From contig NZ_MSIF01000024.1 in NCBI RefSeq assembly GCF_001921215.1, positions 62,001-126,000 of the forward strand: 64,000 bases of DNA. Direction: 5' to 3'. Source of the stretch: Actinophytocola xinjiangensis (GTDB taxonomy: Bacteria; Actinomycetota; Actinomycetes; Mycobacteriales; Pseudonocardiaceae). Below the pieces are notes generated by a model that was given only the letters and a program-made list of their open reading frames with translations, ran no database searches and was not told where the DNA came from. A program made the position numbers and the translations under genes. The stretch's first letter is position 1, and every line of letters starts with the position of its first letter. Shown piece by piece: positions 1 through 64,000 of this stretch.

Positions 1-1
1 G

Positions 2-2797
2 GCCACCCGGCGGCTGGCCCCGTGGCTGGCGCTGGTGGTGTTGACCGACGGCGCCGAGACCGGGGTCGCCGAGTTCGAGGACGGCGTGGCGGACGGCCGT
101 CCGCTGCCGTTCGTCACCGTCACCGCCCCGGAGGCGCTCCAGCCGCCGGGCGAGCTGGGCGCGTGGGCGCACGTGCACGTCAACGGCGCGCTGGACACCC
201 CGCTGGCGATCGACGACCCGCTCGCGATGGGCACCTCGCTGAGCGCCCTCGCACGGGTGTTGCGCGACGAGCCGGACTCGGCGTGCTGCCGGGTGATCTG
301 TCCCCGGCACCTGCGGCCGAGCACCACTTACCACGCGTTCCTGGTGCCGGCGTTCGAGACCGGGCGGCAGGCCGGGCTGGGTCTGGTGCCGGCCGCGATC
401 CCGGCCACCACACCGGCCTGGGGCCAACCGGGAATGCCCTTTCCCGGCCAGCTGCCCTACTACCACCGCTGGTCGTTCGTCACCTCCACGACCGGCGACT
501 TCGAGTACCTGGTGCGGCTGCTCAAACCGGTCGAGGCGTTGGACCCGATCGGCCTGCGGGACATGGACGCGCACCGCTCCCCGGGGTTCGGCCTGCCCGG
601 CCTGACCACCCCGACCCAGCCGGACGGCGTGCTGCGCCTGGGCGGCGCGCTGCGGCTCACCGACTCCGACGCGGTCATCGACCTGTACGAGAACTGGGAC
701 AACTACTACGGTCCCCAGCCGCCGCCGACGCCCGCGCCCGTGCCGCCGGCCCCGCCGTACCCGAACCAGTGGCAGCGCGCGCTCGCCGGACTGATCAACC
801 TCGCCGAGGCCTACCAGCACCAGACCACCGCCGAGGCGAACACCGCGCTCGCCACCGGTGCCACCGGGTTCGCCGACCTCGCCGACCAGGTCGACCCGGT
901 GATCACCCCACCGCTGTACGGCCGCTGGCACGCGCTCACCTCCACCCTGATCACCCGCCCCGACGGCACCCCCGTGCCGCCGGCCCAACTGCACAACTGG
1001 GTGCACCGGCTCAACCTCGACCCGCGCTACCGGGTCGCCGCTCACTTCGGCACCAAGGTCGTCCAGGCGCGCCAGGAGGAGCTGATGGCCGCCGCCTGGC
1101 AGCAACTCGGCGAGGCGCAGCGGGCCAACGCCAGGATCCGGGCCGCCCAGCTGGCCAGGGAGATCGGCACCGTGTTGCACGCCAAGCACTTCCAGCCCCA
1201 GTCGGGAACCGTGCCGGGAGTCGCCGACGACGAGCCGCTGGCCAACGGGCGGGCGCTGACCCTCACCGCGCCCGCCCACCCGACCGTCCTCGACCGCCCG
1301 GAGACGGCCGGCGCCGACGAACTGCTCGCCGTCGGGTTCAAGGTGTCCCGCAGCCGGGTCGCCGCCGCCCCGGTGTCCCCGCCCATGCGCCGGATCACCC
1401 GCCCCGGTGCCCGGCTGATGAAGACCCTGCGCGTCTCGCTGGACACCCTGGTGACCCGCATCGACGAACAACGGATCGCCGCCGCGCCCACACCGGCCAC
1501 CCCCGCCGGCCTGGTCACCCCGGCGATGCTGGCCGCCCGCCTGCCCGCCGGCACCCTCGCCGAACCGGACGAGGTGCTCGCCGGGGCGCTGCGCGCCCTG
1601 GACGAGACCTTGCGGGCGGCGGCCGTCGACGACGACGAGGACCGGCCGAAGCTGGAGGTCGCCGGCACCACCACCTCGGTGTTCACCGGGCTGAACGCCG
1701 ACACGACCGTCCTCGACGAGATCCTCGCCTCGGTGAACCTGCCGGACCGGTTGGCGCCCAAGGACAACACGCTGACCGAGGTGATGGCCTACCCGGTGTT
1801 CGACACACCCATGTACACCGAGCTACTGGCGATGTCGACCGACACGTTCGTGCCCAACCTGGGGCTGCTGCCGCCGAACTCGGTGACCCTGCTGGAGAAC
1901 GACCGCCGCTTCATCGAGTCCTACCTGGTCGGCCTCAACCACGAACTGGCCCGCGAGATGCTCTGGCGCGAGTTCCCGACCGACCTGCGCGGCACCCCGT
2001 TCCGCCAGTTCTGGGACCCGCGCGCCGCACCGGCCCTGCCCGGCGAGTCGGCCGACCAGCGACGCGAACGGCTCTACGACATCCCGCCGATCCACCGGTG
2101 GGGCCCGACCGCCCTGCTCGGCAACAACCCCAACCCCCAGCCCGAACCCGACGACCCGCCGCCGCCGGCGAACCTGGTGCTGGTGATCCGGGGCGACCTG
2201 CTCCGCAAGTACCCCACGACCGCCGTCTACGCGCACAAGGCCGCCTGGCCGGACAAGCCGAACCAGCCCGGCGTGCCGGACACGAGCGGCGAGCGGGAGC
2301 TGGCGCCGCTGCCGACCGGCGAGGACCCGCCGCGCACGCTGGTCCGGCTGCCGATCTACGAGGCGAAGGTCGAGCCGGACATCTACCTGCTCGGGTTCGA
2401 CCTCGACGCGCCCACCGCCCGGGGCGACAACGGCGACCTCGGCTGGTTCTTCGTCCTCAAGGAACGCCCGGGCGACCCCCGGTTCGGGGTGGACGAGGAC
2501 CCGCCCGGCGGGCCGGGCCCGGTCGAGGTGTGGAACGACCTGACCTGGGGCCGGGTCGACCCGCCGCCGGCACGCGGGTTCATCCGGTTCGACAGCGGCG
2601 CGCGGGTCACGCTCGACCCGTTCAACCACGACCCGGACGACCAGGAGAAGACCGAGCAGCGCGCCGACGACGACCACGTCCGGGCGTGGCAGTCGGACAT
2701 CAGCTCCGCCGACGTCGCCTACATCCTTTTCCAGGCACCGGTTCTGGTGGCCATGCACGCACAGGAGATGTTGCCGGATGCCCCCACTCAGCCTTGA
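2..2797 (+). CDS. Large uncharacterised protein, gene A of a three-gene cassette (5' partial)
   Basis: The reading frame is open from base 2, with coding-type third-position GC, so the start lies upstream of the window. The GTG at 35 is probably internal, because the preceding codons read RRLAPWLALVV, which resembles protein core. About 931 residues are visible. No signal peptide, membrane segment or catalytic motif stands out. The C-terminal third holds an acidic, proline-rich region. The block around residues 600-660 (NDRRFIESYLVGLNHELARE, then LWREFPTDLRGTPFRQFWD) resembles conserved hypothetical proteins I remember from other phyla, with no assigned function. It overlaps the next gene by 20 nt, so the two are co-transcribed. 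Being real is near certain; function is unknown. Confidence 0.85.
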   Translation, partial: ATRRLAPWLALVVLTDGAETGVAEFEDGVADGRPLPFVTVTAPEALQPPGELGAWAHVHVNGALDTPLAIDDPLAMGTSLSALARVLRDEPDSACCRVICPRHLRPSTTYHAFLVPAFETGRQAGLGLVPAAIPATTPAWGQPGMPFPGQLPYYHRWSFVTSTTGDFEYLVRLLKPVEALDPIGLRDMDAHRSPGFGLPGLTTPTQPDGVLRLGGALRLTDSDAVIDLYENWDNYYGPQPPPTPAPVPPAPPYPNQWQRALAGLINLAEAYQHQTTAEANTALATGATGFADLADQVDPVITPPLYGRWHALTSTLITRPDGTPVPPAQLHNWVHRLNLDPRYRVAAHFGTKVVQARQEELMAAAWQQLGEAQRANARIRAAQLAREIGTVLHAKHFQPQSGTVPGVADDEPLANGRALTLTAPAHPTVLDRPETAGADELLAVGFKVSRSRVAAAPVSPPMRRITRPGARLMKTLRVSLDTLVTRIDEQRIAAAPTPATPAGLVTPAMLAARLPAGTLAEPDEVLAGALRALDETLRAAAVDDDEDRPKLEVAGTTTSVFTGLNADTTVLDEILASVNLPDRLAPKDNTLTEVMAYPVFDTPMYTELLAMSTDTFVPNLGLLPPNSVTLLENDRRFIESYLVGLNHELAREMLWREFPTDLRGTPFRQFWDPRAAPALPGESADQRRERLYDIPPIHRWGPTALLGNNPNPQPEPDDPPPPANLVLVIRGDLLRKYPTTAVYAHKAAWPDKPNQPGVPDTSGERELAPLPTGEDPPRTLVRLPIYEAKVEPDIYLLGFDLDAPTARGDNGDLGWFFVLKERPGDPRFGVDEDPPGGPGPVEVWNDLTWGRVDPPPARGFIRFDSGARVTLDPFNHDPDDQEKTEQRADDDHVRAWQSDISSADVAYILFQAPVLVAMHAQEMLPDAPTQP

Positions 2798-5700
2798 CTT
2801 CCCGGTGCTGCTCGGACCGGTCCGGGTGGAGACCCGGTACACCCCCACCGAACTGCTGATCCGGGTGTTCCCCGACGAGTGGTCGGTGAACAAGTTCGAG
2901 CCGCGACCCACCGCCGCCGAACTCGCCGCCCTGGACGCCTACTGGACCGGGCTGTGGGCCAGCGGCGGGTCGCCGGTGGGGGAGCAGGCCGCCTGGCACC
3001 AGCTGGTCACCCGGGTACCGGCCGGCCGCGCGGGCTGGCTGCTCGGGGCCCGTGCCCCGGCGAACCCGGCCGACCGTCCGGTCGGCGTCCCGGCCGGCAC
3101 GGCCGTGCTGGTGATCGTCAGCGAGCAACCGCCGGCAGCGGCCGACCGGCCGGCGACCGTCGCCTACTGGACCGCCGTGTGGCGCGCGCACGGCGACCGC
3201 GCCGCACTCGCGAACGCCGAGATCGCCCTGCTGGCCGCCGTCGGCGCGACCAGGGCCACCGCCATCCGCGCCCGCCGGCCCTCCGGGGTGGACGCCGCGC
3301 CGGCCACACCGGGTGACGCGGTGGTGGTGGCGTTCCTGGTCCTGCCGGCGGTGCCCGGCGACCAGATCGCGCCACGGTCGTGGACGGTCGCCGCGACCGC
3401 CGCGCTGCTGCCCGACCGGTTCACCTTCTACGGCTACGCCGGCGGCACCCAGGTGTTCGCGAGGACCGGTGAGCCGGTCCGGCCCGGCCTGGCCGTCAGC
3501 CCCGACCCCGGCGAACCGTCGCCGACACAGCTGCGGGTCGACGAGACCGCCGGAACCCTGTTCGTGCCACCGAACCTGCGCTGGCTGACCGAGTTCCAGG
3601 AGGCCGTCACCGCCGGCATGGGCATCCGGATCACCCGCACCGCCGAGTTCCCCGGCGGCCTCGACCGGCTGGTCGTGGTCGGGCTGCGGGAACAGGCCAC
3701 ACCCGCGCAGACCGCGACCGCCCTCGCCGGCCTGCTCACCGACCAGCTGCACAGCCCGGCCGGGTTCGCCTTCCTGCCGCAGGGCACGCCGACCAACAAC
3801 TCCGAACAGGCCCCCGCCGGCCAGGACCGCTTCGCCGAGGCCGACTCCGGGCTCGCCGCCGCCGGGTTCACCGCCACCACCGACGAGACCACCAGGACCG
3901 ACGGCCAGTGGTTCGCCGACCTCCTCGGCCTCGACCCGGCCGTGCTGACCGGCGTGCCGGGCGCCGGGGGCACCGACCGGCGCGACGCCCGCGCCGCGCA
4001 CACCGTGCTGTGGCCGGCGACCTGGGGCAACTACCTGCCGGCGCTGCTCAACGGCGTGCTCACCGGCGACCAGATCGCCCAGACGCGGGAGTTCTTCCTG
4101 GCCAACGTGTCCGGCCGGGGCCCGCTGCCGGCGGTGAAGATCGGCCGCCAGCCCTACGGGATCCTGCCGACGACCGTGTTCTCCCGGCTCGTCTTCCCCG
4201 CCACCGCCCCGCACCGCGCCGCCCTCAACGCCGTGCTCACCGACCTCGCCGCAGACTGGACCGCGGCCCTGTCCCAGGTCGCCAGCCTCGACGACCCGGG
4301 ACCCGACCGGCAGCAGACCCTGCTCGACATCCTGGCGCTGCACCCCACCTCGGCCGAGTACCGCTTCCGTTACGCCCAGAGCGTCGAGGCGCTCGCCGGC
4401 CCCGCCACCAACGGTGAACTGGACGGCGAACTGGCCGGCCTGACCGCGCCGCTGCGCGCCGTGCTCACCCGGCTGGGCGCCGGCACGGCGACCGACCCGG
4501 ACCTGCTGCGCCGCCTGTTCGCCGCCGACGCCCACCCGCTGCTCGTACCGGTGGTCGACGACCGGCCCCTGTCGGAGACCAACCTGATCCGCCCGTACAC
4601 CGCCGACGGCCACGACTACCTGACCTGGCTCGCCGACAGCGACCTGGACACCATCCGCGACGAGCGGGGCTTCACCGACGACCTGCCGCCGGAGTCGCTG
4701 CTGTACCTGCTCGCCCGGCACGCCGTGCTGCTGGCGTGGGCGGAGTCCGCGCGCCGGCTCGCGCTGGCCACCCCCGGCGCCGAGGTCCCCGACACCCGCG
4801 ACGCCCCGTTCGTCCACGTGCGCACCGCGACGGGGCGCCAGCCGATCCCCAGCGAGAGCCGCTACCGCACGCTCTACAGCACCGACCCGGCACTGACCGG
4901 CGGCCAGGACCTGCTGGTGCACCAGTACCTCCGCGACGTCCTCGACATCCACCCGGCCGCCGCCGACCAGGCCGAGCAGGCGGCGGCGCTGCGGGTCCTG
5001 GCCGGACTGTCCACGGCGAAACTGGAGCGGGTCTTCGCCGAGCACGTCGACTGCGCGACCTACCGGCTCGACGCCTGGCGCCTGGGCCTGGCCAACGAGC
5101 GCCTCGCCGAGCTGCGCTACGGCCAGGACGGCACCGCGACCCCCACCCAGGGCCTGCACCTGGGCGCCTACGGCGTGCTGGAACACCTCACGCCCAACGA
5201 CGAACCGACGCGGACGGCCACCGTCCCACCCGACCTCACCGCCGTGTTCGGCACCGACCCCATCCCGATCGACCCGCACAACGACGGCTACGTGCACGCC
5301 CCGTCCCCGGCACACGCCCGCACCGCGGCGGTCCTGCGCGCCGGCTACCTCGCCAACGCCGCGCGGGGAAGCGAGAACGTGTTCGCCGTCAACCTCAGCT
5401 CCGAGCGGGTCCGGCTGGCGCTGACCATCGCCGACGGGATGCGCCAGGGCCAGTCGCTGGCCGCGCTGCTGGGCTACCGATTCGAACGCGGGCTGCACGA
5501 CCGCCGCGCCGGCCTCGACGCGCTCATCGCCGCCCTGCGCCTGAAGTTCCCGTTGCGTGCCAACAAGATCGACGAAACCGCGCCGACCCCGGACGACCCG
5601 GCCGTGCCCACCAGCATCGACCAGGTCGAGGCCCGCAACGTCATCGACGGGCTCGCACTGCTGCGGCGCGCCAACGACCTGCGCGCCGCCGACCCCACCG

Positions 5701-7994
5701 AGGGCGCCGACGACTACCCGTACGGCTACGACGACCTGCCCGACGCCACCGGCCAGCAGGTCCTCGACCTGCGCGCCGAGGTGCTGGCGCTGCGCGACGT
5801 GCAGGACGCGGTCGCCGACCTCGCCGTCGCCGAGGGCACCCACCAGGCGTTGCAGGGCAACACCGAACGGGCCTCGGCCGCGCTGGACGCCTACACCAGG
5901 GAGGGTCTGCCGCCAGCGCCGTCGGTGGTCGAGACCCCGCGCAGCGGCACCACGCTCACCCACCGGCTCGCCGTGCAGTTCACCCCCGGTCTCGGCCCCG
6001 ACCACGGCGCCCCGCTGCTGCGCCACAACCCTCCCCGCGCGCAGGCCGAACCCGCCGTCAACGACTGGCTGCCGGCCGTGCTGCCCAAGCCGGCGAACGT
6101 GGTCGCCAGGGTCAGCTGGACCAAACCCAACGGCACCGCCGACCACCGCGACGTCAGCCAGGAGGAGGCCGGCCTGTCGCCGATCGACCTGCTGTCGACG
6201 CTGCGCCCCACCGACGACGCGGCGATGGCCGACCTGGACGACCGGATCATCGGTGTGGTCGTCGCGAAGTCCAACCCCCGACCGGACCGGGTCCTGAGCA
6301 TCGACTACACCACCCGGGTCCCGGACAAGGTCACCTTCTTCGAGCTGTCGCCGCTGGTCGCGGCCGTGCGCACGCTGCTGACGACCGCCCGGCCGCTGCG
6401 CGCCAGCGACCTGACCCCCGCCGCCGGCGCCACGGCCGTCGACCGTGCGGCCGACGACGTCGTGTCGCTGTCGCGGGACCGGCCGGCCGCCGTGCTCGCC
6501 TCGCTGGACGACCTCGCCGAGGACGTGGCCGATCTCGTCGCCGACCTCGGCGAGCTGTACCCGGAGGGCGCCCCGCCGGACCGGCCCGACGTGCTCGCCG
6601 GCATCGACACCTACCTGACCCGCTACGCCGTGCTGGCCGCGACCGCCGGCGGGTTCGGTCTGCCGCGCAGCGGCTGGAGCGAGCTGACCCTGTGGCGGCG
6701 CGCCCAGTTCACCGAGCTCCTGGCCGCCGTCGCGGCACTGGCGGCGCGGATGGCCGGCGCGCTGGCCAAGGCCAACGCTCTGCTCGACCAGTACGACCGC
6801 CTGCCGGCCTCGACGCCGACCGAGGACCGGTTCCTGCTGTTGGAGCGGGCCGAACGGCTGCTCACGACCACCACCGCGCCGCGCCCGGCGACCCCCACCC
6901 AGCTGCGGACCAGGGTGCGGACCCTGCGGACCGCGTTCACCAGCCGGGTCACCGGCCTGACCCAGGTCGCCGGCACCACCAGGACGACCATCAGCGGCCT
7001 GCTCACCGAGGTCGCCGGCAAGCTCCCGCCGGCCGACTACGACCCGATCGGCCTGGACCTGACCCCCTACCAGGACCGGATCGTCGCCCTCGGCCTGGAC
7101 CTGCTGACCAGAGCCGGGAAACTCGCCGGTGAGCTCGACGCCCGGCGCGCCGCCGCGACCGCCGCCCTGGACCGCTACGACCAGGCGGCCACCGGCCCCG
7201 ACCGGGTCCGCGCCGGGACCGACGCGCTGACCGGCCTGCTCGGCGAGGACGTGCTGGTGGTGCCCGAGTTCACCCCGCCGACGCCGGTCATGCAGCAGTG
7301 GCGCCGCGCCCGCGACGACAGCGACGACCTCGTCGAGCACCTGCGCGCCACCCGCGACTTCCCGGTCGACGACTGGCTGCACGGCCTGGCCAGGGTCCGT
7401 GACAAGCCCAGGCTCTGGGAGCGGACCATCCTGCTGGCCGACGCGCTGCTCGGCCCGGGAGGGCTGCTCGGCACCGGCATCCTCGGCTGGAAGGAACCCC
7501 AGCTCACCCCCATCCAGCTGCCCAGGGTCGAGGGCGACCACTGGCTGGGCCTGGAGTTCGCCCACGACCCGAACCTGCCCGACCCGCTCGACCAGGACCG
7601 CCTGCTGTTCACCGCGCACTACGCCACCGGCCTGACCAGCGGCCGGCAGTGCGGCCTGGTGCTCGACGAGTGGACCGAGGTGGTCCCGGCCGAGCGTGAG
7701 ACCACCGGCATCGCCGTGCACTACGACGGCCCGGACTCCGAACCGCCGCAGACGATGCTGCTGGTCGTCCCGCCGGAACGGGTGCCGGGTGGCGCGTGGG
7801 CGCTGACCGACCTGGTCGAGGCGGTCACCGAGACCCTCGACCTGGCCAGGACCCGCGCGGTGGAGCCCGAACACCTCGGCGGGAGCGCGCTGGCGCACCT
7901 GCTGCCGGCCACCGTCCTGTCGGCGACCCGGCGGCAGGTGACCGTCGGCACCGACCTCGCCACCGCCAACCTGCGCTGGAAGGCCCGCCGATGA
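2778..7994 (+). CDS. Very large uncharacterised protein, gene B of the three-gene cassette
   Basis: This 1738-residue protein starts at an ATG inside the 3' end of gene A and ends in a 4-nt ATGA overlap with gene C, a tightly coupled arrangement. The N-terminus contains the string VRVETRYTPTELLIRVFPDE, which I associate only with a conserved hypothetical family. There is no secretion signal, TM segment, Walker motif or other recognisable enzyme motif. The second half is rich in long Ala/Leu/Arg helices (about residues 1180-1470), possibly coiled or scaffold-like, and the last 300 residues return to mixed sequence. Size and coupling suggest a structural or assembly role with A and C, but that is inference. 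The long ORF on the opposite strand is a GC-rich shadow. Confidence 0.85.
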   Translation: MPPLSLDFPVLLGPVRVETRYTPTELLIRVFPDEWSVNKFEPRPTAAELAALDAYWTGLWASGGSPVGEQAAWHQLVTRVPAGRAGWLLGARAPANPADRPVGVPAGTAVLVIVSEQPPAAADRPATVAYWTAVWRAHGDRAALANAEIALLAAVGATRATAIRARRPSGVDAAPATPGDAVVVAFLVLPAVPGDQIAPRSWTVAATAALLPDRFTFYGYAGGTQVFARTGEPVRPGLAVSPDPGEPSPTQLRVDETAGTLFVPPNLRWLTEFQEAVTAGMGIRITRTAEFPGGLDRLVVVGLREQATPAQTATALAGLLTDQLHSPAGFAFLPQGTPTNNSEQAPAGQDRFAEADSGLAAAGFTATTDETTRTDGQWFADLLGLDPAVLTGVPGAGGTDRRDARAAHTVLWPATWGNYLPALLNGVLTGDQIAQTREFFLANVSGRGPLPAVKIGRQPYGILPTTVFSRLVFPATAPHRAALNAVLTDLAADWTAALSQVASLDDPGPDRQQTLLDILALHPTSAEYRFRYAQSVEALAGPATNGELDGELAGLTAPLRAVLTRLGAGTATDPDLLRRLFAADAHPLLVPVVDDRPLSETNLIRPYTADGHDYLTWLADSDLDTIRDERGFTDDLPPESLLYLLARHAVLLAWAESARRLALATPGAEVPDTRDAPFVHVRTATGRQPIPSESRYRTLYSTDPALTGGQDLLVHQYLRDVLDIHPAAADQAEQAAALRVLAGLSTAKLERVFAEHVDCATYRLDAWRLGLANERLAELRYGQDGTATPTQGLHLGAYGVLEHLTPNDEPTRTATVPPDLTAVFGTDPIPIDPHNDGYVHAPSPAHARTAAVLRAGYLANAARGSENVFAVNLSSERVRLALTIADGMRQGQSLAALLGYRFERGLHDRRAGLDALIAALRLKFPLRANKIDETAPTPDDPAVPTSIDQVEARNVIDGLALLRRANDLRAADPTEGADDYPYGYDDLPDATGQQVLDLRAEVLALRDVQDAVADLAVAEGTHQALQGNTERASAALDAYTREGLPPAPSVVETPRSGTTLTHRLAVQFTPGLGPDHGAPLLRHNPPRAQAEPAVNDWLPAVLPKPANVVARVSWTKPNGTADHRDVSQEEAGLSPIDLLSTLRPTDDAAMADLDDRIIGVVVAKSNPRPDRVLSIDYTTRVPDKVTFFELSPLVAAVRTLLTTARPLRASDLTPAAGATAVDRAADDVVSLSRDRPAAVLASLDDLAEDVADLVADLGELYPEGAPPDRPDVLAGIDTYLTRYAVLAATAGGFGLPRSGWSELTLWRRAQFTELLAAVAALAARMAGALAKANALLDQYDRLPASTPTEDRFLLLERAERLLTTTTAPRPATPTQLRTRVRTLRTAFTSRVTGLTQVAGTTRTTISGLLTEVAGKLPPADYDPIGLDLTPYQDRIVALGLDLLTRAGKLAGELDARRAAATAALDRYDQAATGPDRVRAGTDALTGLLGEDVLVVPEFTPPTPVMQQWRRARDDSDDLVEHLRATRDFPVDDWLHGLARVRDKPRLWERTILLADALLGPGGLLGTGILGWKEPQLTPIQLPRVEGDHWLGLEFAHDPNLPDPLDQDRLLFTAHYATGLTSGRQCGLVLDEWTEVVPAERETTGIAVHYDGPDSEPPQTMLLVVPPERVPGGAWALTDLVEAVTETLDLARTRAVEPEHLGGSALAHLLPATVLSATRRQVTVGTDLATANLRWKARR

Positions 7995-9826
7995 GCTTCG
8001 CCGACGACCTCGCCGCCCGCCGCGACCCCACCGTCGGGGTGTGGAACCGCCTGGAGGGCCGGCCGCGCACCACCGACTTCACCCGCGCGCTGCGCGCCGA
8101 GGTCCGCGACCCGCTGTGGCTGCTGACCCGCCAGTGGCAGCTGGGGGAGTTCCGGGGCACCGACGGCGGTTCGCCGGTGACCGCGACCTACTCGCTGGCC
8201 CAGTCCCGGCCCTCCCGGTTCCGCCCGCACGGTGGACCGCCGACCGACCTGCCGACCGACCGTCCACTGGAGACCGTCGCCGAGCGGCGCCGGCTCCCGT
8301 TCACCTACGGCCAGGAGAAGCTCGGCTTCGACCTGCGGCTGGCGATCGGGCACCGCTGGTTCAAGCTGCTCGACCGGTTCGGCCTGCTGGGCAACGTGGT
8401 CTTCAAGTTCGAGCAGCAGTACGCCAACCGGTACCCGATCACGCTGCCCACCGACGCGGACGCCACCCAGCGGGCCAACCCGACCGTGTGGGCGACCATG
8501 CAGGCCGTCGCCGGGCGCCGCATGGACGGCTACCCGCTGTACCTCCACGTCAAGGGCGGCGGTCAGGCCGACGACGGCATCAACACGATCCCGCTGCTGC
8601 ACCACGCCGCGTTCGTCGACGCCGGCAAGCGGCTCGTCGCCTGGTTCGACGCGCTGATCGACCAGCCGGGTGGGGTCACCCCGGACCGGCCCGACGGTGA
8701 CACCGCCTGGGACCCGAGCCGGCTCGAACACCGGTTCTCGGTGTCGCTGGCCGCGTCCGGCGGCGGCGAGAAAGTCGTGACGGCACAGGAGTATCCGGGC
8801 GGCGAACTGGACTGGCACGCGTTCTCGGTCGACCAGGACGGCCCACCGCTGGGAGGCGTCGCGCCGGCCGGGCCGACGCTGTCCAGGACGGTGTTCCCGG
8901 CGCCCGTGCGGTACTCGGGGATGCCGCTGCCCCGGTGGTGGGCGCTGGAGGACGGCCGGACGAACTTCGCCTCGGTCCGCCCGTCGAGCACCGACCTGGC
9001 GCGCCTGGTGTTCCTGGAGTTCGCGCTGGTGTTCAGCAACGACTGGTACCAGCTGCCCTGTGATCTGCCGGCCGGCACCATGGCGCGGGTCCGTGCCCTG
9101 GTGGTCACCGACGTGTTCGGTGCCCGGGAGTGGCTGGTGCCGGCCGGCGCCGGGGCCGACCAGGACTGGCAGCGCTGGTCGATGTTCACCCTGGACACCA
9201 TCGGCGACCGGGACGTGCCGGCCGACACCGACCTGTTCCTGCCGCCGAGCGTGCCCCAGGTCGCCGTCGGGCCGGCGCTGGAGGAGGTGGCGCTGATCCG
9301 CGACGAGAACGCGAACCTGGTGTGGGGCATCGAACAGACCGTCCGCCAGCCCACCGGTGACCCGAGGCGGGGAAGCGAGGCGGCGGCCGAGATCGTGGCC
9401 TACCGCCGCCGCCTCGTCGACCCCACGCCACCCGCCGACGACGACGACCCGCCGCGCGCTGCCCTGTCCTACCAGGCGATGAACAGCATCCCGGAACACT
9501 GGATCCCGTTCATCCCGGTCCGCGTCCCCGGCGACAACCGCGAGATCCGGCTCCAGCGCGCCGCCCTGCCCGGCGTCGTCGACGGCGAACCGGTCCGGCC
9601 GCGAACCTCGTTGCTGCGCCAGGGATTCGACCGGGGCGAGCAGTACTTCGTCAACGAGGAGGAGGTGCCGGCCGCCGGCACCCGCCTGTCGCTGGCCTTC
9701 AACCGCACCCGCTGGCGCGACGGCCGGGTCGCGGTGTGGCTCAGCGCCAGCCGGGGCCAGGGTCGGGGTGAGGGCTCCAGCGGCCTGGGTTTCGACCTGC
9801 TCGTCGACACCCCGCTCCCGGAGTGA
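7991..9826 (+). CDS. Uncharacterised protein, gene C of the three-gene cassette
   Basis: This 611-residue protein starts at the ATG of the ATGA overlap with gene B (MSFADDLAARRDPTVGVWNR). An upstream in-frame extension exists but runs through gene B. The N-terminal block TRALRAEVRDPLWLLTRQWQ, followed by LGEFRGTDGGSPV, is highly patterned and matches my memory of a conserved hypothetical family found beside large partners. No export signal, TM helix or catalytic signature is visible. The middle contains aromatic-rich stretches (YQLPCDLPAG) and the C-terminus ends with small beta-type motifs. The gene closes the cassette and runs convergently into the NYN gene, with only 4 nt between the stops. 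Function is not assigned. Confidence 0.85.
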   Translation: MSFADDLAARRDPTVGVWNRLEGRPRTTDFTRALRAEVRDPLWLLTRQWQLGEFRGTDGGSPVTATYSLAQSRPSRFRPHGGPPTDLPTDRPLETVAERRRLPFTYGQEKLGFDLRLAIGHRWFKLLDRFGLLGNVVFKFEQQYANRYPITLPTDADATQRANPTVWATMQAVAGRRMDGYPLYLHVKGGGQADDGINTIPLLHHAAFVDAGKRLVAWFDALIDQPGGVTPDRPDGDTAWDPSRLEHRFSVSLAASGGGEKVVTAQEYPGGELDWHAFSVDQDGPPLGGVAPAGPTLSRTVFPAPVRYSGMPLPRWWALEDGRTNFASVRPSSTDLARLVFLEFALVFSNDWYQLPCDLPAGTMARVRALVVTDVFGAREWLVPAGAGADQDWQRWSMFTLDTIGDRDVPADTDLFLPPSVPQVAVGPALEEVALIRDENANLVWGIEQTVRQPTGDPRRGSEAAAEIVAYRRRLVDPTPPADDDDPPRAALSYQAMNSIPEHWIPFIPVRVPGDNREIRLQRAALPGVVDGEPVRPRTSLLRQGFDRGEQYFVNEEEVPAAGTRLSLAFNRTRWRDGRVAVWLSASRGQGRGEGSSGLGFDLLVDTPLPE

Positions 9827-9830
9827 CCCC

Positions 9831-10562
9831 TCAGCTCCGGAACACGACCCTCGGCGCCGGGTGCTGGGCCGCCTGCCGGTGCCGCACGTGGACCACGTCC
9901 GGCTTGCCGTCACCGGGACTGCGCCGGTCCAGATCGAACAGCCCGGTCGCGGCGAGCAGGTCGCTGAGCTTGACGTGGCCGTAGTCGCGGGCGTCGAAGT
10001 CGGGGCTGGTGTCCAGGATCGTGTTGCCGATGGTCGCCAGCGACGCCCAGCCGTCGCTGCCGGCGGTCGCGTCGACCGCCGCGCGCAGCCGGTCGGCCAC
10101 CGCGCCGTCGACGTCGAGCCGGCGCGGGCGACGCAGCCCTTCGGTGCGCACGAACCGGTCACAGGCCACCACGAACGCCCGGGGCGTCGACCGGTCACCG
10201 AAGCCGTAGACGGTCAGGCCCGACTCCCGCAGCCGCCCGGCCAGCCGGGTGAGGTCGCCGTCGCTGGTGACCACGCAGAACGCGTCGAACCGTTGGGAGT
10301 GCAGCAGATCCATCGCGTCGATCACCATCGCCGCGTCGGTGGCGTTGCGGTCGGCGTCGTGCACGAACTGCTGGACCGGCTGGATCGCCCGCTCCAGCAG
10401 CTGGCCCGTCCAGTGGCCGAGGTCGGGCCCGGTCCAGTCGCCGTAGGCGCGCCGGACCTGCGCCGTGCCGTAGCGGGCGATCTCGGCGAACAGCCCGCCG
10501 ACGACGTCCGGTGGGGTACTGGCCGCGTCGATGAGCACCGCCAGCCGGCTACCGCCGGACAT
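9831..10562 (-). CDS. NYN-domain (PIN-like) protein with C-terminal OST-HTH/LOTUS domain
   Basis: This is a predicted metal-dependent RNase of the LabA/NYN group. Residues 1-150 carry the spaced acidic residues of the fold: LAVLIDAAS near the start, NATDAAMVIDAMDLL near residue 100, and VTSDGDLTRLAGRLR near residue 125. Residues about 165-235 look like an OST-HTH/LOTUS module (DGWASLATIGNTIL, then YGHVKLSDLLAATGLFDL), known in such proteins to bind RNA. I chose the ATG at 10562; a GTG at 10568 is also possible, and neither has a strong ribosome binding site. Two very short leader ORFs lie just upstream (10565-10597, and one starting at 10584 behind GGAG). The upstream region contains a cobalamin riboswitch on the same strand, which is unexpected for this family. 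Confidence 0.8.
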   Translation of the reverse strand: MSGGSRLAVLIDAASTPPDVVGGLFAEIARYGTAQVRRAYGDWTGPDLGHWTGQLLERAIQPVQQFVHDADRNATDAAMVIDAMDLLHSQRFDAFCVVTSDGDLTRLAGRLRESGLTVYGFGDRSTPRAFVVACDRFVRTEGLRRPRRLDVDGAVADRLRAAVDATAGSDGWASLATIGNTILDTSPDFDARDYGHVKLSDLLAATGLFDLDRRSPGDGKPDVVHVRHRQAAQHPAPRVVFRS

Positions 10563-10564
10563 GG

Positions 10565-10597
10565 TCACGCACGCGAACCGTCATGTGCCAGCTCCAT
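10565..10597 (-). other. Possible 10-codon leader ORF between riboswitch and NYN gene
   Basis: ATG at 10597 opens a 10-residue frame (MELAHDGSRA) whose TGA overlaps the GTG at 10568. A second start at 10584, behind a good GGAG at 7-nt spacing, gives an 11-residue frame ending inside the NYN gene. Either could couple riboswitch-controlled initiation to NYN translation, or they may be remnants of a lost riboswitch-controlled gene. Weak evidence. Confidence 0.3.
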
Positions 10598-10620
10598 CCT
10601 CGTGGACACACACAGTCGTC

Positions 10621-10792
10621 CTCGGTCGGTATCCTGACTCCCGGATCGCCGCGCGGCCCGCTGCCTTCCCGACTTCCGTCGGTGGCGTGCGTGCGGACCG
10701 CACTCCCCGGTCACAGTGGCGGGACCGTGCCGGATTCACACCGGCTTCCCCGTACCTCGGACCTGCGGCCAGCGTAGGCCAGCCCGTCCGAG
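10621..10792 (-). promoter_or_regulatory. Cobalamin (B12) riboswitch
   Basis: Read on the minus strand, the region contains the B12-box core: GGGGAAGCCGGUGUGAAUCC, then CCGCCACUGUGACCGGGGA, a variable GC-rich stem, and GGGAGUCAGGAUACC. The ends can close a P1 helix: CUCGGACGG at 10784-10792 pairs with CCGACCGAG at 10621-10629, eight of nine positions. These are the conserved elements of the cobalamin riboswitch. It lies 5' of the NYN gene and about 24 nt before the first short leader ORF. Control is probably at translation start; this is inferred. Confidence 0.88.
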
Positions 10793-10963
10793 CGTGTCGA
10801 GTGCCGGGTTTCGGTCAGCGGCGGCGATTGTCCGAATTCTCCCTGGTGGGTGTCCCCGCGGGACGGGGTGGAACGGGCGTCGAGGACGGCTTGAGATCGG
10901 TCGACAGTGGCCTCGAAGCCTGAATACTCTCGCCACGATTCACAATCGGGAGGAGATTCGCCG

Positions 10964-12211
10964 ATGACGACCGATGTCGAAACCAGCGCCGCAGCCGGGG
11001 AATTCTTCCAACCGCATTCCGAGGTGTTCACCCCGGAGTTCTTTCGGAACCCCTATCCTTTCTACGCGATGCTGCGGGACAACGCCCCGGTGATCCCGGT
11101 TCCCGTTCCGCCGGCGAACGTCCGGGTGTGGGTGGTGAGTCGTTATGCCGACGTCCGCGCCGGTTTCGCCGACCCGAGGCTGAGCAGCGACTACCGCACG
11201 GCGCTGCCGGACTTCCTGGCCGCCGGTCTCGCCTTCGGCGCGGGCACCGTCGCCGAGCGCACCATGCTCAACCTGGACCCGCCCGACCACACCCGCGTGC
11301 GGGGGCTGGCCGCCGCCACCTTCACCTCAGCGCGGATCTCCCAGTGGGACGCGGCGATCCGCGCCACGGTCGGCGACCTGCTCGACGCGCTGCCCACCGG
11401 CGAGCCCGTCGACGTGATGGCGCACCTCGCCGCGCCGCTGTCGGTCCGGTCGATCTGCATGGTCCTCGGCGCGGACCCCGGCGACGAGGCCGACCTGCGG
11501 CGCTGGGGCGACCTGGTGTTCACCGCCGACCCGGCCGAGCTGCCCCAGGTCCCCGAGGCCGCCGCCCGGCTGCTCGGTTACGCCGAGGAACTGGTCGTCC
11601 GCAAGCGCGCCCGGCCGGCCGACGACCTGCTCTCCGCGCTGGTCGCCGCCAGCGACGAGTCCGGCGCGCTGTCCGCCGACGAGCTGCTGGCCACCACCAT
11701 CGGCCTGGTCGTCGCCGGCTACGAGAGCACGATCCGGCTGGTCGGCGACCTGCTGGTGGCGCTGCTGGACCACCCCGACCAGCTGGCCGCCCTGCGCGCC
11801 GGCCGGTACACCACGGCCGACGCCGTGGAGGAGACGCTGCGCTACGACGGCCCACAGTCCAGCTCGCTGTGGCGGTTCGCGACCGAGGACCTGGAGATCG
11901 CCGGCACCACCATCCCCGCGCACGAGCCGGTGCTGCTGCTGGTCGGCTCGGCCCACCGCGACGGCCGCCACTACCCGGACCCGGACACCTTCGACCTCGG
12001 CCGCGCGGACAAGCGGCACCTGGCGTTCGGGCACGGAATTCACCACTGTCTGGGGGCCGCGCTCGCCCGCCTGGAAAGCCGGATCCTGCTCGAGTCGATG
12101 CTCGCGCGCTATTCCCGGACAACCCTCGCCGGCGCGCGCGACGAAATCCCCTACAAACCGTCCCTGGTGGTTCGCGGACCCGATGTCCTGCCGCTCGTGC
12201 TCCACCGCTGA
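10964..12211 (+). CDS. Cytochrome P450, first gene of the isonitrile operon
   Basis: This is a 415-residue bacterial class I P450. The I-helix reads VVAGYEST around residue 250, a conserved AGxE(S/T) oxygen-activation motif. The K-helix ExxR is EETLR, and the haem loop FGHGIHHCLGAALARLE places the ligand Cys near residue 362. The ATG at 10964 is preceded by GGGAGGAG at 8-10 nt; the upstream in-frame extension is not needed. It heads a same-strand run through 16871 with gaps of 30 nt or less, so it is probably a tailoring oxygenase for the isonitrile product. Its substrate cannot be read from sequence. Redox partners are not encoded nearby. Confidence 0.88.
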   Translation: MTTDVETSAAAGEFFQPHSEVFTPEFFRNPYPFYAMLRDNAPVIPVPVPPANVRVWVVSRYADVRAGFADPRLSSDYRTALPDFLAAGLAFGAGTVAERTMLNLDPPDHTRVRGLAAATFTSARISQWDAAIRATVGDLLDALPTGEPVDVMAHLAAPLSVRSICMVLGADPGDEADLRRWGDLVFTADPAELPQVPEAAARLLGYAEELVVRKRARPADDLLSALVAASDESGALSADELLATTIGLVVAGYESTIRLVGDLLVALLDHPDQLAALRAGRYTTADAVEETLRYDGPQSSSLWRFATEDLEIAGTTIPAHEPVLLLVGSAHRDGRHYPDPDTFDLGRADKRHLAFGHGIHHCLGAALARLESRILLESMLARYSRTTLAGARDEIPYKPSLVVRGPDVLPLVLHR

Positions 12212-12241
12212 CATGGCTCGAACAGTCACCAGGAGGATTTC

Positions 12242-12922
12242 GTGATCATCGCGATCGGTCTGTACCCCGGTTTCACCGCGCTGGACGTCATCGGGCCCTA
12301 CCAGGTGTTCACCACCGTCCCCGACGCCCAGGTGGTGCTCTGCGCCGCCGAGAGGGGCACCGTGGCCGACGATCACGGCCTGCTGCGCGTCGAGGTCGAC
12401 ACCACGTTCGCGCAGGTGCCCCGCCCGGACGTCCTGCTGGTCCCCGGCGGCCCCGGCTCGATCGCCCAGGCCAGGGACAACGGCCCGGTCGTCGACTGGG
12501 TCCGGGACGCGCACCCGCACACCCGCTGGACCGTCGGGGTGTGCACCGGGACGCTGGTCCTGGCCGCCGCCGGCCTGCTCGGCGACCGCCCGGCCGCGAC
12601 CCACTGGCTGTTCCGCGACGACCTCGCCGGGTACGGGGTGGCGCCCAGCGACCAGCGCGTGGTCACCGGCGACCGGATCGCCACCGGCGCCGGCTCCTCG
12701 GCCGGCCTGGACCTCGCGCTGGCACTGGTCGCCGAGCTCACCGTCCCCGAGCTCGCGCAGGGCATCCAGCTGGCCCTCGAGTACGACCCGCACCCGCCCT
12801 ACGACTCGGGCACCCCGGAGAAGGCGGCCGACCCGGTCGTGGACGTCGTCTCGTTCATGATGCGCGAGTTCGAGCAGCAGTGGTCGCGGAAGAACGCGCC
12901 GGCGCCGGCGCGGCCGGCCTGA
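12242..12922 (+). CDS. DJ-1/PfpI family protein, isonitrile hydratase-like
   Basis: Isonitrile hydratases add water to R-NC to give N-substituted formamides. This 226-residue protein has the DJ-1/PfpI fold signature: LVPGGPGS, then the nucleophile elbow VGVCTGTLVLAAAGLLGDR with Cys101 followed by Thr102, and Asp15 in the TALDVIGP strand. As I recall, Asp17, Cys101 and Thr102 are the active-site residues of Pseudomonas putida InhA, so the match is close. The family tail is also present (AQGIQLALEYDPHPPYDSG). GTG start at 12242, preceded by CAGGAGGATT. It lies 30 nt after the P450 and 19 nt before idi, two genes upstream of an isonitrile synthase. It may give self-protection or convert the product to a formamide. 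Confidence 0.8.
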   Translation: MIIAIGLYPGFTALDVIGPYQVFTTVPDAQVVLCAAERGTVADDHGLLRVEVDTTFAQVPRPDVLLVPGGPGSIAQARDNGPVVDWVRDAHPHTRWTVGVCTGTLVLAAAGLLGDRPAATHWLFRDDLAGYGVAPSDQRVVTGDRIATGAGSSAGLDLALALVAELTVPELAQGIQLALEYDPHPPYDSGTPEKAADPVVDVVSFMMREFEQQWSRKNAPAPARPA

Positions 12923-12941
12923 CATCCCGGAGGCGGGCGAG

Positions 12942-13553
12942 ATGGAACACGTGATCCTGGTCGACGACGCCGGCACCCCGGTCGGGACGGCGGACAAAAG
13001 CGCGGTCCACGGCCGGGACACCCCGCTGCACCTGGCGTTCTCCTGCTACGTCTTCGACTCCCGCGGCCAGTTCCTGTGCACCCGCCGGGCGAGCGGCAAG
13101 CGGACCTGGCCGGGGATCTGGACGAACTCCTGCTGCGGCCACCCCCAGCCGGGGGAGACCATGGAGGGGGCGATGCTGCGTCGCCTCGCCGACGAACTGG
13201 GCCTGACCCCGAGCCGGTGGGGCATGGTGCTGCCGGACTTCCGGTACCGCGCGGTCATGGACAACGGGATCGTCGAGTACGAGATCTGCCCGGTCTTCGC
13301 CGCGTTCGTCGACACCGACCCGGTGCCCGACCCGGCCGAGGTCGGCGACCACGCGTGGATCGACTGGCGCGGTTTCCGTGCCCTGGTGGACACCGGGGCG
13401 TTGGACATCTCGCCGTGGTGCCGCCTGCAACTCGACGGCCTGGCACACCTGCCGGCGCAGCCGCGCGACTGGCCGCTGTCCGAGCCGCCGGCGCGCTGGC
13501 GTGAGCCGCTCGCCCCGCCGGCCGCCGTCCCGACCGCGTCCGGAGGCGCGTGA
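12942..13553 (+). CDS. idi: Isopentenyl-diphosphate delta-isomerase, type I (Nudix)
   Basis: Interconverts IPP and DMAPP in the cytosol, the allylic primer for prenyl transfer. This 203-residue protein matches type I IDI along its length: LHLAFSCYVFDSRGQFLCTR, then WTNSCCGHPQPGE with the catalytic Cys, the Nudix helix AMLRRLADELG, and NGIVEYEICPVF carrying the catalytic Glu. The start at 12942 follows GGAGGCGGGCG. It sits inside the isonitrile operon and is followed with a 1-nt overlap by the isonitrile synthase gene. An IDI next to a UbiA gene indicates that extra DMAPP, or a longer prenyl diphosphate, feeds the pathway. Confidence 0.93.
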   Translation: MEHVILVDDAGTPVGTADKSAVHGRDTPLHLAFSCYVFDSRGQFLCTRRASGKRTWPGIWTNSCCGHPQPGETMEGAMLRRLADELGLTPSRWGMVLPDFRYRAVMDNGIVEYEICPVFAAFVDTDPVPDPAEVGDHAWIDWRGFRALVDTGALDISPWCRLQLDGLAHLPAQPRDWPLSEPPARWREPLAPPAAVPTASGGA

Positions 13554-14575
13554 TGACCAGGACCGTCGCCCTGCCCCACCCCGGCCCGCCGGACACCGCC
13601 GACCACGGGGTGGCCGACCGGATCCTGCGGATCGTGTTCCGCCGCCGCCGGGCCGCCGACCCGACCGACCCGTGCGCGCTGTCGCCGTGCCGGGACTGCT
13701 TCGCCCCACACCGGGAGACCATTGACCGCTATGTGGCGGCCGGCAAGCCGGTGCACTTCGTGATCCCCGCGTTCCCGGCCAAGTCGCGCAACCGGCGCAA
13801 GACCGTCGGCCGGCTGCCGGACCTGGGGGAGTACCTGGCCCTGGAGTCGGTGCAGGGGTTCTGCGAGCAGATCTCGGCGGTGTACGCGCCGGGCGCGGTG
13901 GTCACCATCTGTTCGGACGGGCACGTGTTCAGCGACGCCCTGGGCATCGACGACGCGCATGTCGACGAGTACGGCGCGGAGCTGCTGCGGATGATCCGTT
14001 CTCTGGGCGGCGGCGCCGTGGGCCTGTACGGGCTGCGCGACGCCATGCCTGGTCTGACCCTGGACCAGCGGCGCGCGCGCCTGCTCGCCGAGTACGCCGA
14101 GCCGGTCGACGAGATCCGCGACGCGGTGCGCTCCCGGGCGCCGGCGAGGAGGATGTTCAACGGGATCCACCGGTTCATCACCGAGGACCACGCGGTGCTG
14201 CTGGCCGAGCTGAGCACGACCCAGCGCCGCAACCGCGCGAAGCTGACCGCCTACGAGGTGGTGCGCCGCAGCCAGGCGTGGAGCCGCGTGGTCGAGGAGG
14301 TCTTCCCCGGGGCGGTGCGGCTGTCGATCCACCCGCAGGACCCGCACGACACCAAGATCGGCTTCCACCTGCTGCGCACCGCCGACAGCTGGCTGACCCC
14401 CTGGCACGGCGTGGTCCTGGACGACGGCCGCTGCCAGACGCTGGTCAAGCGGTCGTACGCGGAGCGGTTGGGCGCGCGGCTGGTGTGGCGCAACAGCCGG
14501 CCCAGCCATTTCGTCACCGACGAGCCGATCAACCCCGGCCGCATCGACCCGGCCACGCCGGAAGGAGAATCGTGA
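13553..14575 (+). CDS. isnA: Isonitrile synthase (IsnA/PvcA/DIT1 family)
   Basis: The family converts the amino group of L-Tyr or L-Trp to an isonitrile, using ribulose-5-phosphate as one-carbon donor. In this 340-residue protein the diagnostic block is PVHFVIPAFPAKSRNRRKTV, followed by LPDLGEYLAL. Next come YAPGAVVTICSDGHVFSDAL and, near the C-terminus, LSIHPQDPHDTKIGFHLL and TPWHGVV. All are typical of IsnA/PvcA. I chose the ATG at 13553, 6 nt after GGAGG; a GTG at 13550 is possible. Its stop overlaps the start of the oxygenase gene (GTGA), the usual isnA-isnB pairing. Tyr versus Trp preference cannot be decided here. A cysteine-containing N-terminal stretch (CALSPCRDCF) precedes the catalytic domain. 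Confidence 0.93.
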   Translation: MTRTVALPHPGPPDTADHGVADRILRIVFRRRRAADPTDPCALSPCRDCFAPHRETIDRYVAAGKPVHFVIPAFPAKSRNRRKTVGRLPDLGEYLALESVQGFCEQISAVYAPGAVVTICSDGHVFSDALGIDDAHVDEYGAELLRMIRSLGGGAVGLYGLRDAMPGLTLDQRRARLLAEYAEPVDEIRDAVRSRAPARRMFNGIHRFITEDHAVLLAELSTTQRRNRAKLTAYEVVRRSQAWSRVVEEVFPGAVRLSIHPQDPHDTKIGFHLLRTADSWLTPWHGVVLDDGRCQTLVKRSYAERLGARLVWRNSRPSHFVTDEPINPGRIDPATPEGES

Positions 14576-15381
14576 ACCCGCGACTTCGGGAAGCTCTGCT
14601 GGAGGGCACCGACCTGGCCCCGTTCGGCCGTCTGGTCGACGCCCCGGCCGAGGGAATGACCCTGGCGGACGTGCCGGTGGAGCGCCTGCTGGCGACGACC
14701 CTGTCGGCGAAGGTGCTGGTCCTGCGCGGCTACGGCCTGCTCGACGTGCCGGAGCTGGAACGGTACTGCGAGGCGGCCGGCGAGCTGATGCGCTGGGAGT
14801 TCGGCACGATCCTGGACCTGGTCGTCCAGGACGATCCGAAGAACTACCTGTTCGACTCGGGCGATGTCCCGTTCCACTGGGACGGTGCCTGGTCGGAGCG
14901 GGCCCCCAGGTTCTTCCTGTTCCAGTGTGTCCAGGGCTGCGACCCCGGCGCGGGCGGCGAAACCGTGTTCTCCGACGCGACAGCCGTCTACCGCGATGCG
15001 CCGCCGGCCCTGCGTGACCTGTGGGCGCGGACCACGGTGACCTACCGCACCGACCACTTGGCCCACTACGGCGGCACGATGTCCCACCCGGTGCTGGCCG
15101 AGCACCCGACGACGGGCGAGACCACGATCAGGTACGCCGAGCCGCTGGATCCCGCGCAGTACCGCAACCCGCTGTTCCTGACGGTGGAGGGCCCGTCGTC
15201 GGAGGAGGCGGTCCAGGTCATGGCGGAGCTGAGCGAACGCCTGCACGACCCGAGGTACTGCTACGAGCACGCGTGGCGCACGGGAGACATCGTGGTGGCC
15301 GAGAACCACGCCCTGCTGCACGGCCGGAACCGCTTCACCGGTTCGACGAACCGTCACATGCAACGCATCCAGATCATCTGA
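14572..15381 (+). CDS. isnB: Fe(II)/2-oxoglutarate oxygenase (IsnB/PvcB-like, TauD fold)
   Basis: PvcB/IsnB enzymes act on the isonitrile amino acid made by IsnA, usually by oxidative decarboxylation to a vinyl isonitrile. This 269-residue protein has the HxD of the metal triad in PFHWDGAWSE, and the distal His with the 2OG-binding Arg in LLHGRNRFTGSTNRHMQRI. GTG at 14572 overlaps the isnA stop by 4 nt, after GAAGGAG, so translation is coupled. The close fusion with isnA and correct length support the assignment. Whether it performs desaturation-decarboxylation or another oxidation here is unknown. Confidence 0.9.
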   Translation: MNPRLREALLEGTDLAPFGRLVDAPAEGMTLADVPVERLLATTLSAKVLVLRGYGLLDVPELERYCEAAGELMRWEFGTILDLVVQDDPKNYLFDSGDVPFHWDGAWSERAPRFFLFQCVQGCDPGAGGETVFSDATAVYRDAPPALRDLWARTTVTYRTDHLAHYGGTMSHPVLAEHPTTGETTIRYAEPLDPAQYRNPLFLTVEGPSSEEAVQVMAELSERLHDPRYCYEHAWRTGDIVVAENHALLHGRNRFTGSTNRHMQRIQII

Positions 15382-15399
15382 GTGATGGGAGGCGTCACG

Positions 15400-16332
15400 A
15401 TGGTCGACCTTCTTTCTCCCGTGACGAGGTCCGTGCGGGCCTACGCTCACCTGTCGAACATCTATTTCCTGGACTACAACCTGGGCCATCTCCTGGTGGT
15501 GACCCTGCTCCCGGCGGCGGTCGTCACCGACGCGACCACGTGGCCGCTGCTGGTCCTGATGGCCGTCGGCTACTTCCTGATCCACTGCGCGGTCATCGCC
15601 TTCGACGACGTCACCGGTTACCGGGACGGCACTGACGCGAGGAACTATCGGGACAACCCGAGCGCCCTGCGTCGTCTGCGCTGGAAGCCGCTGGTGACCG
15701 GTGAACTGGACCTGCCGCAGGCACTGCGCTTCGCCTGGGGCTGCGTGCTGGTCGGCCTGGCCCTGCTGTTGACCGGCATGCTCGCCGCCCCCCACCATCC
15801 ACTGTGGCTGGTCGTGGTGGCGGTGGCCGGGGTGGCGGTGTCGTTGCAGTACTCGTACGGTCTGAAGTTCAGCCACATCGGCTTCCAGGAACTGGTCCTG
15901 TTCCTGTGGACGGCGGAACTGGTCGTCGTCCCGTTCTGGTCCCTCACCGGCGGCGTGACCCTGACGCTGGTGGTGGAGGGCGCGCTGTTCGCGTTCTGGC
16001 TCATGATGGTGTCGTTCTACTCGAACCTCCGCGATCTGCACACCGACAAGAGCGTGGGAAGGATCAACCTGGCGACCCTGGCCGGGGAACGCGCCTACAT
16101 CGGCATCCTGGGCGTGCTGGCCGTCGCCGACCTGATCGCCGTGGCAGCGTTGGTGGTGGCCGGCGTCGTGCCTCTCCTGCTGGCCGTGGTGCTGGCTCCG
16201 GTCTTCGCCGCCAGGATCGTCCAGTTCCGGGTGGCTGCCCTGCGCCGCAACCCCCTGCTGGGTCGTCTGATCGGCCGCCGCCTGGCGTGGGCCGGAGCCG
16301 CGTTGATGGCCGCCGCCAACGTGATCAACTGA
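15400..16332 (+). CDS. UbiA-family membrane prenyltransferase
   Basis: UbiA enzymes transfer prenyl groups to aromatic acceptors within the membrane. This 310-residue protein has about 8-9 hydrophobic helices and the two Asp-rich diphosphate motifs: AFDDVTGYRDG near residue 70 and SNLRDLHTDKSVGR near residue 210. The first motif is DDxxGxxxD rather than the classic NDxxD. I chose the ATG at 15400 because GGGAGG lies 7 nt upstream; GTG 15382 and ATG 15385 have none. It follows isnB by 18 nt and is co-transcribed. Together with idi it suggests prenylation of the Tyr/Trp-derived isonitrile scaffold. A membrane UbiA in an isnAB operon is unusual: cyanobacterial isonitrile indole pathways use soluble ABBA-type enzymes. 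Confidence 0.88.
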   Translation: MVDLLSPVTRSVRAYAHLSNIYFLDYNLGHLLVVTLLPAAVVTDATTWPLLVLMAVGYFLIHCAVIAFDDVTGYRDGTDARNYRDNPSALRRLRWKPLVTGELDLPQALRFAWGCVLVGLALLLTGMLAAPHHPLWLVVVAVAGVAVSLQYSYGLKFSHIGFQELVLFLWTAELVVVPFWSLTGGVTLTLVVEGALFAFWLMMVSFYSNLRDLHTDKSVGRINLATLAGERAYIGILGVLAVADLIAVAALVVAGVVPLLLAVVLAPVFAARIVQFRVAALRRNPLLGRLIGRRLAWAGAALMAAANVIN

Positions 16333-16364
16333 GCAAGCACCCGAATCGACGATAGGATGCGGTG

Positions 16365-16871
16365 ATGGTGGAAGCCCGCGCGCAACAGACCATGGCATGC
16401 GAACCCGAGGAGTTCCTGGAGTTCGTCCTGGACGTGGAACGCTACTCCCAGGTGGATGACAAACTGGGCAACTTCGACTGGGTGCGCCGGGACGGCAACC
16501 GGGTGGAGTTCAAGTTCCACCCCGGCATGCCCGGAATCCCCAGCCCGTCGCCCAAACTGGTTCCCACCATGGTCGCCGAGGCGGTCCTCACCCCGGGCAA
16601 GCGTGTGGACGTGGGGTTGGCCCCGCTGCCCAAGAGCAAACTCTGGCACCGCCTGATGACGTTCAACGCCAGCTTCGCCTGCGAACCAGTGGACAACGGC
16701 ACCCTGGTCACCAGGACGATGACGATCGAGCCGGCCCGAGCGTTCCGCTGGCTCCTCAACCCCATCCTCCGTCGCAAACTCCAACCCAACATCGAGTCCG
16801 AGGTCGAGAACGCCAGGACCTACATTGCCGAACACGGCCTGAGCCACCCGGAACCCCGAACAACCGACTGA
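16365..16871 (+). CDS. SRPBCC/START-like protein, last gene of the isonitrile operon
   Basis: The 168-residue protein has the pattern of a polyketide-cyclase/Coq10-like SRPBCC domain: an N-terminal strand followed by the helix ACEPEEFLEFVLDVERYSQV, several amphipathic beta strands, and a long C-terminal helix (RRKLQPNIESEVENARTYI). Such folds enclose a hydrophobic cavity and act as cyclases, carriers or binding proteins. No catalytic residues can be assigned. The ATG at 16365 is chosen; GTG 16362 is in frame. It lies 32 nt after the UbiA gene and is probably the end of the operon. It may bind or cyclise the prenylated intermediate, which is inference from context only. Confidence 0.78.
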   Translation: MVEARAQQTMACEPEEFLEFVLDVERYSQVDDKLGNFDWVRRDGNRVEFKFHPGMPGIPSPSPKLVPTMVAEAVLTPGKRVDVGLAPLPKSKLWHRLMTFNASFACEPVDNGTLVTRTMTIEPARAFRWLLNPILRRKLQPNIESEVENARTYIAEHGLSHPEPRTTD

Positions 16872-16956
16872 CCCACGACAGTCGCCCTCCGGGAGAACTC
16901 GACACCGCCGCAGGCCGGGCGTCGTCGTGCGGGCGGGGCAGCCCGGCCTCGCCCTG

Positions 16957-17118
16957 CTACTCCTGGGATGCGATGCGTCGTCCGCCGTGCTTGTCCGGTG
17001 TCCTGACGAGGGTCGCACGCGTTGGCAGCCTGGGCGTCAGCCAGCGAAGTCCTACCAATCCCACCCCGGCGGCGGCCGCGACGACTGGCCATGGTGTCAG
17101 ATCGCCGACGGCGAACAG
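16957..17118 (-). pseudogene. Possible C-terminal remnant of a membrane protein
   Basis: Fifty-three codons ending in TAG, with high third-position GC, one hydrophobic helix (PWPVVAAAAGVGLVGL) and a basic tail. Upstream the frame loses coding character and no start is evident. This could be a relic of a gene broken by the same events that left the nearby transposase relic, or chance. Confidence 0.3.
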
Positions 17119-17359
17119 ACCGGTACACCGCCGAACCCGGAGTCGTCCCCGAGCCGACTGCCGCTCACGCGACCGCTCTCACCGATCTGCGGCTTCTCGG
17201 TCGCCTTACCCAGACGTCCCCCACCCGCTCCGGAGGCACCCCTCAAGGCCATTCTACTTCGGGAAAGTGGGTGGGGAAGGGGGTGTCGGATGGGGTGTGG
17301 ACAACTTGGGGGCGGGTCGTGGGATGTGTGGGGGTGTGAGGAGATGAGTAGCCGATCGG

Positions 17360-17596
17360 GTGAAGCTGCGACTCGCCGCGTTCGACCTGACCACGGACAC
17401 ACCTGACGTGACGGTGGCGGGTCTGCCCCCCACCGTCCGACGCGGTCTCCCGCAACGGCAACCGCCAGCGCCCCGCGACCGAGTCGGTGTCACCGCTTGG
17501 GCCTGGACAGGCCTTCCCCCGTGGCCCGGACAAGCGCGGTACCTGGCCGGCGCGGCGGTCGCGACACTGCTCGCCGGCGAGCGGGTGCGGCGCTGA
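17360..17596 (+). CDS. Possible small hypothetical protein, 78 aa
   Basis: A GTG-initiated 78-codon frame behind GAGGAG. Composition is Pro/Arg/Ala-rich, with a hydrophobic segment near the C-terminus (QARYLAGAAVATLLAG). I recognise no family. Codon use is only partly typical (several CCC, ACA and CAA codons). It sits next to a G-rich tract in a decayed region, so it may be a gene remnant or a false ORF. Confidence 0.25.
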   Translation: MKLRLAAFDLTTDTPDVTVAGLPPTVRRGLPQRQPPAPRDRVGVTAWAWTGLPPWPGQARYLAGAAVATLLAGERVRR

Positions 17597-17662
17597 CCTC
17601 AGTGGTGGAAGGCGACCTGCGGTGACCATGCACAGCACCGCAACGACTCGATGGGCAACAAC

Positions 17663-18406
17663 TCACCGGGCGACGACAAGTCGAAAACCGGCATCCCATT
17701 CCTCCAGGGCGAGCAACGCGGCGTGCTCCTCGTGCCACCGCCCCGACTCCAGATCCGCCCGCAGCCGCCCCAGGCCTCGGCTGACGGCCGCAGGGTCGGT
17801 CTGCGCGAGCGCCGAGCACGATCGCCGGACCTGGGGGTCCAGATAGGCCTCGGGCCGCCGCCAGTACGCGGGGAAGACGCCGTCAACGAAGTCCCACGGG
17901 ACAGGCAGCACCGTCACGCTCCGCGCCCCCAACTCGTCGGCGATCTCCGAAGCCGAGGGACGGCCGCGTTCCAGGGCCGCGATCTCGGGCACGTACTCGC
18001 GCACGAACCAGAACTCGGCATGCGGTTCCGTTTCGTACGCCAGGACCACCTGACAGGGCGCCACCCGCCGAAGCTCGGCGAGGCCGGCACGCCAGTCGGT
18101 CCAGTGGTGCACTGTCAGCACGGCCAGCGCCGCGTCCACCCCAAGGTCCGGGAGCGGCAACGATTCCGCGACCGCCCGGACCGCCGTGGCGGCCCCAGAC
18201 GGTCGCTGTCGAAGCATCTCGGTCGAGGGTTCCACGGCCAGCACCACGCGGTCCGCCGGCTCGTAGGAACCGGTGCCCGCGCCGACGTCGACGATGCGTT
18301 CAGCCGTCCCCAGCGCGTCGAGGACGGGCGTCATCCAGCGAGGGTCGGTGCGCCGGCCCAGCGAGTACCCGGAGCCGATGGTGTCGTAGAGGGCTGTGCC
18401 GTCCAT
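17663..18406 (-). CDS. Class I SAM-dependent methyltransferase
   Basis: A 247-residue protein with SAM motif I at VDVGAGTGSYEP (about residue 35), an acidic motif II (VVLAVEPSTEML), and a post-motif region LGVDAALAVLTVHHWTDW typical of UbiE/Methyltransf_11-like enzymes. I set the start at ATG 18406, preceded by GCAGGAGGCAC; the open frame continues upstream only because it fuses with the transposase relic. Substrate is unknown. It lies directly downstream of an IS481-type relic, so it may have arrived with it or lost its original promoter. The gene itself looks intact. Confidence 0.82.
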   Translation of the reverse strand: MDGTALYDTIGSGYSLGRRTDPRWMTPVLDALGTAERIVDVGAGTGSYEPADRVVLAVEPSTEMLRQRPSGAATAVRAVAESLPLPDLGVDAALAVLTVHHWTDWRAGLAELRRVAPCQVVLAYETEPHAEFWFVREYVPEIAALERGRPSASEIADELGARSVTVLPVPWDFVDGVFPAYWRRPEAYLDPQVRRSCSALAQTDPAAVSRGLGRLRADLESGRWHEEHAALLALEEWDAGFRLVVAR

Positions 18407-18589
18407 ATGTGCCTCCTGCCGGTCCACCCCTTTTCGCAGGATATACGCGATGACGGCAGGTGCCCCGGGTAGTTGCCTGGACGCAGCGAGGACCGGAGTG
18501 GGTTCGGGCGGCGGTAGGGCGTGCCGTTGCGCGGCATCGCGTGGAGGTGTCGCGGCGTCGGCTGGCCAGGCAGATGATGGCGGCCTTGT

Positions 18590-19440
18590 GCTTCGTGCCC
18601 TGGTTGTATGAGGCCATGGGGTTGGTGACGCCGGTGTGGAGCCGGGTGGCTGGTTTCCGGCGGTGGTGTGCTGTGGTCGATGGTAGTTGTAGTGCACGTT
18701 CCAGACGTGTAGTGGTTCTGTTCTGTGTTGTTCGCTGGTCCAGACGTGGGCGTAGAGGAGTTCCTCGGCCAGGATGCGGTGGTAGCGCTCGACTTTGCCG
18801 TTGTGGCGGGGTGTGTGTGGCGTGATCCGTTGGTGGCGGGCTCGGCGCAGGACGGTGGCGAAGTCGGGGGCGCGGTAGCAGGCGCCGTTGTCGGTGATGG
18901 TCCGGTGGACACGCCGGATGCCGTGTTGGGCGAAGGAGGCGCGGGCGCGGTGGGTGAAGGCGATCGCGGTGCGGGTGGTCTCGTCGGGCAGTGCTTCGGT
19001 GTAGGCCAGGCGGGAGAACCCGTCGATCGCGGTGTGTAGGTAGGTGTAGCGGGCCTGGCCACCGCGTTTGCGGCCGCGGAGTGACTGTTTGGCCTGCTCG
19101 CTGCCGCGGCCGTGGACTCGCCAGCCTCCCCTCGTCGGGGATGACACCGACTTTTCTTGACGTCGAGGTGGATCATGTGACCTGGCCAGCGCGCGTGGAT
19201 CCGCTGGGGTTGGCGGTTGTTCTTGCCGGCGGGGTCGAGGAACCGGCGTCGGTTCAACCTGTTGCGGGCGTCGACCGGCGTGTGGAAAGGCATGCGGCGC
19301 GAAGGAGAGGACGGATCAGCCAACCCCGCCGTGCCCTCATCCGGAACCGTCGTACCCACCGATGCGCGCACTGCCGTGACACACCCAAGTCTTTCGCGAC
19401 ATGAGCGACCGGTCTACCAGCAGCACACCTGGGACAGGGC
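18590..19440 (-). pseudogene. IS481-type transposase relic, frameshifted and internally deleted
   Basis: Three minus-strand frames must be joined to follow the transposase. The N-terminal HTH (HVAKDLGVSRQCAHRWVRRF) lies near 19400-19340. After a frameshift comes PDEGTAGLADPSS, then a deletion of most of the second HTH, then RWPGHMIHLDVKK. After a further frameshift near 19135 comes the rve/DDE core: YTYLHTAIDGFSRLAYTEAL, TITDNGACYRA and PRHNGKVERYHRILAEELL. The expected C-terminal end MASYN occurs in another frame near 18615. The catalytic Asp and Glu codons survive, but the gene is dead. No clear terminal inverted repeats or target duplication were seen. Confidence 0.85.
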
Positions 19441-19501
19441 AGATTCGTCGCTGGGGTGGGCGGAGTGGCGACCGTGGGGCGTGTGGAGGGTGGAACTCAC
19501 G

Positions 19502-20110
19502 TCAGTAGTCGATGATTCCTTTCAGGACGGTGGAGATGACGGACTCGACGGACGGGGTGGCGGTCGCGCGTGGGGTGTGTGACAGCATCATGGACAGGAC
19601 CGTCTCGTGGCAGATGCCGACGAGGAGGGCGGCGGCCACCTCCGGTTCGGCGTCAGGGGTGATTCGGCCGAGGGTTTGTTCGGAGTCCAGGTAGCTGGTG
19701 AGATGGTCGCGCCACTGGTGGCCGCCGGTGAGGTCGCTGAACCGTGCCAGGACGGCCGGCTGGTTCGCCAGCCCCACGAACGCGGGCAGGATCGCCTCGT
19801 GCAGGGCCAGACCGTGGGCCAGGTAGGCCGTCAGGTTGGCCTCGACGCTGGCCGTCCCCGGTTTTGGCAATGGCTCCAGTCCACCTTCGACGGTGTCGAT
19901 GTGGGCGAGCAGCGCGTTGGCGAGTAGTTCCTCCTTGTCGGTGAAGTGGTTGTACAGCACGCCGTCGGCCACGCCGGCCTCGCGGGCGATGGCGCGCACG
20001 GTCAGGCCCGACGTGCCGTGGTCGGCGATCATCCGCTCGGCCGTGTCGATGAGGTGTTCGCGCAGGCTCCGGTCGCCGTCCCGGAGAGCGGCGGCCTTCC
20101 TCGGTGCCAC
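19502..20110 (-). CDS. TetR-family transcriptional regulator
   Basis: A 202-residue TetR protein. The N-terminal HTH is clear (GTSGLTVRAIAREAGVADGV, then LYNHFTDKEEL), followed by an all-helical ligand-binding domain. The GTG start at 20110 overlaps by 1 nt the TAG of the upstream methyltransferase gene, so it is the second gene of a coupled operon. It probably represses that operon through the overlapping palindromes at 20936-20966, in the usual TetR autoregulation mode. The ligand is unknown; it may be the substrate of the partner methyltransferase or of the adjacent P450. Confidence 0.9.
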   Translation of the reverse strand: MAPRKAAALRDGDRSLREHLIDTAERMIADHGTSGLTVRAIAREAGVADGVLYNHFTDKEELLANALLAHIDTVEGGLEPLPKPGTASVEANLTAYLAHGLALHEAILPAFVGLANQPAVLARFSDLTGGHQWRDHLTSYLDSEQTLGRITPDAEPEVAAALLVGICHETVLSMMLSHTPRATATPSVESVISTVLKGIIDY

Positions 20111-20919
20111 TACGCGGACGCCGTGACGAGTAAGGCGGTGCCGCGCAGCCGCACCCCGTCCGGGGTCGCGTACCGGCCCAGGGCCTCGGCCAGCGCCTGC
20201 CGTGCCCTCGCGGCGGCCTCCGGGCCCGCGAGCCCGAGGTGGTACCGGACCGGACCCCAGGCGGCGAGGAACCCGGTCGCGTCGGCGACGTCGCTGCCCC
20301 AGTGCTGGGTGGCCTCGACGCGTGTGCAGCTGACGCCGGTGAAACCGGCCTCGCCGAGGATCGCGCTGGTCCGGTCCGGGTCGGCCAACGAGGTCGGACC
20401 GGTGCCGTCCCTACCCGTTGGCTGGGGGAGATCCATCGACGCGAACACGGTGCCCAGGTCGGTGCCGGCGAGGGCGGTCATGCACAGGAACGCCAGCCGC
20501 CCGCCGGGCGCGAGAGCCCGGTGCACGTTGGCGAACGCGGCCACCGGATCGGCGAAGAACATCACCGCGAACCGGCTCACCGCGAGGTCGAACGACCCGT
20601 CGCGGAACGGATGGACCTGCACGTCGCCCTGCTCGAACGACACGTTGGGCACGCCCTCGGCGCGTTCGCGCGCGGTGGCGAGCATCGGCGCGGACAGGTC
20701 GACACCGACCGCGCGCTCCGCCCGGCCGGCGGCGAGTCTGGTCAGTTGACCGTTGCCGCAGCCGATGTCCAGTACTCGGTCGCGGTCACGGACCTCGTTG
20801 AGCAGATGGTGGTTGAAACCGCTGTTGACCGCGTCGTACCGGTCGGAGTTGTCCGCCCAGTGCTGACCCTCGTACCCGTTCCACGCCTCGGACTGCGCCG
20901 TGTTGACGATGTTGACCAT
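20110..20919 (-). CDS. Class I SAM-dependent methyltransferase, TetR-regulated
   Basis: A 269-residue enzyme with motif I VLDIGCGNGQLTRLAAGR, motif II VGVDLSAPML, and motif III DGSFDLAVSRFAVMFFADPV, followed by the LAPGGRLAFL strand. This is the UbiE/Methyltransf_25-like pattern. The ATG at 20919 follows GAGGTGA. It is the first gene of a two-gene operon with the TetR regulator, and its promoter region holds two overlapping palindromic operators. A methyltransferase under its own TetR repressor often modifies a toxic small molecule, but the substrate is not deducible here. Confidence 0.88.
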   Translation of the reverse strand: MVNIVNTAQSEAWNGYEGQHWADNSDRYDAVNSGFNHHLLNEVRDRDRVLDIGCGNGQLTRLAAGRAERAVGVDLSAPMLATARERAEGVPNVSFEQGDVQVHPFRDGSFDLAVSRFAVMFFADPVAAFANVHRALAPGGRLAFLCMTALAGTDLGTVFASMDLPQPTGRDGTGPTSLADPDRTSAILGEAGFTGVSCTRVEATQHWGSDVADATGFLAAWGPVRYHLGLAGPEAAARARQALAEALGRYATPDGVRLRGTALLVTASA

Positions 20920-20935
20920 GACCTCACCTCTCGTG

Positions 20936-20966
20936 ATGAACGCTTGTTCATGAACGTACGTTCATG
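20936..20966. promoter_or_regulatory. Overlapping palindromic TetR-type operators
   Basis: The 18-bp perfect palindrome CATGAACGTACGTTCATG lies at 20949-20966. An overlapping imperfect copy, TGAACG-CTTG-TTCA, lies at 20937-20950. They occupy the 80 bp between the P450 stop and the methyltransferase start, just upstream of the methyltransferase-TetR operon. Confidence 0.75.
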
Positions 20967-21000
20967 GTGCGAGGTCTGTCAACCGGCTTGGCGGTTCGGG

Positions 21001-22281
21001 TCACCACTGGATGGGCATGTGGGTGATGCCGTTCTGGAAGTTGGAGCGCAGCCGCGCGATCTCCCCGGCGGACCGGACCTCGCCGAGACGGTCGAACACC
21101 GCGGTGAGCATCGCTCGCATCTGGACCCGCACCAGGTGCGCGCCGAGGCAGTAGTGCGGCCCGTTGCCGAAACTGAGGTGGTCGCGCTGGGGGCGGGTGA
21201 TGTCGAAGCGGTCCGGCTCGGGGAACACTCGTTCGTCGCGGTTGCCCGAGGTGAACCAGACGATGACCTTGTCACCGGCGCCGATGCGCTGCCCACCGAG
21301 TTCGGTGTCCACCGTGGCCGTGCGGCGGAAGTGCATGATCGGCGACCACCAGCGCAGCATCTCCTCGATCGTGCCAGGCAGCAGCGAACGGTCCTCTCGT
21401 ACGGCCCGGTAGGTGTCCGGTTCGGACAGCAGGGTGTGCAGCCCGCCGGGAAGTCCGTTGCGCAGGGTCTCGATGCCGGCCAGCGGGAACAGCCAGAACA
21501 TGTTCTCGAACTCGGCGATCGGCAGGTCGGCGCGCACGAGGTTGCTCAGCACGTCGTCGCCGGGATGGTCGCGTTTCCACTCGACGAGGTCGCGCGCGTA
21601 GGCGAACAGGTCGGGCATGCCGGCCCGGGTGCGCTGGTTGGGCAGCCGCCCGTCCGCGTCCGGTTCGGGGCGCAGCACCATCGCCCGCCTGGCCATCGCG
21701 GTCGAGCCGCCGGCGTTGGCCTTGGCCCTGGTGGCGTAGTCGGGGTCCTGGTAGCCGATGATCCGGTTGCTCCAGTCGTTCATCAGCCAGCGGTCCTGGT
21801 CGGGCACGCCGAAGATCTCGGCGATGGTCCGCAGTGGCAGGTCGGCGACGAGCCAGGAGAAGTCGCACGCGCCGTCGCCGGCGACCTCGTCGACCAACTG
21901 GTTGGCCCAACTGGTGATCCGGTCCTCGAGTTGGGCGATGGCCTTGGCGGTGAACGCCCGGGAGATCAGCTTGCGCAGTTCGGTGTGCCGGGGCGGGTCC
22001 TGGTTGAGCAGTGACTGTCTGATGAACGTCAGCGCCCGTTCGTTGGGCGGGTCGAACATCTGTGTCGCCTTGGCGTACGAGGAGTACGTCGTGGTGTCCC
22101 GGAGGACCTGCTTGATCTCCTCGTGCCGCAGCACGCCCCAGAACCCGGTTCCTGGCGCGGGTTCGTCCATCCAGACCACGGCGTGCTCGGCGCGCAGCCG
22201 GGCGAACGACGCGTGGGGAACGCCGGTGAGGTAGGTGGCCGGGTCGACGATCAGTTCGGTGTCGGTGGACACGCTCGTCAT
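21001..22281 (-). CDS. Cytochrome P450, CYP125/CYP124-like
   Basis: A 426-residue P450. The I-helix is WLFPLAGIETLRNG, with the AGxET motif. The ExxR is EEMLRW. The haem loop FGNGPHYCLGAHLVRVQ puts the ligand Cys near residue 378. The pre-haem region (SPIMHFRRTATVDTELGGQR) and the long D/E helix segments resemble the CYP125/124/142 group, which oxidises steroid side chains or branched lipids; that subfamily call is from memory of the pattern. I set the start at ATG 22281, 9 nt after GGAG; the extra upstream codons are poor coding sequence. It shares a divergent promoter region with the F420/hemerythrin fusion gene. Confidence 0.87.
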   Translation of the reverse strand: MTSVSTDTELIVDPATYLTGVPHASFARLRAEHAVVWMDEPAPGTGFWGVLRHEEIKQVLRDTTTYSSYAKATQMFDPPNERALTFIRQSLLNQDPPRHTELRKLISRAFTAKAIAQLEDRITSWANQLVDEVAGDGACDFSWLVADLPLRTIAEIFGVPDQDRWLMNDWSNRIIGYQDPDYATRAKANAGGSTAMARRAMVLRPEPDADGRLPNQRTRAGMPDLFAYARDLVEWKRDHPGDDVLSNLVRADLPIAEFENMFWLFPLAGIETLRNGLPGGLHTLLSEPDTYRAVREDRSLLPGTIEEMLRWWSPIMHFRRTATVDTELGGQRIGAGDKVIVWFTSGNRDERVFPEPDRFDITRPQRDHLSFGNGPHYCLGAHLVRVQMRAMLTAVFDRLGEVRSAGEIARLRSNFQNGITHMPIQW

Positions 22282-22454
22282 CGTGGTGGCTCCATCGGGG
22301 TGGCCACTCCGCCGCGTCGGGATGCGCACGGAGTGTGATTGGACCGTTCGAATGATATCCGCTCCGGAGTGGGTGAATATGGCTTGACGGGATTTCCCGG
22401 AGGTCAATGGTCGTGTAACCGTCGGAGAGTTCTCTTCCTGATGTCGGGGGTAGC

Positions 22455-23303
22455 ATGCGGAATAATCGGCAGATCATTGAGGAGTTCCGCGCCAACAATG
22501 GCCGGGTGGGTGGTGATTGGCAGAGTACTCGACTGCTGTTGTTGACGACCACTGGAGCGGGGTCGGATTTTTCCCACACCGTTCCAATCAGGTATCTGCC
22601 CGACGGCGGCGGTCGGGTCCTGGTCGTCGCCTCCGCCGGCGGGTCGCCCCGGCACCCGGCCTGGTTCACCGACCTGGTGGCCCGGCCCAGGGTCGTGGTC
22701 GAGGACGGCGTGTTCGTCTACGACGCCGAGGCCACCGTGCTCACCGGCGCCGAGCGGGACGCCGCGTTCGCCCGCGCCGTCGAGGTCGACCCCGGCTGGG
22801 GTGTCGACCAGCGGTCCACGGCCAGGGTCATCCCGGTCGTCGCGCTGCGCCGGCTCGCGCCCGGACCACCGAAAGCGAGCTCGCCCGGAGCGGGATTGTG
22901 CCTGGTCCACGACGCTTTCCGCCGTGAGCTGCGGCTGGTGCGCGACGAGGTGGCCAGGTCGGGATCGGTGCTCGGGGCGCAGCTGCGGATGAACTGCCTG
23001 ACCCTCTGCCACGGGCTCGACACCCACCACCGCACCGAGGACGCCCGCATGTTCGCCTTCCCCGGCGTCGACGATCCGGAGCTGGCGCGGACCCTCGCGC
23101 GGGTGCGGGTCGAACATGACGCCATGGCCGCGCTGCTCGACCGGCTGCGCGCGGCGGTGAACTCCGGGGCGCGCGACCTGCTCACCACGGTGGACCAGCT
23201 GGTCGCCGAGCTGGAATCGCATCTGGATTTCGAGGAACGAGAACTCGTCCCGTTACTGGACGCCCCCGAAAGGCACCGGTTGGTGCCCGGATCGGCGCCC
23301 TGA
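22455..23303 (+). CDS. Deazaflavin (F420)-dependent nitroreductase-like domain fused to a hemerythrin HHE domain
   Basis: Residues about 1-135 match the Ddn/F420H2-dependent oxidoreductase family: a helix plus LLLLTTTGAGSDFSHTVPIR, then SPRHPAWFTDLVARPRVVVE. Residues about 155-275 form a four-helix hemerythrin-type domain with candidate iron ligands in LVHDAFRREL, CHGLDTHHRTEDARMF, VRVEHDAMA and LESHLDFEERELVPLL. So this is a two-domain fusion of a redox enzyme and a di-iron O2/NO-binding module, 282 residues, cytosolic. ATG start at 22455. It is divergent from the P450 at 21001-22281. The hemerythrin part may sense or supply oxygen; the combined role is inference. Confidence 0.85.
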   Translation: MRNNRQIIEEFRANNGRVGGDWQSTRLLLLTTTGAGSDFSHTVPIRYLPDGGGRVLVVASAGGSPRHPAWFTDLVARPRVVVEDGVFVYDAEATVLTGAERDAAFARAVEVDPGWGVDQRSTARVIPVVALRRLAPGPPKASSPGAGLCLVHDAFRRELRLVRDEVARSGSVLGAQLRMNCLTLCHGLDTHHRTEDARMFAFPGVDDPELARTLARVRVEHDAMAALLDRLRAAVNSGARDLLTTVDQLVAELESHLDFEERELVPLLDAPERHRLVPGSAP

Positions 23304-23454
23304 GGAACGACTGCCCGGTGTCGGAGAGTAAAGGGGAGCCACAGACAGGTGGGGCTCCACAGGAACCTGATGAATCATTCGCTGCGCCCTGGATCGCGGC
23401 GGCATGATGAGTCGGTCGGAGCGCACGAGAATCACCGTGTGAAGGGAAATCGCG

Positions 23455-24711
23455 TTGAGTACCCAGGCTTATGAAAAGGATTCCAGATCCGGTTCGACAG
23501 GCGACGACGAGGTGGATTCCGGACCGAGTTGTCCCTTCCGTCACGACAACGCCCTGGAGCCGGATCCCTTCATGACGCGGATGCGGGACGAGGCTCCGGT
23601 CGCCAGGGTGCGCATGCCCTACGGGAAGGGCAACGCCTGGCTGGTGACGCGCTACCAGGAGGTCAAGACGGTCACCTCCGACCGGCGGTTCAGCCGGGCG
23701 GCGCTGGTCGGCATGGACTTCCCGCGGATCACGCCGGCGCCCATCGCCCAGTCCGAGGCGATCAACCTGATGGACCCGCCCGCGCTCAACCGGGTGCGTC
23801 GGCTGGTCACCAAGGCGTTCACCACCCCCCAGGTCGACGCGCTGCGGCCGTGGACGACCGCGACGGTGAACACGTTGCTCGACGAGATGGAGGAGCACGG
23901 CCAGCCCGCCGACGTGGCCGACTTCCTGGCGGGCAGGCTGCCGCTGATGACCATCTGCCAGCTGCTGGACGTGCCCGAGCCGGACCGGCCGCAGCTGCGC
24001 CAGTGGGCGATGACGATGATGTCGATGAGCGCCGTCGACAAGGACGCGGCCGCCGCCGCGAAGGCCGGGCTGCGCGGGTACTTCGACGAGCTCACCGCGC
24101 AACGGCGCGACAATCCCGGCGAGGACCTCATCAGTGCGCTCACCACTGCCCGTGTGGGTGACGAGAAGCTGAGTCCGGCGGAACTGTCCGTGTTGGTCAT
24201 GCTGCTGGTGATCACCGGTCACGACACCACCACCTACGACATCAGCAACATCGTCTACACGCTGCTGACCTCGCCGGATCACCTGGCCAGGCTGCGGCGC
24301 GAACCGGAGCTGCTGCCCAGGGCGCTGGAGGAACTGCTGCGCTACATCCCGTTCCGCCAGGGCGTCGGCATCCCCCGGGTGGCGACCGAGGACGTCGAGC
24401 TGGGTGGCGAGACGATCAAGGCCGGGGACGCGGTCCACGTGTCGTACCTGACCGCCAACCGCGACGAGCTGGCCTACGAACGACCGGACGAACTGGACTT
24501 CGACCGGGTGGATCCCGTGCCACACATGGCGTTCGGCTACGGGAGCCACCACTGTATGGGGTCGCACCTCGCCCGGATGGTGCTCCAGGTGTCCATCGGC
24601 GGACTGCTCACGCGGTTCCCGGCACTGCGACTGGCCGTCGCGCCGGAGGAGGTGCGCTGGAACGAGGTGTCGATCTGGCGCTACCCGCTGGCGCTTCCGG
24701 TCGCGTGGTAG
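23455..24711 (+). CDS. Cytochrome P450 paired with THN synthase
   Basis: A 418-residue P450 starting at TTG 23455. The I-helix VITGHDTTTYD has Gly where most have Ala but keeps the Asp-Thr pair. The K-helix is EELLRY, and the haem loop FGYGSHHCMGSHLARM puts Cys near residue 367. It stops 10 nt before the type III PKS gene, so the two form an operon. In streptomycetes RppA is commonly partnered with a P450 that couples flaviolin or oxidises THN; this P450 differs from the CYP158A haem-loop pattern I remember (HYCPGSALGRR), so it may do a different oxidation. Confidence 0.88.
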   Translation: MSTQAYEKDSRSGSTGDDEVDSGPSCPFRHDNALEPDPFMTRMRDEAPVARVRMPYGKGNAWLVTRYQEVKTVTSDRRFSRAALVGMDFPRITPAPIAQSEAINLMDPPALNRVRRLVTKAFTTPQVDALRPWTTATVNTLLDEMEEHGQPADVADFLAGRLPLMTICQLLDVPEPDRPQLRQWAMTMMSMSAVDKDAAAAAKAGLRGYFDELTAQRRDNPGEDLISALTTARVGDEKLSPAELSVLVMLLVITGHDTTTYDISNIVYTLLTSPDHLARLRREPELLPRALEELLRYIPFRQGVGIPRVATEDVELGGETIKAGDAVHVSYLTANRDELAYERPDELDFDRVDPVPHMAFGYGSHHCMGSHLARMVLQVSIGGLLTRFPALRLAVAPEEVRWNEVSIWRYPLALPVAW

Positions 24712-24721
24712 GGGGCGGATC

Positions 24722-25831
24722 ATGTCAACTCTGTGCCGGCCGGCGATCGCGGTTCCCGAGTACCGCATCACGATGGAACACACGCTCGAACTCGCCAGGA
24801 CCATCCACCGCGACCACCCGCAGCTCTCGCTCGCCCTGCGGCTGATCGGCAACACCGGCGTCAAGACCCGCCACATCCTTCAGCCGATCGAGGACACCCT
24901 CAAACACCCCGGCCTCACTGTCCGCAACGATCTGTACGAGGCCGAGGCCAAGTCCCGGATGCCCGACGTCATCCGGCGGGCGCTGGACCACGCCGAGCTG
25001 ACGGTCCGGGACATCGACATGATCGTGTACGTGTCGTGCACCGGTTTCATGATGCCGTCGATGACCGCGTGGCTGATCAACACGATGGGGTTCCGCGAGC
25101 AGACCAGGCAACTCCCGATCGCGCAGCTCGGCTGTGCCGGCGGGAGCGCCGCCATCAACCGCGCGCACGACTTCTGCACCGCCTACCCGAAGGCGAACGT
25201 GCTGATCGCCGCGTGCGAGTTCTGTTCGCTGCTGTACCAGCCGACCGACCTCGGTGTCGGCAACCTGCTGTCCAACGGCCTGTTCGGTGACGCCGTCGCC
25301 GCCGCTGTCGTCCGTGGTGAGGGCGGTGAGGGCGTGCGGCTGGAGCAGAACAGCTCGCGTCTGGTGCCGGACACGGAGGACTGGATCTCCTACAAGGTCA
25401 AGGACACCGGCTTCCATTTCCTGCTGGACAAACGGGTTCCGGGCACCATGGCGATGCTCGCTCCCGCCATGCGGGAGGCGGCCGAGCCGCACGGGTGGGA
25501 CATCGCCGGTCTGGACTTCTACATCGTGCACGCCGGTGGTCCCCGGATCCTGTCGGACCTGGGGAAGTACCTGAACCTGCCGCCGGAGACCTTCCGCTAC
25601 AGCCGGGCCACGCTCACCGAACGTGGCAACGTGGCGAGCGTCGTCGTGTTCGACGCGCTGGAACGGCTGTTCCAGGAAGGCGGCGCCGCCAACGGCGCCA
25701 CCGGGGTGATCGCCGGCTTCGGCCCGGGGATCACCGCGGAGATCGCCCTCGGCACGTGGACCACACCGGCCCGCCGGACCGAGGAACGAACCGAGGAACT
25801 GGCCGCCGCCCAGGGTGTCGCCGTGGGCTGA
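24722..25831 (+). CDS. rppA: Type III polyketide synthase, 1,3,6,8-tetrahydroxynaphthalene synthase (RppA-like)
   Basis: RppA condenses five malonyl-CoA to THN, which oxidises to flaviolin or polymerises to melanin. This 369-residue protein places the catalytic triad at Cys138 (AQLGCAGGSAAINRAHDF), His270 (YIVHAGGPRIL) and Asn303 (LTERGNVASVVVFDAL), which match the RppA numbering I remember. The active-site entrance string SCTGFMMPSMTAWL is also RppA-like. ATG at 24722 is behind GGGGGCGGA, 10 nt after the P450 stop. A strong hairpin follows the gene. Together with the P450 it forms a THN-derived pigment or oxidised naphthoquinone pathway. Confidence 0.93.
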   Translation: MSTLCRPAIAVPEYRITMEHTLELARTIHRDHPQLSLALRLIGNTGVKTRHILQPIEDTLKHPGLTVRNDLYEAEAKSRMPDVIRRALDHAELTVRDIDMIVYVSCTGFMMPSMTAWLINTMGFREQTRQLPIAQLGCAGGSAAINRAHDFCTAYPKANVLIAACEFCSLLYQPTDLGVGNLLSNGLFGDAVAAAVVRGEGGEGVRLEQNSSRLVPDTEDWISYKVKDTGFHFLLDKRVPGTMAMLAPAMREAAEPHGWDIAGLDFYIVHAGGPRILSDLGKYLNLPPETFRYSRATLTERGNVASVVVFDALERLFQEGGAANGATGVIAGFGPGITAEIALGTWTTPARRTEERTEELAAAQGVAVG

Positions 25832-25841
25832 CCGCGCACCG

Positions 25842-25868
25842 CGGGCCGGGTCCACCGGACCCGGCCCG
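25842..25868 (+). terminator. Intrinsic hairpin after rppA
   Basis: Perfect 12-bp stem CGGGCCGGGTCC / GGACCCGGCCCG with a 3-nt loop, 11 nt after the rppA stop. No U-tract, as is usual in actinomycetes. Confidence 0.75.
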
Positions 25869-25913
25869 TCGCGGTGACGCAACCCGCCGCGCCGGCCGCA
25901 CGTCGTAGGGGCT

Positions 25914-26777
25914 GTGTCCTCACGGCGTGCGTTCCTGGCCGGTGGTCTGGGCGTGGCCGTCCCGGCGGTGGCCGGCGTGCTCACCGGGGTCCTGCCCGAC
26001 GGTCCGGCGCTGCGCCGTTTCCTCGGCCTGACCGGGCCGGCCGGCGAGATCCCGCGGGTCACGCCCGGCCCGTCGACGGTGGAGCGGGTGTCGTCGGTGG
26101 CCCGTGGCCGGACGCTCGACCTGGTGATCACGCGTCCGCCCGGTGCGCCGACGGACCTGCCGGTCTGCCTGGCCCTCCACGGTCGTGGCGTCGGTGCGCG
26201 GTGGTTCCTGGACCTCGGCGTGCCCCAGTTCCTCGCCGCCGCCGCGCTGCCCTTCGCCGTGGTCGCGGTGGACGGCGGCTCGTCCTACTTCGTGGCCGCC
26301 ACCCCGGGCGACGACCCCCAACGGATGCTGGCGCGCGAACTGCCGGGGTGGCTCGCCGAGCGTGACCTGCCGGCGCCGTCGGCGGTCCTGGGCATCTCGA
26401 TGGGCGCGTTCGGCGCGTTGAGCCTGGCCCGCACCCGCCGGGACCTGCGTGCCGTGGCGGTCGCCGCCCCGGCACTGTTCACCACCTGGGCCGAGGCCAG
26501 CGGCCGCGACGCGTTCGCCTCCCAGCGGCAGTGGGCCGAGGAGGAACCCCTGCGCCACACCGACGCCCTCGCCGGCACACCACTGGGGATCTGGTGCGGC
26601 ACCGAGGACCCGTTCGTCGACGCCGCCCGCACCCTCGCCGCGCGCACCCGGCCCGCCCTCGCCGCCGTCACCAGCGGCGCCCACGACGAGGACTACTTCC
26701 GCCGCGTCCTGCCGGACATGCTGGCCTTCGTCGGCGAACACGTCACCGCACCACCGAAACCTGGTGGCGGTGGGTGA
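25914..26777 (+). CDS. Tat-exported alpha/beta-hydrolase (esterase-like)
   Basis: The 287-residue protein begins with a twin-arginine signal (MSSRRAFLAGGLGVAVPAVAG), so export through Tat is expected. Mature sequence shows an oxyanion-type HGRG at CLALHGRGVGAR, the nucleophile elbow GISMGAFG with Ser near residue 162, the acid in GTEDPFVD, and a C-terminal His in TSGAHDEDYFRRVLPDML. This is the esterase-D/antigen-85-like arrangement. GTG start at 25914. It follows the rppA terminator and precedes the MFS gene by 12 nt, so those two may be co-transcribed. The substrate is unknown. Confidence 0.82.
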   Translation: MSSRRAFLAGGLGVAVPAVAGVLTGVLPDGPALRRFLGLTGPAGEIPRVTPGPSTVERVSSVARGRTLDLVITRPPGAPTDLPVCLALHGRGVGARWFLDLGVPQFLAAAALPFAVVAVDGGSSYFVAATPGDDPQRMLARELPGWLAERDLPAPSAVLGISMGAFGALSLARTRRDLRAVAVAAPALFTTWAEASGRDAFASQRQWAEEEPLRHTDALAGTPLGIWCGTEDPFVDAARTLAARTRPALAAVTSGAHDEDYFRRVLPDMLAFVGEHVTAPPKPGGGG

Positions 26778-26789
26778 TGTACTGACGGG

Positions 26790-28012
26790 ATGGCTGATCT
26801 CGCCCGGCCGGTACCGGTCGTGGGCAACCGCGTCCTGCTGCTGATCTACGTGGCTGTGTTCGGCGGGTACACGGGAATGCAGGTGCTGACACCGATCCTG
26901 CCGCCGCTGGCGCGCGAGTTGCGGCTGACGGAGTCCAACTCGGGCTCATCACCAGCGCGGCGGCCGTCACGGTCGCGGTGGTCAGCCCGCTGTGGGGCCG
27001 TCGCAGTGACCAGTGGGGCCGCAAACCCGTGTTCGTCGCCGCGCTCGCCGGGACGTCGGTCGGCCTGGCGGCGTTCGCGGTCACCGCCCACCTGGGTTTC
27101 CACGCCGTCCTGGCGGCGCCGCTGTTGTTCGCGCTGCTGGTCCTCACCCGCGCGGTGCTGGTCGGCGGTGCGGTCGCGGGCCTGCCGGTCGCGGCCCAGT
27201 CCTACGTCGCCGACGTGACGGCCGACGAGCGGTCACGGGTTCGTGGCGTGGCCAGGGTCGGCGCGTCCGTCGGGCTGGCCCTGGTACTCGGTCCGGCGCT
27301 GGGCGGGCTGCTCGGCGGTGTCGACCTGCTCGCCGCGCTGTACATCGCGCCGGCCGTGCTCGCGGTGACCACCGTGGTGGTGCTCGCGGTACTGCCGAGC
27401 CAACCGCGACGGTCGACGAAGGAGAAACCGCCCCGGCTCAGCCCGTTCGACCATCGGCTGTGGCCGTTCCTGCTGACCGGGTTGGGGATCTACCTCTCGA
27501 TCAACCTGTTGCAGCTCAGTCTCGGGTTCCTGCTCCAGGACCGGCTGGGCCTGGACGCCACGGGGACCGCCGGCCTGACCGGCCTGGCCCTGCTGCTCGG
27601 CGGTGTGCCGATGCTCGTCATCCAGGCTGTCGTGATCCCGCGACTCGACTGGTCACCGCTGCGGCTTCTCCGCGTGGGCCTGCCCATCACCGCTGTCGCC
27701 TTCGTCGTGATCGCCGTGGGGACCGAGGCGCCGGTGATGCTCGCCGGTGTGGCCCTGTCCGGAGTTGGTCACAGTCTCAGCGTCCCCGGCTACACCGCCG
27801 CCCCCACCCTGCTGGTCACCCGCGACGAACAGGGTGGTGTGGCCGGGTTGATCGGCTCCACCAACGCGATCAGCCTCATCGTCGGCCCTCTGGTCGCGAC
27901 CGCGCTCTACGGTGTCTGGCCGCCGCTGCCGTTCCTGGTCGGGGCGGCGGAGTTGGCGCTGGTGACGCTGTTCGTGCTGGTCCATCCGGCCGTCCGACGG
28001 GCCGTCGCCTGA
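26790..28012 (+). pseudogene. MFS transporter gene with a 1-nt frameshift
   Basis: The ATG at 26790 begins a typical MFS N-terminus (LLLIYVAVFGGYTGMQVLTP). The frame fails at about 26935: the bases GAGTCCAACTCGGG would read ESQLGLITSAAA if one C were restored (GAGTCCCAACTCGGG). The rest of the transporter continues in the +2 frame through 28012, including the loop motif GRRSDQWGRKP, the antiporter-type region RGVARVGASVGLALVLGPALGG, and TM helices to the end. Restored, it would be a normal 12-TM protein of about 407 residues. Either a real inactivating deletion or a sequencing error. It probably once exported a product of the neighbouring cluster, which is inference. Confidence 0.85.
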
Positions 28013-28023
28013 CGCGGCGCGGT

Positions 28024-28487
28024 CTACCTGTCGCCGGCGAGGGCGTTGGCCGATGGCGCCGTGGGGTCCGGGGTGTTCGGCGGTGTGTTTGTCGCGTTCC
28101 CGGGAGACCTCGAGGGCGTGGTCGGTGGGTTGTGGTCGAGGTAGAGGAAGTCGTCGTAGGCGAAGGTGGGGCTGTGGATGTCGGTGGAGGCGGGACGACG
28201 TCCTGCGGGTCCACCTCCGGCGTCCGCCGGAACACCTCGACGTCCATCGTGTCCGGGACACCGATCACGTCCGGGCCGATGCCGTTGCGGTCACACATGA
28301 TCAGCATCGAGTGCGCCAGGCCGAACGCCGCCGCGTTCAGGTCGGTGTCGGTGACGAAGTTCGCCATCGCTCGGCCCTGCCCGTCGACTCGCCGGTACAG
28401 CGCGTCGGCGATCCCCGGCGGCGCGGCGACGTAGGCCTCCAGCTCCGCGACGTTGGTCTGGAAGCCCTGACCGGGCGATGGTCCCAT
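28024..28487 (-). pseudogene. Small hypothetical gene with a 1-nt frameshift
   Basis: ATG at 28487 starts a helical domain (NVAELEAYVAAPPGIADALY, then FGLAHSMLIMCDRNGIG). The frame loses third-position GC after the codons for DPQDVV near 28195. Adding one base there restores a high-GC3 frame reading STDIHSPTFAYDDFLYLDHN and ending at TAG 28024 after a Pro/Thr/Asn-rich tail, about 154 residues in total. The uncorrected frame instead runs on into the MFS gene with poor codon use. I recognise no family; the helical N-terminus and low-complexity tail loosely recall small secreted or ESX-associated proteins. Confidence 0.6.
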
Positions 28488-28639
28488 GACGTCCCCCCTG
28501 ATCCCTCGATGGACCAGGTCTGCTCCGGGCTCGCGGGCGGCCTGGCGAACCCGACCAGAATCCTTCGCAGCCCACCGATCCTGTCCGCAAGAGGCCAACG
28601 CCGCGTCCGTCCGCACCGGTTCGGCAGGATGATCACGTG

Positions 28640-30685
28640 ATGAGGGGATTGCGGACGACCGACCCGAGGCGGATCGGGCCCTACCGGCTGCTGGCCGAAC
28701 TGGGCCAGGGCGGGATGGGGCGCGTTCTGCTCGGCAGCGGACCGGACGGGCGGCTGGTCGCCGTGAAGGTCGTGCACGAGCAGTTCGCGCACGACGAGGA
28801 GTTCCGGGCGCGGTTCCGGCGGGAGGTCGAGGCCTGCCGGGCGGTCTCCGGTGCCTACACCGCCGCCGTGGTCGGCGCCGACCCGGACGCGGAGGTGCCG
28901 TGGCTGGCGTCGGTGTTCGTCGCCGGGCCGTCGCTGGCCGAGACCATCGCCACCGTGGGGGCGTTGCCCGAGGCGGCCGTGCTGCGTCTGGCCGCCGGAC
29001 TGACCACCTCGCTCGCGCACATCCACGGCGCCGGGCTGGTGCACCGGGACTTCAAACCGGCCAACGTGTTGATCACCGACGACGGTCCGAGGGTGATCGA
29101 CTTCGGGATCGTCCGCGACAGCGTCGGCGACGAGCTCACCCGCACCGGCTGGCTGGTCGGCTCGCCTGCGTTCATGTCACCCGAGCAGGCCGACGGTGGC
29201 CCGGTCACCCCGGCGAGCGACGTGTTCTCCCTCGGCGCGGTCGTGGTCGCCGCCGCCACCGGCACCAGCCCGTTCACCGGGACCTCGACCTTGCGCACCC
29301 TGTCCAACGTCGTTGGCCTGGACCCGGACCTGGACGGCGTGCCGGCGGCGGTCCGCCGGATCGTGCTGCCGTGCCTGGCCAAACAGCCGGGGGAGCGGCC
29401 GACCCCGGCGGAACTGCTCGACGCCATCGGGCAGATCGCGCCGTCGGGCCGGCCGTGGCCCGAGCCGGTGCACGAGCTGATCGCCCGCCGCCAGGCGGAG
29501 GTCGCCGACGTCCTGGAGCCGGGGCGGGACGCCACCGTCGTGGTGTCCGGGCGCCCGGCCGGCTCCACCCGGGTCGAGCCGAGGGCCGTCGAGCGGGCCC
29601 GGCGCTGGCTCCCGCCGGTGGCGCTGGTCGTCGCGGTCGTGGCCGCCGTCCTGGTGGGCTGGATGCTGTGGCCGTCGGGGACCACGCCCTCCACCGCCGA
29701 ACCCGGCCCGACGACCACACCGGCGACGTCGACGTCAACCCCGGCACCGGTGCCGGGGTTCGAGCGGCTCGGGGAGATCGCCGGAACGTCCCCGGCCGAA
29801 GGGCTCGGCTTCAGCCCGGACGGCAGCGTGCTGAGCGTCCGGTTCGAGGACGACACGATGCAGTCGTGGACGGTCGCCGACGGCCAGCAGGTCGGGCAGA
29901 TCATCGGTTCGTTCACCGGCGGCGGCCTCGGCCCACCGGTGTTCGACGCGGACGGTCGCACGGTCAGCGTTGTGCGCACCGAGGAGGGCGACGCCGTCGT
30001 CGAGCAGTGGGACGTGCTCAGCGGCCAGCGGCGCGGCACGCCGTTCGTGGCGCGGGTGGGCGAGGACGTCCGCGTGGACCCGATGCTCGGCCCCGGCGGC
30101 CGGACCATGGCCGCCACCCTCGGCCCGTACTCCGAGGACGCCACCGTGCACGCGTGGGACCTCGCCGGTCGCCGGGCGATCGCGGCCCCGGCCACCGGCT
30201 ACGTCGAGGGGTTCAGCCGCGACGGCCGCGTCCTGCTGGTCAGCGAGTCCATCGAGCACCTGCACCACCTGACGCGCTGGGACGTGGCCGCCGGACGGCG
30301 CCTGGGTGACCCGGTCATCCTGCCCGAGCACGAGTTCCTGCGGGCCTTCACCTTCGAGGCCGGCAATAGGGTGCTGGTGACCCTCAGCGAGACCGGCCAC
30401 CTGCGGTGGTGGGACACGACCAGCGGCAACCAGACCCGCCAGCCGGTCACCATCGCCACCGATGCCGACAGCGGCGACATCGACCTCGCCGCCTTCAGTC
30501 CCGACGGCACCTACCTGGTCACCCTGACCGAGACCGGCGCGGTGACCGCGATCGACGTGGCGACCGGCGAACCCGCCGGCGCCCCGATCCAGGACGTCAC
30601 GGTTCTCGCGTTCGCCCCGGACGGCACGCTGGCCACCGCCGGCACCGACGACCGGATCAGCCTGTGGCGGCTCCCCGCGCGCTGA
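28640..30685 (+). CDS. Membrane Ser/Thr protein kinase with extracellular WD40-type beta-propeller
   Basis: A 681-residue PknB-type kinase. Residues about 10-275 carry the ATP loop (AELGQGGMGRVLLG), the VAVKVV lysine, the catalytic HRDFKPANV, the DFG in IDFGIV, and SPAFMSPEQADG. A single TM helix follows at about residues 330-350 (PPVALVVAVVAAVLVGWMLW), then a Thr/Pro linker. From about residue 375 the extracellular part has WD-like repeats (EGLGFSPDGSVLSVRFED, AAFSPDGTYLVTLTETG, LAFAPDGTLATAGTDDRISL), suggesting a ligand- or wall-sensing propeller. ATG at 28640 chosen; GTG 28637 is possible. It ends 3 nt before the convergent LuxR gene. Confidence 0.9.
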   Translation: MRGLRTTDPRRIGPYRLLAELGQGGMGRVLLGSGPDGRLVAVKVVHEQFAHDEEFRARFRREVEACRAVSGAYTAAVVGADPDAEVPWLASVFVAGPSLAETIATVGALPEAAVLRLAAGLTTSLAHIHGAGLVHRDFKPANVLITDDGPRVIDFGIVRDSVGDELTRTGWLVGSPAFMSPEQADGGPVTPASDVFSLGAVVVAAATGTSPFTGTSTLRTLSNVVGLDPDLDGVPAAVRRIVLPCLAKQPGERPTPAELLDAIGQIAPSGRPWPEPVHELIARRQAEVADVLEPGRDATVVVSGRPAGSTRVEPRAVERARRWLPPVALVVAVVAAVLVGWMLWPSGTTPSTAEPGPTTTPATSTSTPAPVPGFERLGEIAGTSPAEGLGFSPDGSVLSVRFEDDTMQSWTVADGQQVGQIIGSFTGGGLGPPVFDADGRTVSVVRTEEGDAVVEQWDVLSGQRRGTPFVARVGEDVRVDPMLGPGGRTMAATLGPYSEDATVHAWDLAGRRAIAAPATGYVEGFSRDGRVLLVSESIEHLHHLTRWDVAAGRRLGDPVILPEHEFLRAFTFEAGNRVLVTLSETGHLRWWDTTSGNQTRQPVTIATDADSGDIDLAAFSPDGTYLVTLTETGAVTAIDVATGEPAGAPIQDVTVLAFAPDGTLATAGTDDRISLWRLPAR

Positions 30686-30688
30686 GGG

Positions 30689-31648
30689 TCACCCCACCAG
30701 ACCCCGGCGCTGGGCCAGAATGCCCGCCTGGAAACGGGTTCTGGCGCCGAGCGCGGCCGACAGCTCGCTGGTCCGCCGGTGCACCGTGCGCAGGCTGACA
30801 CCCAGCTGGCGGGCGATCGCCTCGTCCTTGAGTCCGGCGGCCAGCAGCGAGAGCAGACGGTCGTCGGGGCCATCGCCGGCCGGCGGCAGGAACGGTTCGG
30901 CCACCTGCCAGAGCAGGTCGAACAGCTTCACCAGCGCGTCGAGCAGGGTGGGGGCGTAGACCACGAGCGCGCTGTCGATCATGCCGCTGGTCTGGTTGGT
31001 GAACGGCAGGATCGCGGTCGCCCGGTCGGCGATCGCCAGCTTGAGCGGCACGTCCGCGTAGATCCTGGCCTCCTCGCCGCTGGCCACGGCCTCCCGCAAC
31101 AGCGTCAGCGCGCCGGGCACCTCCAGCGCCTCCGGGGCGTAGATGCCGCGCACCCGCACCCCCCGGTCCAGCAGCGGGTCCTCGGCCGGGTTGGGCTGGT
31201 GCGGGTCCTGCGCGTACGGCGGCCGGTCCAGCACCCGCACCTCGCCGACCGCCGCCTGCTGCAACTGGAGGAACTGCGCGGCCACCGCCTCCCGACCGAC
31301 GACGATCCGCAGCTGGTCCTCCGGCCGGTGCTCGGCCGGCAGCTCCGAGGCCAGGGCCGCGGCCGCCCGGCGGATCGCCGCGACCTCGGTCTCCCGGCGG
31401 GCCACCAGGACGTCCACGGCGGTGTCCGGTGGGGTGGCGACCAGACGGGCCGGGCGTCCGGGAAGACGGCTGACCAACCCGAGTGACTCCAGGGTCGCCG
31501 TGGTGGAGCGGACCGCCCGGGGGCCGCGGCCGGCGAGCGCCGCCAACTCGGCGACCGTCTGCCTGGGGTTACGCAGCAGAACGCGGTAGAGGCTCTCCGC
31601 TTCCGGGGGCACGCCAAGAGGCTCCAGCATCTGGCCTTTATATGTCAT
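30689..31648 (-). CDS. TrmB/LuxR-type transcriptional regulator
   Basis: A 319-residue protein. The N-terminus is a TrmB-like winged helix (PEAESLYRVLLRNPRQTVAE, then LAALAGRGPRAVRSTTATLE). A central phospholipase-D-like/effector region follows. The C-terminal 60 residues are a LuxR/GerE HTH (DDRLLSLLAAGLKDEAIARQ, then LGVSLRTVHRRTSEL). The start could be ATG 31648 or ATG 31630 (MLEPLGVPPE, behind AAAGG). It is divergent from the secreted beta-propeller protein gene, with about 100 bp between the start codons, so it may control it. Such double-HTH regulators are common orphan regulators in actinomycetes. Confidence 0.85.
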   Translation of the reverse strand: MTYKGQMLEPLGVPPEAESLYRVLLRNPRQTVAELAALAGRGPRAVRSTTATLESLGLVSRLPGRPARLVATPPDTAVDVLVARRETEVAAIRRAAAALASELPAEHRPEDQLRIVVGREAVAAQFLQLQQAAVGEVRVLDRPPYAQDPHQPNPAEDPLLDRGVRVRGIYAPEALEVPGALTLLREAVASGEEARIYADVPLKLAIADRATAILPFTNQTSGMIDSALVVYAPTLLDALVKLFDLLWQVAEPFLPPAGDGPDDRLLSLLAAGLKDEAIARQLGVSLRTVHRRTSELSAALGARTRFQAGILAQRRGLVG

Positions 31649-31746
31649 GGCGGTTCTCTGCCACCACATCCACCTGTTCTGGCGCCCGGCGGTGGGTTAT
31701 CAATTGCCGAGACGTTCAGTTGACCTTGTTTCAGGAGGAGGACCTG

Positions 31747-32862
31747 GTGAGACGCATCGGAGTGGTCGCGGTCGGGGTCGCGCTGGCGCTGGGACTGGCC
31801 GCGTCGCCAGCGGGCGCCACCGGCGGGGCGGGCGGGTGGCAGTCGCCGAGGTGTTCGGTGGTCGAAGGCGACGGATCGGTCAGCTTCACCAGCGACGAGG
31901 GCGCCACCATCACGCCGACCTCGATGCCCCAGCAGCGCCTGCAGTACCTGTACGGCGTGGTGCCCGCCGGGCGTAACACGCTGCTGGCCGTCGACCACCG
32001 GGGCACCGTGCAGACCTCGACCGACGCCGGCTGCTCGTGGGCGCCGACCGCCTCGGTGAGCGGGCTGGACGTGCCCCGGCTGACCGCGGCCGCCGACGGG
32101 TCGGCCTACGTGTGGGACCAGAACGGGCTGGCGCTGCACCGGGTGCGGGGCAAGACGGTCACCGCGCTGCCGCCGGTCGCCACCGGCACCAGCACCGGGG
32201 TCGCGGCGCTCGCGGTCGACCGGTACGTCCCCCGGCACGTCCGCGTCGTGCTCGGCGACGGCACGGTCCGCGACTCCTACGACTCCGGCGCCACCTTCCG
32301 CACCACCGGCCGGGCGCCGGCCGCCGACCTGTTCGTCTACAGCGCGGCGATCGACCAGACCAACCTCAACCACATCGTGGTCGGCACGATGAGCCAGGGC
32401 GTCTACACGACCTGGCTCGGCGGCTGGGTCTGGTCCCACGCGACGCTGGGCCAGCCGGGCGACCGGATCAACGCGTTCTCGGTGGCCGTGTCGCCGGCGA
32501 ACCCGTTCGTGGTGTGGGCGCAGGGCATCAACCAGACCGAGAACGACGCGCACGTACCGTCCGAGGGCCGGCACGTCTACCGGTCCACCGACGGCGGTCA
32601 CACGTTCCGGGTCGCGGTGGACCACAAGCCGGGCGAGGTCACCCTGGTCAACGGGGCGCTGCTGGCGCCGCACCCGACCAACCCGGCCCTGCTGTACTTC
32701 GTGTTCGGCACGTCCTACGCCAACTACGGCACCGACCTGTTCCGCTACGACGCGCGCCGCGACGCGCTGTCGGTGCGGCACAACGACCACCACGGGATCA
32801 AGTCGATCGCCTTCAACCCGCGTGACCCGTCGGTCATGTACCTCGGCTTCGCCGCCGAGTAG
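31747..32862 (+). CDS. Secreted beta-propeller protein, resembles dispase autolysis-inducing protein
   Basis: The GTG at 31747 follows AGGAGGAGGAC and begins a Sec signal (MRRIGVVAVGVALALGLAAS, then PAGA), so the protein is exported. The mature 340 or so residues contain repeated BNR/sortilin-like motifs (VQTSTDAGCSWAPT, VRDSYDSGATFRTT, VYRSTDGGHTFRV), consistent with a seven-bladed propeller. The start of the mature part (WQSPRCSVVEGDGSVSFTSD) resembles, from memory, Streptomyces DAIP, which triggers autolysis of metalloproteases. It has no enzyme motif. Divergent from the TrmB/LuxR regulator gene. Confidence 0.75.
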   Translation: MRRIGVVAVGVALALGLAASPAGATGGAGGWQSPRCSVVEGDGSVSFTSDEGATITPTSMPQQRLQYLYGVVPAGRNTLLAVDHRGTVQTSTDAGCSWAPTASVSGLDVPRLTAAADGSAYVWDQNGLALHRVRGKTVTALPPVATGTSTGVAALAVDRYVPRHVRVVLGDGTVRDSYDSGATFRTTGRAPAADLFVYSAAIDQTNLNHIVVGTMSQGVYTTWLGGWVWSHATLGQPGDRINAFSVAVSPANPFVVWAQGINQTENDAHVPSEGRHVYRSTDGGHTFRVAVDHKPGEVTLVNGALLAPHPTNPALLYFVFGTSYANYGTDLFRYDARRDALSVRHNDHHGIKSIAFNPRDPSVMYLGFAAE

Positions 32863-32873
32863 GGCCGAGCAGG

Positions 32874-33635
32874 TCAGGCGAGGACGTCGACGGGCACCCA
32901 GCCGGAGTGCTTGCCGCCGCGGTCGTCACCGGAGGACCGGCCGCGCACCCGGCGGTTGAGCCAGGGCAGCACGTGCTCGCGGTAGTAGCGGGCCTCGGCC
33001 AGCACCCCGTGCCCGCCGGGCGGCGCCGGTGCGACGGCGTGCGCGGTCACCGGGTGGCCGAGGGCGGCAAGCACCCGGGACGCCACCCGGCGGTGCCCGT
33101 CGGAGTTGAGGTGCAGGCGATCCGCGGACCAGTACCCCGGTCCGCGGATCTCCTGGTCGTTGAACATGTCGACGAACAGCACGTCGTGCCGGGCGACGAG
33201 CGTGGCGACGGCGGCGGTCAGCGCGCTGCCCCGCCGGTGGATCATGCGGCCCAGCGGCAGCCGCGCCGACGGGTCGGCCCCGCTCAGCAGCACCAGCCGA
33301 ACCCCGGCGTCGGCACAGCGCCGGATGACGTGCTCGGTGAGCCGCACCAGCCTGGCCAGGTCGACGCCCGGTCGCATCATGTCGTTGCCGCCGCCGTTGA
33401 ACGACAGCAGGGACGGCGCCGGGGACAGCGCGAGCGCCGCCTCCAGCTGGGTGGTCGCGATGGGCTCCAGCAGCCGGCCGCGTACCGCGAGGTTGGCGTA
33501 GGACACGGTCTGCCCGGTCGCCCGCGCCAGCCCGTCCGCCACGAGGTCGGCCCACCCTCGTGACACTCCGTCGCCGCTCTCGTCACCGACACCTTCGGTG
33601 AAGCTGTCGCCGATCGCCACGTACCGCACGTCCAC
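32874..33635 (-). CDS. SGNH/GDSL-family hydrolase
   Basis: A 253-residue esterase/lipase-type protein. Block I is VAIGDSFTEGVGD with the nucleophile Ser, the Gly of block II is in ANLAVRGR, block III is FNGGGNDMM, and block V with Asp and His is SADRLHLNSDGHRR. No signal peptide, so probably cytosolic. GTG start at 33635. Convergent with the propeller gene (12 nt between stops). A perfect 20-bp palindrome upstream separates it from the permease relic. Substrate unknown. Confidence 0.88.
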   Translation of the reverse strand: MDVRYVAIGDSFTEGVGDESGDGVSRGWADLVADGLARATGQTVSYANLAVRGRLLEPIATTQLEAALALSPAPSLLSFNGGGNDMMRPGVDLARLVRLTEHVIRRCADAGVRLVLLSGADPSARLPLGRMIHRRGSALTAAVATLVARHDVLFVDMFNDQEIRGPGYWSADRLHLNSDGHRRVASRVLAALGHPVTAHAVAPAPPGGHGVLAEARYYREHVLPWLNRRVRGRSSGDDRGGKHSGWVPVDVLA

Positions 33636-33690
33636 CCCTGTCGCTCGCCCGGAACCGCCCGTCCGACGGTACGCCGCGACCCCGACGAGG

Positions 33691-33710
33691 ATCGGCGCCC
33701 GGGCGCCGAT
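33691..33710 (-). terminator. Palindromic hairpin downstream of the permease relic
   Basis: ATCGGCGCCCGGGCGCCGAT is a perfect 20-bp palindrome, able to form an 8-bp stem with a CCGG loop, 11 nt after the permease stop on the minus strand. Confidence 0.55.
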
Positions 33711-33720
33711 GTGGCCGTGA

Positions 33721-35264
33721 TTACCTCAGCCAGCCGTGTTCCCGGCTGCCCAGGTGGAACGGGACGTCGACCACCACGACACCGGGCACCCGCAGCAGGT
33801 GGGCCTTGAGGCGCAGGGCCGTCTGGTTGTGCAGCAGGTTCTCCCACCAGTGCGCGACGACGTACTCGGGGACGAACACCACGACGACCCCGCGCGGTTG
33901 CGCGGGCCGCTCCCGCAGGTAACGCACCAGCGGCGGCCCGACCGTGCGGTACGGCGCGTCGACGATCCGCAGCGCACAGTCCGCCAGCCCCAGGCGTTCC
34001 CAGCGGGTGCGCAGCGCGGTGGTCTCCTCCTGGCTGGCGGACGCGGTCACCGCCTCCAGGCTGTCCGGGTTGAACGAGCGGGCCAGGGCCAGCGCGTGCA
34101 GCACCGGCTGGTTGACCCCGGCGACCAGCACGACGGCGTGCACGTGCGCGGGTCGGGCCGGCCGGCCGGTGGCGGCGAGCTCGGCGTCGAACCGGTCGTA
34201 GTGGTGCCGCACGCCGCCCATCGCCAGGTAGGTCAGCGCCATCGCCACGATCGCCAGCCACGCGCCCTCGGTGACCTTGGTGGCGAACACGACCGCCAGC
34301 ACCACCGAGGTCAGCACGGCACCGGTGAGGTTGATCGCCCGCGAGCGGCGCGGGCCGGCGCGGGCGCCGTCGTCCGGGTCGAGGGCGGTCAGGGCCCGCG
34401 ACCAGTGCCGGACCATGCCGGCCTGGGACAGCGTGAAGCTGGTGAACACGCCGATGATGTACAGGTGCGGCAGGCTCTCCAGGTTCGCGTCGCCGCGGCG
34501 TTGCGGGTCCTCGGCGGCCGGAACGCCGGAACCCCGTTGCTGATCGCCTCCACCCCGGTCAGCGCGGTGCACCCGGACGCGAACGCCCGCAGCACGAGCA
34601 CCGCGCCGAGCAGGCCGGCGACCGAGGTCGTCTGCTCGACGGGCAGGCTCGCCGACTCGGCGTCGGGCAGGTCGGCGAACACCGCCCGCCCGCCGGCCAC
34701 CAGGAACAGCAGGTAGGTCAGCGCGATGAACAGGTAGGTCGGCACCGCGAACGCGCGCCCGGACTCGCGCAGCCCGCGCAGGTTGACCAGCGCCAGCAGC
34801 ACGATCACCACCGCCGAGATCACCGCCGCGTGTGGGATGAGCGAGCGGAACGCCGAGGTCACGGCCACCACGCCGGAGGTGACCGACACCGCGACGGTCA
34901 TCACGTAGTCGACCAGCAGCGCGCTGGCCGCCACCAGCGCCGGCCGGCGCCCGAGGTTGTCCCGGCTCACCACGTAGGCGCCGCCGCCGTTGGGGTAGGC
35001 GGCGATGGTCTGCCGGTAGGAGGCGACCAGCACGACGAGCAGCACCGCCACCCCGCCGGCCACCGGCAGCGCCAGCGACAGGAACGCGGCCCCGCCCAGC
35101 GCCAGCACCAGCACGATCTGCTCGGTCGCGTAGGCCACCGACGAGATCGGGTCGGAGCTGAACACCGGCAGCGCCAGCCACTTCGGCAGCGCCGTCTGCC
35201 CGAGCCGCGCGTTCGTCAGCGGACGCCCGACGAGCTGACGCTTCAGCCAGGTCACGGCGATCAC
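33721..35264 (-). pseudogene. APC-superfamily permease gene with internal deletion and frameshift
   Basis: The start region (GTG 35264, then VTWLKRQLVGRPLTNARLGQ) and the helices containing SSVAYATEQIVLVLALGG, YPNGGGAYVVSRDNLG and TALTGVEAISNGVPAFRPP are typical of the 600-700-residue APC permeases of actinobacteria. At about 34495, just after RNAA, the sequence jumps out of frame to ESLPHLYIIGVFTSFTLSQA and then continues to a normal cytosolic C-terminal domain ending at 33721. The usual four or so TM helices between these blocks (about 130 residues by family comparison) are missing. This is a deletion, not a single-base slip, so the gene is probably dead. Confidence 0.85.
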
Positions 35265-35420
35265 GCTAACGTCGGGCCGGTCACCGGGCATCCGGTGGCG
35301 AACCGGGGTCGCGTCGAGGGGACGGCGACGCTGACCGTGCCGCCGGTGCCCTGCTGACGTTGACGCTGTGTCACCGACCGGGGTGGCCACGCCCGGCACC
35401 GTGCGGCCTCGCTGGGGTGC

Positions 35421-36023
35421 CTAGCCGGTCGCGCCGGCAATGCGCAGGGCCAGGTCGCCGTAGTGCCAGACGATCTGGTCCTCGCTCAGCTCGCCGTCCT
35501 CGCGGTACCAGTTGGCCACGCCCATCCCGAGGTCGAGGATCGCGTAGGAGGCCAGGCGGATCGACGGCACGTGGAACCGGTCCTGCTCGGTGCCCCGGGT
35601 GATCAGCTGGCGGAAGCCGTTCTCGTAGCTGGCGCGGCGGCGCAGCACGGCCCGGCGGTGCCCTTCGGTGAGGCCGCGGATCTCCCGGTTGCCGACGAAG
35701 GCCTCCAGGCGGTGCCGGGCGTGGTAGCGGACGTGGGCCTCGGTGGCCCGGCGCAGGGCGACGGTCACGTCGTCGACGCCGAGCAGCGCGACCCGGTGGG
35801 CGTCGAGCAGCGCGTCCATCGTGCCGACCATGATCCGCGCCAGGATGTCCTGTTTGGACGCCACGTGCTTGTACAGGCTCGGGCCGCGCATGCCGACGGC
35901 CGCGCCGATGTCGGCCATCGTGGTGGCCTCGTAGCCGTGCCTGGCGAACAGTTCCAGGGCGGCGGCACGGATCGACGCGGACCGCGTACCGTCCTGCCCG
36001 ACACTGCGAACCACACCCGGCAT
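35421..36023 (-). CDS. TetR-family regulator, divergent from acyl-CoA dehydrogenase
   Basis: A 200-residue TetR protein with HTH ARHGYEATTMADIGAAVGMR followed by GPSLYKHVASKQDIL. The C-terminal ligand domain has the helical pattern of regulators of acyl-CoA metabolism (KstR2/FadR-like), a loose similarity only. I chose ATG 36023 (MPGVVRSVGQ); an upstream start at 36074 is possible. Between it and the acyl-CoA dehydrogenase lies an inverted repeat at 36089-36104, which it probably binds. Confidence 0.88.
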   Translation of the reverse strand: MPGVVRSVGQDGTRSASIRAAALELFARHGYEATTMADIGAAVGMRGPSLYKHVASKQDILARIMVGTMDALLDAHRVALLGVDDVTVALRRATEAHVRYHARHRLEAFVGNREIRGLTEGHRRAVLRRRASYENGFRQLITRGTEQDRFHVPSIRLASYAILDLGMGVANWYREDGELSEDQIVWHYGDLALRIAGATG

Positions 36024-36088
36024 GCTATCAGCCGGTAGCGGCGGGAATTCCTTGGCAACACGGTGTTCCAGCACTAGAGTCCGCCTGA

Positions 36089-36104
36089 GCTAATGACTGT
36101 TAGC
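36089..36104. promoter_or_regulatory. Inverted repeat, probable TetR operator
   Basis: GCTAA-TGACTG-TTAGC, arms of 5 nt, immediately before the AAGGAGG ribosome binding site (36106-36112) of the acyl-CoA dehydrogenase, in the divergent region with the TetR gene. Confidence 0.55.
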
Positions 36105-36116
36105 CAAGGAGGAGCC

Positions 36117-37337
36117 GTGCCCGTCCAGTTCGACCCCGCGCCGGCCGTCGTCGACCTCGTGCGACGCACCGAGGCCCTGGTCGCCGACGTCGCGCTGCCC
36201 GCCGAGACCGCCCACCGGGGGTCCGCGCACGACGCGCCGGAAGAACTGCGACGCACGCTGCAGGAGGCGGCCCGCCGCGCCGGGGTGTTCGCCCCGCACG
36301 CCGACACCCGCTTCGGCGGGCTCGGCCTGGACCTGCGCGACCGCGCCCCGGTCTTCGAGGCCGCCGGCTACTCGCTGTTCGGCCCGCTCGCCCTCAACTG
36401 CGCGGCCCCCGACGAGGGGAACATGCACCTGCTGGAACGGGTCGCCTCCGACGCGCAGCAGCAGCGCTACCTGCGGCCGCTGGTCAGCGGCGAGACCCGC
36501 TCGTGCTTCGCCATGACCGAGCCGGCACCGGGCGCTGGCTCGGACCCCCGGGCGCTGACCACCACCGCGCGCCGCACCTCCGCCGGCTGGCTGCTCAACG
36601 GCCACAAGTGGTTCATCACCGGGGCGCGCGGGGCCGCGTTCGCCATCGTCATGGCCCGCACCAGCGGCGAGCCAGGCTCCCCGGGCGGCGCGACGATGTT
36701 CCTGGTGGACACCGACACCCCCGGCCTGCGGCACGTGCGCGACCTCGACTGCCTCGACGAGAGCATGTTCGGCGGCCACGCGGAGCTGCTGCTGACCGAC
36801 GTCGAGGTCGGCGAGGACGCGGTCCTCGGCGAGGTCGACCGGGGCTTCGAACACGCCCAGGTCCGCCTGGGCCCGGCGCGCCTGACCCACTGCATGCGCT
36901 GGCTGGGGACCGCCCGGCGCGCCGCCGACGTCGCCGCCGACCGGGCGCTGACCAGGCAGGCGTTCGGTGCTCGGCTCGGCGACCTCGGCATGGTCCAACA
37001 GCACCTGGCCGACAACGAGATCGACATCGAGGCCAGTCGCGCGCTGGTCCTGCGCGCCTGCTGGGACCTCGACACCGGCGCGCCGGCCGCCCAGATCACC
37101 TCGATCACCAAGACCTTCGTGGCCGAGGCCGTGAACCGGGTGGTCGACCGCTCGTTGCAGGTGTGCGGCGCCCTCGGCATCTCCGGTGACGCACCGCTGG
37201 CCCGCCTGTACCGCGAGGTCCGCCCGTTCCGCATCTACGACGGCCCGTCGGAGACCCACCGCTGGGCGATCGCCCGGCGGGTGCTGCGCGCGGCCGAGCG
37301 CCGGGAGGGCACACGGGCAGACGGTGTGCATCCGTGA
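36117..37337 (+). CDS. Acyl-CoA dehydrogenase, ACAD10/11-like
   Basis: FAD-dependent alpha,beta-dehydrogenation of an acyl-CoA. The 406-residue protein shows the family signatures CFAMTEPAPGAGSDP and FITGARGAAFAIVMART in the middle domain, and VCGALGISGDAPLARLYREV followed by RPFRIYDGPSETHRWAIARR at the C-terminus. The YDG in the last block has Asp where classical enzymes carry the catalytic Glu, the pattern of ACAD10/11-type enzymes. I chose the GTG at 36117, 4 nt after AAGGAGG; the ATG at 36093 lies inside the operator. Control by the divergent TetR protein is likely. Confidence 0.9.
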   Translation: MPVQFDPAPAVVDLVRRTEALVADVALPAETAHRGSAHDAPEELRRTLQEAARRAGVFAPHADTRFGGLGLDLRDRAPVFEAAGYSLFGPLALNCAAPDEGNMHLLERVASDAQQQRYLRPLVSGETRSCFAMTEPAPGAGSDPRALTTTARRTSAGWLLNGHKWFITGARGAAFAIVMARTSGEPGSPGGATMFLVDTDTPGLRHVRDLDCLDESMFGGHAELLLTDVEVGEDAVLGEVDRGFEHAQVRLGPARLTHCMRWLGTARRAADVAADRALTRQAFGARLGDLGMVQQHLADNEIDIEASRALVLRACWDLDTGAPAAQITSITKTFVAEAVNRVVDRSLQVCGALGISGDAPLARLYREVRPFRIYDGPSETHRWAIARRVLRAAERREGTRADGVHP

Positions 37338-37391
37338 ACGCCGGGAACGTTCCCCGGTCACGACCGGCGTCCGACGTGGTCTGATACGCCG

Positions 37392-38345
37392 GTGTACCGC
37401 CGTGCTCTCGCTGCCCTGATGGTTCTGTTCGCCGTGGTCGGATGTGGTTCCGAGCCGCCGGTGCGCCCGCCGGCCGGGGAGTCGAGAGACGTGCGCCCGG
37501 TCGGGGTGCAGGACCCGGCGGAGTTGCCCGCCGCCGGGACCAAGGCCCCGGCGTGCGGCGACCCGAGGGCCAGTCTGAGCCCGGACGCGACGATCGCACC
37601 CGGTTCGGCGACCGACCGGATCGTCCAGCGTGGCTACCTGATCGCCGGGGTCAACCAGAACGCCTACCGCGTCGGTTCCCCCGAAGCCAGGACCAGGAAG
37701 CTCGTCGGCTTCGAGATCGACATCGTCCGCGAGATCGCCCGGTCACTGTTCGGTGACCCGGAGCGCGTGCGGTTCGCGGCCATCGACGCCGCCAAGCGCG
37801 AGGACGCGGTCAACAACGGCGAGGTCGACCTGGTCGTCCGCTCGATGACCATCACCTGCGCGGCGCGGGAGAAGGTGGCGTTCTCCACCGAGTACTTCAC
37901 CGCCGCCCAGCGCCTGCTGGTCCCGGTCTCCTCCGACGTGACCGAGATCGACGACCTGGGCTCGGCGCGCGTCTGCTCGGCCAAGGGCAGCACGTCGCTG
38001 ACCAACCTGAGCCACCTCAACCCCGAGGTCGTCCCGGTCTCGGTCGCCGACGTCGTCGACTGCCTGGTCCTGCTCCGCGAACACCAGGTCGACGCGGTGT
38101 CCACATCGGACATCCTGCTGGTGGCCCTGGCCGCCCAGGACCCGTCGACCAAGGTCGTCGGCCGGGACCTGGCGATCCAGCCCTACGGCGTGGCCATCGC
38201 GAAGAACTCCCCGGACCTGGTCCGCTACGTCAACGCCGTCCTGGACGGCTACCGCACCAGCGGCGACTGGGCGGACTCCTACCGCACGTGGCTCACCCCC
38301 TATCTCGGCGCCGCCCCACCGCCACCGGCCCCGCGGTACCGGTAA
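37392..38345 (+). CDS. Lipoprotein substrate-binding protein, glutamate/amino-acid type
   Basis: A 317-residue SBP_bac_3 protein. The N-terminal signal MYRRALAALMVLFAVVGCGS contains a lipobox, so it is an outer-face lipoprotein. The binding domain starts at about residue 75 (RGYLIAGVNQNAYRVG) and includes KLVGFEIDIVREIARSLFGD, VDLVVRSMTITCAAREKVAF and DCLVLLREHQVDAVSTSDIL, matching GluB/GlnH-like binding proteins. No ABC permease or ATPase gene is adjacent, so it may be an orphan or a sensor component. GTG start at 37392. It converges on the sigma factor gene with 4 nt between stops. Confidence 0.88.
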   Translation: MYRRALAALMVLFAVVGCGSEPPVRPPAGESRDVRPVGVQDPAELPAAGTKAPACGDPRASLSPDATIAPGSATDRIVQRGYLIAGVNQNAYRVGSPEARTRKLVGFEIDIVREIARSLFGDPERVRFAAIDAAKREDAVNNGEVDLVVRSMTITCAAREKVAFSTEYFTAAQRLLVPVSSDVTEIDDLGSARVCSAKGSTSLTNLSHLNPEVVPVSVADVVDCLVLLREHQVDAVSTSDILLVALAAQDPSTKVVGRDLAIQPYGVAIAKNSPDLVRYVNAVLDGYRTSGDWADSYRTWLTPYLGAAPPPPAPRYR

Positions 38346-38349
38346 CCAC

Positions 38350-39288
38350 TCACCGCGTCGTCGTGGTGACCGTGTTGTAGGGCGAGTGCGGTGGGATGAC
38401 CGGGGGGTCCGGCTGGACGAGCACAACCACGAGGATCGCGGCCGTGGCGACCCCGGCGGCCACGGCGGTGGCGATCAACCGTCGAGGCCACCAGCGGTGG
38501 ACTGCCATGTCGCTCTGTGCGACGGACTCCAGCCGGTCGTACGGCAACATGGCCGGCATCCACATCCGCGTGTTCGGTGAGGGCATCAAGTAGATGTAGT
38601 TGTTGGCCTCGGCCAGTTGGACGGCCAGCGACCGGCAGCGCGCGCAGGTGCGGAGATGGTCGTCGATCGTTCTGCGCTCCCGGTCGCCGACCCCGGATCT
38701 CGTCCAGGCGCCGAGTCGCCCGGCGACGGTCTGACAGGTGCCGGCGGTGTCGGCGAGGTGGGCCTGGAGGTAGGCCTGGCGTAGTCCCTCCCGCGCGCGG
38801 TAGGCCAGTGAGGTGACGGCGTTGGCGTTGAGGCCGAGCAGCGGTGCCGCCTCCGCCGGGGACAGACGATCGACCTCGGTGTGCCAGAGCACGGCCTGCC
38901 ACCGCTCGGGCAGCGTGGTGAACGCCCGCGAGGCCAGCATGCGTTCCAGTTCGGTGAACGCCGATGCGTCGACCGGCTCCACGTGACCGGTGTCGATCTC
39001 GCCGGTCGGTCGGACCCGCTGGTCGAGACGGGTCGTCGCGTAGGCGGCGTTCCGCAGGACGGTCAGCAGGTACGCGCGGAACGCGAGGTCCGGGCCGCGG
39101 CCGGCGCGCAGCGCGTCGAGCACGCTGGCGAACGACTCCGACACCAGGTCGTCGGCGTCGGCGGGGGAGCGGGCCAGCCGGCGGGCGGCGGTGTAGGCCG
39201 CGTCGACGTGCCGTTCGTAGAGCACGCCGTAGGCGGAGAGCCGACCGACGCGCACCTGCTCGATCAGGTCGGCGTCGGTGGTGCTCAC
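38350..39288 (-). CDS. ECF sigma factor with fused zinc-finger anti-sigma-like domain and TM helix
   Basis: A 312-residue protein. Residues 1-70 are sigma region 2 (LYERHVDAAYTAARRLARSP, then ADADDLVSESFASVLDAL). Residues about 110-165 are region 4 (LPERWQAVLWHTEVDRLSPA, then EAAPLLGLNANAVTSLAYRA). A zf-HC2-like motif follows (RTIDDHLRTCARCRSLAVQL, HxxxCxxC). Near residue 270 there is one TM helix (LIATAVAAGVATAAILVVVL). The usual two-protein sigma/anti-sigma pair is therefore on one chain. GTG 39288 overlaps the TGA of the upstream 67-aa gene. How it is released or inhibited is unknown; the tail probably acts in cis at the membrane. Confidence 0.85.
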   Translation of the reverse strand: MSTTDADLIEQVRVGRLSAYGVLYERHVDAAYTAARRLARSPADADDLVSESFASVLDALRAGRGPDLAFRAYLLTVLRNAAYATTRLDQRVRPTGEIDTGHVEPVDASAFTELERMLASRAFTTLPERWQAVLWHTEVDRLSPAEAAPLLGLNANAVTSLAYRAREGLRQAYLQAHLADTAGTCQTVAGRLGAWTRSGVGDRERRTIDDHLRTCARCRSLAVQLAEANNYIYLMPSPNTRMWMPAMLPYDRLESVAQSDMAVHRWWPRRLIATAVAAGVATAAILVVVLVQPDPPVIPPHSPYNTVTTTTR

Positions 39289-39488
39289 GCCCGCCCCCGG
39301 CGCAGGGCGGGGACGAGCGCGGCGAGTGGCAGGAGCCCCCAGACCAGGGAGGCTCCCGCCACGAGCAGCACGGTGCCGACCGCGCCGGCCGTGGCGAGCA
39401 GCAGCGTCGCGGTGCGCCACGTCCGCGCGTCACAGCCGACGATCGAGTCGAGCAGATCGATCAGGGTTCGGGGATTGTCGTCGTTCAC
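39285..39488 (-). CDS. Small two-helix membrane protein upstream of the sigma factor
   Basis: A 67-residue protein with a short cytosolic head (MNDDNPRTLIDLLDSIVG) and two hydrophobic segments (TATLLLATAGAVGTVLLVAG and LVWGLLPLAALVPAL). Its stop overlaps the sigma factor start by 4 nt, so translation is coupled. No family recognised. Position suggests a regulator or partner of the membrane-tethered sigma factor. Confidence 0.65.
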   Translation of the reverse strand: MNDDNPRTLIDLLDSIVGCDARTWRTATLLLATAGAVGTVLLVAGASLVWGLLPLAALVPALRRGRA

Positions 39489-39545
39489 GATGGAAGAGAG
39501 CCTGCCGGAGCCGGCCTGTCACGCGACAATCGTCACCCGATCGGG

Positions 39546-41852
39546 TTATCCAGTCACGGTCTCGCCCGGCGGGACGGTCAGGGTGACGCCGTCGGAGAAG
39601 CGGACGGTCACCTCCTGGGCGCCGACGTTGGCCGCGACGTGGGTCCGGGTGCCGTCCTTGGTGAACACCGCGTGCAGCGGGTGGTCGGCGGTCACGCCGG
39701 TGTCGACGCGGCCGAGAGCGCTCAGACTCCGAATCCAGTGGAACGTGTGGGCCCGGCTCTCGCCCTCCTCCACCGTGTACCCGGGGTTCGCGCGCAAGGC
39801 CGCCAGCGCGGCGTCCGCGTCGGACAGGGCCTGGAACGACCAGATCACGTCGGCCCACGAGCGGGGGACCGCACTGCCGGAGTTGCGCACGATCTCGGCG
39901 ACGTTGCGGTCGACGTAGTCCGGGTCGTGGCCCAGGTACAGCGAACCGCCGGTGATGGGGAGCATGTTGATGCCGTGGATCTTCTCCGGGTCGGCGGTGA
40001 ACCAGGTGGCGTAGGCGCCACCGTCACCCCAGACCATGCCGACGGTGGAGTGTTCGAAGCCGTCGGGGAACGGCTTGTCGGTCCAGTAGTTCTGGATGGC
40101 GCTGGCCTGGGTCGTGTAGATGTAGAGCCCGGCGTCGCGTACCCGCGTGTCGCCGGTGGCCTGGCCCCACTGGATCAGCGCGTTGGCGAAGTTCATCCCC
40201 TCCGACGACGACTCCTGGTTGTTGCCGGCGAAGAACGCGCCGTGTCCGGCCGCCCAGTCGTGGCCGGCGTAGATGTCGAAGTCGCGCAGGAACGGGAACA
40301 TCGGGTCGTCGCGGGTCGGGTTGTTGGCGTCGCGGATCAGCAGGTCGACCATGCCGCCGTACTGGTCGTCGGCGGCCCAGGACGGGTCGAACCTGGCCAG
40401 GGTGGCCGCGGCGGCGATGTAGTAGCCGTAGTGGAAGTGGTGGTCGTTGAGGTCGGTGTCCGAGCCGTAGGATGCCGGGTAGCCGATCAGTGTTCCCCAG
40501 TTCCGGTCGTGGTAGAAGACCCGCTGCGTCTTGCCCTCGCTGGCGGTGAACCAGTCGGTGAGCCGGTCGCGGATCGCGTCGAGCATCGTGTCGCGGACGT
40601 CGGTGCGGCCGACCTGGTCGGCGATCTCGGCCAGCCTCGCCGCCCGGCCCAGTGCCTTGCCGGTCCAGTAGGTGTCGTTGCCGAAGCCCGCGAACGGGTC
40701 ACCCGAGCCGGCATCGTCCAGGTAGCCGTTGAGCGTGGCCCGGTCCTCGTCGGTCAGGCCGGCGGGCGGAAGTTCGGGCAGGACGCCGTTGTAGCGGGTG
40801 TCGGTGGTGAACGAGCCGGTGCCGACGAGAACCTTCAGCGGTCCGCGCGGCGACACGTAGGTCTGCTCGACCGGGGTGCCGCCGGCCAGGTTGTGCCACT
40901 GGTGCGGGTAGAGCGCGACGACCGTGCCGGTCTCGGTGCCCTCCCTGGCCTCGGTGGTCAGCCGGTAGGTGGCCCGCACGACGCTGGCCGACTCGTCGTA
41001 GTCCCAGGACACGGCCGTGCCGGTCAGGTGGGCGTGCGCGTAGCGGCCGTAGGAGTCGGCCAGCGCCGTGCGCTCGGCGTCGGTGCTCGACGGGGTGGTC
41101 GGCAGCACGGCCACCGAGAAGTAGTCCTTGCCGCCCAACGCGCTGGAGATCGCGGTGCCGGCGACCGACCAGGTGGCGCCGGTGGGCGCGTAGGCGACGT
41201 AGTCGTGGCCGTCGACGGTGAAGCCGACCCGGCTGCCGGTGGTGTCCCACACGGTCGGCGCGGCGGTGAGGCTCAACCGCGCGTCGCCGCCGGTGGCGGT
41301 GGCGTACACGAACGGCGAGCCGTGGGCGATGGTGGTGCGCAGGGTGCGGGTGCCGTCGGACCAGTACGGGCTGACGGTCCAGTCGGTCCAGTCGTCGACC
41401 TGGGACTCGGCGGCGCTGAGCCCGGCGACTCCGAGGGTGAAGTCGGCGCCGTACTGGAAGTGGTACTCGCCGACGGTGGTCGGCTCGCCGGTGATGGTGG
41501 GGGTGGTGGCGTAGTCGACGCCCAGGCCGCCGGCGACTGTGTCGAACGAGAACGGGTGGGCCATCAGGTTGTCGGAGAACGCGCACTCGGTGCGCTTGTA
41601 GACCAGCGAGGACCACCAGTCGTTGGTGGGGACCGGGCCGGCGGGGGCGTTGTCGGTCAGGTGCCGGCGCGGGTTGGTCGCCAGGTCGCCGCACGCGGTC
41701 GGCAGGGACGCGCCGGCCGGCAGGGTGGAGGTGTAGCTGCCCGCCCCGACCGGTTCGGCGCCGACCGGCGCGGTGATCAGCAACGGAAGCGCGGTCCCGA
41801 CGAGCGCCGCGACGGCGACGAGGGCCAGGCGTGGGCCGGAGCGATGTCGCAT
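39546..41852 (-). CDS. Secreted endo-1,3-beta-glucanase, GH81
   Basis: Cleaves 1,3-beta-glucan such as fungal cell-wall or callose. The 768-residue protein has a Sec signal (MRHRSGPRLALVAVAALVGT and following), then the GH81 N-terminal beta domain (PTNDWWSSLVYKRTECAFSD), and the catalytic region with DLNDHHFHYGYYIAAAATLA and FAGNNQESSSEGMNFANALI, whose clustered Asp and Glu residues are the family's catalytic signature. Start at ATG 41852, behind AGGAGAGACAC. A CebR-like operator lies at 41905-41918. It is divergent from the LPMO gene, so both may be induced together during fungal or plant polymer degradation. Confidence 0.93.
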   Translation of the reverse strand: MRHRSGPRLALVAVAALVGTALPLLITAPVGAEPVGAGSYTSTLPAGASLPTACGDLATNPRRHLTDNAPAGPVPTNDWWSSLVYKRTECAFSDNLMAHPFSFDTVAGGLGVDYATTPTITGEPTTVGEYHFQYGADFTLGVAGLSAAESQVDDWTDWTVSPYWSDGTRTLRTTIAHGSPFVYATATGGDARLSLTAAPTVWDTTGSRVGFTVDGHDYVAYAPTGATWSVAGTAISSALGGKDYFSVAVLPTTPSSTDAERTALADSYGRYAHAHLTGTAVSWDYDESASVVRATYRLTTEAREGTETGTVVALYPHQWHNLAGGTPVEQTYVSPRGPLKVLVGTGSFTTDTRYNGVLPELPPAGLTDEDRATLNGYLDDAGSGDPFAGFGNDTYWTGKALGRAARLAEIADQVGRTDVRDTMLDAIRDRLTDWFTASEGKTQRVFYHDRNWGTLIGYPASYGSDTDLNDHHFHYGYYIAAAATLARFDPSWAADDQYGGMVDLLIRDANNPTRDDPMFPFLRDFDIYAGHDWAAGHGAFFAGNNQESSSEGMNFANALIQWGQATGDTRVRDAGLYIYTTQASAIQNYWTDKPFPDGFEHSTVGMVWGDGGAYATWFTADPEKIHGINMLPITGGSLYLGHDPDYVDRNVAEIVRNSGSAVPRSWADVIWSFQALSDADAALAALRANPGYTVEEGESRAHTFHWIRSLSALGRVDTGVTADHPLHAVFTKDGTRTHVAANVGAQEVTVRFSDGVTLTVPPGETVTG

Positions 41853-41904
41853 GGCTGTGTCTCTCCTTGTGAGCAGGGTGAACAGGAAGAACCACCGAGG
41901 CCCG

Positions 41905-41918
41905 TGGAAGCGCTCTCA
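41905..41918. promoter_or_regulatory. CebR-like LacI-family operator, GH81 side
   Basis: TGGAAGCGCTCTCA, matching the CebR consensus TGGGAGCGCTCCCA at 12 of 14 positions, 53 bp upstream of the GH81 start. Confidence 0.65.
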
Positions 41919-42104
41919 CGACCTGTCTAGCAGCCGGCTCGCCGGGCGGTCAACCGTCCGAATTGCGGGTCTTGTGCGGTACCGGATCGCCGCGTGGGTG
42001 TGCCGAAGAAGGCCGAGATCATTTTCGATGTGTGCGGAATAGTCCACAACAATTGTTTCCGGAGTCGTTGATGTCCACGTCACGCCGGGATACTCTGAGT
42101 TGAG

Positions 42105-42118
42105 TGGGAGCGCTCCCA
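42105..42118. promoter_or_regulatory. CebR operator, perfect palindrome, LPMO side
   Basis: TGGGAGCGCTCCCA is an exact copy of the CebR operator consensus known from streptomycetes, 44 bp upstream of the LPMO start. The intergenic region 41853-42161 (309 bp) otherwise shows only promoter-type sequence. Confidence 0.8.
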
Positions 42119-42161
42119 GTCGATCAATGAATGATCAGCCGGAAAAGAGAGGCCTCGCCCC

Positions 42162-42821
42162 ATGCGAAAATTCGTCAGCCACAGGCCTGGCGCAAGATCG
42201 CGCAGTGTCCTGACCGTTCTCGTCGCCGCGTTGGCCTGCCTGTTCATCTGGACGCCGACAGCGTCCGCGCACGGCACCATCATCGGCCCGCCGACCCGCG
42301 CCTACCAGTGCTGGGACGACTGGGGCAGCGACCACATGAACCCGAACCTGCCCACGCTCGACCCCATGTGCTCCCAGGCCTTCCAGGCCAACCCGGACAC
42401 CATGTGGAACTGGATGAGCGCCCTGCGGGACGGCCTCAACGGCAACTTCCAGGGCTCGACGCCGGACGGTCAGCTGTGCAGCAACGCCTTGTCCCGCAAC
42501 AACTCCCTCAACCGGGCCGGCGCGTGGAAGACCACCAACATCAGCAACAACTTCTCGATGCACCTGTACGACCAGGCCAACCACGGCACGGACTTCTTCC
42601 GGGTCTACGTCAGCAAGAACGGGTTCAACCCGGCCACCCAGACCCTCGGCTGGGGGAACCTCGACTTCATCACCCAGACCGGTCCCTACCCCCAGGACAA
42701 CAACGTCACGTTCAACGTACAGACCTCCGGTTACACCGGACACCACATCGTCTTCACGATCTGGCAGGCCGCACACCTCGACCAGACCTACATGTGGTGC
42801 AGTGACGTGATCTTCAACTGA
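42162..42821 (+). CDS. Secreted AA10 lytic polysaccharide monooxygenase
   Basis: A copper-dependent enzyme that oxidatively cleaves chitin or cellulose. The 219-residue precursor has a Sec signal ending in PTASA, so the mature protein begins with His37 (HGTIIGPPTRAYQCWDDW), the N-terminal copper-brace residue required by the family. Further conserved parts are MCSQAFQANPDTMWNW, the second brace His region (ANHGTDFFRVYV) and the C-terminal HHIVFTIWQAAHLDQTYMWC. No extra carbohydrate-binding module. A perfect CebR operator precedes it, and a strong hairpin follows the stop. Confidence 0.94.
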   Translation: MRKFVSHRPGARSRSVLTVLVAALACLFIWTPTASAHGTIIGPPTRAYQCWDDWGSDHMNPNLPTLDPMCSQAFQANPDTMWNWMSALRDGLNGNFQGSTPDGQLCSNALSRNNSLNRAGAWKTTNISNNFSMHLYDQANHGTDFFRVYVSKNGFNPATQTLGWGNLDFITQTGPYPQDNNVTFNVQTSGYTGHHIVFTIWQAAHLDQTYMWCSDVIFN

Positions 42822-42855
42822 CACTGATACTGATAACGAACCTGATCACATGGAA

Positions 42856-42888
42856 CGGGCCCGGCGTCGCCCACCGACGCCGGGCCCG
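42856..42888. terminator. Bidirectional hairpin terminator
   Basis: 14-bp perfect stem CGGGCCCGGCGTCG / CGACGCCGGGCCCG with a 5-nt loop, between the convergent LPMO gene and the small secreted protein gene. Confidence 0.8.
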
Positions 42889-42896
42889 GGTCGGTG

Positions 42897-43301
42897 CTAG
42901 ACCGGGCTGCCGCACCGGCGGTCGAGGTTGGCGTCGCTGCTGCACACCTTGACCTGGACGTAGGCCTCCTGGATGAACAGCCAGTGGTCGTCCCAGTCGC
43001 CCTTGCCGCCGGTCACCTCGAAGATCTCGTACTCGGTCAGCGACGTCACCATCCACGCCTCGGCCCGCCGGCCGTCCTTGGCCGTGTCCTCCAGGTACAG
43101 GTCGATGTCCGCCCCGGCCGCCTCGATGCAGATGTCGTAGATCAGGGTCGCGCCCGAGATCGACGTGACGCCCGATCTGCTCCCCGCCCGGCAGGCCTGG
43201 CTCGTGGCGTCCCCGGTGTCGCCCGTCGCCGGGCTGACCACACCCACCAACGCGCCGAGGGCGGCGACACAGGCGATCACGACACGGAATCCGTTACGCA
43301 C
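42897..43301 (-). CDS. Small secreted protein of unknown function
   Basis: A 134-residue protein with a Sec signal (MRNGFRVVIACVAALGALVG and following), then a mature part of about 105 residues with four Cys (SQACRAG, YDICIEA, KVCSSD, RRCGSPV), likely forming two disulfides. The middle alternates short strands (ISGATLIYDICIEAAGADID, then GDWDDHWLFIQEAYVQVKVC). I recognise no family. It is divergent from the SARP gene; the 169-bp region between them contains the SARP-type repeats, so it could also be under SARP control. Confidence 0.75.
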   Translation of the reverse strand: MRNGFRVVIACVAALGALVGVVSPATGDTGDATSQACRAGSRSGVTSISGATLIYDICIEAAGADIDLYLEDTAKDGRRAEAWMVTSLTEYEIFEVTGGKGDWDDHWLFIQEAYVQVKVCSSDANLDRRCGSPV

Positions 43302-43381
43302 GGCAACACCTCACGGGGTTCGGCGGCGGGTGGCGCCCACCGCGACGGCGGTCCCTGGCAGGGAAAGCGTCGCTCGGGGCC

Positions 43382-43414
43382 GTGGCTGGAACGTGGCTGG
43401 AACGTGGTCGGCGG
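43382..43414. promoter_or_regulatory. SARP-type direct repeats upstream of the SARP gene
   Basis: Two perfect tandem copies of the 11-mer GTGGCTGGAAC (43382-43403) followed by a partial third (GTGGTCGGCGG). An 11-bp period with heptamer-like cores is the known binding pattern of SARP regulators. It lies 57 bp before the SARP start, and a near-copy precedes the peptide operon at 49961-49993. Confidence 0.65.
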
Positions 43415-43470
43415 ACCGGTACCGTTGGTGGTGCGCGACGCGCTTGCCGCCACGGGTGCCAGGAGGATGG

Positions 43471-46224
43471 TTGGAGTTCTGGGTGTTGGGCCCGCTCGAG
43501 GTGCGGGACCAGGGCCAGGTGGTGGATCTCGGCGCGCCGAGGGTGCGGCTGGTGTGCGGGCTGTTGCTGGTCCGCCCGGGTGACCTGGTCTCCGTGGAGC
43601 AGTTCGTCGACGAGTTGTGGCCCGACCGGCCGCCGCCGGACGCGCGGGCGCTGGTGCGCGGGTACGTGTCGCGGCTGCGGCGGGTGCTGCGCTCCGGACC
43701 CAGCGGCGAGGACCGGGTGGTGACCCGCAAACCCGGGTACCTGCTGCGGGTCGACGACCAGGAGGTCGACCTGCACCGGTTCGAGCGACTGGTCGCCCTG
43801 GCGCGCACGGCGGTACGCGACGGCGACCCGACCCGCGCCGTCGAGCTGTTCGGCCAGGCCAACCGGCAGTGGCGCGGCGGCCCGTTCGCCGACGTGCCGC
43901 ACACCGCGAGCATCGCGGCGGCGGTGACCTGGCTCGGCGAACGCCGCCTGACCACCCGCGAGGAGGCGTTCGACGCGGCGCTGGCCGCCGGGCAGGCCGC
44001 CCAGGTGGTCACCGAGCTGACCGAGTTCGTCACGGCACACCCGCTGCGCGAGCGCCCGGCCGGCCAGCTGATGCTGGCGCTGTACCGCTGTGGCCGCCAG
44101 GCCGACGCGCTGGAGCGCTACCAGCGGACCCGCCGGGTCCTGGCCGCCGAGGTCGGGGTCGAGCCCGGCGCCGACCTGCGCCGGCTGCACCAGCGGATCC
44201 TCGACGCCGACCAGGACCTGGCCGGCGCGGCCGACGGACCGGTCGCCACCGGGCGGCAACTGCCGATGGACATCGCCGAGTTCACCGGGCGGCAGGCGGA
44301 GCTGGCCGCCCTGCAGGCACTCGCCGCCGGCGGCGAGCGGGAGCTGCCCGGCACGGTGGTGATCTCCGCGATCGAGGGCATGGCCGGGGTCGGCAAGACC
44401 CGCCTGGCCGTGCACCTGGCCCACCGGCTGATCGACCAGGGACGCTACGACGAGGTCCAGCTGTGGACCGACCTGCGCGGTTTCGACGCCGAGCACCCGC
44501 CGGCCGACCCGGCCGACGTCCTGGAGGGGTTCCTGCGGACCCTCGGCGTCCCCGGCGACCGCATCCCGACCGGCGTGGAGTCCCGCGCCGCCCTCTACCG
44601 CGACCGGCTGGTCGACAAACGCGCGCTGATCCTGCTGGACAACGCGGCACGCGAGGACCAGGTCCGCCCGCTGCTGCCCGGCCGGCCGGGCAGCCTGGTG
44701 CTGATCACCAGCCGCCGTGGGCTGTCCGGATTGGACGGTGCGCACGCCGTTCGGCTGGACGTCCTGCCGCCGGCCGACGCGGTCCAGTTGCTGGCCAGGA
44801 TCGCGACCGACGACCGGATCGCCGCCCAGCCGGCGGCCGCGACCAGGGTGGCGCGGCTGTGCGGGCACCTGCCGATCGCGCTGACCCTGGCCGCGCGGCG
44901 GCTGCGGGCCCGGCCGCACTGGACGGTCACCGACCTCGCCGACCGGCTGGCCGGCGACACCGGTGACCAGCACGAGCCACGTGGCCTCGGCGCCACCTTC
45001 GACCTGTCCTACCGGGCGCTGACCGACCCCCAGCGGCAGCTGTTCCGGATGCTGGGCCTGCACGTCGGGACCGACGTGACCGCCGAGTCGGCCGCCGCGC
45101 TGATCGGATCGACCCGCCGCACGACCGAGACCCTGCTGGAGGCCCTGCTCGACGAACACCTGCTGCACCAGGAGGTCGCCGGCCGCTACCGGTTCCACGA
45201 CCTGATCCGCCCCTACGCCCGCCGCCTGGCCGAGGACGAGGAGCCGGCGGGCCGGCGGACGGCGGCGGTGCGCCGGCTGCTCACCTGGTACCTGCACGCC
45301 GCCGAGGCCGCCCGCACCGTCCTGGACCCGCACCGCACCCGGATCATCGACCTGCGCCCGCTCCCACCGGAGTGCGCCGTTCCCATGTTCGATGACTACG
45401 AGCGGGCGTTGGCCTGGTTCGAGGCGGAGCGGGCGAACCTGGTCGCGGTGATCGGGGTGGCGCAACACCACGGCGCGCCCGAGGTGGCCTGGCAGCTGGC
45501 GTGGGTCACGATGAGCCTGTTCTACCGGCGCAGCTACTGGGACGACTGGATCGCCACCTTCCGGATCGGGCTGGCCGCCACCCGGACCAGCGGCCAGCGG
45601 CGGGCCGAGGGCATCATGTGGCGCGGGTTGGGTGTCGCGCACAGCGACCTGCGCCAGTTCGACACGGCGATCGACTGCTACCAGCGGGCGCAGGTCCTGT
45701 TCGAGGAGGTCGGCGACCTGCACGCGCAGGGCTGGAACCTGAACAACCTCGGTGTGCTGCACGTCGACCTGGACAACCTGGCCGCCGCCAGGACCTGTTT
45801 CCAGCGCGCGCTGTCGCTGCTGCGCCAGACCGGCGACCGCCAGGGCGAGGGTTTCTGCCTGAACAACCTGGGCGACACCTGCCGCCGCCTGGGCGCCACC
45901 CAGGCCGCGATCGCCTACCTGGTCGACGCCCTGGGCATCCAGCAGGGCCGGGAGGACCACGTCGGTGAGCAGTTCACCCTCGCCACCCTGGGCGACCTGC
46001 ACCAGGACGCCCACCAGTACGCCTCGGCCATCGACTACTACCACCGCGCGGTCGCCATCAGCCGACGGCTGGACGACCAGCGCATCGCCGCCCGCACCCT
46101 GACCAGCCTGGCCAGGGCCCACCACGCCCTGGGTGACACCGAGGCCGCCGCCGAACACCGGCGGCAGGCCCGCGCCATCTTCACCGACCTCGGCGACCCT
46201 CAGGCCGACGACCTCGACGACTGA
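43471..46224 (+). CDS. SARP/AfsR-family regulator (SARP + NB-ARC + TPR)
   Basis: A 917-residue large SARP. Residues 1-95 are the OmpR-like winged helix (LEFWVLGPLEVRDQGQVVDL, then VVTRKPGYLLRV). The bacterial transcriptional activation domain follows to about 250. An NB-ARC ATPase begins near residue 270 with Walker A EGMAGVGKTRLAVHLAH, then RALILLDNA and LPIALTLAARRL. TPR repeats fill the C-terminal 250 residues (GWNLNNLGVLHVDLDNLAAA, GFCLNNLGDTCRRLG). The TTG at 43471 is chosen because AGGAGG lies 4 nt upstream. Repeats at 43382-43414 suggest autoregulation. Its 3' end overlaps the convergent P450 gene by 25 nt. It is the likely pathway-specific activator of the peptide operon. Confidence 0.93.
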   Translation: MEFWVLGPLEVRDQGQVVDLGAPRVRLVCGLLLVRPGDLVSVEQFVDELWPDRPPPDARALVRGYVSRLRRVLRSGPSGEDRVVTRKPGYLLRVDDQEVDLHRFERLVALARTAVRDGDPTRAVELFGQANRQWRGGPFADVPHTASIAAAVTWLGERRLTTREEAFDAALAAGQAAQVVTELTEFVTAHPLRERPAGQLMLALYRCGRQADALERYQRTRRVLAAEVGVEPGADLRRLHQRILDADQDLAGAADGPVATGRQLPMDIAEFTGRQAELAALQALAAGGERELPGTVVISAIEGMAGVGKTRLAVHLAHRLIDQGRYDEVQLWTDLRGFDAEHPPADPADVLEGFLRTLGVPGDRIPTGVESRAALYRDRLVDKRALILLDNAAREDQVRPLLPGRPGSLVLITSRRGLSGLDGAHAVRLDVLPPADAVQLLARIATDDRIAAQPAAATRVARLCGHLPIALTLAARRLRARPHWTVTDLADRLAGDTGDQHEPRGLGATFDLSYRALTDPQRQLFRMLGLHVGTDVTAESAAALIGSTRRTTETLLEALLDEHLLHQEVAGRYRFHDLIRPYARRLAEDEEPAGRRTAAVRRLLTWYLHAAEAARTVLDPHRTRIIDLRPLPPECAVPMFDDYERALAWFEAERANLVAVIGVAQHHGAPEVAWQLAWVTMSLFYRRSYWDDWIATFRIGLAATRTSGQRRAEGIMWRGLGVAHSDLRQFDTAIDCYQRAQVLFEEVGDLHAQGWNLNNLGVLHVDLDNLAAARTCFQRALSLLRQTGDRQGEGFCLNNLGDTCRRLGATQAAIAYLVDALGIQQGREDHVGEQFTLATLGDLHQDAHQYASAIDYYHRAVAISRRLDDQRIAARTLTSLARAHHALGDTEAAAEHRRQARAIFTDLGDPQADDLDD

Positions 46225-47300
46225 GGGCCGCCGAGGTCGTGTTCGGGCGGCGAGAACACCGCGGTGACGCACGGGGTGTCACCGCGCCGGGTCATCGCCA
46301 CCGCCGGCCGGGCGGCCAGGTTCTCGACCGCCGCGGCCAGCCAGCGCACCTCGAACCGGGCGCCGACGCAGGTCCCCGGTCCGATGGCGAACGGCAGGAA
46401 CGCGTCCGGGCGCCGGCCGGCCCAGCGGTCGGGGTCGAACAGTTCGGGGTCGGTCCACTGGTCGGGGTGGCGGTGCAGGGCGTGCACCGGCACGACGAGT
46501 TCGTCGCCGCGCAGGACGTCGAGGGGGCCGAGGCGGTGGTCGTGCAGGACACCGCGCCGGTGCTGCCAGGCGGGCGGCCACAGGCGCAGGGCCTCCAGGG
46601 CGACGTGCTCGGGGGCGTACTCCCGCGCCGGACGTGGCGGGCGCCGGGCGGCGACGAGGTCACCGGGCCCCAGCAGGCACAGCAACCAGGCCAGCGCCGC
46701 CGAGGACGCGCCGACGAACGCGGTCACCGCGCGCAGGTACACCTCGCCGCGCACCGAGGGGTCCAGGTCCGGAAGTTCGGGGACCGCGCCGGCTCCCACG
46801 GCCGCGCCGGCGCTGTCGGCCAGTCGCCGGAAGGCGGCCGGGTCGGGGCGGCGGGTGCCGGTCACCAGGCCGTGGAACACGGTGTCCAGGAACCGGGTGA
46901 CGGTCACCCGCAGTCCCGGGTCGCGGTCCAGGCCCAGCGGGCCCCGGTGGGCGGTGGCCACGGCGTGCAGACAGGCGCGGTGCAGGTCGCCCCGGGCGGC
47001 CGTGACCGCGTCGACGGCGGTCGCGGCCACCCGGGCGGGGTCCTGCTCGGCGAGCGCGGTGTGCACCCAGCGGTTGAGCGCTGACCGCTGCAGCGCGGGC
47101 AGTGCGACCTCACCCGGGCGCCAGAACGCCGGCACGTCGTCGAGCCGGCCGTCGGTGTCGATCAGCGCGCGCCTGGCGAGCCGAGGTTCGCACACGACCA
47201 CGCTGCCCGCGAGCGTGCGGAACACCGGCCGGCTCGCGCACCGCCGTTGCAGTGCGCGCATTCCCCGCCAGCTCAGTCGCCGCGTCGGACCGAAGGGCAT
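46200..47300 (-). CDS. Short atypical cytochrome P450 of the peptide operon
   Basis: A 366-residue P450, shorter than the usual 400-plus. The haem loop LPFAIGPGTCVGARFEVRWL puts the Cys near residue 311, with Glu at the end as in eukaryote-like P450s. The K-helix ExxR is EALRLWP. The expected I-helix region (AVTAFVGASSAALAWLLCLL) lacks the acid-Thr pair used for O2 protonation, as in some coupling P450s. ATG at 47300 lies 2 nt after the stop of the 31-aa peptide gene, so the pair is translated together. P450s next to short peptides with Tyr/Trp-rich ends crosslink side chains in biarylitides, cittilins and atropopeptides; that is the inferred role here. Confidence 0.88.
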   Translation of the reverse strand: MPFGPTRRLSWRGMRALQRRCASRPVFRTLAGSVVVCEPRLARRALIDTDGRLDDVPAFWRPGEVALPALQRSALNRWVHTALAEQDPARVAATAVDAVTAARGDLHRACLHAVATAHRGPLGLDRDPGLRVTVTRFLDTVFHGLVTGTRRPDPAAFRRLADSAGAAVGAGAVPELPDLDPSVRGEVYLRAVTAFVGASSAALAWLLCLLGPGDLVAARRPPRPAREYAPEHVALEALRLWPPAWQHRRGVLHDHRLGPLDVLRGDELVVPVHALHRHPDQWTDPELFDPDRWAGRRPDAFLPFAIGPGTCVGARFEVRWLAAAVENLAARPAVAMTRRGDTPCVTAVFSPPEHDLGGPQSSRSSA

Positions 47301-47302
47301 GG

Positions 47303-47398
47303 TCAGTAGTAGCTGTAGCCGAACGGCGCCCAGGCCAGCCGCCGGATCCCGCGTTCCATTCCCAGCCGCCGCATGACCGGCCGCATCATTCGTTTCAT
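47303..47398 (-). CDS. 31-aa putative RiPP precursor with C-terminal YSYY core
   Basis: ATG at 47398 is preceded by AGGAGGAG and overlaps the stop of the membrane protease gene (ATGA). The peptide starts with a strongly basic leader (MKRMMRPVMRRLG, then MERGIRR) and ends with an aromatic core WAPFGYSYY before TGA. The last four residues YSYY match the pattern of the cittilin core YIYY, which a P450 crosslinks. The next gene, 2 nt downstream, is a P450. No alternative frame gives a better protein, and the start signal is among the best in this operon. Function as a RiPP precursor is inferred; it could instead be a small regulatory peptide. Confidence 0.72.
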   Translation of the reverse strand: MKRMMRPVMRRLGMERGIRRLAWAPFGYSYY

Positions 47399-48306
47399 CG
47401 AACTCCTCCTTCTTCTTCCTGCCCGGCCGCGACCGGCCGGTGCCCGTTCATCACGTCCAGCCGCGCGGTCAGGTCCCGCGCGACCTGCTCGACCGTCGGG
47501 ACCGGGGCTCCGGCCGGTCGGTCGCGGTGGGCGCTGGTGCGTTCGGTGCGGCCGAGCGCGCGCCACAGCAGGTACTGGGCGGCCATCAGCGGCCCGGCGA
47601 CGAGCATCACCGGGAACGGCCCGGTCAGCACGCCGGCGTCCAGGACGAGCGCGAGCGCGGTGGTCAGCGCCAGTGCGGTGAAGGCGGCGAGCAGGGCGGC
47701 GGCCCGGCCGAACGCCTTGAGCGCGACCAGCGCCCACAGCGTCAGCATGAGCACGTCGCCGAGACCGATCAGCCGGGCGCCGTCGGCGAACACCGGCGCG
47801 AACGGCAGTCCGACGGTCTTGGCCAGCAGCTCGCCCATGGTCGGCAGCATCGTCGTGGCGACCACGTCGTAGCCGGCGAGCAGCACGCCGAACACGGCGA
47901 CGTCCCGCGCCTTGATTCCACTTTGGACATACAGGTTCGTCACGCCGACGACGAGAACCAGCAGCAGCACGTTGTTCCACCAGGGCGTCGCCCCGGCGCC
48001 CACCAGCGCCACGTCGAGCCCGCCGGCGGCCACCGCCACCAGCAGCGCGACCCGCCCGGTGAGCACCGGCGCGAGGGTGAACTGGACCGCGAGCACGGTC
48101 ATCAGTCCGAGTACGGTGGCCACGGCCGCGTCCGGCAACGCCAGGTACAGCACCGGAAGCAGCACGACGACCGCCATCACCACGACGATGTCGCGCACCG
48201 TGTACACCCCGACCGGCGGCCGGTCGACCTCGACGAACCGGAAGTACAGCACGGCCAGCGCGATCGCCACGGCCGGCACGGCGACCAGCACCCAGAATCC
48301 GGTCAT
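47395..48306 (-). CDS. Nine-TM protein with presenilin-like YD and GLGD motifs (putative GxGD intramembrane aspartyl protease)
   Basis: The 303-residue protein has nine predicted hydrophobic helices (about residues 3-24, 37-57, 61-82, 86-105, 109-130, 133-154, 178-199, 202-222 and 228-250) and a hydrophilic basic/acidic tail. TM6 contains GYDVVAT (Tyr146-Asp147) and TM7 starts with GLGDVLM (Gly181 to Asp184). TM9 has GPLM where presenilins have PAL. Nine TMs with YD in TM6 and GxGD in TM7 is the presenilin/signal-peptide-peptidase layout. It overlaps the ligase gene and the 31-aa peptide gene by 4 nt each. It could cleave one of the operon's peptides. The protease call is motif-based and unproven; a plain transporter-like protein is the alternative. 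Confidence 0.7.
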   Translation of the reverse strand: MTGFWVLVAVPAVAIALAVLYFRFVEVDRPPVGVYTVRDIVVVMAVVVLLPVLYLALPDAAVATVLGLMTVLAVQFTLAPVLTGRVALLVAVAAGGLDVALVGAGATPWWNNVLLLVLVVGVTNLYVQSGIKARDVAVFGVLLAGYDVVATTMLPTMGELLAKTVGLPFAPVFADGARLIGLGDVLMLTLWALVALKAFGRAAALLAAFTALALTTALALVLDAGVLTGPFPVMLVAGPLMAAQYLLWRALGRTERTSAHRDRPAGAPVPTVEQVARDLTARLDVMNGHRPVAAGQEEEGGVR

Positions 48307-49751
48307 CGCGCGAACTCCGTCCTGGGCGCGGCCGTGTCGGCGAACCGCAGCTCCCGCAGGTCCGCGCGCACCGGCTGGGTCGCCGGCATGGTGGCCAGTT
48401 CGGTGTGCGCGACGACCCCGGCCAGCGGCAGGCCGGCGGCGAGGGCGCGTTCGTGGGTCCGTTCCGCGACCCCGTCCCGGTCGGCCAGCAGGTGCAGGAC
48501 CAGGCCGTCGGAGGTCTCGACGGTCGCGAACCGTGACGGGAGCACGGCGTCCGGGTCGTCCTCGACGACCTCCAGGATCTCGCGCGGGGTCACCACCCGG
48601 CCCTCGATCTCCCGCAGGTGCTGGAGCTTGCCGAGAACCCTGGTCGTGGCGGGCAGCGCGGCCAGGTCGCAGTCGAGGCCGGTCAGCGGGCGCACCACGT
48701 CGCCACTGAACAGCCGCAGCAGCAACGTGGTCTCCCGGTACGGGTGCACCGGGGTGAAGGTGAGCACCCCGAGCTCACCCGGTTCGGCGGGCCGGGTTCC
48801 GGTGCGGTCGAGCACCTCGGTGATGCCCTGCTCGGGGTTGAGGTGCAGGTGCCGCGCGGCGCAGACCTGCGCGCCGCCCGGCGAGATCTCGGTCATCCCG
48901 TAGGTCTCCACGACGGTCGCGCCGAAGAGTCGTTCCGCCCGCCGGCGCAGGCCGTCGGTGAGGATCTCGCCGCCGCACATGATCGTGCGCAGGCCGAAGT
49001 CGCCGGCGTCGTGGCCCAGCCGCTCGGCGGTCGACACGAGCAGGCCGAGATAGCTGGGATAGGTGGACAGCAGGGTGGGCCGGGGTCGGCGGCCGGCGAG
49101 CGGGGCGCTGCCGGACAGCCGCGCGAGCGCCACCTCCGGGGCCACCAGGCCGACCGAGTTCGCGGTGGCGCCGACCATCGCGGTGGCGTTGAGGACGCAG
49201 TGGATCCCGAACACCGCGCGGGAGCTGAGGTTGAGCTGGACGACGTCGTCGGTGCCGAGATCGAAGTCGATCAGCAGGGAGACCGCGGTCATCGCGCTGA
49301 ACAGGTCGGCCTCGTAGCGGGAGAACCACACGGCGGTCGGTGCGCCGGTGGTGCCGGTGGTCTCCGCGCGGTACCACGGGCGGACCCGCTGGTCGACGAA
49401 CGCCTCCGGCAGGTCGCGCAGCGCCTCCTTCGGCGTCACCGGCAGTGTGTCCATAGTGGACAGCGTGATGTCCTCGGGCCGGAGTCCGGCGCGGTCGAGG
49501 TGCTGGCGGTAGAAGACGGTGTTGTCGTAGGCGGCGCGCATCACCCGGCGCAGCCGCCGCTCGTCGATCGGCCGGCGCGCGTCCTGGTCCAGCGCCCGGC
49601 CGCGAAAGGCCGCCAGATCACCGATTCCGCCGAACTCGGCGCGAGTGGCGAGGATGCTGGCGACGATCCGCTCGAAGTCCGCGATCCGCACGCGGCTGCC
49701 GAACACCAGTGACAGGCCGTGCCGCAGTTGGGCCAGTGCTGTCCCGAGCAC
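48303..49751 (-). CDS. PaaK/CapK-like adenylate-forming ligase
   Basis: A 482-residue phenylacetate-CoA-ligase-type protein. It has the early PaaK helix (AAYDNTVFYRQHLDRAGLRP), the adenylation P-loop RAETTGTTGAPTAVWFS, the motif GGEILTDGLRRRAERLFGAT, VETYGMTEIS, and the C-terminal lid LFSGDVVRPLTGL followed by GRVVTPREILEVVEDD. Such enzymes activate an aryl or acyl acid as adenylate and pass it to CoA or a nucleophile. GTG 49751 follows CTGGAGGAAC. It ends in a 4-nt overlap with the TM protease gene. There is no carrier protein nearby, so it may acylate a peptide or activate a small acid; the substrate is unknown. Confidence 0.87.
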   Translation of the reverse strand: MLGTALAQLRHGLSLVFGSRVRIADFERIVASILATRAEFGGIGDLAAFRGRALDQDARRPIDERRLRRVMRAAYDNTVFYRQHLDRAGLRPEDITLSTMDTLPVTPKEALRDLPEAFVDQRVRPWYRAETTGTTGAPTAVWFSRYEADLFSAMTAVSLLIDFDLGTDDVVQLNLSSRAVFGIHCVLNATAMVGATANSVGLVAPEVALARLSGSAPLAGRRPRPTLLSTYPSYLGLLVSTAERLGHDAGDFGLRTIMCGGEILTDGLRRRAERLFGATVVETYGMTEISPGGAQVCAARHLHLNPEQGITEVLDRTGTRPAEPGELGVLTFTPVHPYRETTLLLRLFSGDVVRPLTGLDCDLAALPATTRVLGKLQHLREIEGRVVTPREILEVVEDDPDAVLPSRFATVETSDGLVLHLLADRDGVAERTHERALAAGLPLAGVVAHTELATMPATQPVRADLRELRFADTAAPRTEFAR

Positions 49752-49775
49752 AGTTCCTCCAGGGGGAGGGCCGGA

Positions 49776-49799
49776 CGCCCCGGCGACCAGGCCGGGGCG
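49776..49799 (-). terminator. Hairpin between the 26-aa peptide gene and the ligase gene
   Basis: Stem CGCCCCGG / CCGGGGCG of 8 bp with an 8-nt loop, located 15 nt after the peptide stop. It fits an attenuator that makes the peptide transcript more abundant than the downstream genes, as in many bacteriocin operons. Confidence 0.55.
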
Positions 49800-49813
49800 C
49801 CGAACCCGTCGGG

Positions 49814-49894
49814 TCAGACGATGCAGACGGAGAACGCGACCGCGGTGATGGCGCCGAGCGCGTACTTGGCGTAGCCGAGCGTGGCCTTGATCAT
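49814..49894 (-). CDS. 26-aa hydrophobic peptide, first gene of the peptide operon
   Basis: ATG at 49894 follows AAGGGAG by about 7 nt. The peptide begins MIKATLGYAKYALGA and ends AVAFSVCIV before TGA; apart from two Lys it is almost entirely hydrophobic, enough for one membrane helix, with a single Cys near the end. All codons have G/C in third position, as in real genes here. SARP-type repeats lie 67 bp upstream and a hairpin follows. It may be a bacteriocin-like or signal peptide, a second precursor, or a substrate of the operon's GxGD protease. No homologue is known to me. Confidence 0.65.
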   Translation of the reverse strand: MIKATLGYAKYALGAITAVAFSVCIV

Positions 49895-49960
49895 GGTTCT
49901 ACTCCCTTCACCGACCTGGAGTTCGTGCGTTTCGTGCGGTGAGGAGCCTGAACGACCGGC

Positions 49961-49993
49961 GTGGACGAAAGATGGCTGAAACGTGGTTGGTCA
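49961..49993. promoter_or_regulatory. SARP-type direct repeats upstream of the peptide operon
   Basis: Three 11-bp units: GTGGACGAAAG, ATGGCTGAAAC, GTGGTTGGTCA. The central part GCTGAAACGTGG differs at one base from GCTGGAACGTGG upstream of the SARP gene. Located 67-99 bp before the 26-aa peptide start, just after the LuxR stop. Confidence 0.62.
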
Positions 49994-52717
49994 CGGGCCG
50001 GTGTCGAGGAGGCCGAGAGCGGCCAGTTCGGACCGGGCGCCGACCCCGAGTTTGGGAAAGGCCTTGTACAGGTGGTAACCGACCGTGCGCGGACTGAGGT
50101 ACAGCTGCGCCGCGATGTCCCGATTGGACAGTCCACGCGCGGCCAGCCGGACGATCGTGCGTTCCTGCGGGGTGAGGACCGCCAGCACCGGGTCACCGGC
50201 CGGCTCCCGGACGGACTCGCCGGTGGCGTCGAGCTCGGTGCGGGCGCGGTGCGCCCACGGAACGGCTCCCAGACGGTGAAAGGTCTCGTGCGCGTCACGC
50301 AGCTGGGTCCGCGCCCGCGCCCGGCGGCGGGCGCGGCGCAGCCACTCACCGTGCAGCAGCGCGGTCCTGGCGCGGTCGAACGGGCGGTCGGCCGGGTGCA
50401 GCGCCAACGCCGCCTCGTAGTGGGCCCCGGGGTCCTGTCCGAGCAGGGCCCGGCAGCGGTGGACCAGCGCGTCGATCCACGGCTGGTTCGCGTGCCCGGC
50501 CCACACCTCCAGCCTGGCCAGCGGCCCCGCGGCCTCGTCGGGCCGACCGAGCCGCACGGCCGCCTCCACCAGGTCGGGGATGCTGCGCGGGCCGGGCAGC
50601 TGGTGGGCGACCGGGCCGGTGTGCAGCGCGGTGAGCCGGGCCAGGGCGGACTCCCACTGCCCGCTGCCCAGGTCCAGCAACGCCAGCGACCACTGGGCCC
50701 AGGACAGCCCTGGCGCCGGCACCCCGGGGTCCGGCGCGGCCAGCGCGTCCTCGGCGTGCGCCTGGCAGCGGTGCTCGTCGCCGGCCAGCGCCGCCAGATA
50801 GGCCAGCACACCGCTGATCTCGGCGATCCACTGCCGGTGGCCGAGCTCCCTGGCCAGGTGCAGGGCCTGACCGGCCTCGTCCTGGGCGTCGGCGTGCCGG
50901 CCGAGGAACGCCGAGGACCGGGCGACACAGGCCAGCACGGGCGGGGTGCGGCCGATCCAGCCGTTGTCCCGGCACCGGCCAAGCAGCTCCTCTGCCACCC
51001 GGTGCGCCTCGGTGTCCGCGCCGGCGGCCTGCAGGCTGGTGGCGCCGACCAGGATCGTGTCGTGCGGGCCGCCGAAGCCGGTGCGCCGGGCGTCGGCCAG
51101 CCGCTCGGCGAGGCTGGCCGCCTCCGGCCGGCCGGAGGCGGCGTTGGCGACCCAGGTCAGCAGGGCGGCGACGTGGGTGAGCGGGTCGCCAGGCGGCAGC
51201 GGCAGTGCGGCCAGCCGGCCGGTGGTCTCGGCCAGGTCGGGCTCGCCCAGGTACCAGGCGGCGTGCACGGCGTCGAGCAGCAGGTGGGTGGCCAGCGGCA
51301 GGTCGCCGGCCAGCGCCGCCGCCTCGGTCAGCAGCCGGCGGGCGGTGCGCAGCGAACCCCGGTGGAAGGCGGCGGTGGCCCGGACCCGGCCGGCGCGCAC
51401 GGTCAGACCGGGGTCGTCGGTGTGGCCCGCGCTCGCCCCGGCCAGGCTGGCCATGCGGTCGACGTCGCCCTCCTCGGCGGCCGACTCCGCCGCCAGGACC
51501 AGCCGTCGGGCCAGGTCGTGGCCGGCCGGGGTCAGCTGGGCGGCCCGCTCGTAGGCGGCCGACGCGGCGGCGTACCCGCTGCGCGCGCCGGCCCGCGCGG
51601 CCGTGCGTTCCAGCTCGACGGCCACCGCCTCGTCCGGGCCGGTGGCCACCACGGCGTGGTGCCAGGCGCGCCGGTCGGCGTCCCGCGGCTGGTCCAGGGC
51701 GTCGGCCAGCGCGGTGTGCACCACCAGCCGCAGGCTGACCGGCGCCGCCTGGTGGACCGCCGAGCGCACCAGCGGGTGGCGGAACCGCACGGTGCGGCTG
51801 TCCACCCCGACCAGGCCGGCGGCCTCGGCCGGCACCAGGTCCGCCGGCCCACAGCCCAGGGTCGCGGCCGCGCGCAGCACCACGCCCCGGTCGCCGGTGT
51901 CCTCGGCGGCGGCGACCAGCAACAGGCGCTGGGTCGGCTCGGGCAGCCGCCGGACCTGGTCGAGGAACGCGGCCCGCACGGTGTCGGTCATCGGCAGCAC
52001 GTCACCGGCCGGGCGTTCGGTGCCCAGCGCGGCCGGCAGTTCGAGCAGGGCCAGCGGGTTGCCCCGGGCCTGGGCCAGCACCCGGTGCCGGTCGGCCGGC
52101 GAGAGCGCGCCGGCGTGCTCGGCCAGCAACTCGGCCGCGGCCGGGTCGTCGAGCCCGGTCAGCGCCAGCCGGGGCAGGCCGGGCGCGACGAATCCGGTCC
52201 GGGCGCCGACGACCAGCGCGATGCCCTCGGCGTCGAAGCGCCGCGCGGCGAACAGCAGCGCCTCGGTCGAGGCCCGGTCGAGCCACTGCGCGTCGTCGAC
52301 CACACACAGCACGCGGCCGCCGCCGGCGTACTCGGCCAGCAGCGACAGCACGGCGAGCCCGACGAGCATCCGGTCGCCCGGCTCGGCCCGCGCCAGCCCG
52401 AACGCCCCGCGCAGTGCCCTGGCCTGCGGGTCGGGCAGGGCGTCGGTGTGCTCGATGGCCGGTCGCAGCAGCAGGTGCAGGCCGGCGAAGGGCAGGTGCG
52501 CCTCGGACTCGATGCCGGTGCCGTGCAGGACCCGCGCGCCGCGGGCCGCCGCCACCGCGTACTCCAGCAGCGCGGTCTTGCCGATGCCGGGCTCGCCGGT
52601 GACCAGCAGGCTCCCGCTGCGGCCGGTCCGGCACTCGTCGAGCAGCTGGTCGAGGACCGCCCGCTCCTGATCCCGCCCGCGCAACACCCGGCGACAGTAC
52701 TGAAGCCGACCGGGCAT
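49991..52717 (-). CDS. LAL-type LuxR-family regulator
   Basis: A 908-residue large ATP-binding LuxR regulator. Walker A is near residue 45 (LLVTGEPGIGKTALLEYAVA) and Walker B is in GGRVLCVVDDAQWLDR. A long TPR-like helical middle follows. The C-terminal 65 residues are the LuxR HTH (LTPQERTIVRLAARGLSNRD, then IAAQLYLSPRTVGYHL). ATG 52717 is chosen; GTG 52720 and internal GTG starts are possible. Its stop lies just upstream of the peptide operon promoter and it is co-oriented with it, so it may be a second regulator of that cluster. It is divergent from the vat-vgb operon with about 90 bp between, so it could control that operon instead. Confidence 0.9.
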   Translation of the reverse strand: MPGRLQYCRRVLRGRDQERAVLDQLLDECRTGRSGSLLVTGEPGIGKTALLEYAVAAARGARVLHGTGIESEAHLPFAGLHLLLRPAIEHTDALPDPQARALRGAFGLARAEPGDRMLVGLAVLSLLAEYAGGGRVLCVVDDAQWLDRASTEALLFAARRFDAEGIALVVGARTGFVAPGLPRLALTGLDDPAAAELLAEHAGALSPADRHRVLAQARGNPLALLELPAALGTERPAGDVLPMTDTVRAAFLDQVRRLPEPTQRLLLVAAAEDTGDRGVVLRAAATLGCGPADLVPAEAAGLVGVDSRTVRFRHPLVRSAVHQAAPVSLRLVVHTALADALDQPRDADRRAWHHAVVATGPDEAVAVELERTAARAGARSGYAAASAAYERAAQLTPAGHDLARRLVLAAESAAEEGDVDRMASLAGASAGHTDDPGLTVRAGRVRATAAFHRGSLRTARRLLTEAAALAGDLPLATHLLLDAVHAAWYLGEPDLAETTGRLAALPLPPGDPLTHVAALLTWVANAASGRPEAASLAERLADARRTGFGGPHDTILVGATSLQAAGADTEAHRVAEELLGRCRDNGWIGRTPPVLACVARSSAFLGRHADAQDEAGQALHLARELGHRQWIAEISGVLAYLAALAGDEHRCQAHAEDALAAPDPGVPAPGLSWAQWSLALLDLGSGQWESALARLTALHTGPVAHQLPGPRSIPDLVEAAVRLGRPDEAAGPLARLEVWAGHANQPWIDALVHRCRALLGQDPGAHYEAALALHPADRPFDRARTALLHGEWLRRARRRARARTQLRDAHETFHRLGAVPWAHRARTELDATGESVREPAGDPVLAVLTPQERTIVRLAARGLSNRDIAAQLYLSPRTVGYHLYKAFPKLGVGARSELAALGLLDTGP

Positions 52718-52805
52718 CACCGGACGGAAGTACCTGGTTGTGACAGATTCCGCATCGTCTCGCCGGCCGTAGCGTGGTCGTACGCACCGTCACCAGGAGG
52801 TACCT

Positions 52806-53447
52806 TTGTCACCTGATCCCACGACCCGACATCCGCTGCCGGCCCACGAGCGGGTGGTGTTCCTCAGGCCGTTGATCGACTCGCCGGTGATCAGCGTCGG
52901 CGAGTACACGTACTACGACGACCCGGACGGCGCGACCGGGTTCGAGCGGCGCAACGTGCTCTACGCGTACGGCACCGAACGCCTGGTGATCGGCCGGTAC
53001 TGCGCCATCGCCGCCGGCACCCGGTTCCTGATGGCCGGCGCCGAGCACCCGACGATGGGCGTGTCCACCTACCCGTTCACCATGTTCGGCGGCGACTGGG
53101 CGGAGTCCACCCTGGACCTGGTCACCGGCATGCCGAGCCGGGGTGACACGGTCGTCGGCAACGACGTGTGGTTCGGCTACCAGTCGGTCGTGCTGCCCGG
53201 CGTGACGATCGGTGACGGCGCGATCATCGCCGCGGGCGCGGTGGTCACCGCCGACGTCCCGCCCTACACGATCGTGGGCGGCAACCCAGCCCGGGTGATC
53301 CGGCGGCGCTTCGACGACGCCGACGTCCAGCTGTTGCTGCGGGCGGCGTGGTGGGACTGGCCGGTCGAGGCGGTCACCGAGCACGCCCGGGTGATCATGT
53401 CCGGCACCCCGGCCGACGTCGCCGCCATCGCCGAGGGGCTGCGGTGA
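52806..53447 (+). CDS. vat: Xenobiotic O-acetyltransferase, streptogramin A acetyltransferase-like (Vat/CatB family)
   Basis: Vat enzymes acetylate the hydroxyl of group A streptogramins, using acetyl-CoA, as trimers of left-handed beta-helices. The 213-residue protein has the hexapeptide repeats ([20 protein letters not shown], then [20 protein letters not shown]), the family's catalytic His81 in [17 protein letters not shown], and [20 protein letters not shown] start at 52806 after AGGAGGTACC. It overlaps the Vgb gene by 4 nt. The chloramphenicol-type CatB branch is the alternative, but the neighbouring lyase gene favours streptogramins. Confidence 0.83.
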
Positions 53448-54352
53448 GCGCCGCCGGTGAGAACGCCGAGGTGTCCGTCGAGGAGTACCCGGTACCCGGC
53501 GCCGGCCCGTACGCGATCACCACCGGTCCGGACGGCGCCCTGTGGTTCACCCTCGTCCACAGCGGACAGATCGGCCGGCTGGTGCCGGGCGGGACGCCGA
53601 CCGTCCACGACCTCGACCCGGACGCCGGCCCCACGGTCATCGTCACCGGCCCGGACGGCGCGCTCTGGTTCACCGAGTACCGCGCGCACCGGATCGGCCG
53701 GATCACCACCGGCGGCACGGTCACCGGGTTCGCGCTGGGGGAGTGCGGCCCGTTCGGCATCGCCGCCGGCCCCGACGGCGCCCTGTGGTTCACCGAGACC
53801 GCCGCGGACCGCATCGGCCGGATCACCACCGACGGCACGGTGACCGAGTTCCCGCTGCCCACGGCCGGCGCGTTCCCGTCGGCGATCACCGCCGGGCCCG
53901 ACCGCGCCCTGTGGTTCACCCTCAACCAGGCCAACGCGATCGGCCGGATCGACCTCGACGGCGCGGTCACCGTGCACCCGCTGCCGACCGAGGCCGCCGC
54001 ACCCGTCGGCCTCACCGCCGGTCCGGACGGCGCGCTGTGGTTCGTCGAGATCGCCGCCGGGCAGATCGGCCGGATCACCACCGGCGGCCGGATCACCGAG
54101 TACCCGCTGGCCGACCGGGCCGGCCGCCCGCACGCCATCACCGCCGGCCCCGGCGACAGGCTGTGGTTCACCGAGTGGGGCGGCAACCGCGTCGGCTCCG
54201 TCACCACCGGCGGCGTGCTCACCAGCCACGACCTGCCGACCGCCGGCGCCGAACCGCACGGCATCACCCTCGGGCCCGACGGTGCGCTGTGGACCGCGCT
54301 GGAGTTCGGTGCCCTCGCCCGCATCACCCCCCACGGCAAGGAGAACCGGTGA
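53444..54352 (+). CDS. vgb: Virginiamycin B lyase-like protein (Vgb family)
   Basis: Vgb linearises group B streptogramins by Mg-dependent cleavage of the lactone ester. The 302-residue protein is a seven-repeat propeller with [10 protein letters not shown]-type strands ([40 protein letters not shown] and so on). As I recall, catalytic residues of staphylococcal Vgb are His228, His270 and Glu284. Here His230 ([10 protein letters not shown]), His272 ([10 protein letters not shown]) and Glu287 occur with the same or nearly the same spacing. GTG 53444 overlaps the vat stop by 4 nt. The generic name 'Vgb family' also covers lyases of unknown substrate, so the exact activity is not proven. Confidence 0.82.
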
Positions 54353-54738
54353 ACACCGCCGAGGCGGAGTTCGACATCGACAGCTGGGACGAGGTCGCCT
54401 ACGACGAGCCGGCCGACGGTCCGAAGCTGACCAGGATCGTCATCCGCAAGACCTACCGGGGCGCGCTGGCCGGCACCGGGGTCGCCGAGGTGCTCACCGC
54501 GCAGGGCGCCGACGGCGCCGGCTACGTCGCCTCCGAACGGCTCGACGTGACCGTCGACGGCCGCGCCGGCACGTTCGTCATCCAGCACGGCGGCCTGTCC
54601 GACGGGGAGGACCAGAGCACCTTCGGCACCGTCGTCCCGCACTCCGGCACCGGCGGGCTGGCCGGGCTCACCGGTCACGCCACCGAGTCCCGGCCCGGGG
54701 TGCTGACCCTCAGCTATGACCTGGGCCACCGTAGTTGA
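54349..54738 (+). CDS. DUF3224-like small protein, third gene of the streptogramin-type operon
   Basis: A 129-residue beta-rich protein: DSWDEVAYDEPADGPKLTRI, then VIRKTYRGALAGTGVAEVLT, then GTFVIQHGGLSDGEDQSTFG and VLTLSYDLGH. This pattern fits the DUF3224 family (lipocalin/AOC-barrel-like). GTG 54349 overlaps the vgb stop by 4 nt, so it is part of the operon. No catalytic residues are evident. The barrel may bind a hydrophobic ligand; a link to antibiotic handling is only contextual. Confidence 0.75.
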   Translation: MNTAEAEFDIDSWDEVAYDEPADGPKLTRIVIRKTYRGALAGTGVAEVLTAQGADGAGYVASERLDVTVDGRAGTFVIQHGGLSDGEDQSTFGTVVPHSGTGGLAGLTGHATESRPGVLTLSYDLGHRS

Positions 54739-54864
54739 TCAGCGACTTCGTCGGCTCTGCCCGGTTCTGTCGGTGCCGGCCGCTATCTTCTGGCACGCCC
54801 CGTCGAGGAGGACGGGCACGTGGTGCAGGGAGATGGTGCGTTGTCGGATCGGGAGAAGTTCAGC

Positions 54865-55341
54865 ATGGCACGGGTGTTGTCGCCCGCTCGCCCGCGCAAG
54901 CTGGCGAAGGTTCCGTTCGTCGAGCTGGCGGACGGACGGTTGCAGGGAGTGGTGTCCAGCGGCTCGGACATCGGGCGGGTCTACGTCTCGTCGGTGGCCG
55001 CCGGCAGTTTCGTCTTCGCCTGTAGTACCAACAACAACCGGCCCTGCGGCGGCGCCAGGGGGATGTTCTGCAACCACATCCTCACCATGATCAACGAGGC
55101 GGTGTTGCAGTACGGCGCCACGCGCGTCGCGCGCTACCTGCGGGTCGAGACCGACCCCGAGCCCACCGGCCAGGCCATCGCCTCGGCGATGTCGGCCACC
55201 GCGCCGGCCCAGGGCGACAGCGGGGCCGCCGCGACGGTGTTCAGCCAGTTCCTGCGCCACCTCGCGTACCTGGAACTGCCGCCGACCACCGCGCCGCTGC
55301 CGGAGATGCAGTGGTTCCCGCCGACCAGGACGGTGGTCTGA
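54865..55341 (+). CDS. SWIM-zinc-finger-like protein of a MoxR/VWA operon
   Basis: A 158-residue protein (from ATG 54865; GTG 54820 is an alternative). Cysteine/histidine residues FACSTNNNRPC and GMFCNHILTMI resemble the CxCx(n)CxH motif of SWIM domains, which bind DNA or proteins. The C-terminal half is helical. Its stop overlaps by 1 nt the start of the next gene, which runs on into VWA, MoxR and DUF5682-like genes, so it opens a five-gene operon. Confidence 0.75.
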   Translation: MARVLSPARPRKLAKVPFVELADGRLQGVVSSGSDIGRVYVSSVAAGSFVFACSTNNNRPCGGARGMFCNHILTMINEAVLQYGATRVARYLRVETDPEPTGQAIASAMSATAPAQGDSGAAATVFSQFLRHLAYLELPPTTAPLPEMQWFPPTRTVV

Positions 55342-56729
55342 TGCGCGCCGACCTGCTCGCCGAACCGATCGCCGGGCTCGACGAGGCGCTCGCCGCCGTC
55401 GACGGCGGCGACCAGGCCCTCACCGCCGGGCTGCTGCGCCCGCAACCGGCCCAGGTCGCGGCGCTGACCGGGCTGGCCGACGCGCTCGCCGGCTCACCGC
55501 TGGCCGGGCGGGTCGCCGAGGCGGTGGACAAGATCGCCGCCGGCGCCGCCGGTGAGGACCACTTCCTGGCGGTCGCCGCCGCCAGGACCGCGCTGCTCGG
55601 CTCGGTGCACGACGCCCTGTCCGCCAGGGTCGACGAAGCCACCGGCCGCCCGCACGCCGAGCCGGCCGCCCCCGAACCGGGGGCCGAGGTGTCGCCGAAC
55701 CTGTTGGCGGCGGCCAGGTCCTGGCTCGCCGACCTCGCGCGGGCCGGCTGGCGCGGCCTCGACCACGACCTGGTGTCCGGCTCCGCGCCGGTGATCTCGG
55801 CGATGCTGCCCGACCCGGCGCCGCGCCGGCTGGCCGCGCTGCTCGACGGGTTCGCCGCCGAGCTCGCCGCGTCCTGCCCCGGCGCCGGCATCGACCAGGT
55901 CCCGGCCCGCCGCTGGGGCGACCTGTGGTCGCGGGCGCTGGTGCTGACGCTGCCCGGCGCGCTCGGCGGCGCCCCCGGCGGCACCGCCACCGGCCGCCTC
56001 CTGCCGCTGGGCGTCGACCTGCACGAACACGGCACCGCCGCCCAGGCCCAGGTGCACGCGGTCCTCGAACCGGCCGACGGGTCGACACCCCGACTGGTGC
56101 GGGCCAGCGTGTCGGTGCCCAAACCGGACACCGTGCTCGGCGCCGGGCTGTGGCAGCTGCTGCGGCCCCACCTGTCGCTGCTCGCCGCCGCCGGCGATGG
56201 CCGCTCGATGGACGTCGAGGCCATGCCGGTCACCGCCGAGGGCGACCTGGTCTGGGACGAGGAACGTGCCCGCCCCGGCGCGCCGGCCGACCCGTTCGTC
56301 ACCGCGCGCGTCGTGCTGCCCACCGCCGCCACCCCGCCGGTCGCGCCGCTGGACCGGCACCCGGCGCGGCTGGCCGTCCCGGTCTTCCTGGAGGGCTACA
56401 CCACCGACAAGGACGGCGACGCGATCGGCGTCACCGTCGCCGGGCACCGCCTGCCGGTCGACCTCGACCGGGTCCCGGTCGCCAGCCCGCTCACCCCGGC
56501 CGCCGTCGCCTCGTCGGGCGCGTGCCTCGGCCTGCTCCGGTGGGACGCCGGCACGTTCTCCGTGCAGCCGCTGGCGGTGGAGACCGTGGTGAAGAAGAAG
56601 GCGGTCGCGGTGCACGCCGGTGCGTGGGCCGGCGGCACCACCGACAAGAACGGCGTCAAGGCGGAGAAGGCCGCCACCGACGCGGTGACCGTGTTACGCG
56701 AGCGGGCGGGAAGGTTGCTGCGCAAGTGA
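55341..56729 (+). CDS. Uncharacterised protein of the MoxR/VWA operon
   Basis: A 462-residue protein. N-terminal residues 1-160 are helical and Ala-rich (LDEALAAVDGGDQALTAGLL). The central part has alternating strands (GRLLPLGVDLHEHGTAAQAQ, then FLEGYTTDKDGDAIGVTVAG). The C-terminus is a basic/Ala helix (KKKAVAVHAGAWAGGTT). No catalytic motif, TM segment or signal. ATG 55341 overlaps the SWIM gene stop by 1 nt; the stop overlaps the VWA gene start (GTGA). It may be an adaptor between the SWIM and VWA components; no family recognised. Confidence 0.75.
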   Translation: MRADLLAEPIAGLDEALAAVDGGDQALTAGLLRPQPAQVAALTGLADALAGSPLAGRVAEAVDKIAAGAAGEDHFLAVAAARTALLGSVHDALSARVDEATGRPHAEPAAPEPGAEVSPNLLAAARSWLADLARAGWRGLDHDLVSGSAPVISAMLPDPAPRRLAALLDGFAAELAASCPGAGIDQVPARRWGDLWSRALVLTLPGALGGAPGGTATGRLLPLGVDLHEHGTAAQAQVHAVLEPADGSTPRLVRASVSVPKPDTVLGAGLWQLLRPHLSLLAAAGDGRSMDVEAMPVTAEGDLVWDEERARPGAPADPFVTARVVLPTAATPPVAPLDRHPARLAVPVFLEGYTTDKDGDAIGVTVAGHRLPVDLDRVPVASPLTPAAVASSGACLGLLRWDAGTFSVQPLAVETVVKKKAVAVHAGAWAGGTTDKNGVKAEKAATDAVTVLRERAGRLLRK

Positions 56730-58075
56730 ACGCCAACGACAACCGCCGCCAGGTGTTGTACTGGCGGCTGCTCGCCCGGCTGTTCGACCCCGAGGAGCAG
56801 GCCAGCCTGGAGTCGGCCAGCGTCGCGGTCGTCGAGGACCTCGGGCTGCCGACCGCGCTGCTGGACCCGGGTGCCTCGGTCGACGCGATCGTGCAGCGCC
56901 ACCCCGAACTGGCCGCCGAGTTCGCCGGCCTGATGGTCCCCGACCGCGACGGTGAACGCGACGGCGACGCCGAGGTGCGCCGCGCGGCCCTGGCGTCCAA
57001 GGTGCTGCTCAACGTGTTCGCCACCGGCGCGGGCAACGTCACCGCCGGCCAGCTGTCCCAGTGGCAGTCCGACGCCGGCTGGCTGGAGCGCGCCCTGGGA
57101 GCCCAGCCGGGTGAGCTGCGGGGCCGGTCGGGTCGCGGCGGGAGCGGTGGCGCGCCGACACCGGAGCTGGGCACGCTGGTGCCCGACATCGGCCCGGACC
57201 TGGCCGATCTGGAGGCCGACCTGGTCAACCGGATGCGGCTGCGCGAGGTGCTCGCCGACCCGACCCTGGCCGCCCAGCTCACCCCGAGCATGTCGCTGAT
57301 CGAACAACTGTTGCGGGACAAGAACAATCTGTCCGGCGTGGCGCTGCGCAACGCGAAGTCGCTGATCCGCCGGTTCGTCGACGAGGTCGCCGAGGTGCTG
57401 CGCACCCAGGTGGAGAAGGCGTCGGTCGGCGCCATCGACCGCTCGGTGCCGCCCAAGCGCGTGTACCGCAACCTCGACCTGAACCGCACCATCTGGAAGA
57501 ACCTGGTCAACTGGAGCCCCGAGGAGGAACGGCTCTACGTCGACCAGCTCTACTACCGGCAGACCGCGCGCAAGAACACCCCGCAGCGGCTGATCGCGGT
57601 CGTCGACCAGTCGGGGTCCATGGTGGACTCGATGGTCAACTGTGCGATCCTGGCGTCGATCTTCGCCGGGTTGCCGAAGGTGGACGTGCACCTGATCGCC
57701 TACGACACCCAGGCGCTTGACCTGACCCCGTGGGTGCACGATCCCTTCGAGACGTTGCTGCGCACCAACCTCGGTGGCGGCAACGACGGCATGGTCGCGA
57801 TGGGACTGACCCAGCCCAAGATCGCCGAGCCGCGCAACACCGTGGTGGTGTGGATCTCCGACTTCTACGAGACCAGGGTCGAGCAGCTGTTCGAGTCGAT
57901 GGCCGCCATCCACCGCTCCGGCGCGAAGTTCATCCCCGTCGGCTCGGTCACCAGCGGCGGCCGGGGCGCGGTCAACCCGTGGTTCCGCGAACGGTTCAAG
58001 GACCTCGGCACCCCGGTGATCTCCGGCCACATCGGCAAGCTCGTGCACGAACTCAAGACTTTTCTCACCTCCTGA
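56726..58075 (+). CDS. VWA-domain protein (MoxR partner)
   Basis: A 449-residue protein with a C-terminal von Willebrand A domain. The MIDAS motif is at RLIAVVDQSGSMVDSMVNCA near residue 293 (DxSxS), the Thr/Gly loop at RTNLGGGNDGMVAMGL, and the late Asp at VVVWISDFYE. The first 250 residues are helical with an ADLEADLVNRMRLREVLADP coiled section. VWA proteins of this kind work with MoxR AAA+ ATPases as metal-dependent adaptors or substrates. GTG 56726 overlaps the preceding stop by 4 nt. It is followed by the MoxR gene after 18 nt. Confidence 0.88.
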   Translation: MNANDNRRQVLYWRLLARLFDPEEQASLESASVAVVEDLGLPTALLDPGASVDAIVQRHPELAAEFAGLMVPDRDGERDGDAEVRRAALASKVLLNVFATGAGNVTAGQLSQWQSDAGWLERALGAQPGELRGRSGRGGSGGAPTPELGTLVPDIGPDLADLEADLVNRMRLREVLADPTLAAQLTPSMSLIEQLLRDKNNLSGVALRNAKSLIRRFVDEVAEVLRTQVEKASVGAIDRSVPPKRVYRNLDLNRTIWKNLVNWSPEEERLYVDQLYYRQTARKNTPQRLIAVVDQSGSMVDSMVNCAILASIFAGLPKVDVHLIAYDTQALDLTPWVHDPFETLLRTNLGGGNDGMVAMGLTQPKIAEPRNTVVVWISDFYETRVEQLFESMAAIHRSGAKFIPVGSVTSGGRGAVNPWFRERFKDLGTPVISGHIGKLVHELKTFLTS

Positions 58076-58093
58076 CCACCAGAAAGGCCTCAC

Positions 58094-59230
58094 ATGTCCG
58101 ACCTGTTGCGCGCCCCCGCCGAGCTCAAGTACGCGGAGGAGCTGGACTGGCTGGAGTCCATCGACGACAACCCCAAGCCGTTCGCCTGGCGCCTGTCGCC
58201 CAAGATGGTCCGGCTGTTCATCCTCGGCGCGGAACGCGCCGACGGCCTCGACCGCGAGGTCGCCCAGAAGTGGTTCGGTGACCGGAGTTTCGTCGAACGC
58301 GCGGTCGTCACGCTGGCCTCGGACCGGGGTCTGCTGCTCATCGGCGACCCGGGCACCGGCAAGAGCTGGCTGGCCGAGCTGCTGTCCGCGGCGATCTCGC
58401 GGAACTCGACGCTGGTCGTGCAGGGCACGGCCGGCACCACCGAGGACCACATCAAGTACTCGTGGAACGTGTCGATGGTCATCGCCAAGGGACAGTCGCG
58501 CGAGTCGATGATCCCCTCGCCGATCATGACCGCGATGGAGCGGGGGTCGATCGGCCGGTTCGAGGAGCTGACCCGCTCCACCAGCGACGTGCAGGACGCG
58601 CTGATCTCGATCCTGTCGGAGAAGTACATCTCGGTGCCAGAACTGGGCGGCGACAACGACAGTGCCAACGGTGCTGACAACATCGTGTTCGCCAAGCCGG
58701 GTTTCTCGATCATCGCCACCGCCAACAGCCGCGACCGGGGCGTCAACGACCTGTCCTCGGCGTTGAAGCGCCGGTTCAACTTCGTGCGCATCCCGGTGGT
58801 GACCAACAAGAAGAGCGAGTCGGAGATCGTCCGCTTCCGCACCGAGGAACTCCTGCGCCGCCACCAGATCGAGCTGGACGTGCCGCCGACGCTGCTCGAC
58901 GTGCTGCTGCGCAGCTTCGCCGACCTGCGGGCCACGGCCGCCTCGGCGGGCAGCGACGACGAGAAACTGGAGTCGGCGCTGTCGACCGCCGAGCAGATCG
59001 GGGTGCTGGAGGACGCGATCCTGCACAGCAACTTCTTCGGCCGGCGCGCGCTCGACGCCCGCACGCTCGCGGCCTCGCTCGTCGGCTCACTGGCCCGCCG
59101 CGAACCGGAGGACCTGGCGATCCTCAACAAGTACCTGCACGGCGTCATCGAGCCGCGCAGCAAGGACGAGGGCGGCGAGTGGCGCGAGTTCCTCGACGGT
59201 GGCCGCGACGCGATCGCCACCCTGTCGTGA
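58094..59230 (+). CDS. MoxR-family AAA+ ATPase
   Basis: A 378-residue AAA+ protein. Walker A is GLLLIGDPGTGKSWLAELLS (near residue 85). The pore and Walker B area includes GSIGRFEELTRSTSDVQDAL, where the usual DE of Walker B appears as FEE. Sensor 1 is GFSIIATANSRDRGVNDLSS, followed by the arginine finger ALKRRFNFV. The C-terminal lid is helical. RavA/MoxR enzymes remodel protein partners bound through VWA proteins; the VWA gene is immediately upstream. ATG 58094 follows AGAAAGGCCTC. The stop overlaps the next gene by 4 nt. Confidence 0.92.
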   Translation: MSDLLRAPAELKYAEELDWLESIDDNPKPFAWRLSPKMVRLFILGAERADGLDREVAQKWFGDRSFVERAVVTLASDRGLLLIGDPGTGKSWLAELLSAAISRNSTLVVQGTAGTTEDHIKYSWNVSMVIAKGQSRESMIPSPIMTAMERGSIGRFEELTRSTSDVQDALISILSEKYISVPELGGDNDSANGADNIVFAKPGFSIIATANSRDRGVNDLSSALKRRFNFVRIPVVTNKKSESEIVRFRTEELLRRHQIELDVPPTLLDVLLRSFADLRATAASAGSDDEKLESALSTAEQIGVLEDAILHSNFFGRRALDARTLAASLVGSLARREPEDLAILNKYLHGVIEPRSKDEGGEWREFLDGGRDAIATLS

Positions 59231-61977
59231 GTCGGTTCGACGCGCTGCGCACGCAGCTGCGGGAGGCGGCGGACACGTTCGCCGACGGGCCGGACGCCCT
59301 GGAGGGGATCCTGCTCGGCATCGTCGACGACGTCGACCGGGCCGTGCGGGAACCGTTGGAGATCTTCCCGGTCTGCCACCACTCGCCGGCCTCGGCGATC
59401 GCGATGGCCCGGCGGCTGCGCGACAAACAACCCAAGGTCGTCTACCTGGAGCTGTGCGAGGACCTGGCGCCGCTGCTGACCGAACTGCGCAACTGCCGGC
59501 TGCCGGTCGCGGTCCAGGCCTTCGCCACCGAGATCGACGGTTTCCCCGCCGAGTGGGCGCCGCTGTCGGTGGTCGCGCCGATCACCGAGGCGTCGGCCGA
59601 GTACCAGGCGATCTCCTACGCCCTGGACACGCCCGGCGTGGAGCTGGTGCTGGTCGACCGCTCGGCCGACCACGTGTTCCAGTGGGACCGCCCGCGGGCG
59701 CCCGCCGAACCGGCCGACCCGGACGCGCCGCCGCCGGAGGAGGAGGCCGCGCTGCACGGCGACGCCGTCGGCGTGGGCATCGGCGACCTGCGGCCCCGGT
59801 TCGCCGAACTGCGCGAACACCTGCTGCACCACGGCAAGGTGCGGCACTGGTCGGAGTGGTGGCACCAGTACGTCGAGCTGCCGCTGGGCGACAGCGACCA
59901 CGACACCTACCGCCAGGTCATGCTGCTCATCGGCAGCCTGTTCCGCCGCCTGGCCCCCGGCGACCCGCACGAGACGCGCGTCGACGAGGACCGCGAGCGG
60001 TACATGTGGACGCGGATGCGCCAGCACCTGGCGGCCACCGGCACCGACCCGGCCGACTGTCTCTACGTGTGCGGCGCGTTCCACGCCGCCAGCCGGGTCG
60101 CCGAGTTCGGTGTCGACGGGAGCGACACGTTCGAGATCAGCCCCCGGTCGGCCAGCCGCTGGCAGCACGGCCTCATCCCGTCCAGCCACGCCTCGATCGA
60201 GGCCCAGTTCGGTCTGGCGCCGGGATCGGTGTCGATCGCGGCGACCGAGTGGGCCAAGAACCTCAAGCGCACCAGGGTGAAGCCCTTCCGGCTGGCCGGC
60301 CAGGCCGGCGGCACGAAGAAGAAGCCGGCGGCGCTGCCGGCCCCGGCGCCGGAGATCACCCCGGCGGACAACCTCACCGGGTTCCTGCAACGCCCGCCGG
60401 TGGTCGACCGGCTCGACGAGGCTGAGCTGCTCGGCTGGTCGGTGGAGGTCGTGCGGGCGGCGCGGCGCAACGGCTACCTGTCCTCGACGGCCGACGCGAT
60501 CGCGGTGTTCGAGACCTCGATCCTGTTGGCGGGCATGCGGGACCGGGCCAAGCCGACCCCGTACGACTTCCAGGACGCGGCGGTCACCTGCATCGAGAAG
60601 GACACCGTACCCGGCCGCCGGGACGTGCGCCGCATCGTCGAGATCATGATGGGCGGCGACCGCATCGGCCAGGTCGGCTACGACGCGCTGCCGCCGCTGG
60701 CCAGGGACGTGCACGACCGCCTGGCGCCGCTGAACCTCAAGCTGGACCAGCGCGGGGTGCGGCGGGCACTGCTGGACATCGCGTCACAGCCGGAGCTGGA
60801 GGCGTGCTCGGACCTGCTGTGGATGCTGCGCTGGCTGATGCCCGACGGCGCCGCCCGGCCGATCATGGGGGAGCGGCGGCTGGGGGAGCGCCCCATCCAG
60901 GAGTCGTGGGACCTGGCGTTGGGCACCTACCAGCGCGGGCTCATCGAGCTCGGCTACGAGGGCGTGACCGTCGAGCACGTGCTGGAGCAGCGTCTGCGCC
61001 GGATCGCCCACTCGCCCCGGGCCACGGCCGCGACCGTGCTGGCCGCCGTCGAGGACGCGACGCTGTACCTGCGCAGCCACCGCCTCGCCGGCGAGCTGGG
61101 CGTGCGCGCGCTGGAGGTCCTCACGGGTGAACGCGGCGCCGACGGCGCGCCGGAGGTGCTGCGCCGGATCCGCCGCCTGCTGGCGTTCTACCGCACCACC
61201 GAGCCGGTGCTGCCGGCGTGGATCGAGTCGTTCGTGAAGGCCGGCTACGCGCACTACTGCACGCTGCTGCCGATGGTCTTCGCCGACGAGGACGCCCGCG
61301 TCGACCAGGTGGCGGCGATGCTGGGCTTCCTGTTCAGCATGGAGGGTCTGGCGCTGTCGCTCGGCTGTGACCGGACCCAGCTGGAACTGGCCGTCGCCCA
61401 GTCCCACCCGGGCGAGCCGTCCCTGGTCGCCCTGTTGTGGGCGGCGCAGGTCCAGCTGGGCACCCTGTCCCGTGCCGAGCTGCGTGCCCGCTGCGACGAG
61501 CTGGTGGACAGTCCGCTGACCCTGCCGGCGTATCCGCGTTACCTCAGTGGTTTCGTGCACGCGCTGGAGCCGGCGCCGGGCCTGGTCGACTTCGTGGTGG
61601 AGGCGGTGTCCAACGCGTTCACCCGGCTGCCGGATCCGGTCCTGCTGCCGTGGCTGCCGACCCTGATCGGCACCCTCAAGGCCGGCGGCGCCGACCTGGC
61701 CCCGCTGCTGATCCGCGAGGCCGGCCGGATGTTCCCCAGCCGCCTGGCGGCGCTGGACGAGTGGACCCCGCCGTGGCTGGCGCCCGAGCACGTGCCGGTG
61801 ACCCGCGCCGCCTCCGGTACCGGTGTCGCGCTGCTGGCCGACCATCCGGCGACCTGCGACGCGCTCGCGGACCTCCTGGGCTGTGCGGGGGAGTGGACCG
61901 CCGCCGCCCCGGGCGGCGCGGCGCTGCTCGACGAGTACCCGGACACGGCCGTGGCGCTGGAGGCGGCGATGACGTGA
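59227..61977 (+). CDS. DUF5682-like large protein, last gene of the MoxR/VWA operon
   Basis: A 916-residue protein. The N-terminus has a conserved-looking block IFPVCHHSPASAIAMARRLR with HHSP, followed by KVVYLELCEDLAPLL and later VELVLVDRSADHVFQWD, and a second His in CLYVCGAFHAASR. This resembles a TraB/erythromycin-esterase-like metal-binding domain. Residues from about 480 are helical repeats. I associate the layout with DUF5682 family proteins found beside MoxR, VWA and SWIM genes. GTG 59227 overlaps the MoxR stop by 4 nt. It is probably the effector or substrate of the ATPase system; function is not established. Confidence 0.78.
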   Translation: MSRFDALRTQLREAADTFADGPDALEGILLGIVDDVDRAVREPLEIFPVCHHSPASAIAMARRLRDKQPKVVYLELCEDLAPLLTELRNCRLPVAVQAFATEIDGFPAEWAPLSVVAPITEASAEYQAISYALDTPGVELVLVDRSADHVFQWDRPRAPAEPADPDAPPPEEEAALHGDAVGVGIGDLRPRFAELREHLLHHGKVRHWSEWWHQYVELPLGDSDHDTYRQVMLLIGSLFRRLAPGDPHETRVDEDRERYMWTRMRQHLAATGTDPADCLYVCGAFHAASRVAEFGVDGSDTFEISPRSASRWQHGLIPSSHASIEAQFGLAPGSVSIAATEWAKNLKRTRVKPFRLAGQAGGTKKKPAALPAPAPEITPADNLTGFLQRPPVVDRLDEAELLGWSVEVVRAARRNGYLSSTADAIAVFETSILLAGMRDRAKPTPYDFQDAAVTCIEKDTVPGRRDVRRIVEIMMGGDRIGQVGYDALPPLARDVHDRLAPLNLKLDQRGVRRALLDIASQPELEACSDLLWMLRWLMPDGAARPIMGERRLGERPIQESWDLALGTYQRGLIELGYEGVTVEHVLEQRLRRIAHSPRATAATVLAAVEDATLYLRSHRLAGELGVRALEVLTGERGADGAPEVLRRIRRLLAFYRTTEPVLPAWIESFVKAGYAHYCTLLPMVFADEDARVDQVAAMLGFLFSMEGLALSLGCDRTQLELAVAQSHPGEPSLVALLWAAQVQLGTLSRAELRARCDELVDSPLTLPAYPRYLSGFVHALEPAPGLVDFVVEAVSNAFTRLPDPVLLPWLPTLIGTLKAGGADLAPLLIREAGRMFPSRLAALDEWTPPWLAPEHVPVTRAASGTGVALLADHPATCDALADLLGCAGEWTAAAPGGAALLDEYPDTAVALEAAMT

Positions 61978-61987
61978 CGGGCGGCGC

Positions 61988-63448
61988 TCAGGGGCTCGGG
62001 TCGTAGACGTCCCGGCCGTACCAGCCGAGTGCGGCGCGCAGTTCGTGCAGTTCGCGTTCGCGGGTGCGCCTGCCCAGGTCGTGGCAGACCGGGTAGGCGC
62101 GCAACCCGCTGGTGGTCTCGGCGCCGAGGCCGGCGCGGGACACCCCGGGATTCACCGTGACCAGGACCCAGGGCCGTTTCCGGTCGTACAGGACCCGCAC
62201 CCGCGCGATCTCCGACCACGCCAGGTGCCGGTTGTTCCGGCCCGCGCCGACGGCCAGGCCGGTACTCGACACCTCCAGCCAGCGGGGCGGTCTGACCAGC
62301 CGCCAGAGTTCGTGGATCGCGTAGTAGGCGAACGGCGAGCCGACAATCACGAGAGCCCAGGCGGTCTCCACGTAGCTGTAGTTGAACTGGCTGATCGCCC
62401 CGACGATGAGGAACAGCGCCAAGGGGCCGAGAATCAGGAACGAGGCGGCGGCGCCGACCCGGCCACGGACCTGGAACCTCGTGACGCTCGGGTCGACGGG
62501 CGGCGCAGGGGGCGGGGAGGGCACCACCGCCATCGGTGCCGATGCCACTTGAGGTACCGGTGCCAGCTCGATGACCGGGGCGGCGACCCTGGTGTGTGCC
62601 CTGGTGGGTTCGTTGGCGGGTTCCTGGGCCAGCGACGCCCAGTCGGCCGCGGCGTCCCCGAGTTCGGTGAGTACCTCGGTCGGGGTGGGCCGGGCCGTCG
62701 GGTCGCGGTCGAGGCAGCGGGCCACCAGCGGGCGCAGTTGCTCGGGTACGCCGGCGATCTCCGGTTCGCCGTGGACGACCCGGTAGACCAGTGCCGGCAG
62801 CGAGCCCGCGCCGAACGGGCCGTTGCCGGTGGTGGCGAAGACCAGGACCGAGCCGAGGGAGAACAGGTCGCTGGCCGAGGTGATCTCGCGGCCCTCGATC
62901 TGTTCGGGGGACAGGAAACTCGGTGTGCCGACGACCATGCCGGTCGCGGTGAGCCCGGTGCTGTCCAGTGCCCGCGCGATGCCGAAGTCGATGACCCTGG
63001 GGCCGTCCTCGGTGAGCAACACGTTGGCGGGCTTGAGATCCCGGTGGATGAGCCCGGCGTTGTGCACCGCGCGCAGCGCCTCGGCGAGCCCGGCGGCGAG
63101 TGCGCGGGCCCGGTCGAGGTCCAGTGGCCCGCCGGCGGTGACGGCGGCCTGCAGCGTCGGCCCGGACACGTACTCCGTTGCCAGCCAGGGGATCGGCGCG
63201 TCCGGGTCGGCGTCGACGACCGCGGCGGTCCAGAACCCGCCGACGGCGCGCATCGCCGCGACCTCCTGGCGGAAGCGTTCCCGGAACTCGTCGTCGTCGG
63301 CGAGTTCGGTGCGCACGACCTTCACCGCGACCCGCCTGCCTCCCGGTGACCGCGCGAGGAAGACCCGGCCCATGGCGCCGTTGCCGAGACGGCTCTGGGT
63401 CGTGTAGTCGCCGATTCGTTCCGGGTCGCCGGGCCGCAGTGCCGTCAC
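61988..63448 (-). CDS. Membrane Ser/Thr protein kinase with C-terminal PH-like domain
   Basis: A 486-residue kinase. Residues about 12-270 show LGNGAMGRVFLA, VAVKVV, the catalytic HRDLKPANVLL, DFGIARAL and SFLSPEQIEG, the PknB-type core. A Pro-rich linker follows. Near residues 335-390 two hydrophobic segments (AASFLILGPLALFLIVGAIS and AWALVIVGSPFAYYAIHELW) anchor it. The last 95 residues (WLEVSSTGLAVGAGRNNRHL, then WSEIARVRVLYDRKR) look like a PH-like domain on the cytosolic side. GTG start at 63448. Convergent with the MoxR/VWA operon (stops 10 nt apart). A regulatory link to that operon is possible but unsupported. Confidence 0.9.
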   Translation of the reverse strand: MTALRPGDPERIGDYTTQSRLGNGAMGRVFLARSPGGRRVAVKVVRTELADDDEFRERFRQEVAAMRAVGGFWTAAVVDADPDAPIPWLATEYVSGPTLQAAVTAGGPLDLDRARALAAGLAEALRAVHNAGLIHRDLKPANVLLTEDGPRVIDFGIARALDSTGLTATGMVVGTPSFLSPEQIEGREITSASDLFSLGSVLVFATTGNGPFGAGSLPALVYRVVHGEPEIAGVPEQLRPLVARCLDRDPTARPTPTEVLTELGDAAADWASLAQEPANEPTRAHTRVAAPVIELAPVPQVASAPMAVVPSPPPAPPVDPSVTRFQVRGRVGAAASFLILGPLALFLIVGAISQFNYSYVETAWALVIVGSPFAYYAIHELWRLVRPPRWLEVSSTGLAVGAGRNNRHLAWSEIARVRVLYDRKRPWVLVTVNPGVSRAGLGAETTSGLRAYPVCHDLGRRTRERELHELRAALGWYGRDVYDPSP

Positions 63449-63533
63449 CAGGGTTCTCCTTCACCGGAGGGAACCTGCGAACTGTAGCCGGAACACCGCG
63501 CGCGGTGACCGCGAATGACGAGGATTCGACCGG

Positions 63534-63977
63534 TCAGCGTCGGGTGTCGCGCAGGCGGCGGGTCTGCTCGCGCAGGACCTCGACGGTGCGGGTGACGTAG
63601 TCGGCGATCGTCGCCAGTTGGGTCTGGTCGTAGCGGGCGGTGACGGTGGCCATGGCGGCGGCGAGGTCGGTGAAGACGTCGGGCAGGTGGCCGGTGGCGG
63701 TGATCAGAACCCGGCGGCGGTCCTGGGGGTCGGGGTCGCGGGTGGCGAGACCGGCGCGTTCGAGCCGGTCGACCATGCCGGTGACGGCGCCGGGGGTCAG
63801 GCCGGTGTGCTCGGCGAGCGCCCCGGCGGAGAGCGGGCCGTGGCGGCCGATCACCGCGAGGGCGCGCTGGTCCCCGGCGGTGACCCCGAGGTGGGCGCCG
63901 ACCGCCTCGTGGAACATCACCACCGCCGTGCTCAGTTCGCGGCCGTAGTCGGCGGCCTGCCGGGTGTCCTCCTCCAT
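63534..63977 (-). CDS. MarR-family transcriptional regulator
   Basis: A 147-residue MarR protein with the winged-helix block GPLSAGALAEHTGLTPGAVT, GMVDRLERAGLATRDPDPQD, and RRRVLITATG, plus N- and C-terminal dimerisation helices. ATG at 63977, near the window edge. It lies 85 bp upstream of the kinase gene on the same strand. Its target is not visible; a divergent gene just beyond the window is the most likely candidate. Confidence 0.9.
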   Translation of the reverse strand: MEEDTRQAADYGRELSTAVVMFHEAVGAHLGVTAGDQRALAVIGRHGPLSAGALAEHTGLTPGAVTGMVDRLERAGLATRDPDPQDRRRVLITATGHLPDVFTDLAAAMATVTARYDQTQLATIADYVTRTVEVLREQTRRLRDTRR

Positions 63978-64000
63978 GGGAGAAGTTTAGCGCGTCTGAT

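What the first reader, a model, noticed from the sequence alone, without database searches (positions are those of the whole stretch)
46200..49894. Candidate new P450-RiPP operon: YSYY peptide, P450, ligase, nine-TM protease-like protein and a second tiny peptide
Five genes are packed with 4-nt overlaps or a 2-nt gap, except for a hairpin after the first. Directly seen: a 31-aa peptide ending WAPFGYSYY placed 2 nt before a P450, a 26-aa hydrophobic peptide at the head, a PaaK-like ligase, and a nine-TM GxGD-type protein. Known from the literature: cittilins (core YIYY), biarylitides and tryptorubin-type atropopeptides are made from short ribosomal peptides crosslinked by an adjacent P450. Inference: this is a cittilin-like RiPP pathway with an unusual leader-processing protease and an acyl- or aryl-activating ligase, a combination I do not know from described systems.
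Basis: partly seen in the sequence, partly recalled or inferred. Interest (0 to 1): 0.93.

Follow-up and report, generated by a model that had tools for sequence, protein, structure and literature searches.

The report
Presenilin-like protease operon with tiny peptides
A soil actinomycete carries an operon that joins two small-peptide systems: a P450 enzyme with a tyrosine-rich mini-peptide it probably crosslinks, and a conserved trio of tiny membrane peptide, activating ligase and bacterial relative of presenilin (the Alzheimer's-linked protease), a combination we could not find described.

Summary
All five genes are real and packed as described, but they make two modules, not one pathway. 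(1) The 31-aa peptide ending YSYY plus the P450 is a bicistron also found in another Pseudonocardiaceae genome (peptide ending YTYY, P450 68% identical), with no membrane-protein match in that genome and no ligase within 19 kb. It looks like a new cittilin-like member of the P450-RiPP kind. (2) The 26-aa peptide, PaaK-like ligase and nine-TM protein form an independent trio, seen in 20 distinct loci of Actinomycetota and Chloroflexota. The ligase adjoins the membrane protein in 20 of 20; a homologous 22-31-aa peptide lies nearby in 20 of 20. The membrane protein has the presenilin/signal-peptide-peptidase fold: the top 19 PDB matches are of that family, and YD and GxGD are conserved. Best reading: the signal-peptide-like peptide is cut in the membrane by the presenilin-like protease and the ligase activates a carboxylate to modify it, giving a small signal or bioactive peptide. 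That link is inferred; nothing was tested biochemically.

The parts
49814..49894 (-). pep26, 26-aa tiny hydrophobic peptide MIKATLGYAKYALGAITAVAFSVCIV; candidate substrate of module 1
   Evidence: homologue near the ligase/membrane pair in 19 other loci; rank 1 of 1082 frames, E 1.8e-7, in the leave-out profile test
49752..49813 (-). spacer with GC-rich hairpin between pep26 and ligase (possible attenuator)
   Evidence: MFE -37.1, z -1.71; z < -3 in 8 of 17 spacers tested
48303..49751 (-). PaaK-family adenylate-forming ligase, 482 aa, substrate unknown
   Evidence: AMP-binding Pfam 54.5 bits (17 of 19 members match); AF2 pLDDT 88.9; nearest PDB folds PaaK1 and BT_0428, further down ClxA, NatL2, AjiA1
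47395..48306 (-). presenilin/SPP-family nine-TM protein, 303 aa; YD (146-147), GLGD (181-184), conserved P232
   Evidence: AF2 pLDDT 88.2, pTM 0.85; Foldseek ranks 1-19 all gamma-secretase/presenilin, PSH or SPPL2a entries
47303..47398 (-). pep31, 31-aa basic peptide MKRMMRPVMRRLGMERGIRRLAWAPFGYSYY; RiPP precursor candidate of module 2
   Evidence: homologue MRRLIRPVMRRLGVERGVRRLAWNPQYTYY before a 68%-identical P450 (L050)
46200..47300 (-). cytochrome P450, 366 aa, tiny-peptide (RiPP) type; FAIGPGTCVG heme motif, no acid-alcohol pair (recalled motif) in the I-helix stretch
   Evidence: p450 Pfam 57.6 bits; pairs 100/100 with L050 within a group made mostly of tiny-peptide P450s
43165..46224 (+). 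SARP-type regulator (BTAD, NB-ARC, TPR), convergent neighbour; start codon not settled; a 34%-identical protein also adjoins the L050 pair
49991..52720 (-). LuxR-type (LAL) regulator upstream, same strand; candidate regulator
   Evidence: AAA_16 plus GerE

Best explanation
The operon is two peptide-maturation modules joined head to tail. Module 1: pep26 is a stand-alone, signal-peptide-like membrane peptide (basic N-terminus inside, short hydrophobic stretch, variable 4-8-residue tail). It is cut within the membrane by the presenilin/SPP-like protease. The PaaK-like ligase adenylates a carboxylic acid (an aryl or acyl acid, or the peptide's own new C-terminus) and joins it to or through the peptide. 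The result would be a small modified hydrophobic peptide used as a pheromone-like signal or bioactive compound. Module 2: pep31 carries a basic helical leader and a C-terminal YSYY core that the P450 crosslinks between tyrosine rings, as in cittilins. A protease then releases the core. Shown here: gene structure, presenilin fold and motifs, PaaK fold, conservation and strict linkage of the trio, conservation of the YxYY-P450 pair in one other genome, independence of the two modules. Inferred: that pep26 is the substrate of both enzymes, its topology, the order of steps, the crosslink chemistry, the signalling role.
For: Trio: membrane protein in 6 of 397 genomes of the order. The same 6 are the only ones with the ligase at E below 1e-50. 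18 of 18 loci found by a scan using the membrane protein alone have the ligase next to it, plus the window and L016. Peptide near the pair in 20 of 20 distinct loci; two or three copies in L030, L034 and L047, as precursor genes often have. Leave-group-out profile puts the peptide first among all frames in 18 of 19 loci tested. Synonymous change exceeds non-synonymous (5 Streptomycetaceae loci: pS 0.21, pN 0.07; 6 loci of the cupredoxin subgroup: 0.49, 0.21). Peptides are cationic: 1 acidic residue in the 22 then listed. Presenilin fold. Ligase fold. P450 module.
Against: No biochemical evidence that pep26 is cut or modified. Sequence profiles do not reach presenilin: the only PDB sequence match is an unrelated chain, E 1.8; Pfam Presenilin in 1 of 19 members, E 0.033. 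Foldseek E-values are moderate (best 1.4e-4, six at or below 0.001), TM by query length 0.48-0.63 and identity 11-19% for ranks 1-19. The peptide of L031 was not recovered by the leave-out profile, and several recovered ones have E 0.1-0.6. The window's own hairpin is not significant. YxYY rests on two loci. No tiny aromatic peptide was found at 5 of 22 related P450 loci (peptides judged by eye; L027 and L048 helped build the profile). In the tree three tiny-peptide P450s (L063, L068, L069) fall on the other side with the own-genome P450s.
Confidence: 0.6

Rival explanations
1. One integrated P450-RiPP pathway: ligase, presenilin-like protease and P450 all act on pep31, and pep26 is an accessory or signal peptide.
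For: Tight packing across all five genes; the protease directly precedes pep31.
Against: Each half occurs without the other: trio in 19 other loci with no YxYY peptide and only weak partial P450 matches in the flanks held; YxYY-P450 pair in G034, which has no membrane-protein match and no ligase within 19 kb. pep26, not pep31, is the constant partner of ligase and protease. pep31 is basic and not membrane-like.
Confidence: 0.2
2. Module 1 is a membrane-toxin system: the tiny cationic hydrophobic peptide disturbs membranes and the presenilin-like protein clears it; the ligase detoxifies or tunes it.
For: Size and composition resemble small membrane toxins (recalled); multiple copies in three loci; hairpin after many of the peptide genes.
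Against: A constant adenylating ligase is unexplained; 8 of 18 loci also have a cupredoxin-like gene. An antisense RNA or antitoxin was not searched for.
Confidence: 0.12
3. The tiny peptide is a subunit or membrane anchor of the ligase or protease, not a substrate (like small accessory TM proteins).
For: Its hydrophobic core (RYxxGSLTAVLF type) is more conserved than its tail; strict linkage.
Against: Two or three diverging copies per locus in three loci; variable position (before ligase, after protease, opposite strand) as for precursors; 22-31 aa with no other domain.
Confidence: 0.18

Closest known systems
Cittilins (Myxococcus xanthus; CitA/CitB)
   Same: A roughly 30-aa precursor with C-terminal YxYY core (YIYY recalled) beside one P450; PMC8708641 passages: 27-aa precursor, CitB forms a bridged tetrapeptide
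   Different: Actinomycete; no methyltransferase in the operon; P450 not compared with CitB (sequence not available here); fused to a second peptide module
Atropopeptides / tryptorubin family
   Same: Short basic leader, aromatic core, single P450, two-gene unit
   Different: No KSLK-type motif in pep31, the family's defining leader motif in PMC11450843 (passages read)
Archaeal presenilin homologue PSH (MCMJR1), PSEN1, SPP/SPPL2a (peptidase family A22)
   Same: Nine-helix fold, YD and GxGD, conserved proline near the last helices
   Different: Bacterial; 11-19% identity in the fold alignments; in the loci seen always beside a PaaK-like ligase and a 22-31-aa peptide; no exact PAL motif
PaaK phenylacetate-CoA ligases; NatL2, AjiA1, ClxA
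   Same: Fold and AMP-binding core
   Different: Far below NCBIfam cut-offs (best 108 vs 700 bits); longer at the N-terminus (PDB sequence matches begin at residue 56 or later); constant membrane partner
Enterococcal sex pheromones processed by Eep (site-2 protease; recalled, papers seen only in a search listing)
   Same: Short hydrophobic peptides from signal-peptide-like precursors cut in the membrane
   Different: Different protease family (M50 versus A22-like); precursor here is a free-standing gene; ligase present

Membership tests
Presenilin/SPP (A22) family | Presenilin fold with about nine TM helices | tested here: met
   ranks 1-19 of 154 Foldseek matches (50 listed) are all of this family, prob 1.00; rank 20 has prob 0.13
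Presenilin/SPP (A22) family | YD and GxGD catalytic motifs in adjacent helices | tested here: met
   Y146 D147 in 19 of 19 members, GxGD in all 18 full-length members (L039 is cut short)
Presenilin/SPP (A22) family | PAL motif before the last helix | tested here: inconclusive
   Conserved P232 and G238-P239, but no literal PAL; PSH also lacks an obvious one (PMC2947513 passage)
Presenilin/SPP (A22) family | Sequence-profile match | tested here: not met
   Pfam Presenilin E 0.033 in 1 of 19; no presenilin in PDB profile search
Presenilin/SPP (A22) family | Intramembrane proteolysis | not testable with these tools
   Needs an assay
Cittilin-type P450 RiPP | Short precursor ending in a YxYY-type core beside a P450 | tested here: met
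   YSYY and YTYY; the cittilin core itself is recalled
Cittilin-type P450 RiPP | P450 clusters with CitB | not tested
   CitB sequence not available in these tools
Cittilin-type P450 RiPP | Methyltransferase gene in the cluster (PMC8708641) | tested here: not met
   None among the five genes
Atropopeptides | KSLK-type leader motif | tested here: not met
   pep31 has none of KSLK, RSLK, ESLK, KSRK, KPLK, PSLK (list in PMC11450843)
Atropopeptides | W at position 2 of a six-residue core | tested here: not met
   Last six residues are FGYSYY, no W; the W is the ninth residue from the end. A longer core would leave this open
Biarylitides | Five-residue precursor MxYxH | tested here: not met
   31-aa precursor ending YSYY
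RiPP precursor (pep26) | Ribosomal peptide that is enzymatically modified | not testable with these tools
   Coding conservation shown; modification not
PaaK phenylacetate-CoA ligase | NCBIfam equivalog cut-off | tested here: not met
   108 and 84.2 bits against cut-offs 700 and 646.3

The most novel reading that the evidence does not exclude
A new class of ribosomal peptide system in bacteria: a presenilin-family intramembrane protease with a dedicated, encoded 22-31-aa substrate and a PaaK-type ligase that modifies it (cut in the membrane, then capped or ligated), spread across Actinomycetota and Chloroflexota. In this strain it is fused to a cittilin-like P450 pathway in one operon.
Probability: 0.45. 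Interest if true: 0.93.

Novelty: categorically new. Interest (0 to 1): 0.82.

Why it matters
Presenilin-family proteases are studied because of Alzheimer's disease. The prokaryotic presenilin models in the passages read here are archaeal; the GxGD proteases known in bacteria are, as recalled, prepilin peptidases. A bacterial presenilin-fold protein genetically tied to one tiny peptide would supply a minimal natural enzyme-substrate pair that can be tested directly. If the ligase and protease act on the peptide, it is also a new way to make a small signal or natural product. The P450 half adds an actinomycete YxYY precursor, with further tiny-peptide P450 groups listed for follow-up.

Tried and rejected
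Pfam and NCBIfam gave nothing for the two peptides or the membrane protein. Profile search of the membrane family against PDB sequences failed; the fold search succeeded. Plasmid searches: no membrane-protein match, one partial P450 match. Single-sequence P450 searches gave three other genomes of 397 in the order at E 1e-18 and none but the own of 346 in the phylum at E 1e-17; a three-row profile in the family gave more. G034 is the only genome of its genus held, so no further YxYY locus could be sought there. Neighbour clustering of the 18 loci plus the window found no further widely shared gene except a cupredoxin-like one in 8 of 18; three other groups were shared by 3 to 5 loci and were not followed. 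Prepilin-peptidase kinship was considered: no such title stands among the 50 listed matches. Script 18 found no locus files and was redone; the first leave-out test printed nothing and was rerun. Rows dropped: four P450 loci (L057, L061, L064, L066) and two of the seven other own-genome loci (L003, L008) were not in the panel; a short GTG frame ending in W beside L065 was counted as no peptide; L016 was not in the test; L039 and L046 were not in the counts.
Full report
WHAT IS THERE. In order of transcription on the minus strand: pep26 (49814-49894), a 62-nt spacer with a hairpin, a PaaK-like ligase (48303-49751), a membrane protein (47395-48306, overlapping by 4 nt), pep31 (47303-47398, overlapping by 4 nt) and a P450 (46200-47300, after a 2-nt gap). 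A LuxR-type LAL regulator lies upstream and a convergent SARP regulator downstream. The host is a 9.5-Mb genome. It shares its family (f1) with G035, whose contig has the same length as the Labedaea rhizosphaerae record, so Pseudonocardiaceae is inferred.

TWO MODULES. The membrane protein is rare: 6 of 397 genomes of the order. Those same six are the only ones with the ligase at E below 1e-50; a seventh hit (G028, 4.9e-26) is a weaker PaaK match. A scan of genome contigs (one genome for each of 84,980 species) with the membrane-protein alignment gave 18 loci: 15 from Actinomycetota (Streptomyces, Actinacidiphila, Kitasatospora, Actinomadura, Labedaea, Rugosimonospora, Virgisporangium, Nakamurella and others) and 3 MAGs titled Anaerolineales, Chloroflexi and Thermomicrobiales. 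One peptide pattern was used, so 18 is a lower bound. In 18 of 18 the ligase stands next to it. The search did not involve ligase or peptide, so the linkage is not built in.

THE TINY PEPTIDE. Near the pair I found a 22-31-aa peptide with a Shine-Dalgarno-like site in 20 of 20: upstream of the ligase in 16 of 18 and in the window and L016, just after the membrane protein in L037, and as two copies on the other strand in L030. L034 has two copies and L047 three. The shared pattern is roughly [KR]Y..(GS)(ST)LTA..F with a basic start and a variable 4-8-residue tail. A profile trained without a peptide's own group ranks that peptide first among all frames of its locus in 18 of 19 loci tested (E from 9e-9 to 0.58; window 1.8e-7, first of 1082); L031 was missed. 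Synonymous change exceeds non-synonymous in the two groups counted, 5 and 6 loci. These are coding genes. Hairpins follow many of them (z below -3 in 8 of 17 tested; window only -1.71). In 8 of 18 loci, and in L016, a cupredoxin-like gene precedes the peptide (Pfam support is weak, best E 1.4e-4).

THE MEMBRANE PROTEIN. AlphaFold2 on 19 sequences gives pLDDT 88.2 and pTM 0.85, nine helices of 17 or more residues, two shorter ones, and a beta hairpin just before the GxGD helix. Of 154 Foldseek matches (50 listed) the first 19 are human gamma-secretase chains (presenilin 1, as recalled for chain B), archaeal PSH and human SPPL2a, prob 1.00, best E 1.4e-4, identity 11-19%; rank 20 has prob 0.13. 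Y146-D147 is invariant in 19 of 19 and GxGD in all 18 full-length members. Sequence profiles alone do not show it. In the passages read of PMC2947513 and PMC9263693 the prokaryotic presenilin-type members discussed are archaeal; a reference title there speaks of bacterial polytopic aspartyl proteases, which I take to be prepilin peptidases (recalled).

THE LIGASE. Its model is closest to PaaK1 and a Bacteroides acyl-CoA ligase; aryl-acid ligases of natural-product pathways (ClxA, NatL2, AjiA1; role recalled) follow. It is far below the NCBIfam cut-offs; AMP-binding Pfam matches 17 of 19 members. T131, G133, G136, T287, E288 and D351 are invariant in 19 of 19 and belong to the adenylating core (recalled). 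Its substrate is unknown.

THE P450 MODULE. A three-row P450 profile in 180 genomes of the family led to L050, where MRRLIRPVMRRLGVERGVRRLAWNPQYTYY lies 3 nt before a P450 68% identical to the window's. That genome has no membrane-protein match, and the 19 kb around the pair hold no significant ligase or pep26 match. So the YxYY end is conserved in the one homologue found, and the pair lives without module 1. Of 22 loci examined (window, L027 and 20 of the 24 held), 17 have a tiny peptide with an aromatic-rich C-terminal stretch beside the P450, judged by eye: YxYY, YSxxYG, YRWY(L/V)YHHI, RWxW types, GFYTYWISTN, GRYVWYH and GWVIDCEIY. Five have none (L053, L065, L067, L070, L071). None of the five other own-genome P450s examined has one (L060's peptide comes and overlaps the P450 end). 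L027 and L048 were in the profile, so these two are not independent. In a tree of 27 rows the window and L050 pair at 100/100 and lie in a 15-row half (split 97/95) made of 14 tiny-peptide P450s and L053; the five own-genome P450s lie in the other half, but so do three tiny-peptide ones, L063, L068 and L069. The usual acid-alcohol pair of the I-helix (recalled motif) is missing in the window, L027 and the first P450 of L028.

HOW IT MOST LIKELY WORKS. Module 1: pep26 enters the membrane N-in like a signal peptide; the presenilin-like protease cuts it; the ligase activates an acid and caps or joins the product; a small modified peptide leaves as signal or bioactive compound. Module 2: the P450 crosslinks tyrosines of YSYY, then the core is released. 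The tight overlaps suggest co-expression. That the protease also frees the P450 product is possible but not supported by the distribution. All of this paragraph is inference.

KNOWN OR NEW. Paper searches (open-access PMC only) were read as listings, plus passages of five papers. I saw no mention of such a trio or of a presenilin-type protease in a RiPP pathway, and the four peptide fragments searched had no hit. The RiPP-protease review PMC10885120 has no hit for presenilin, aspartyl, aspartic or GxGD. Subscription journals were not searched. The P450 half is a new member of a known kind. The trio fits no described kind that I know, which is why I mark it categorically new.

Noticed in passing
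window 10907-16332 (+): P450, a further ORF, NUDIX protein, PvcA/DIT1-type isonitrile synthase and UbiA prenyltransferase in a row: looks like an isonitrile plus prenyl natural-product cluster.
   Followed up: partly
window 2778-7994 (+): 1738-aa predicted protein with no Pfam match at E 0.001.
   Followed up: no
L038, L039, L041-L046 upstream of the tiny peptide; also L016: Cupredoxin-like protein (TC..HPxM type motif) precedes the tiny peptide in one subgroup of the trio: a possible fourth component.
   Followed up: partly
L048, L049, L051, L052, L054: Similar 29-aa peptides ending YRWY(L/V)YHHI directly after a P450; a second P450 follows in L048, L052 and L054: candidate two-P450 RiPP family.
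   Followed up: partly
L056, L058, L059, L060: 19-21-aa peptides ending in RWxW-type motifs beside P450s.
   Followed up: no
L047 about 6730-8757: Three diverged copies of the tiny peptide in Nakamurella silvestris, two before the ligase and one between ligase and protease.
   Followed up: yes
window 39546-42821: GH81 C-terminal-domain protein and LPMO_10 gene side by side, divergent.
   Followed up: no
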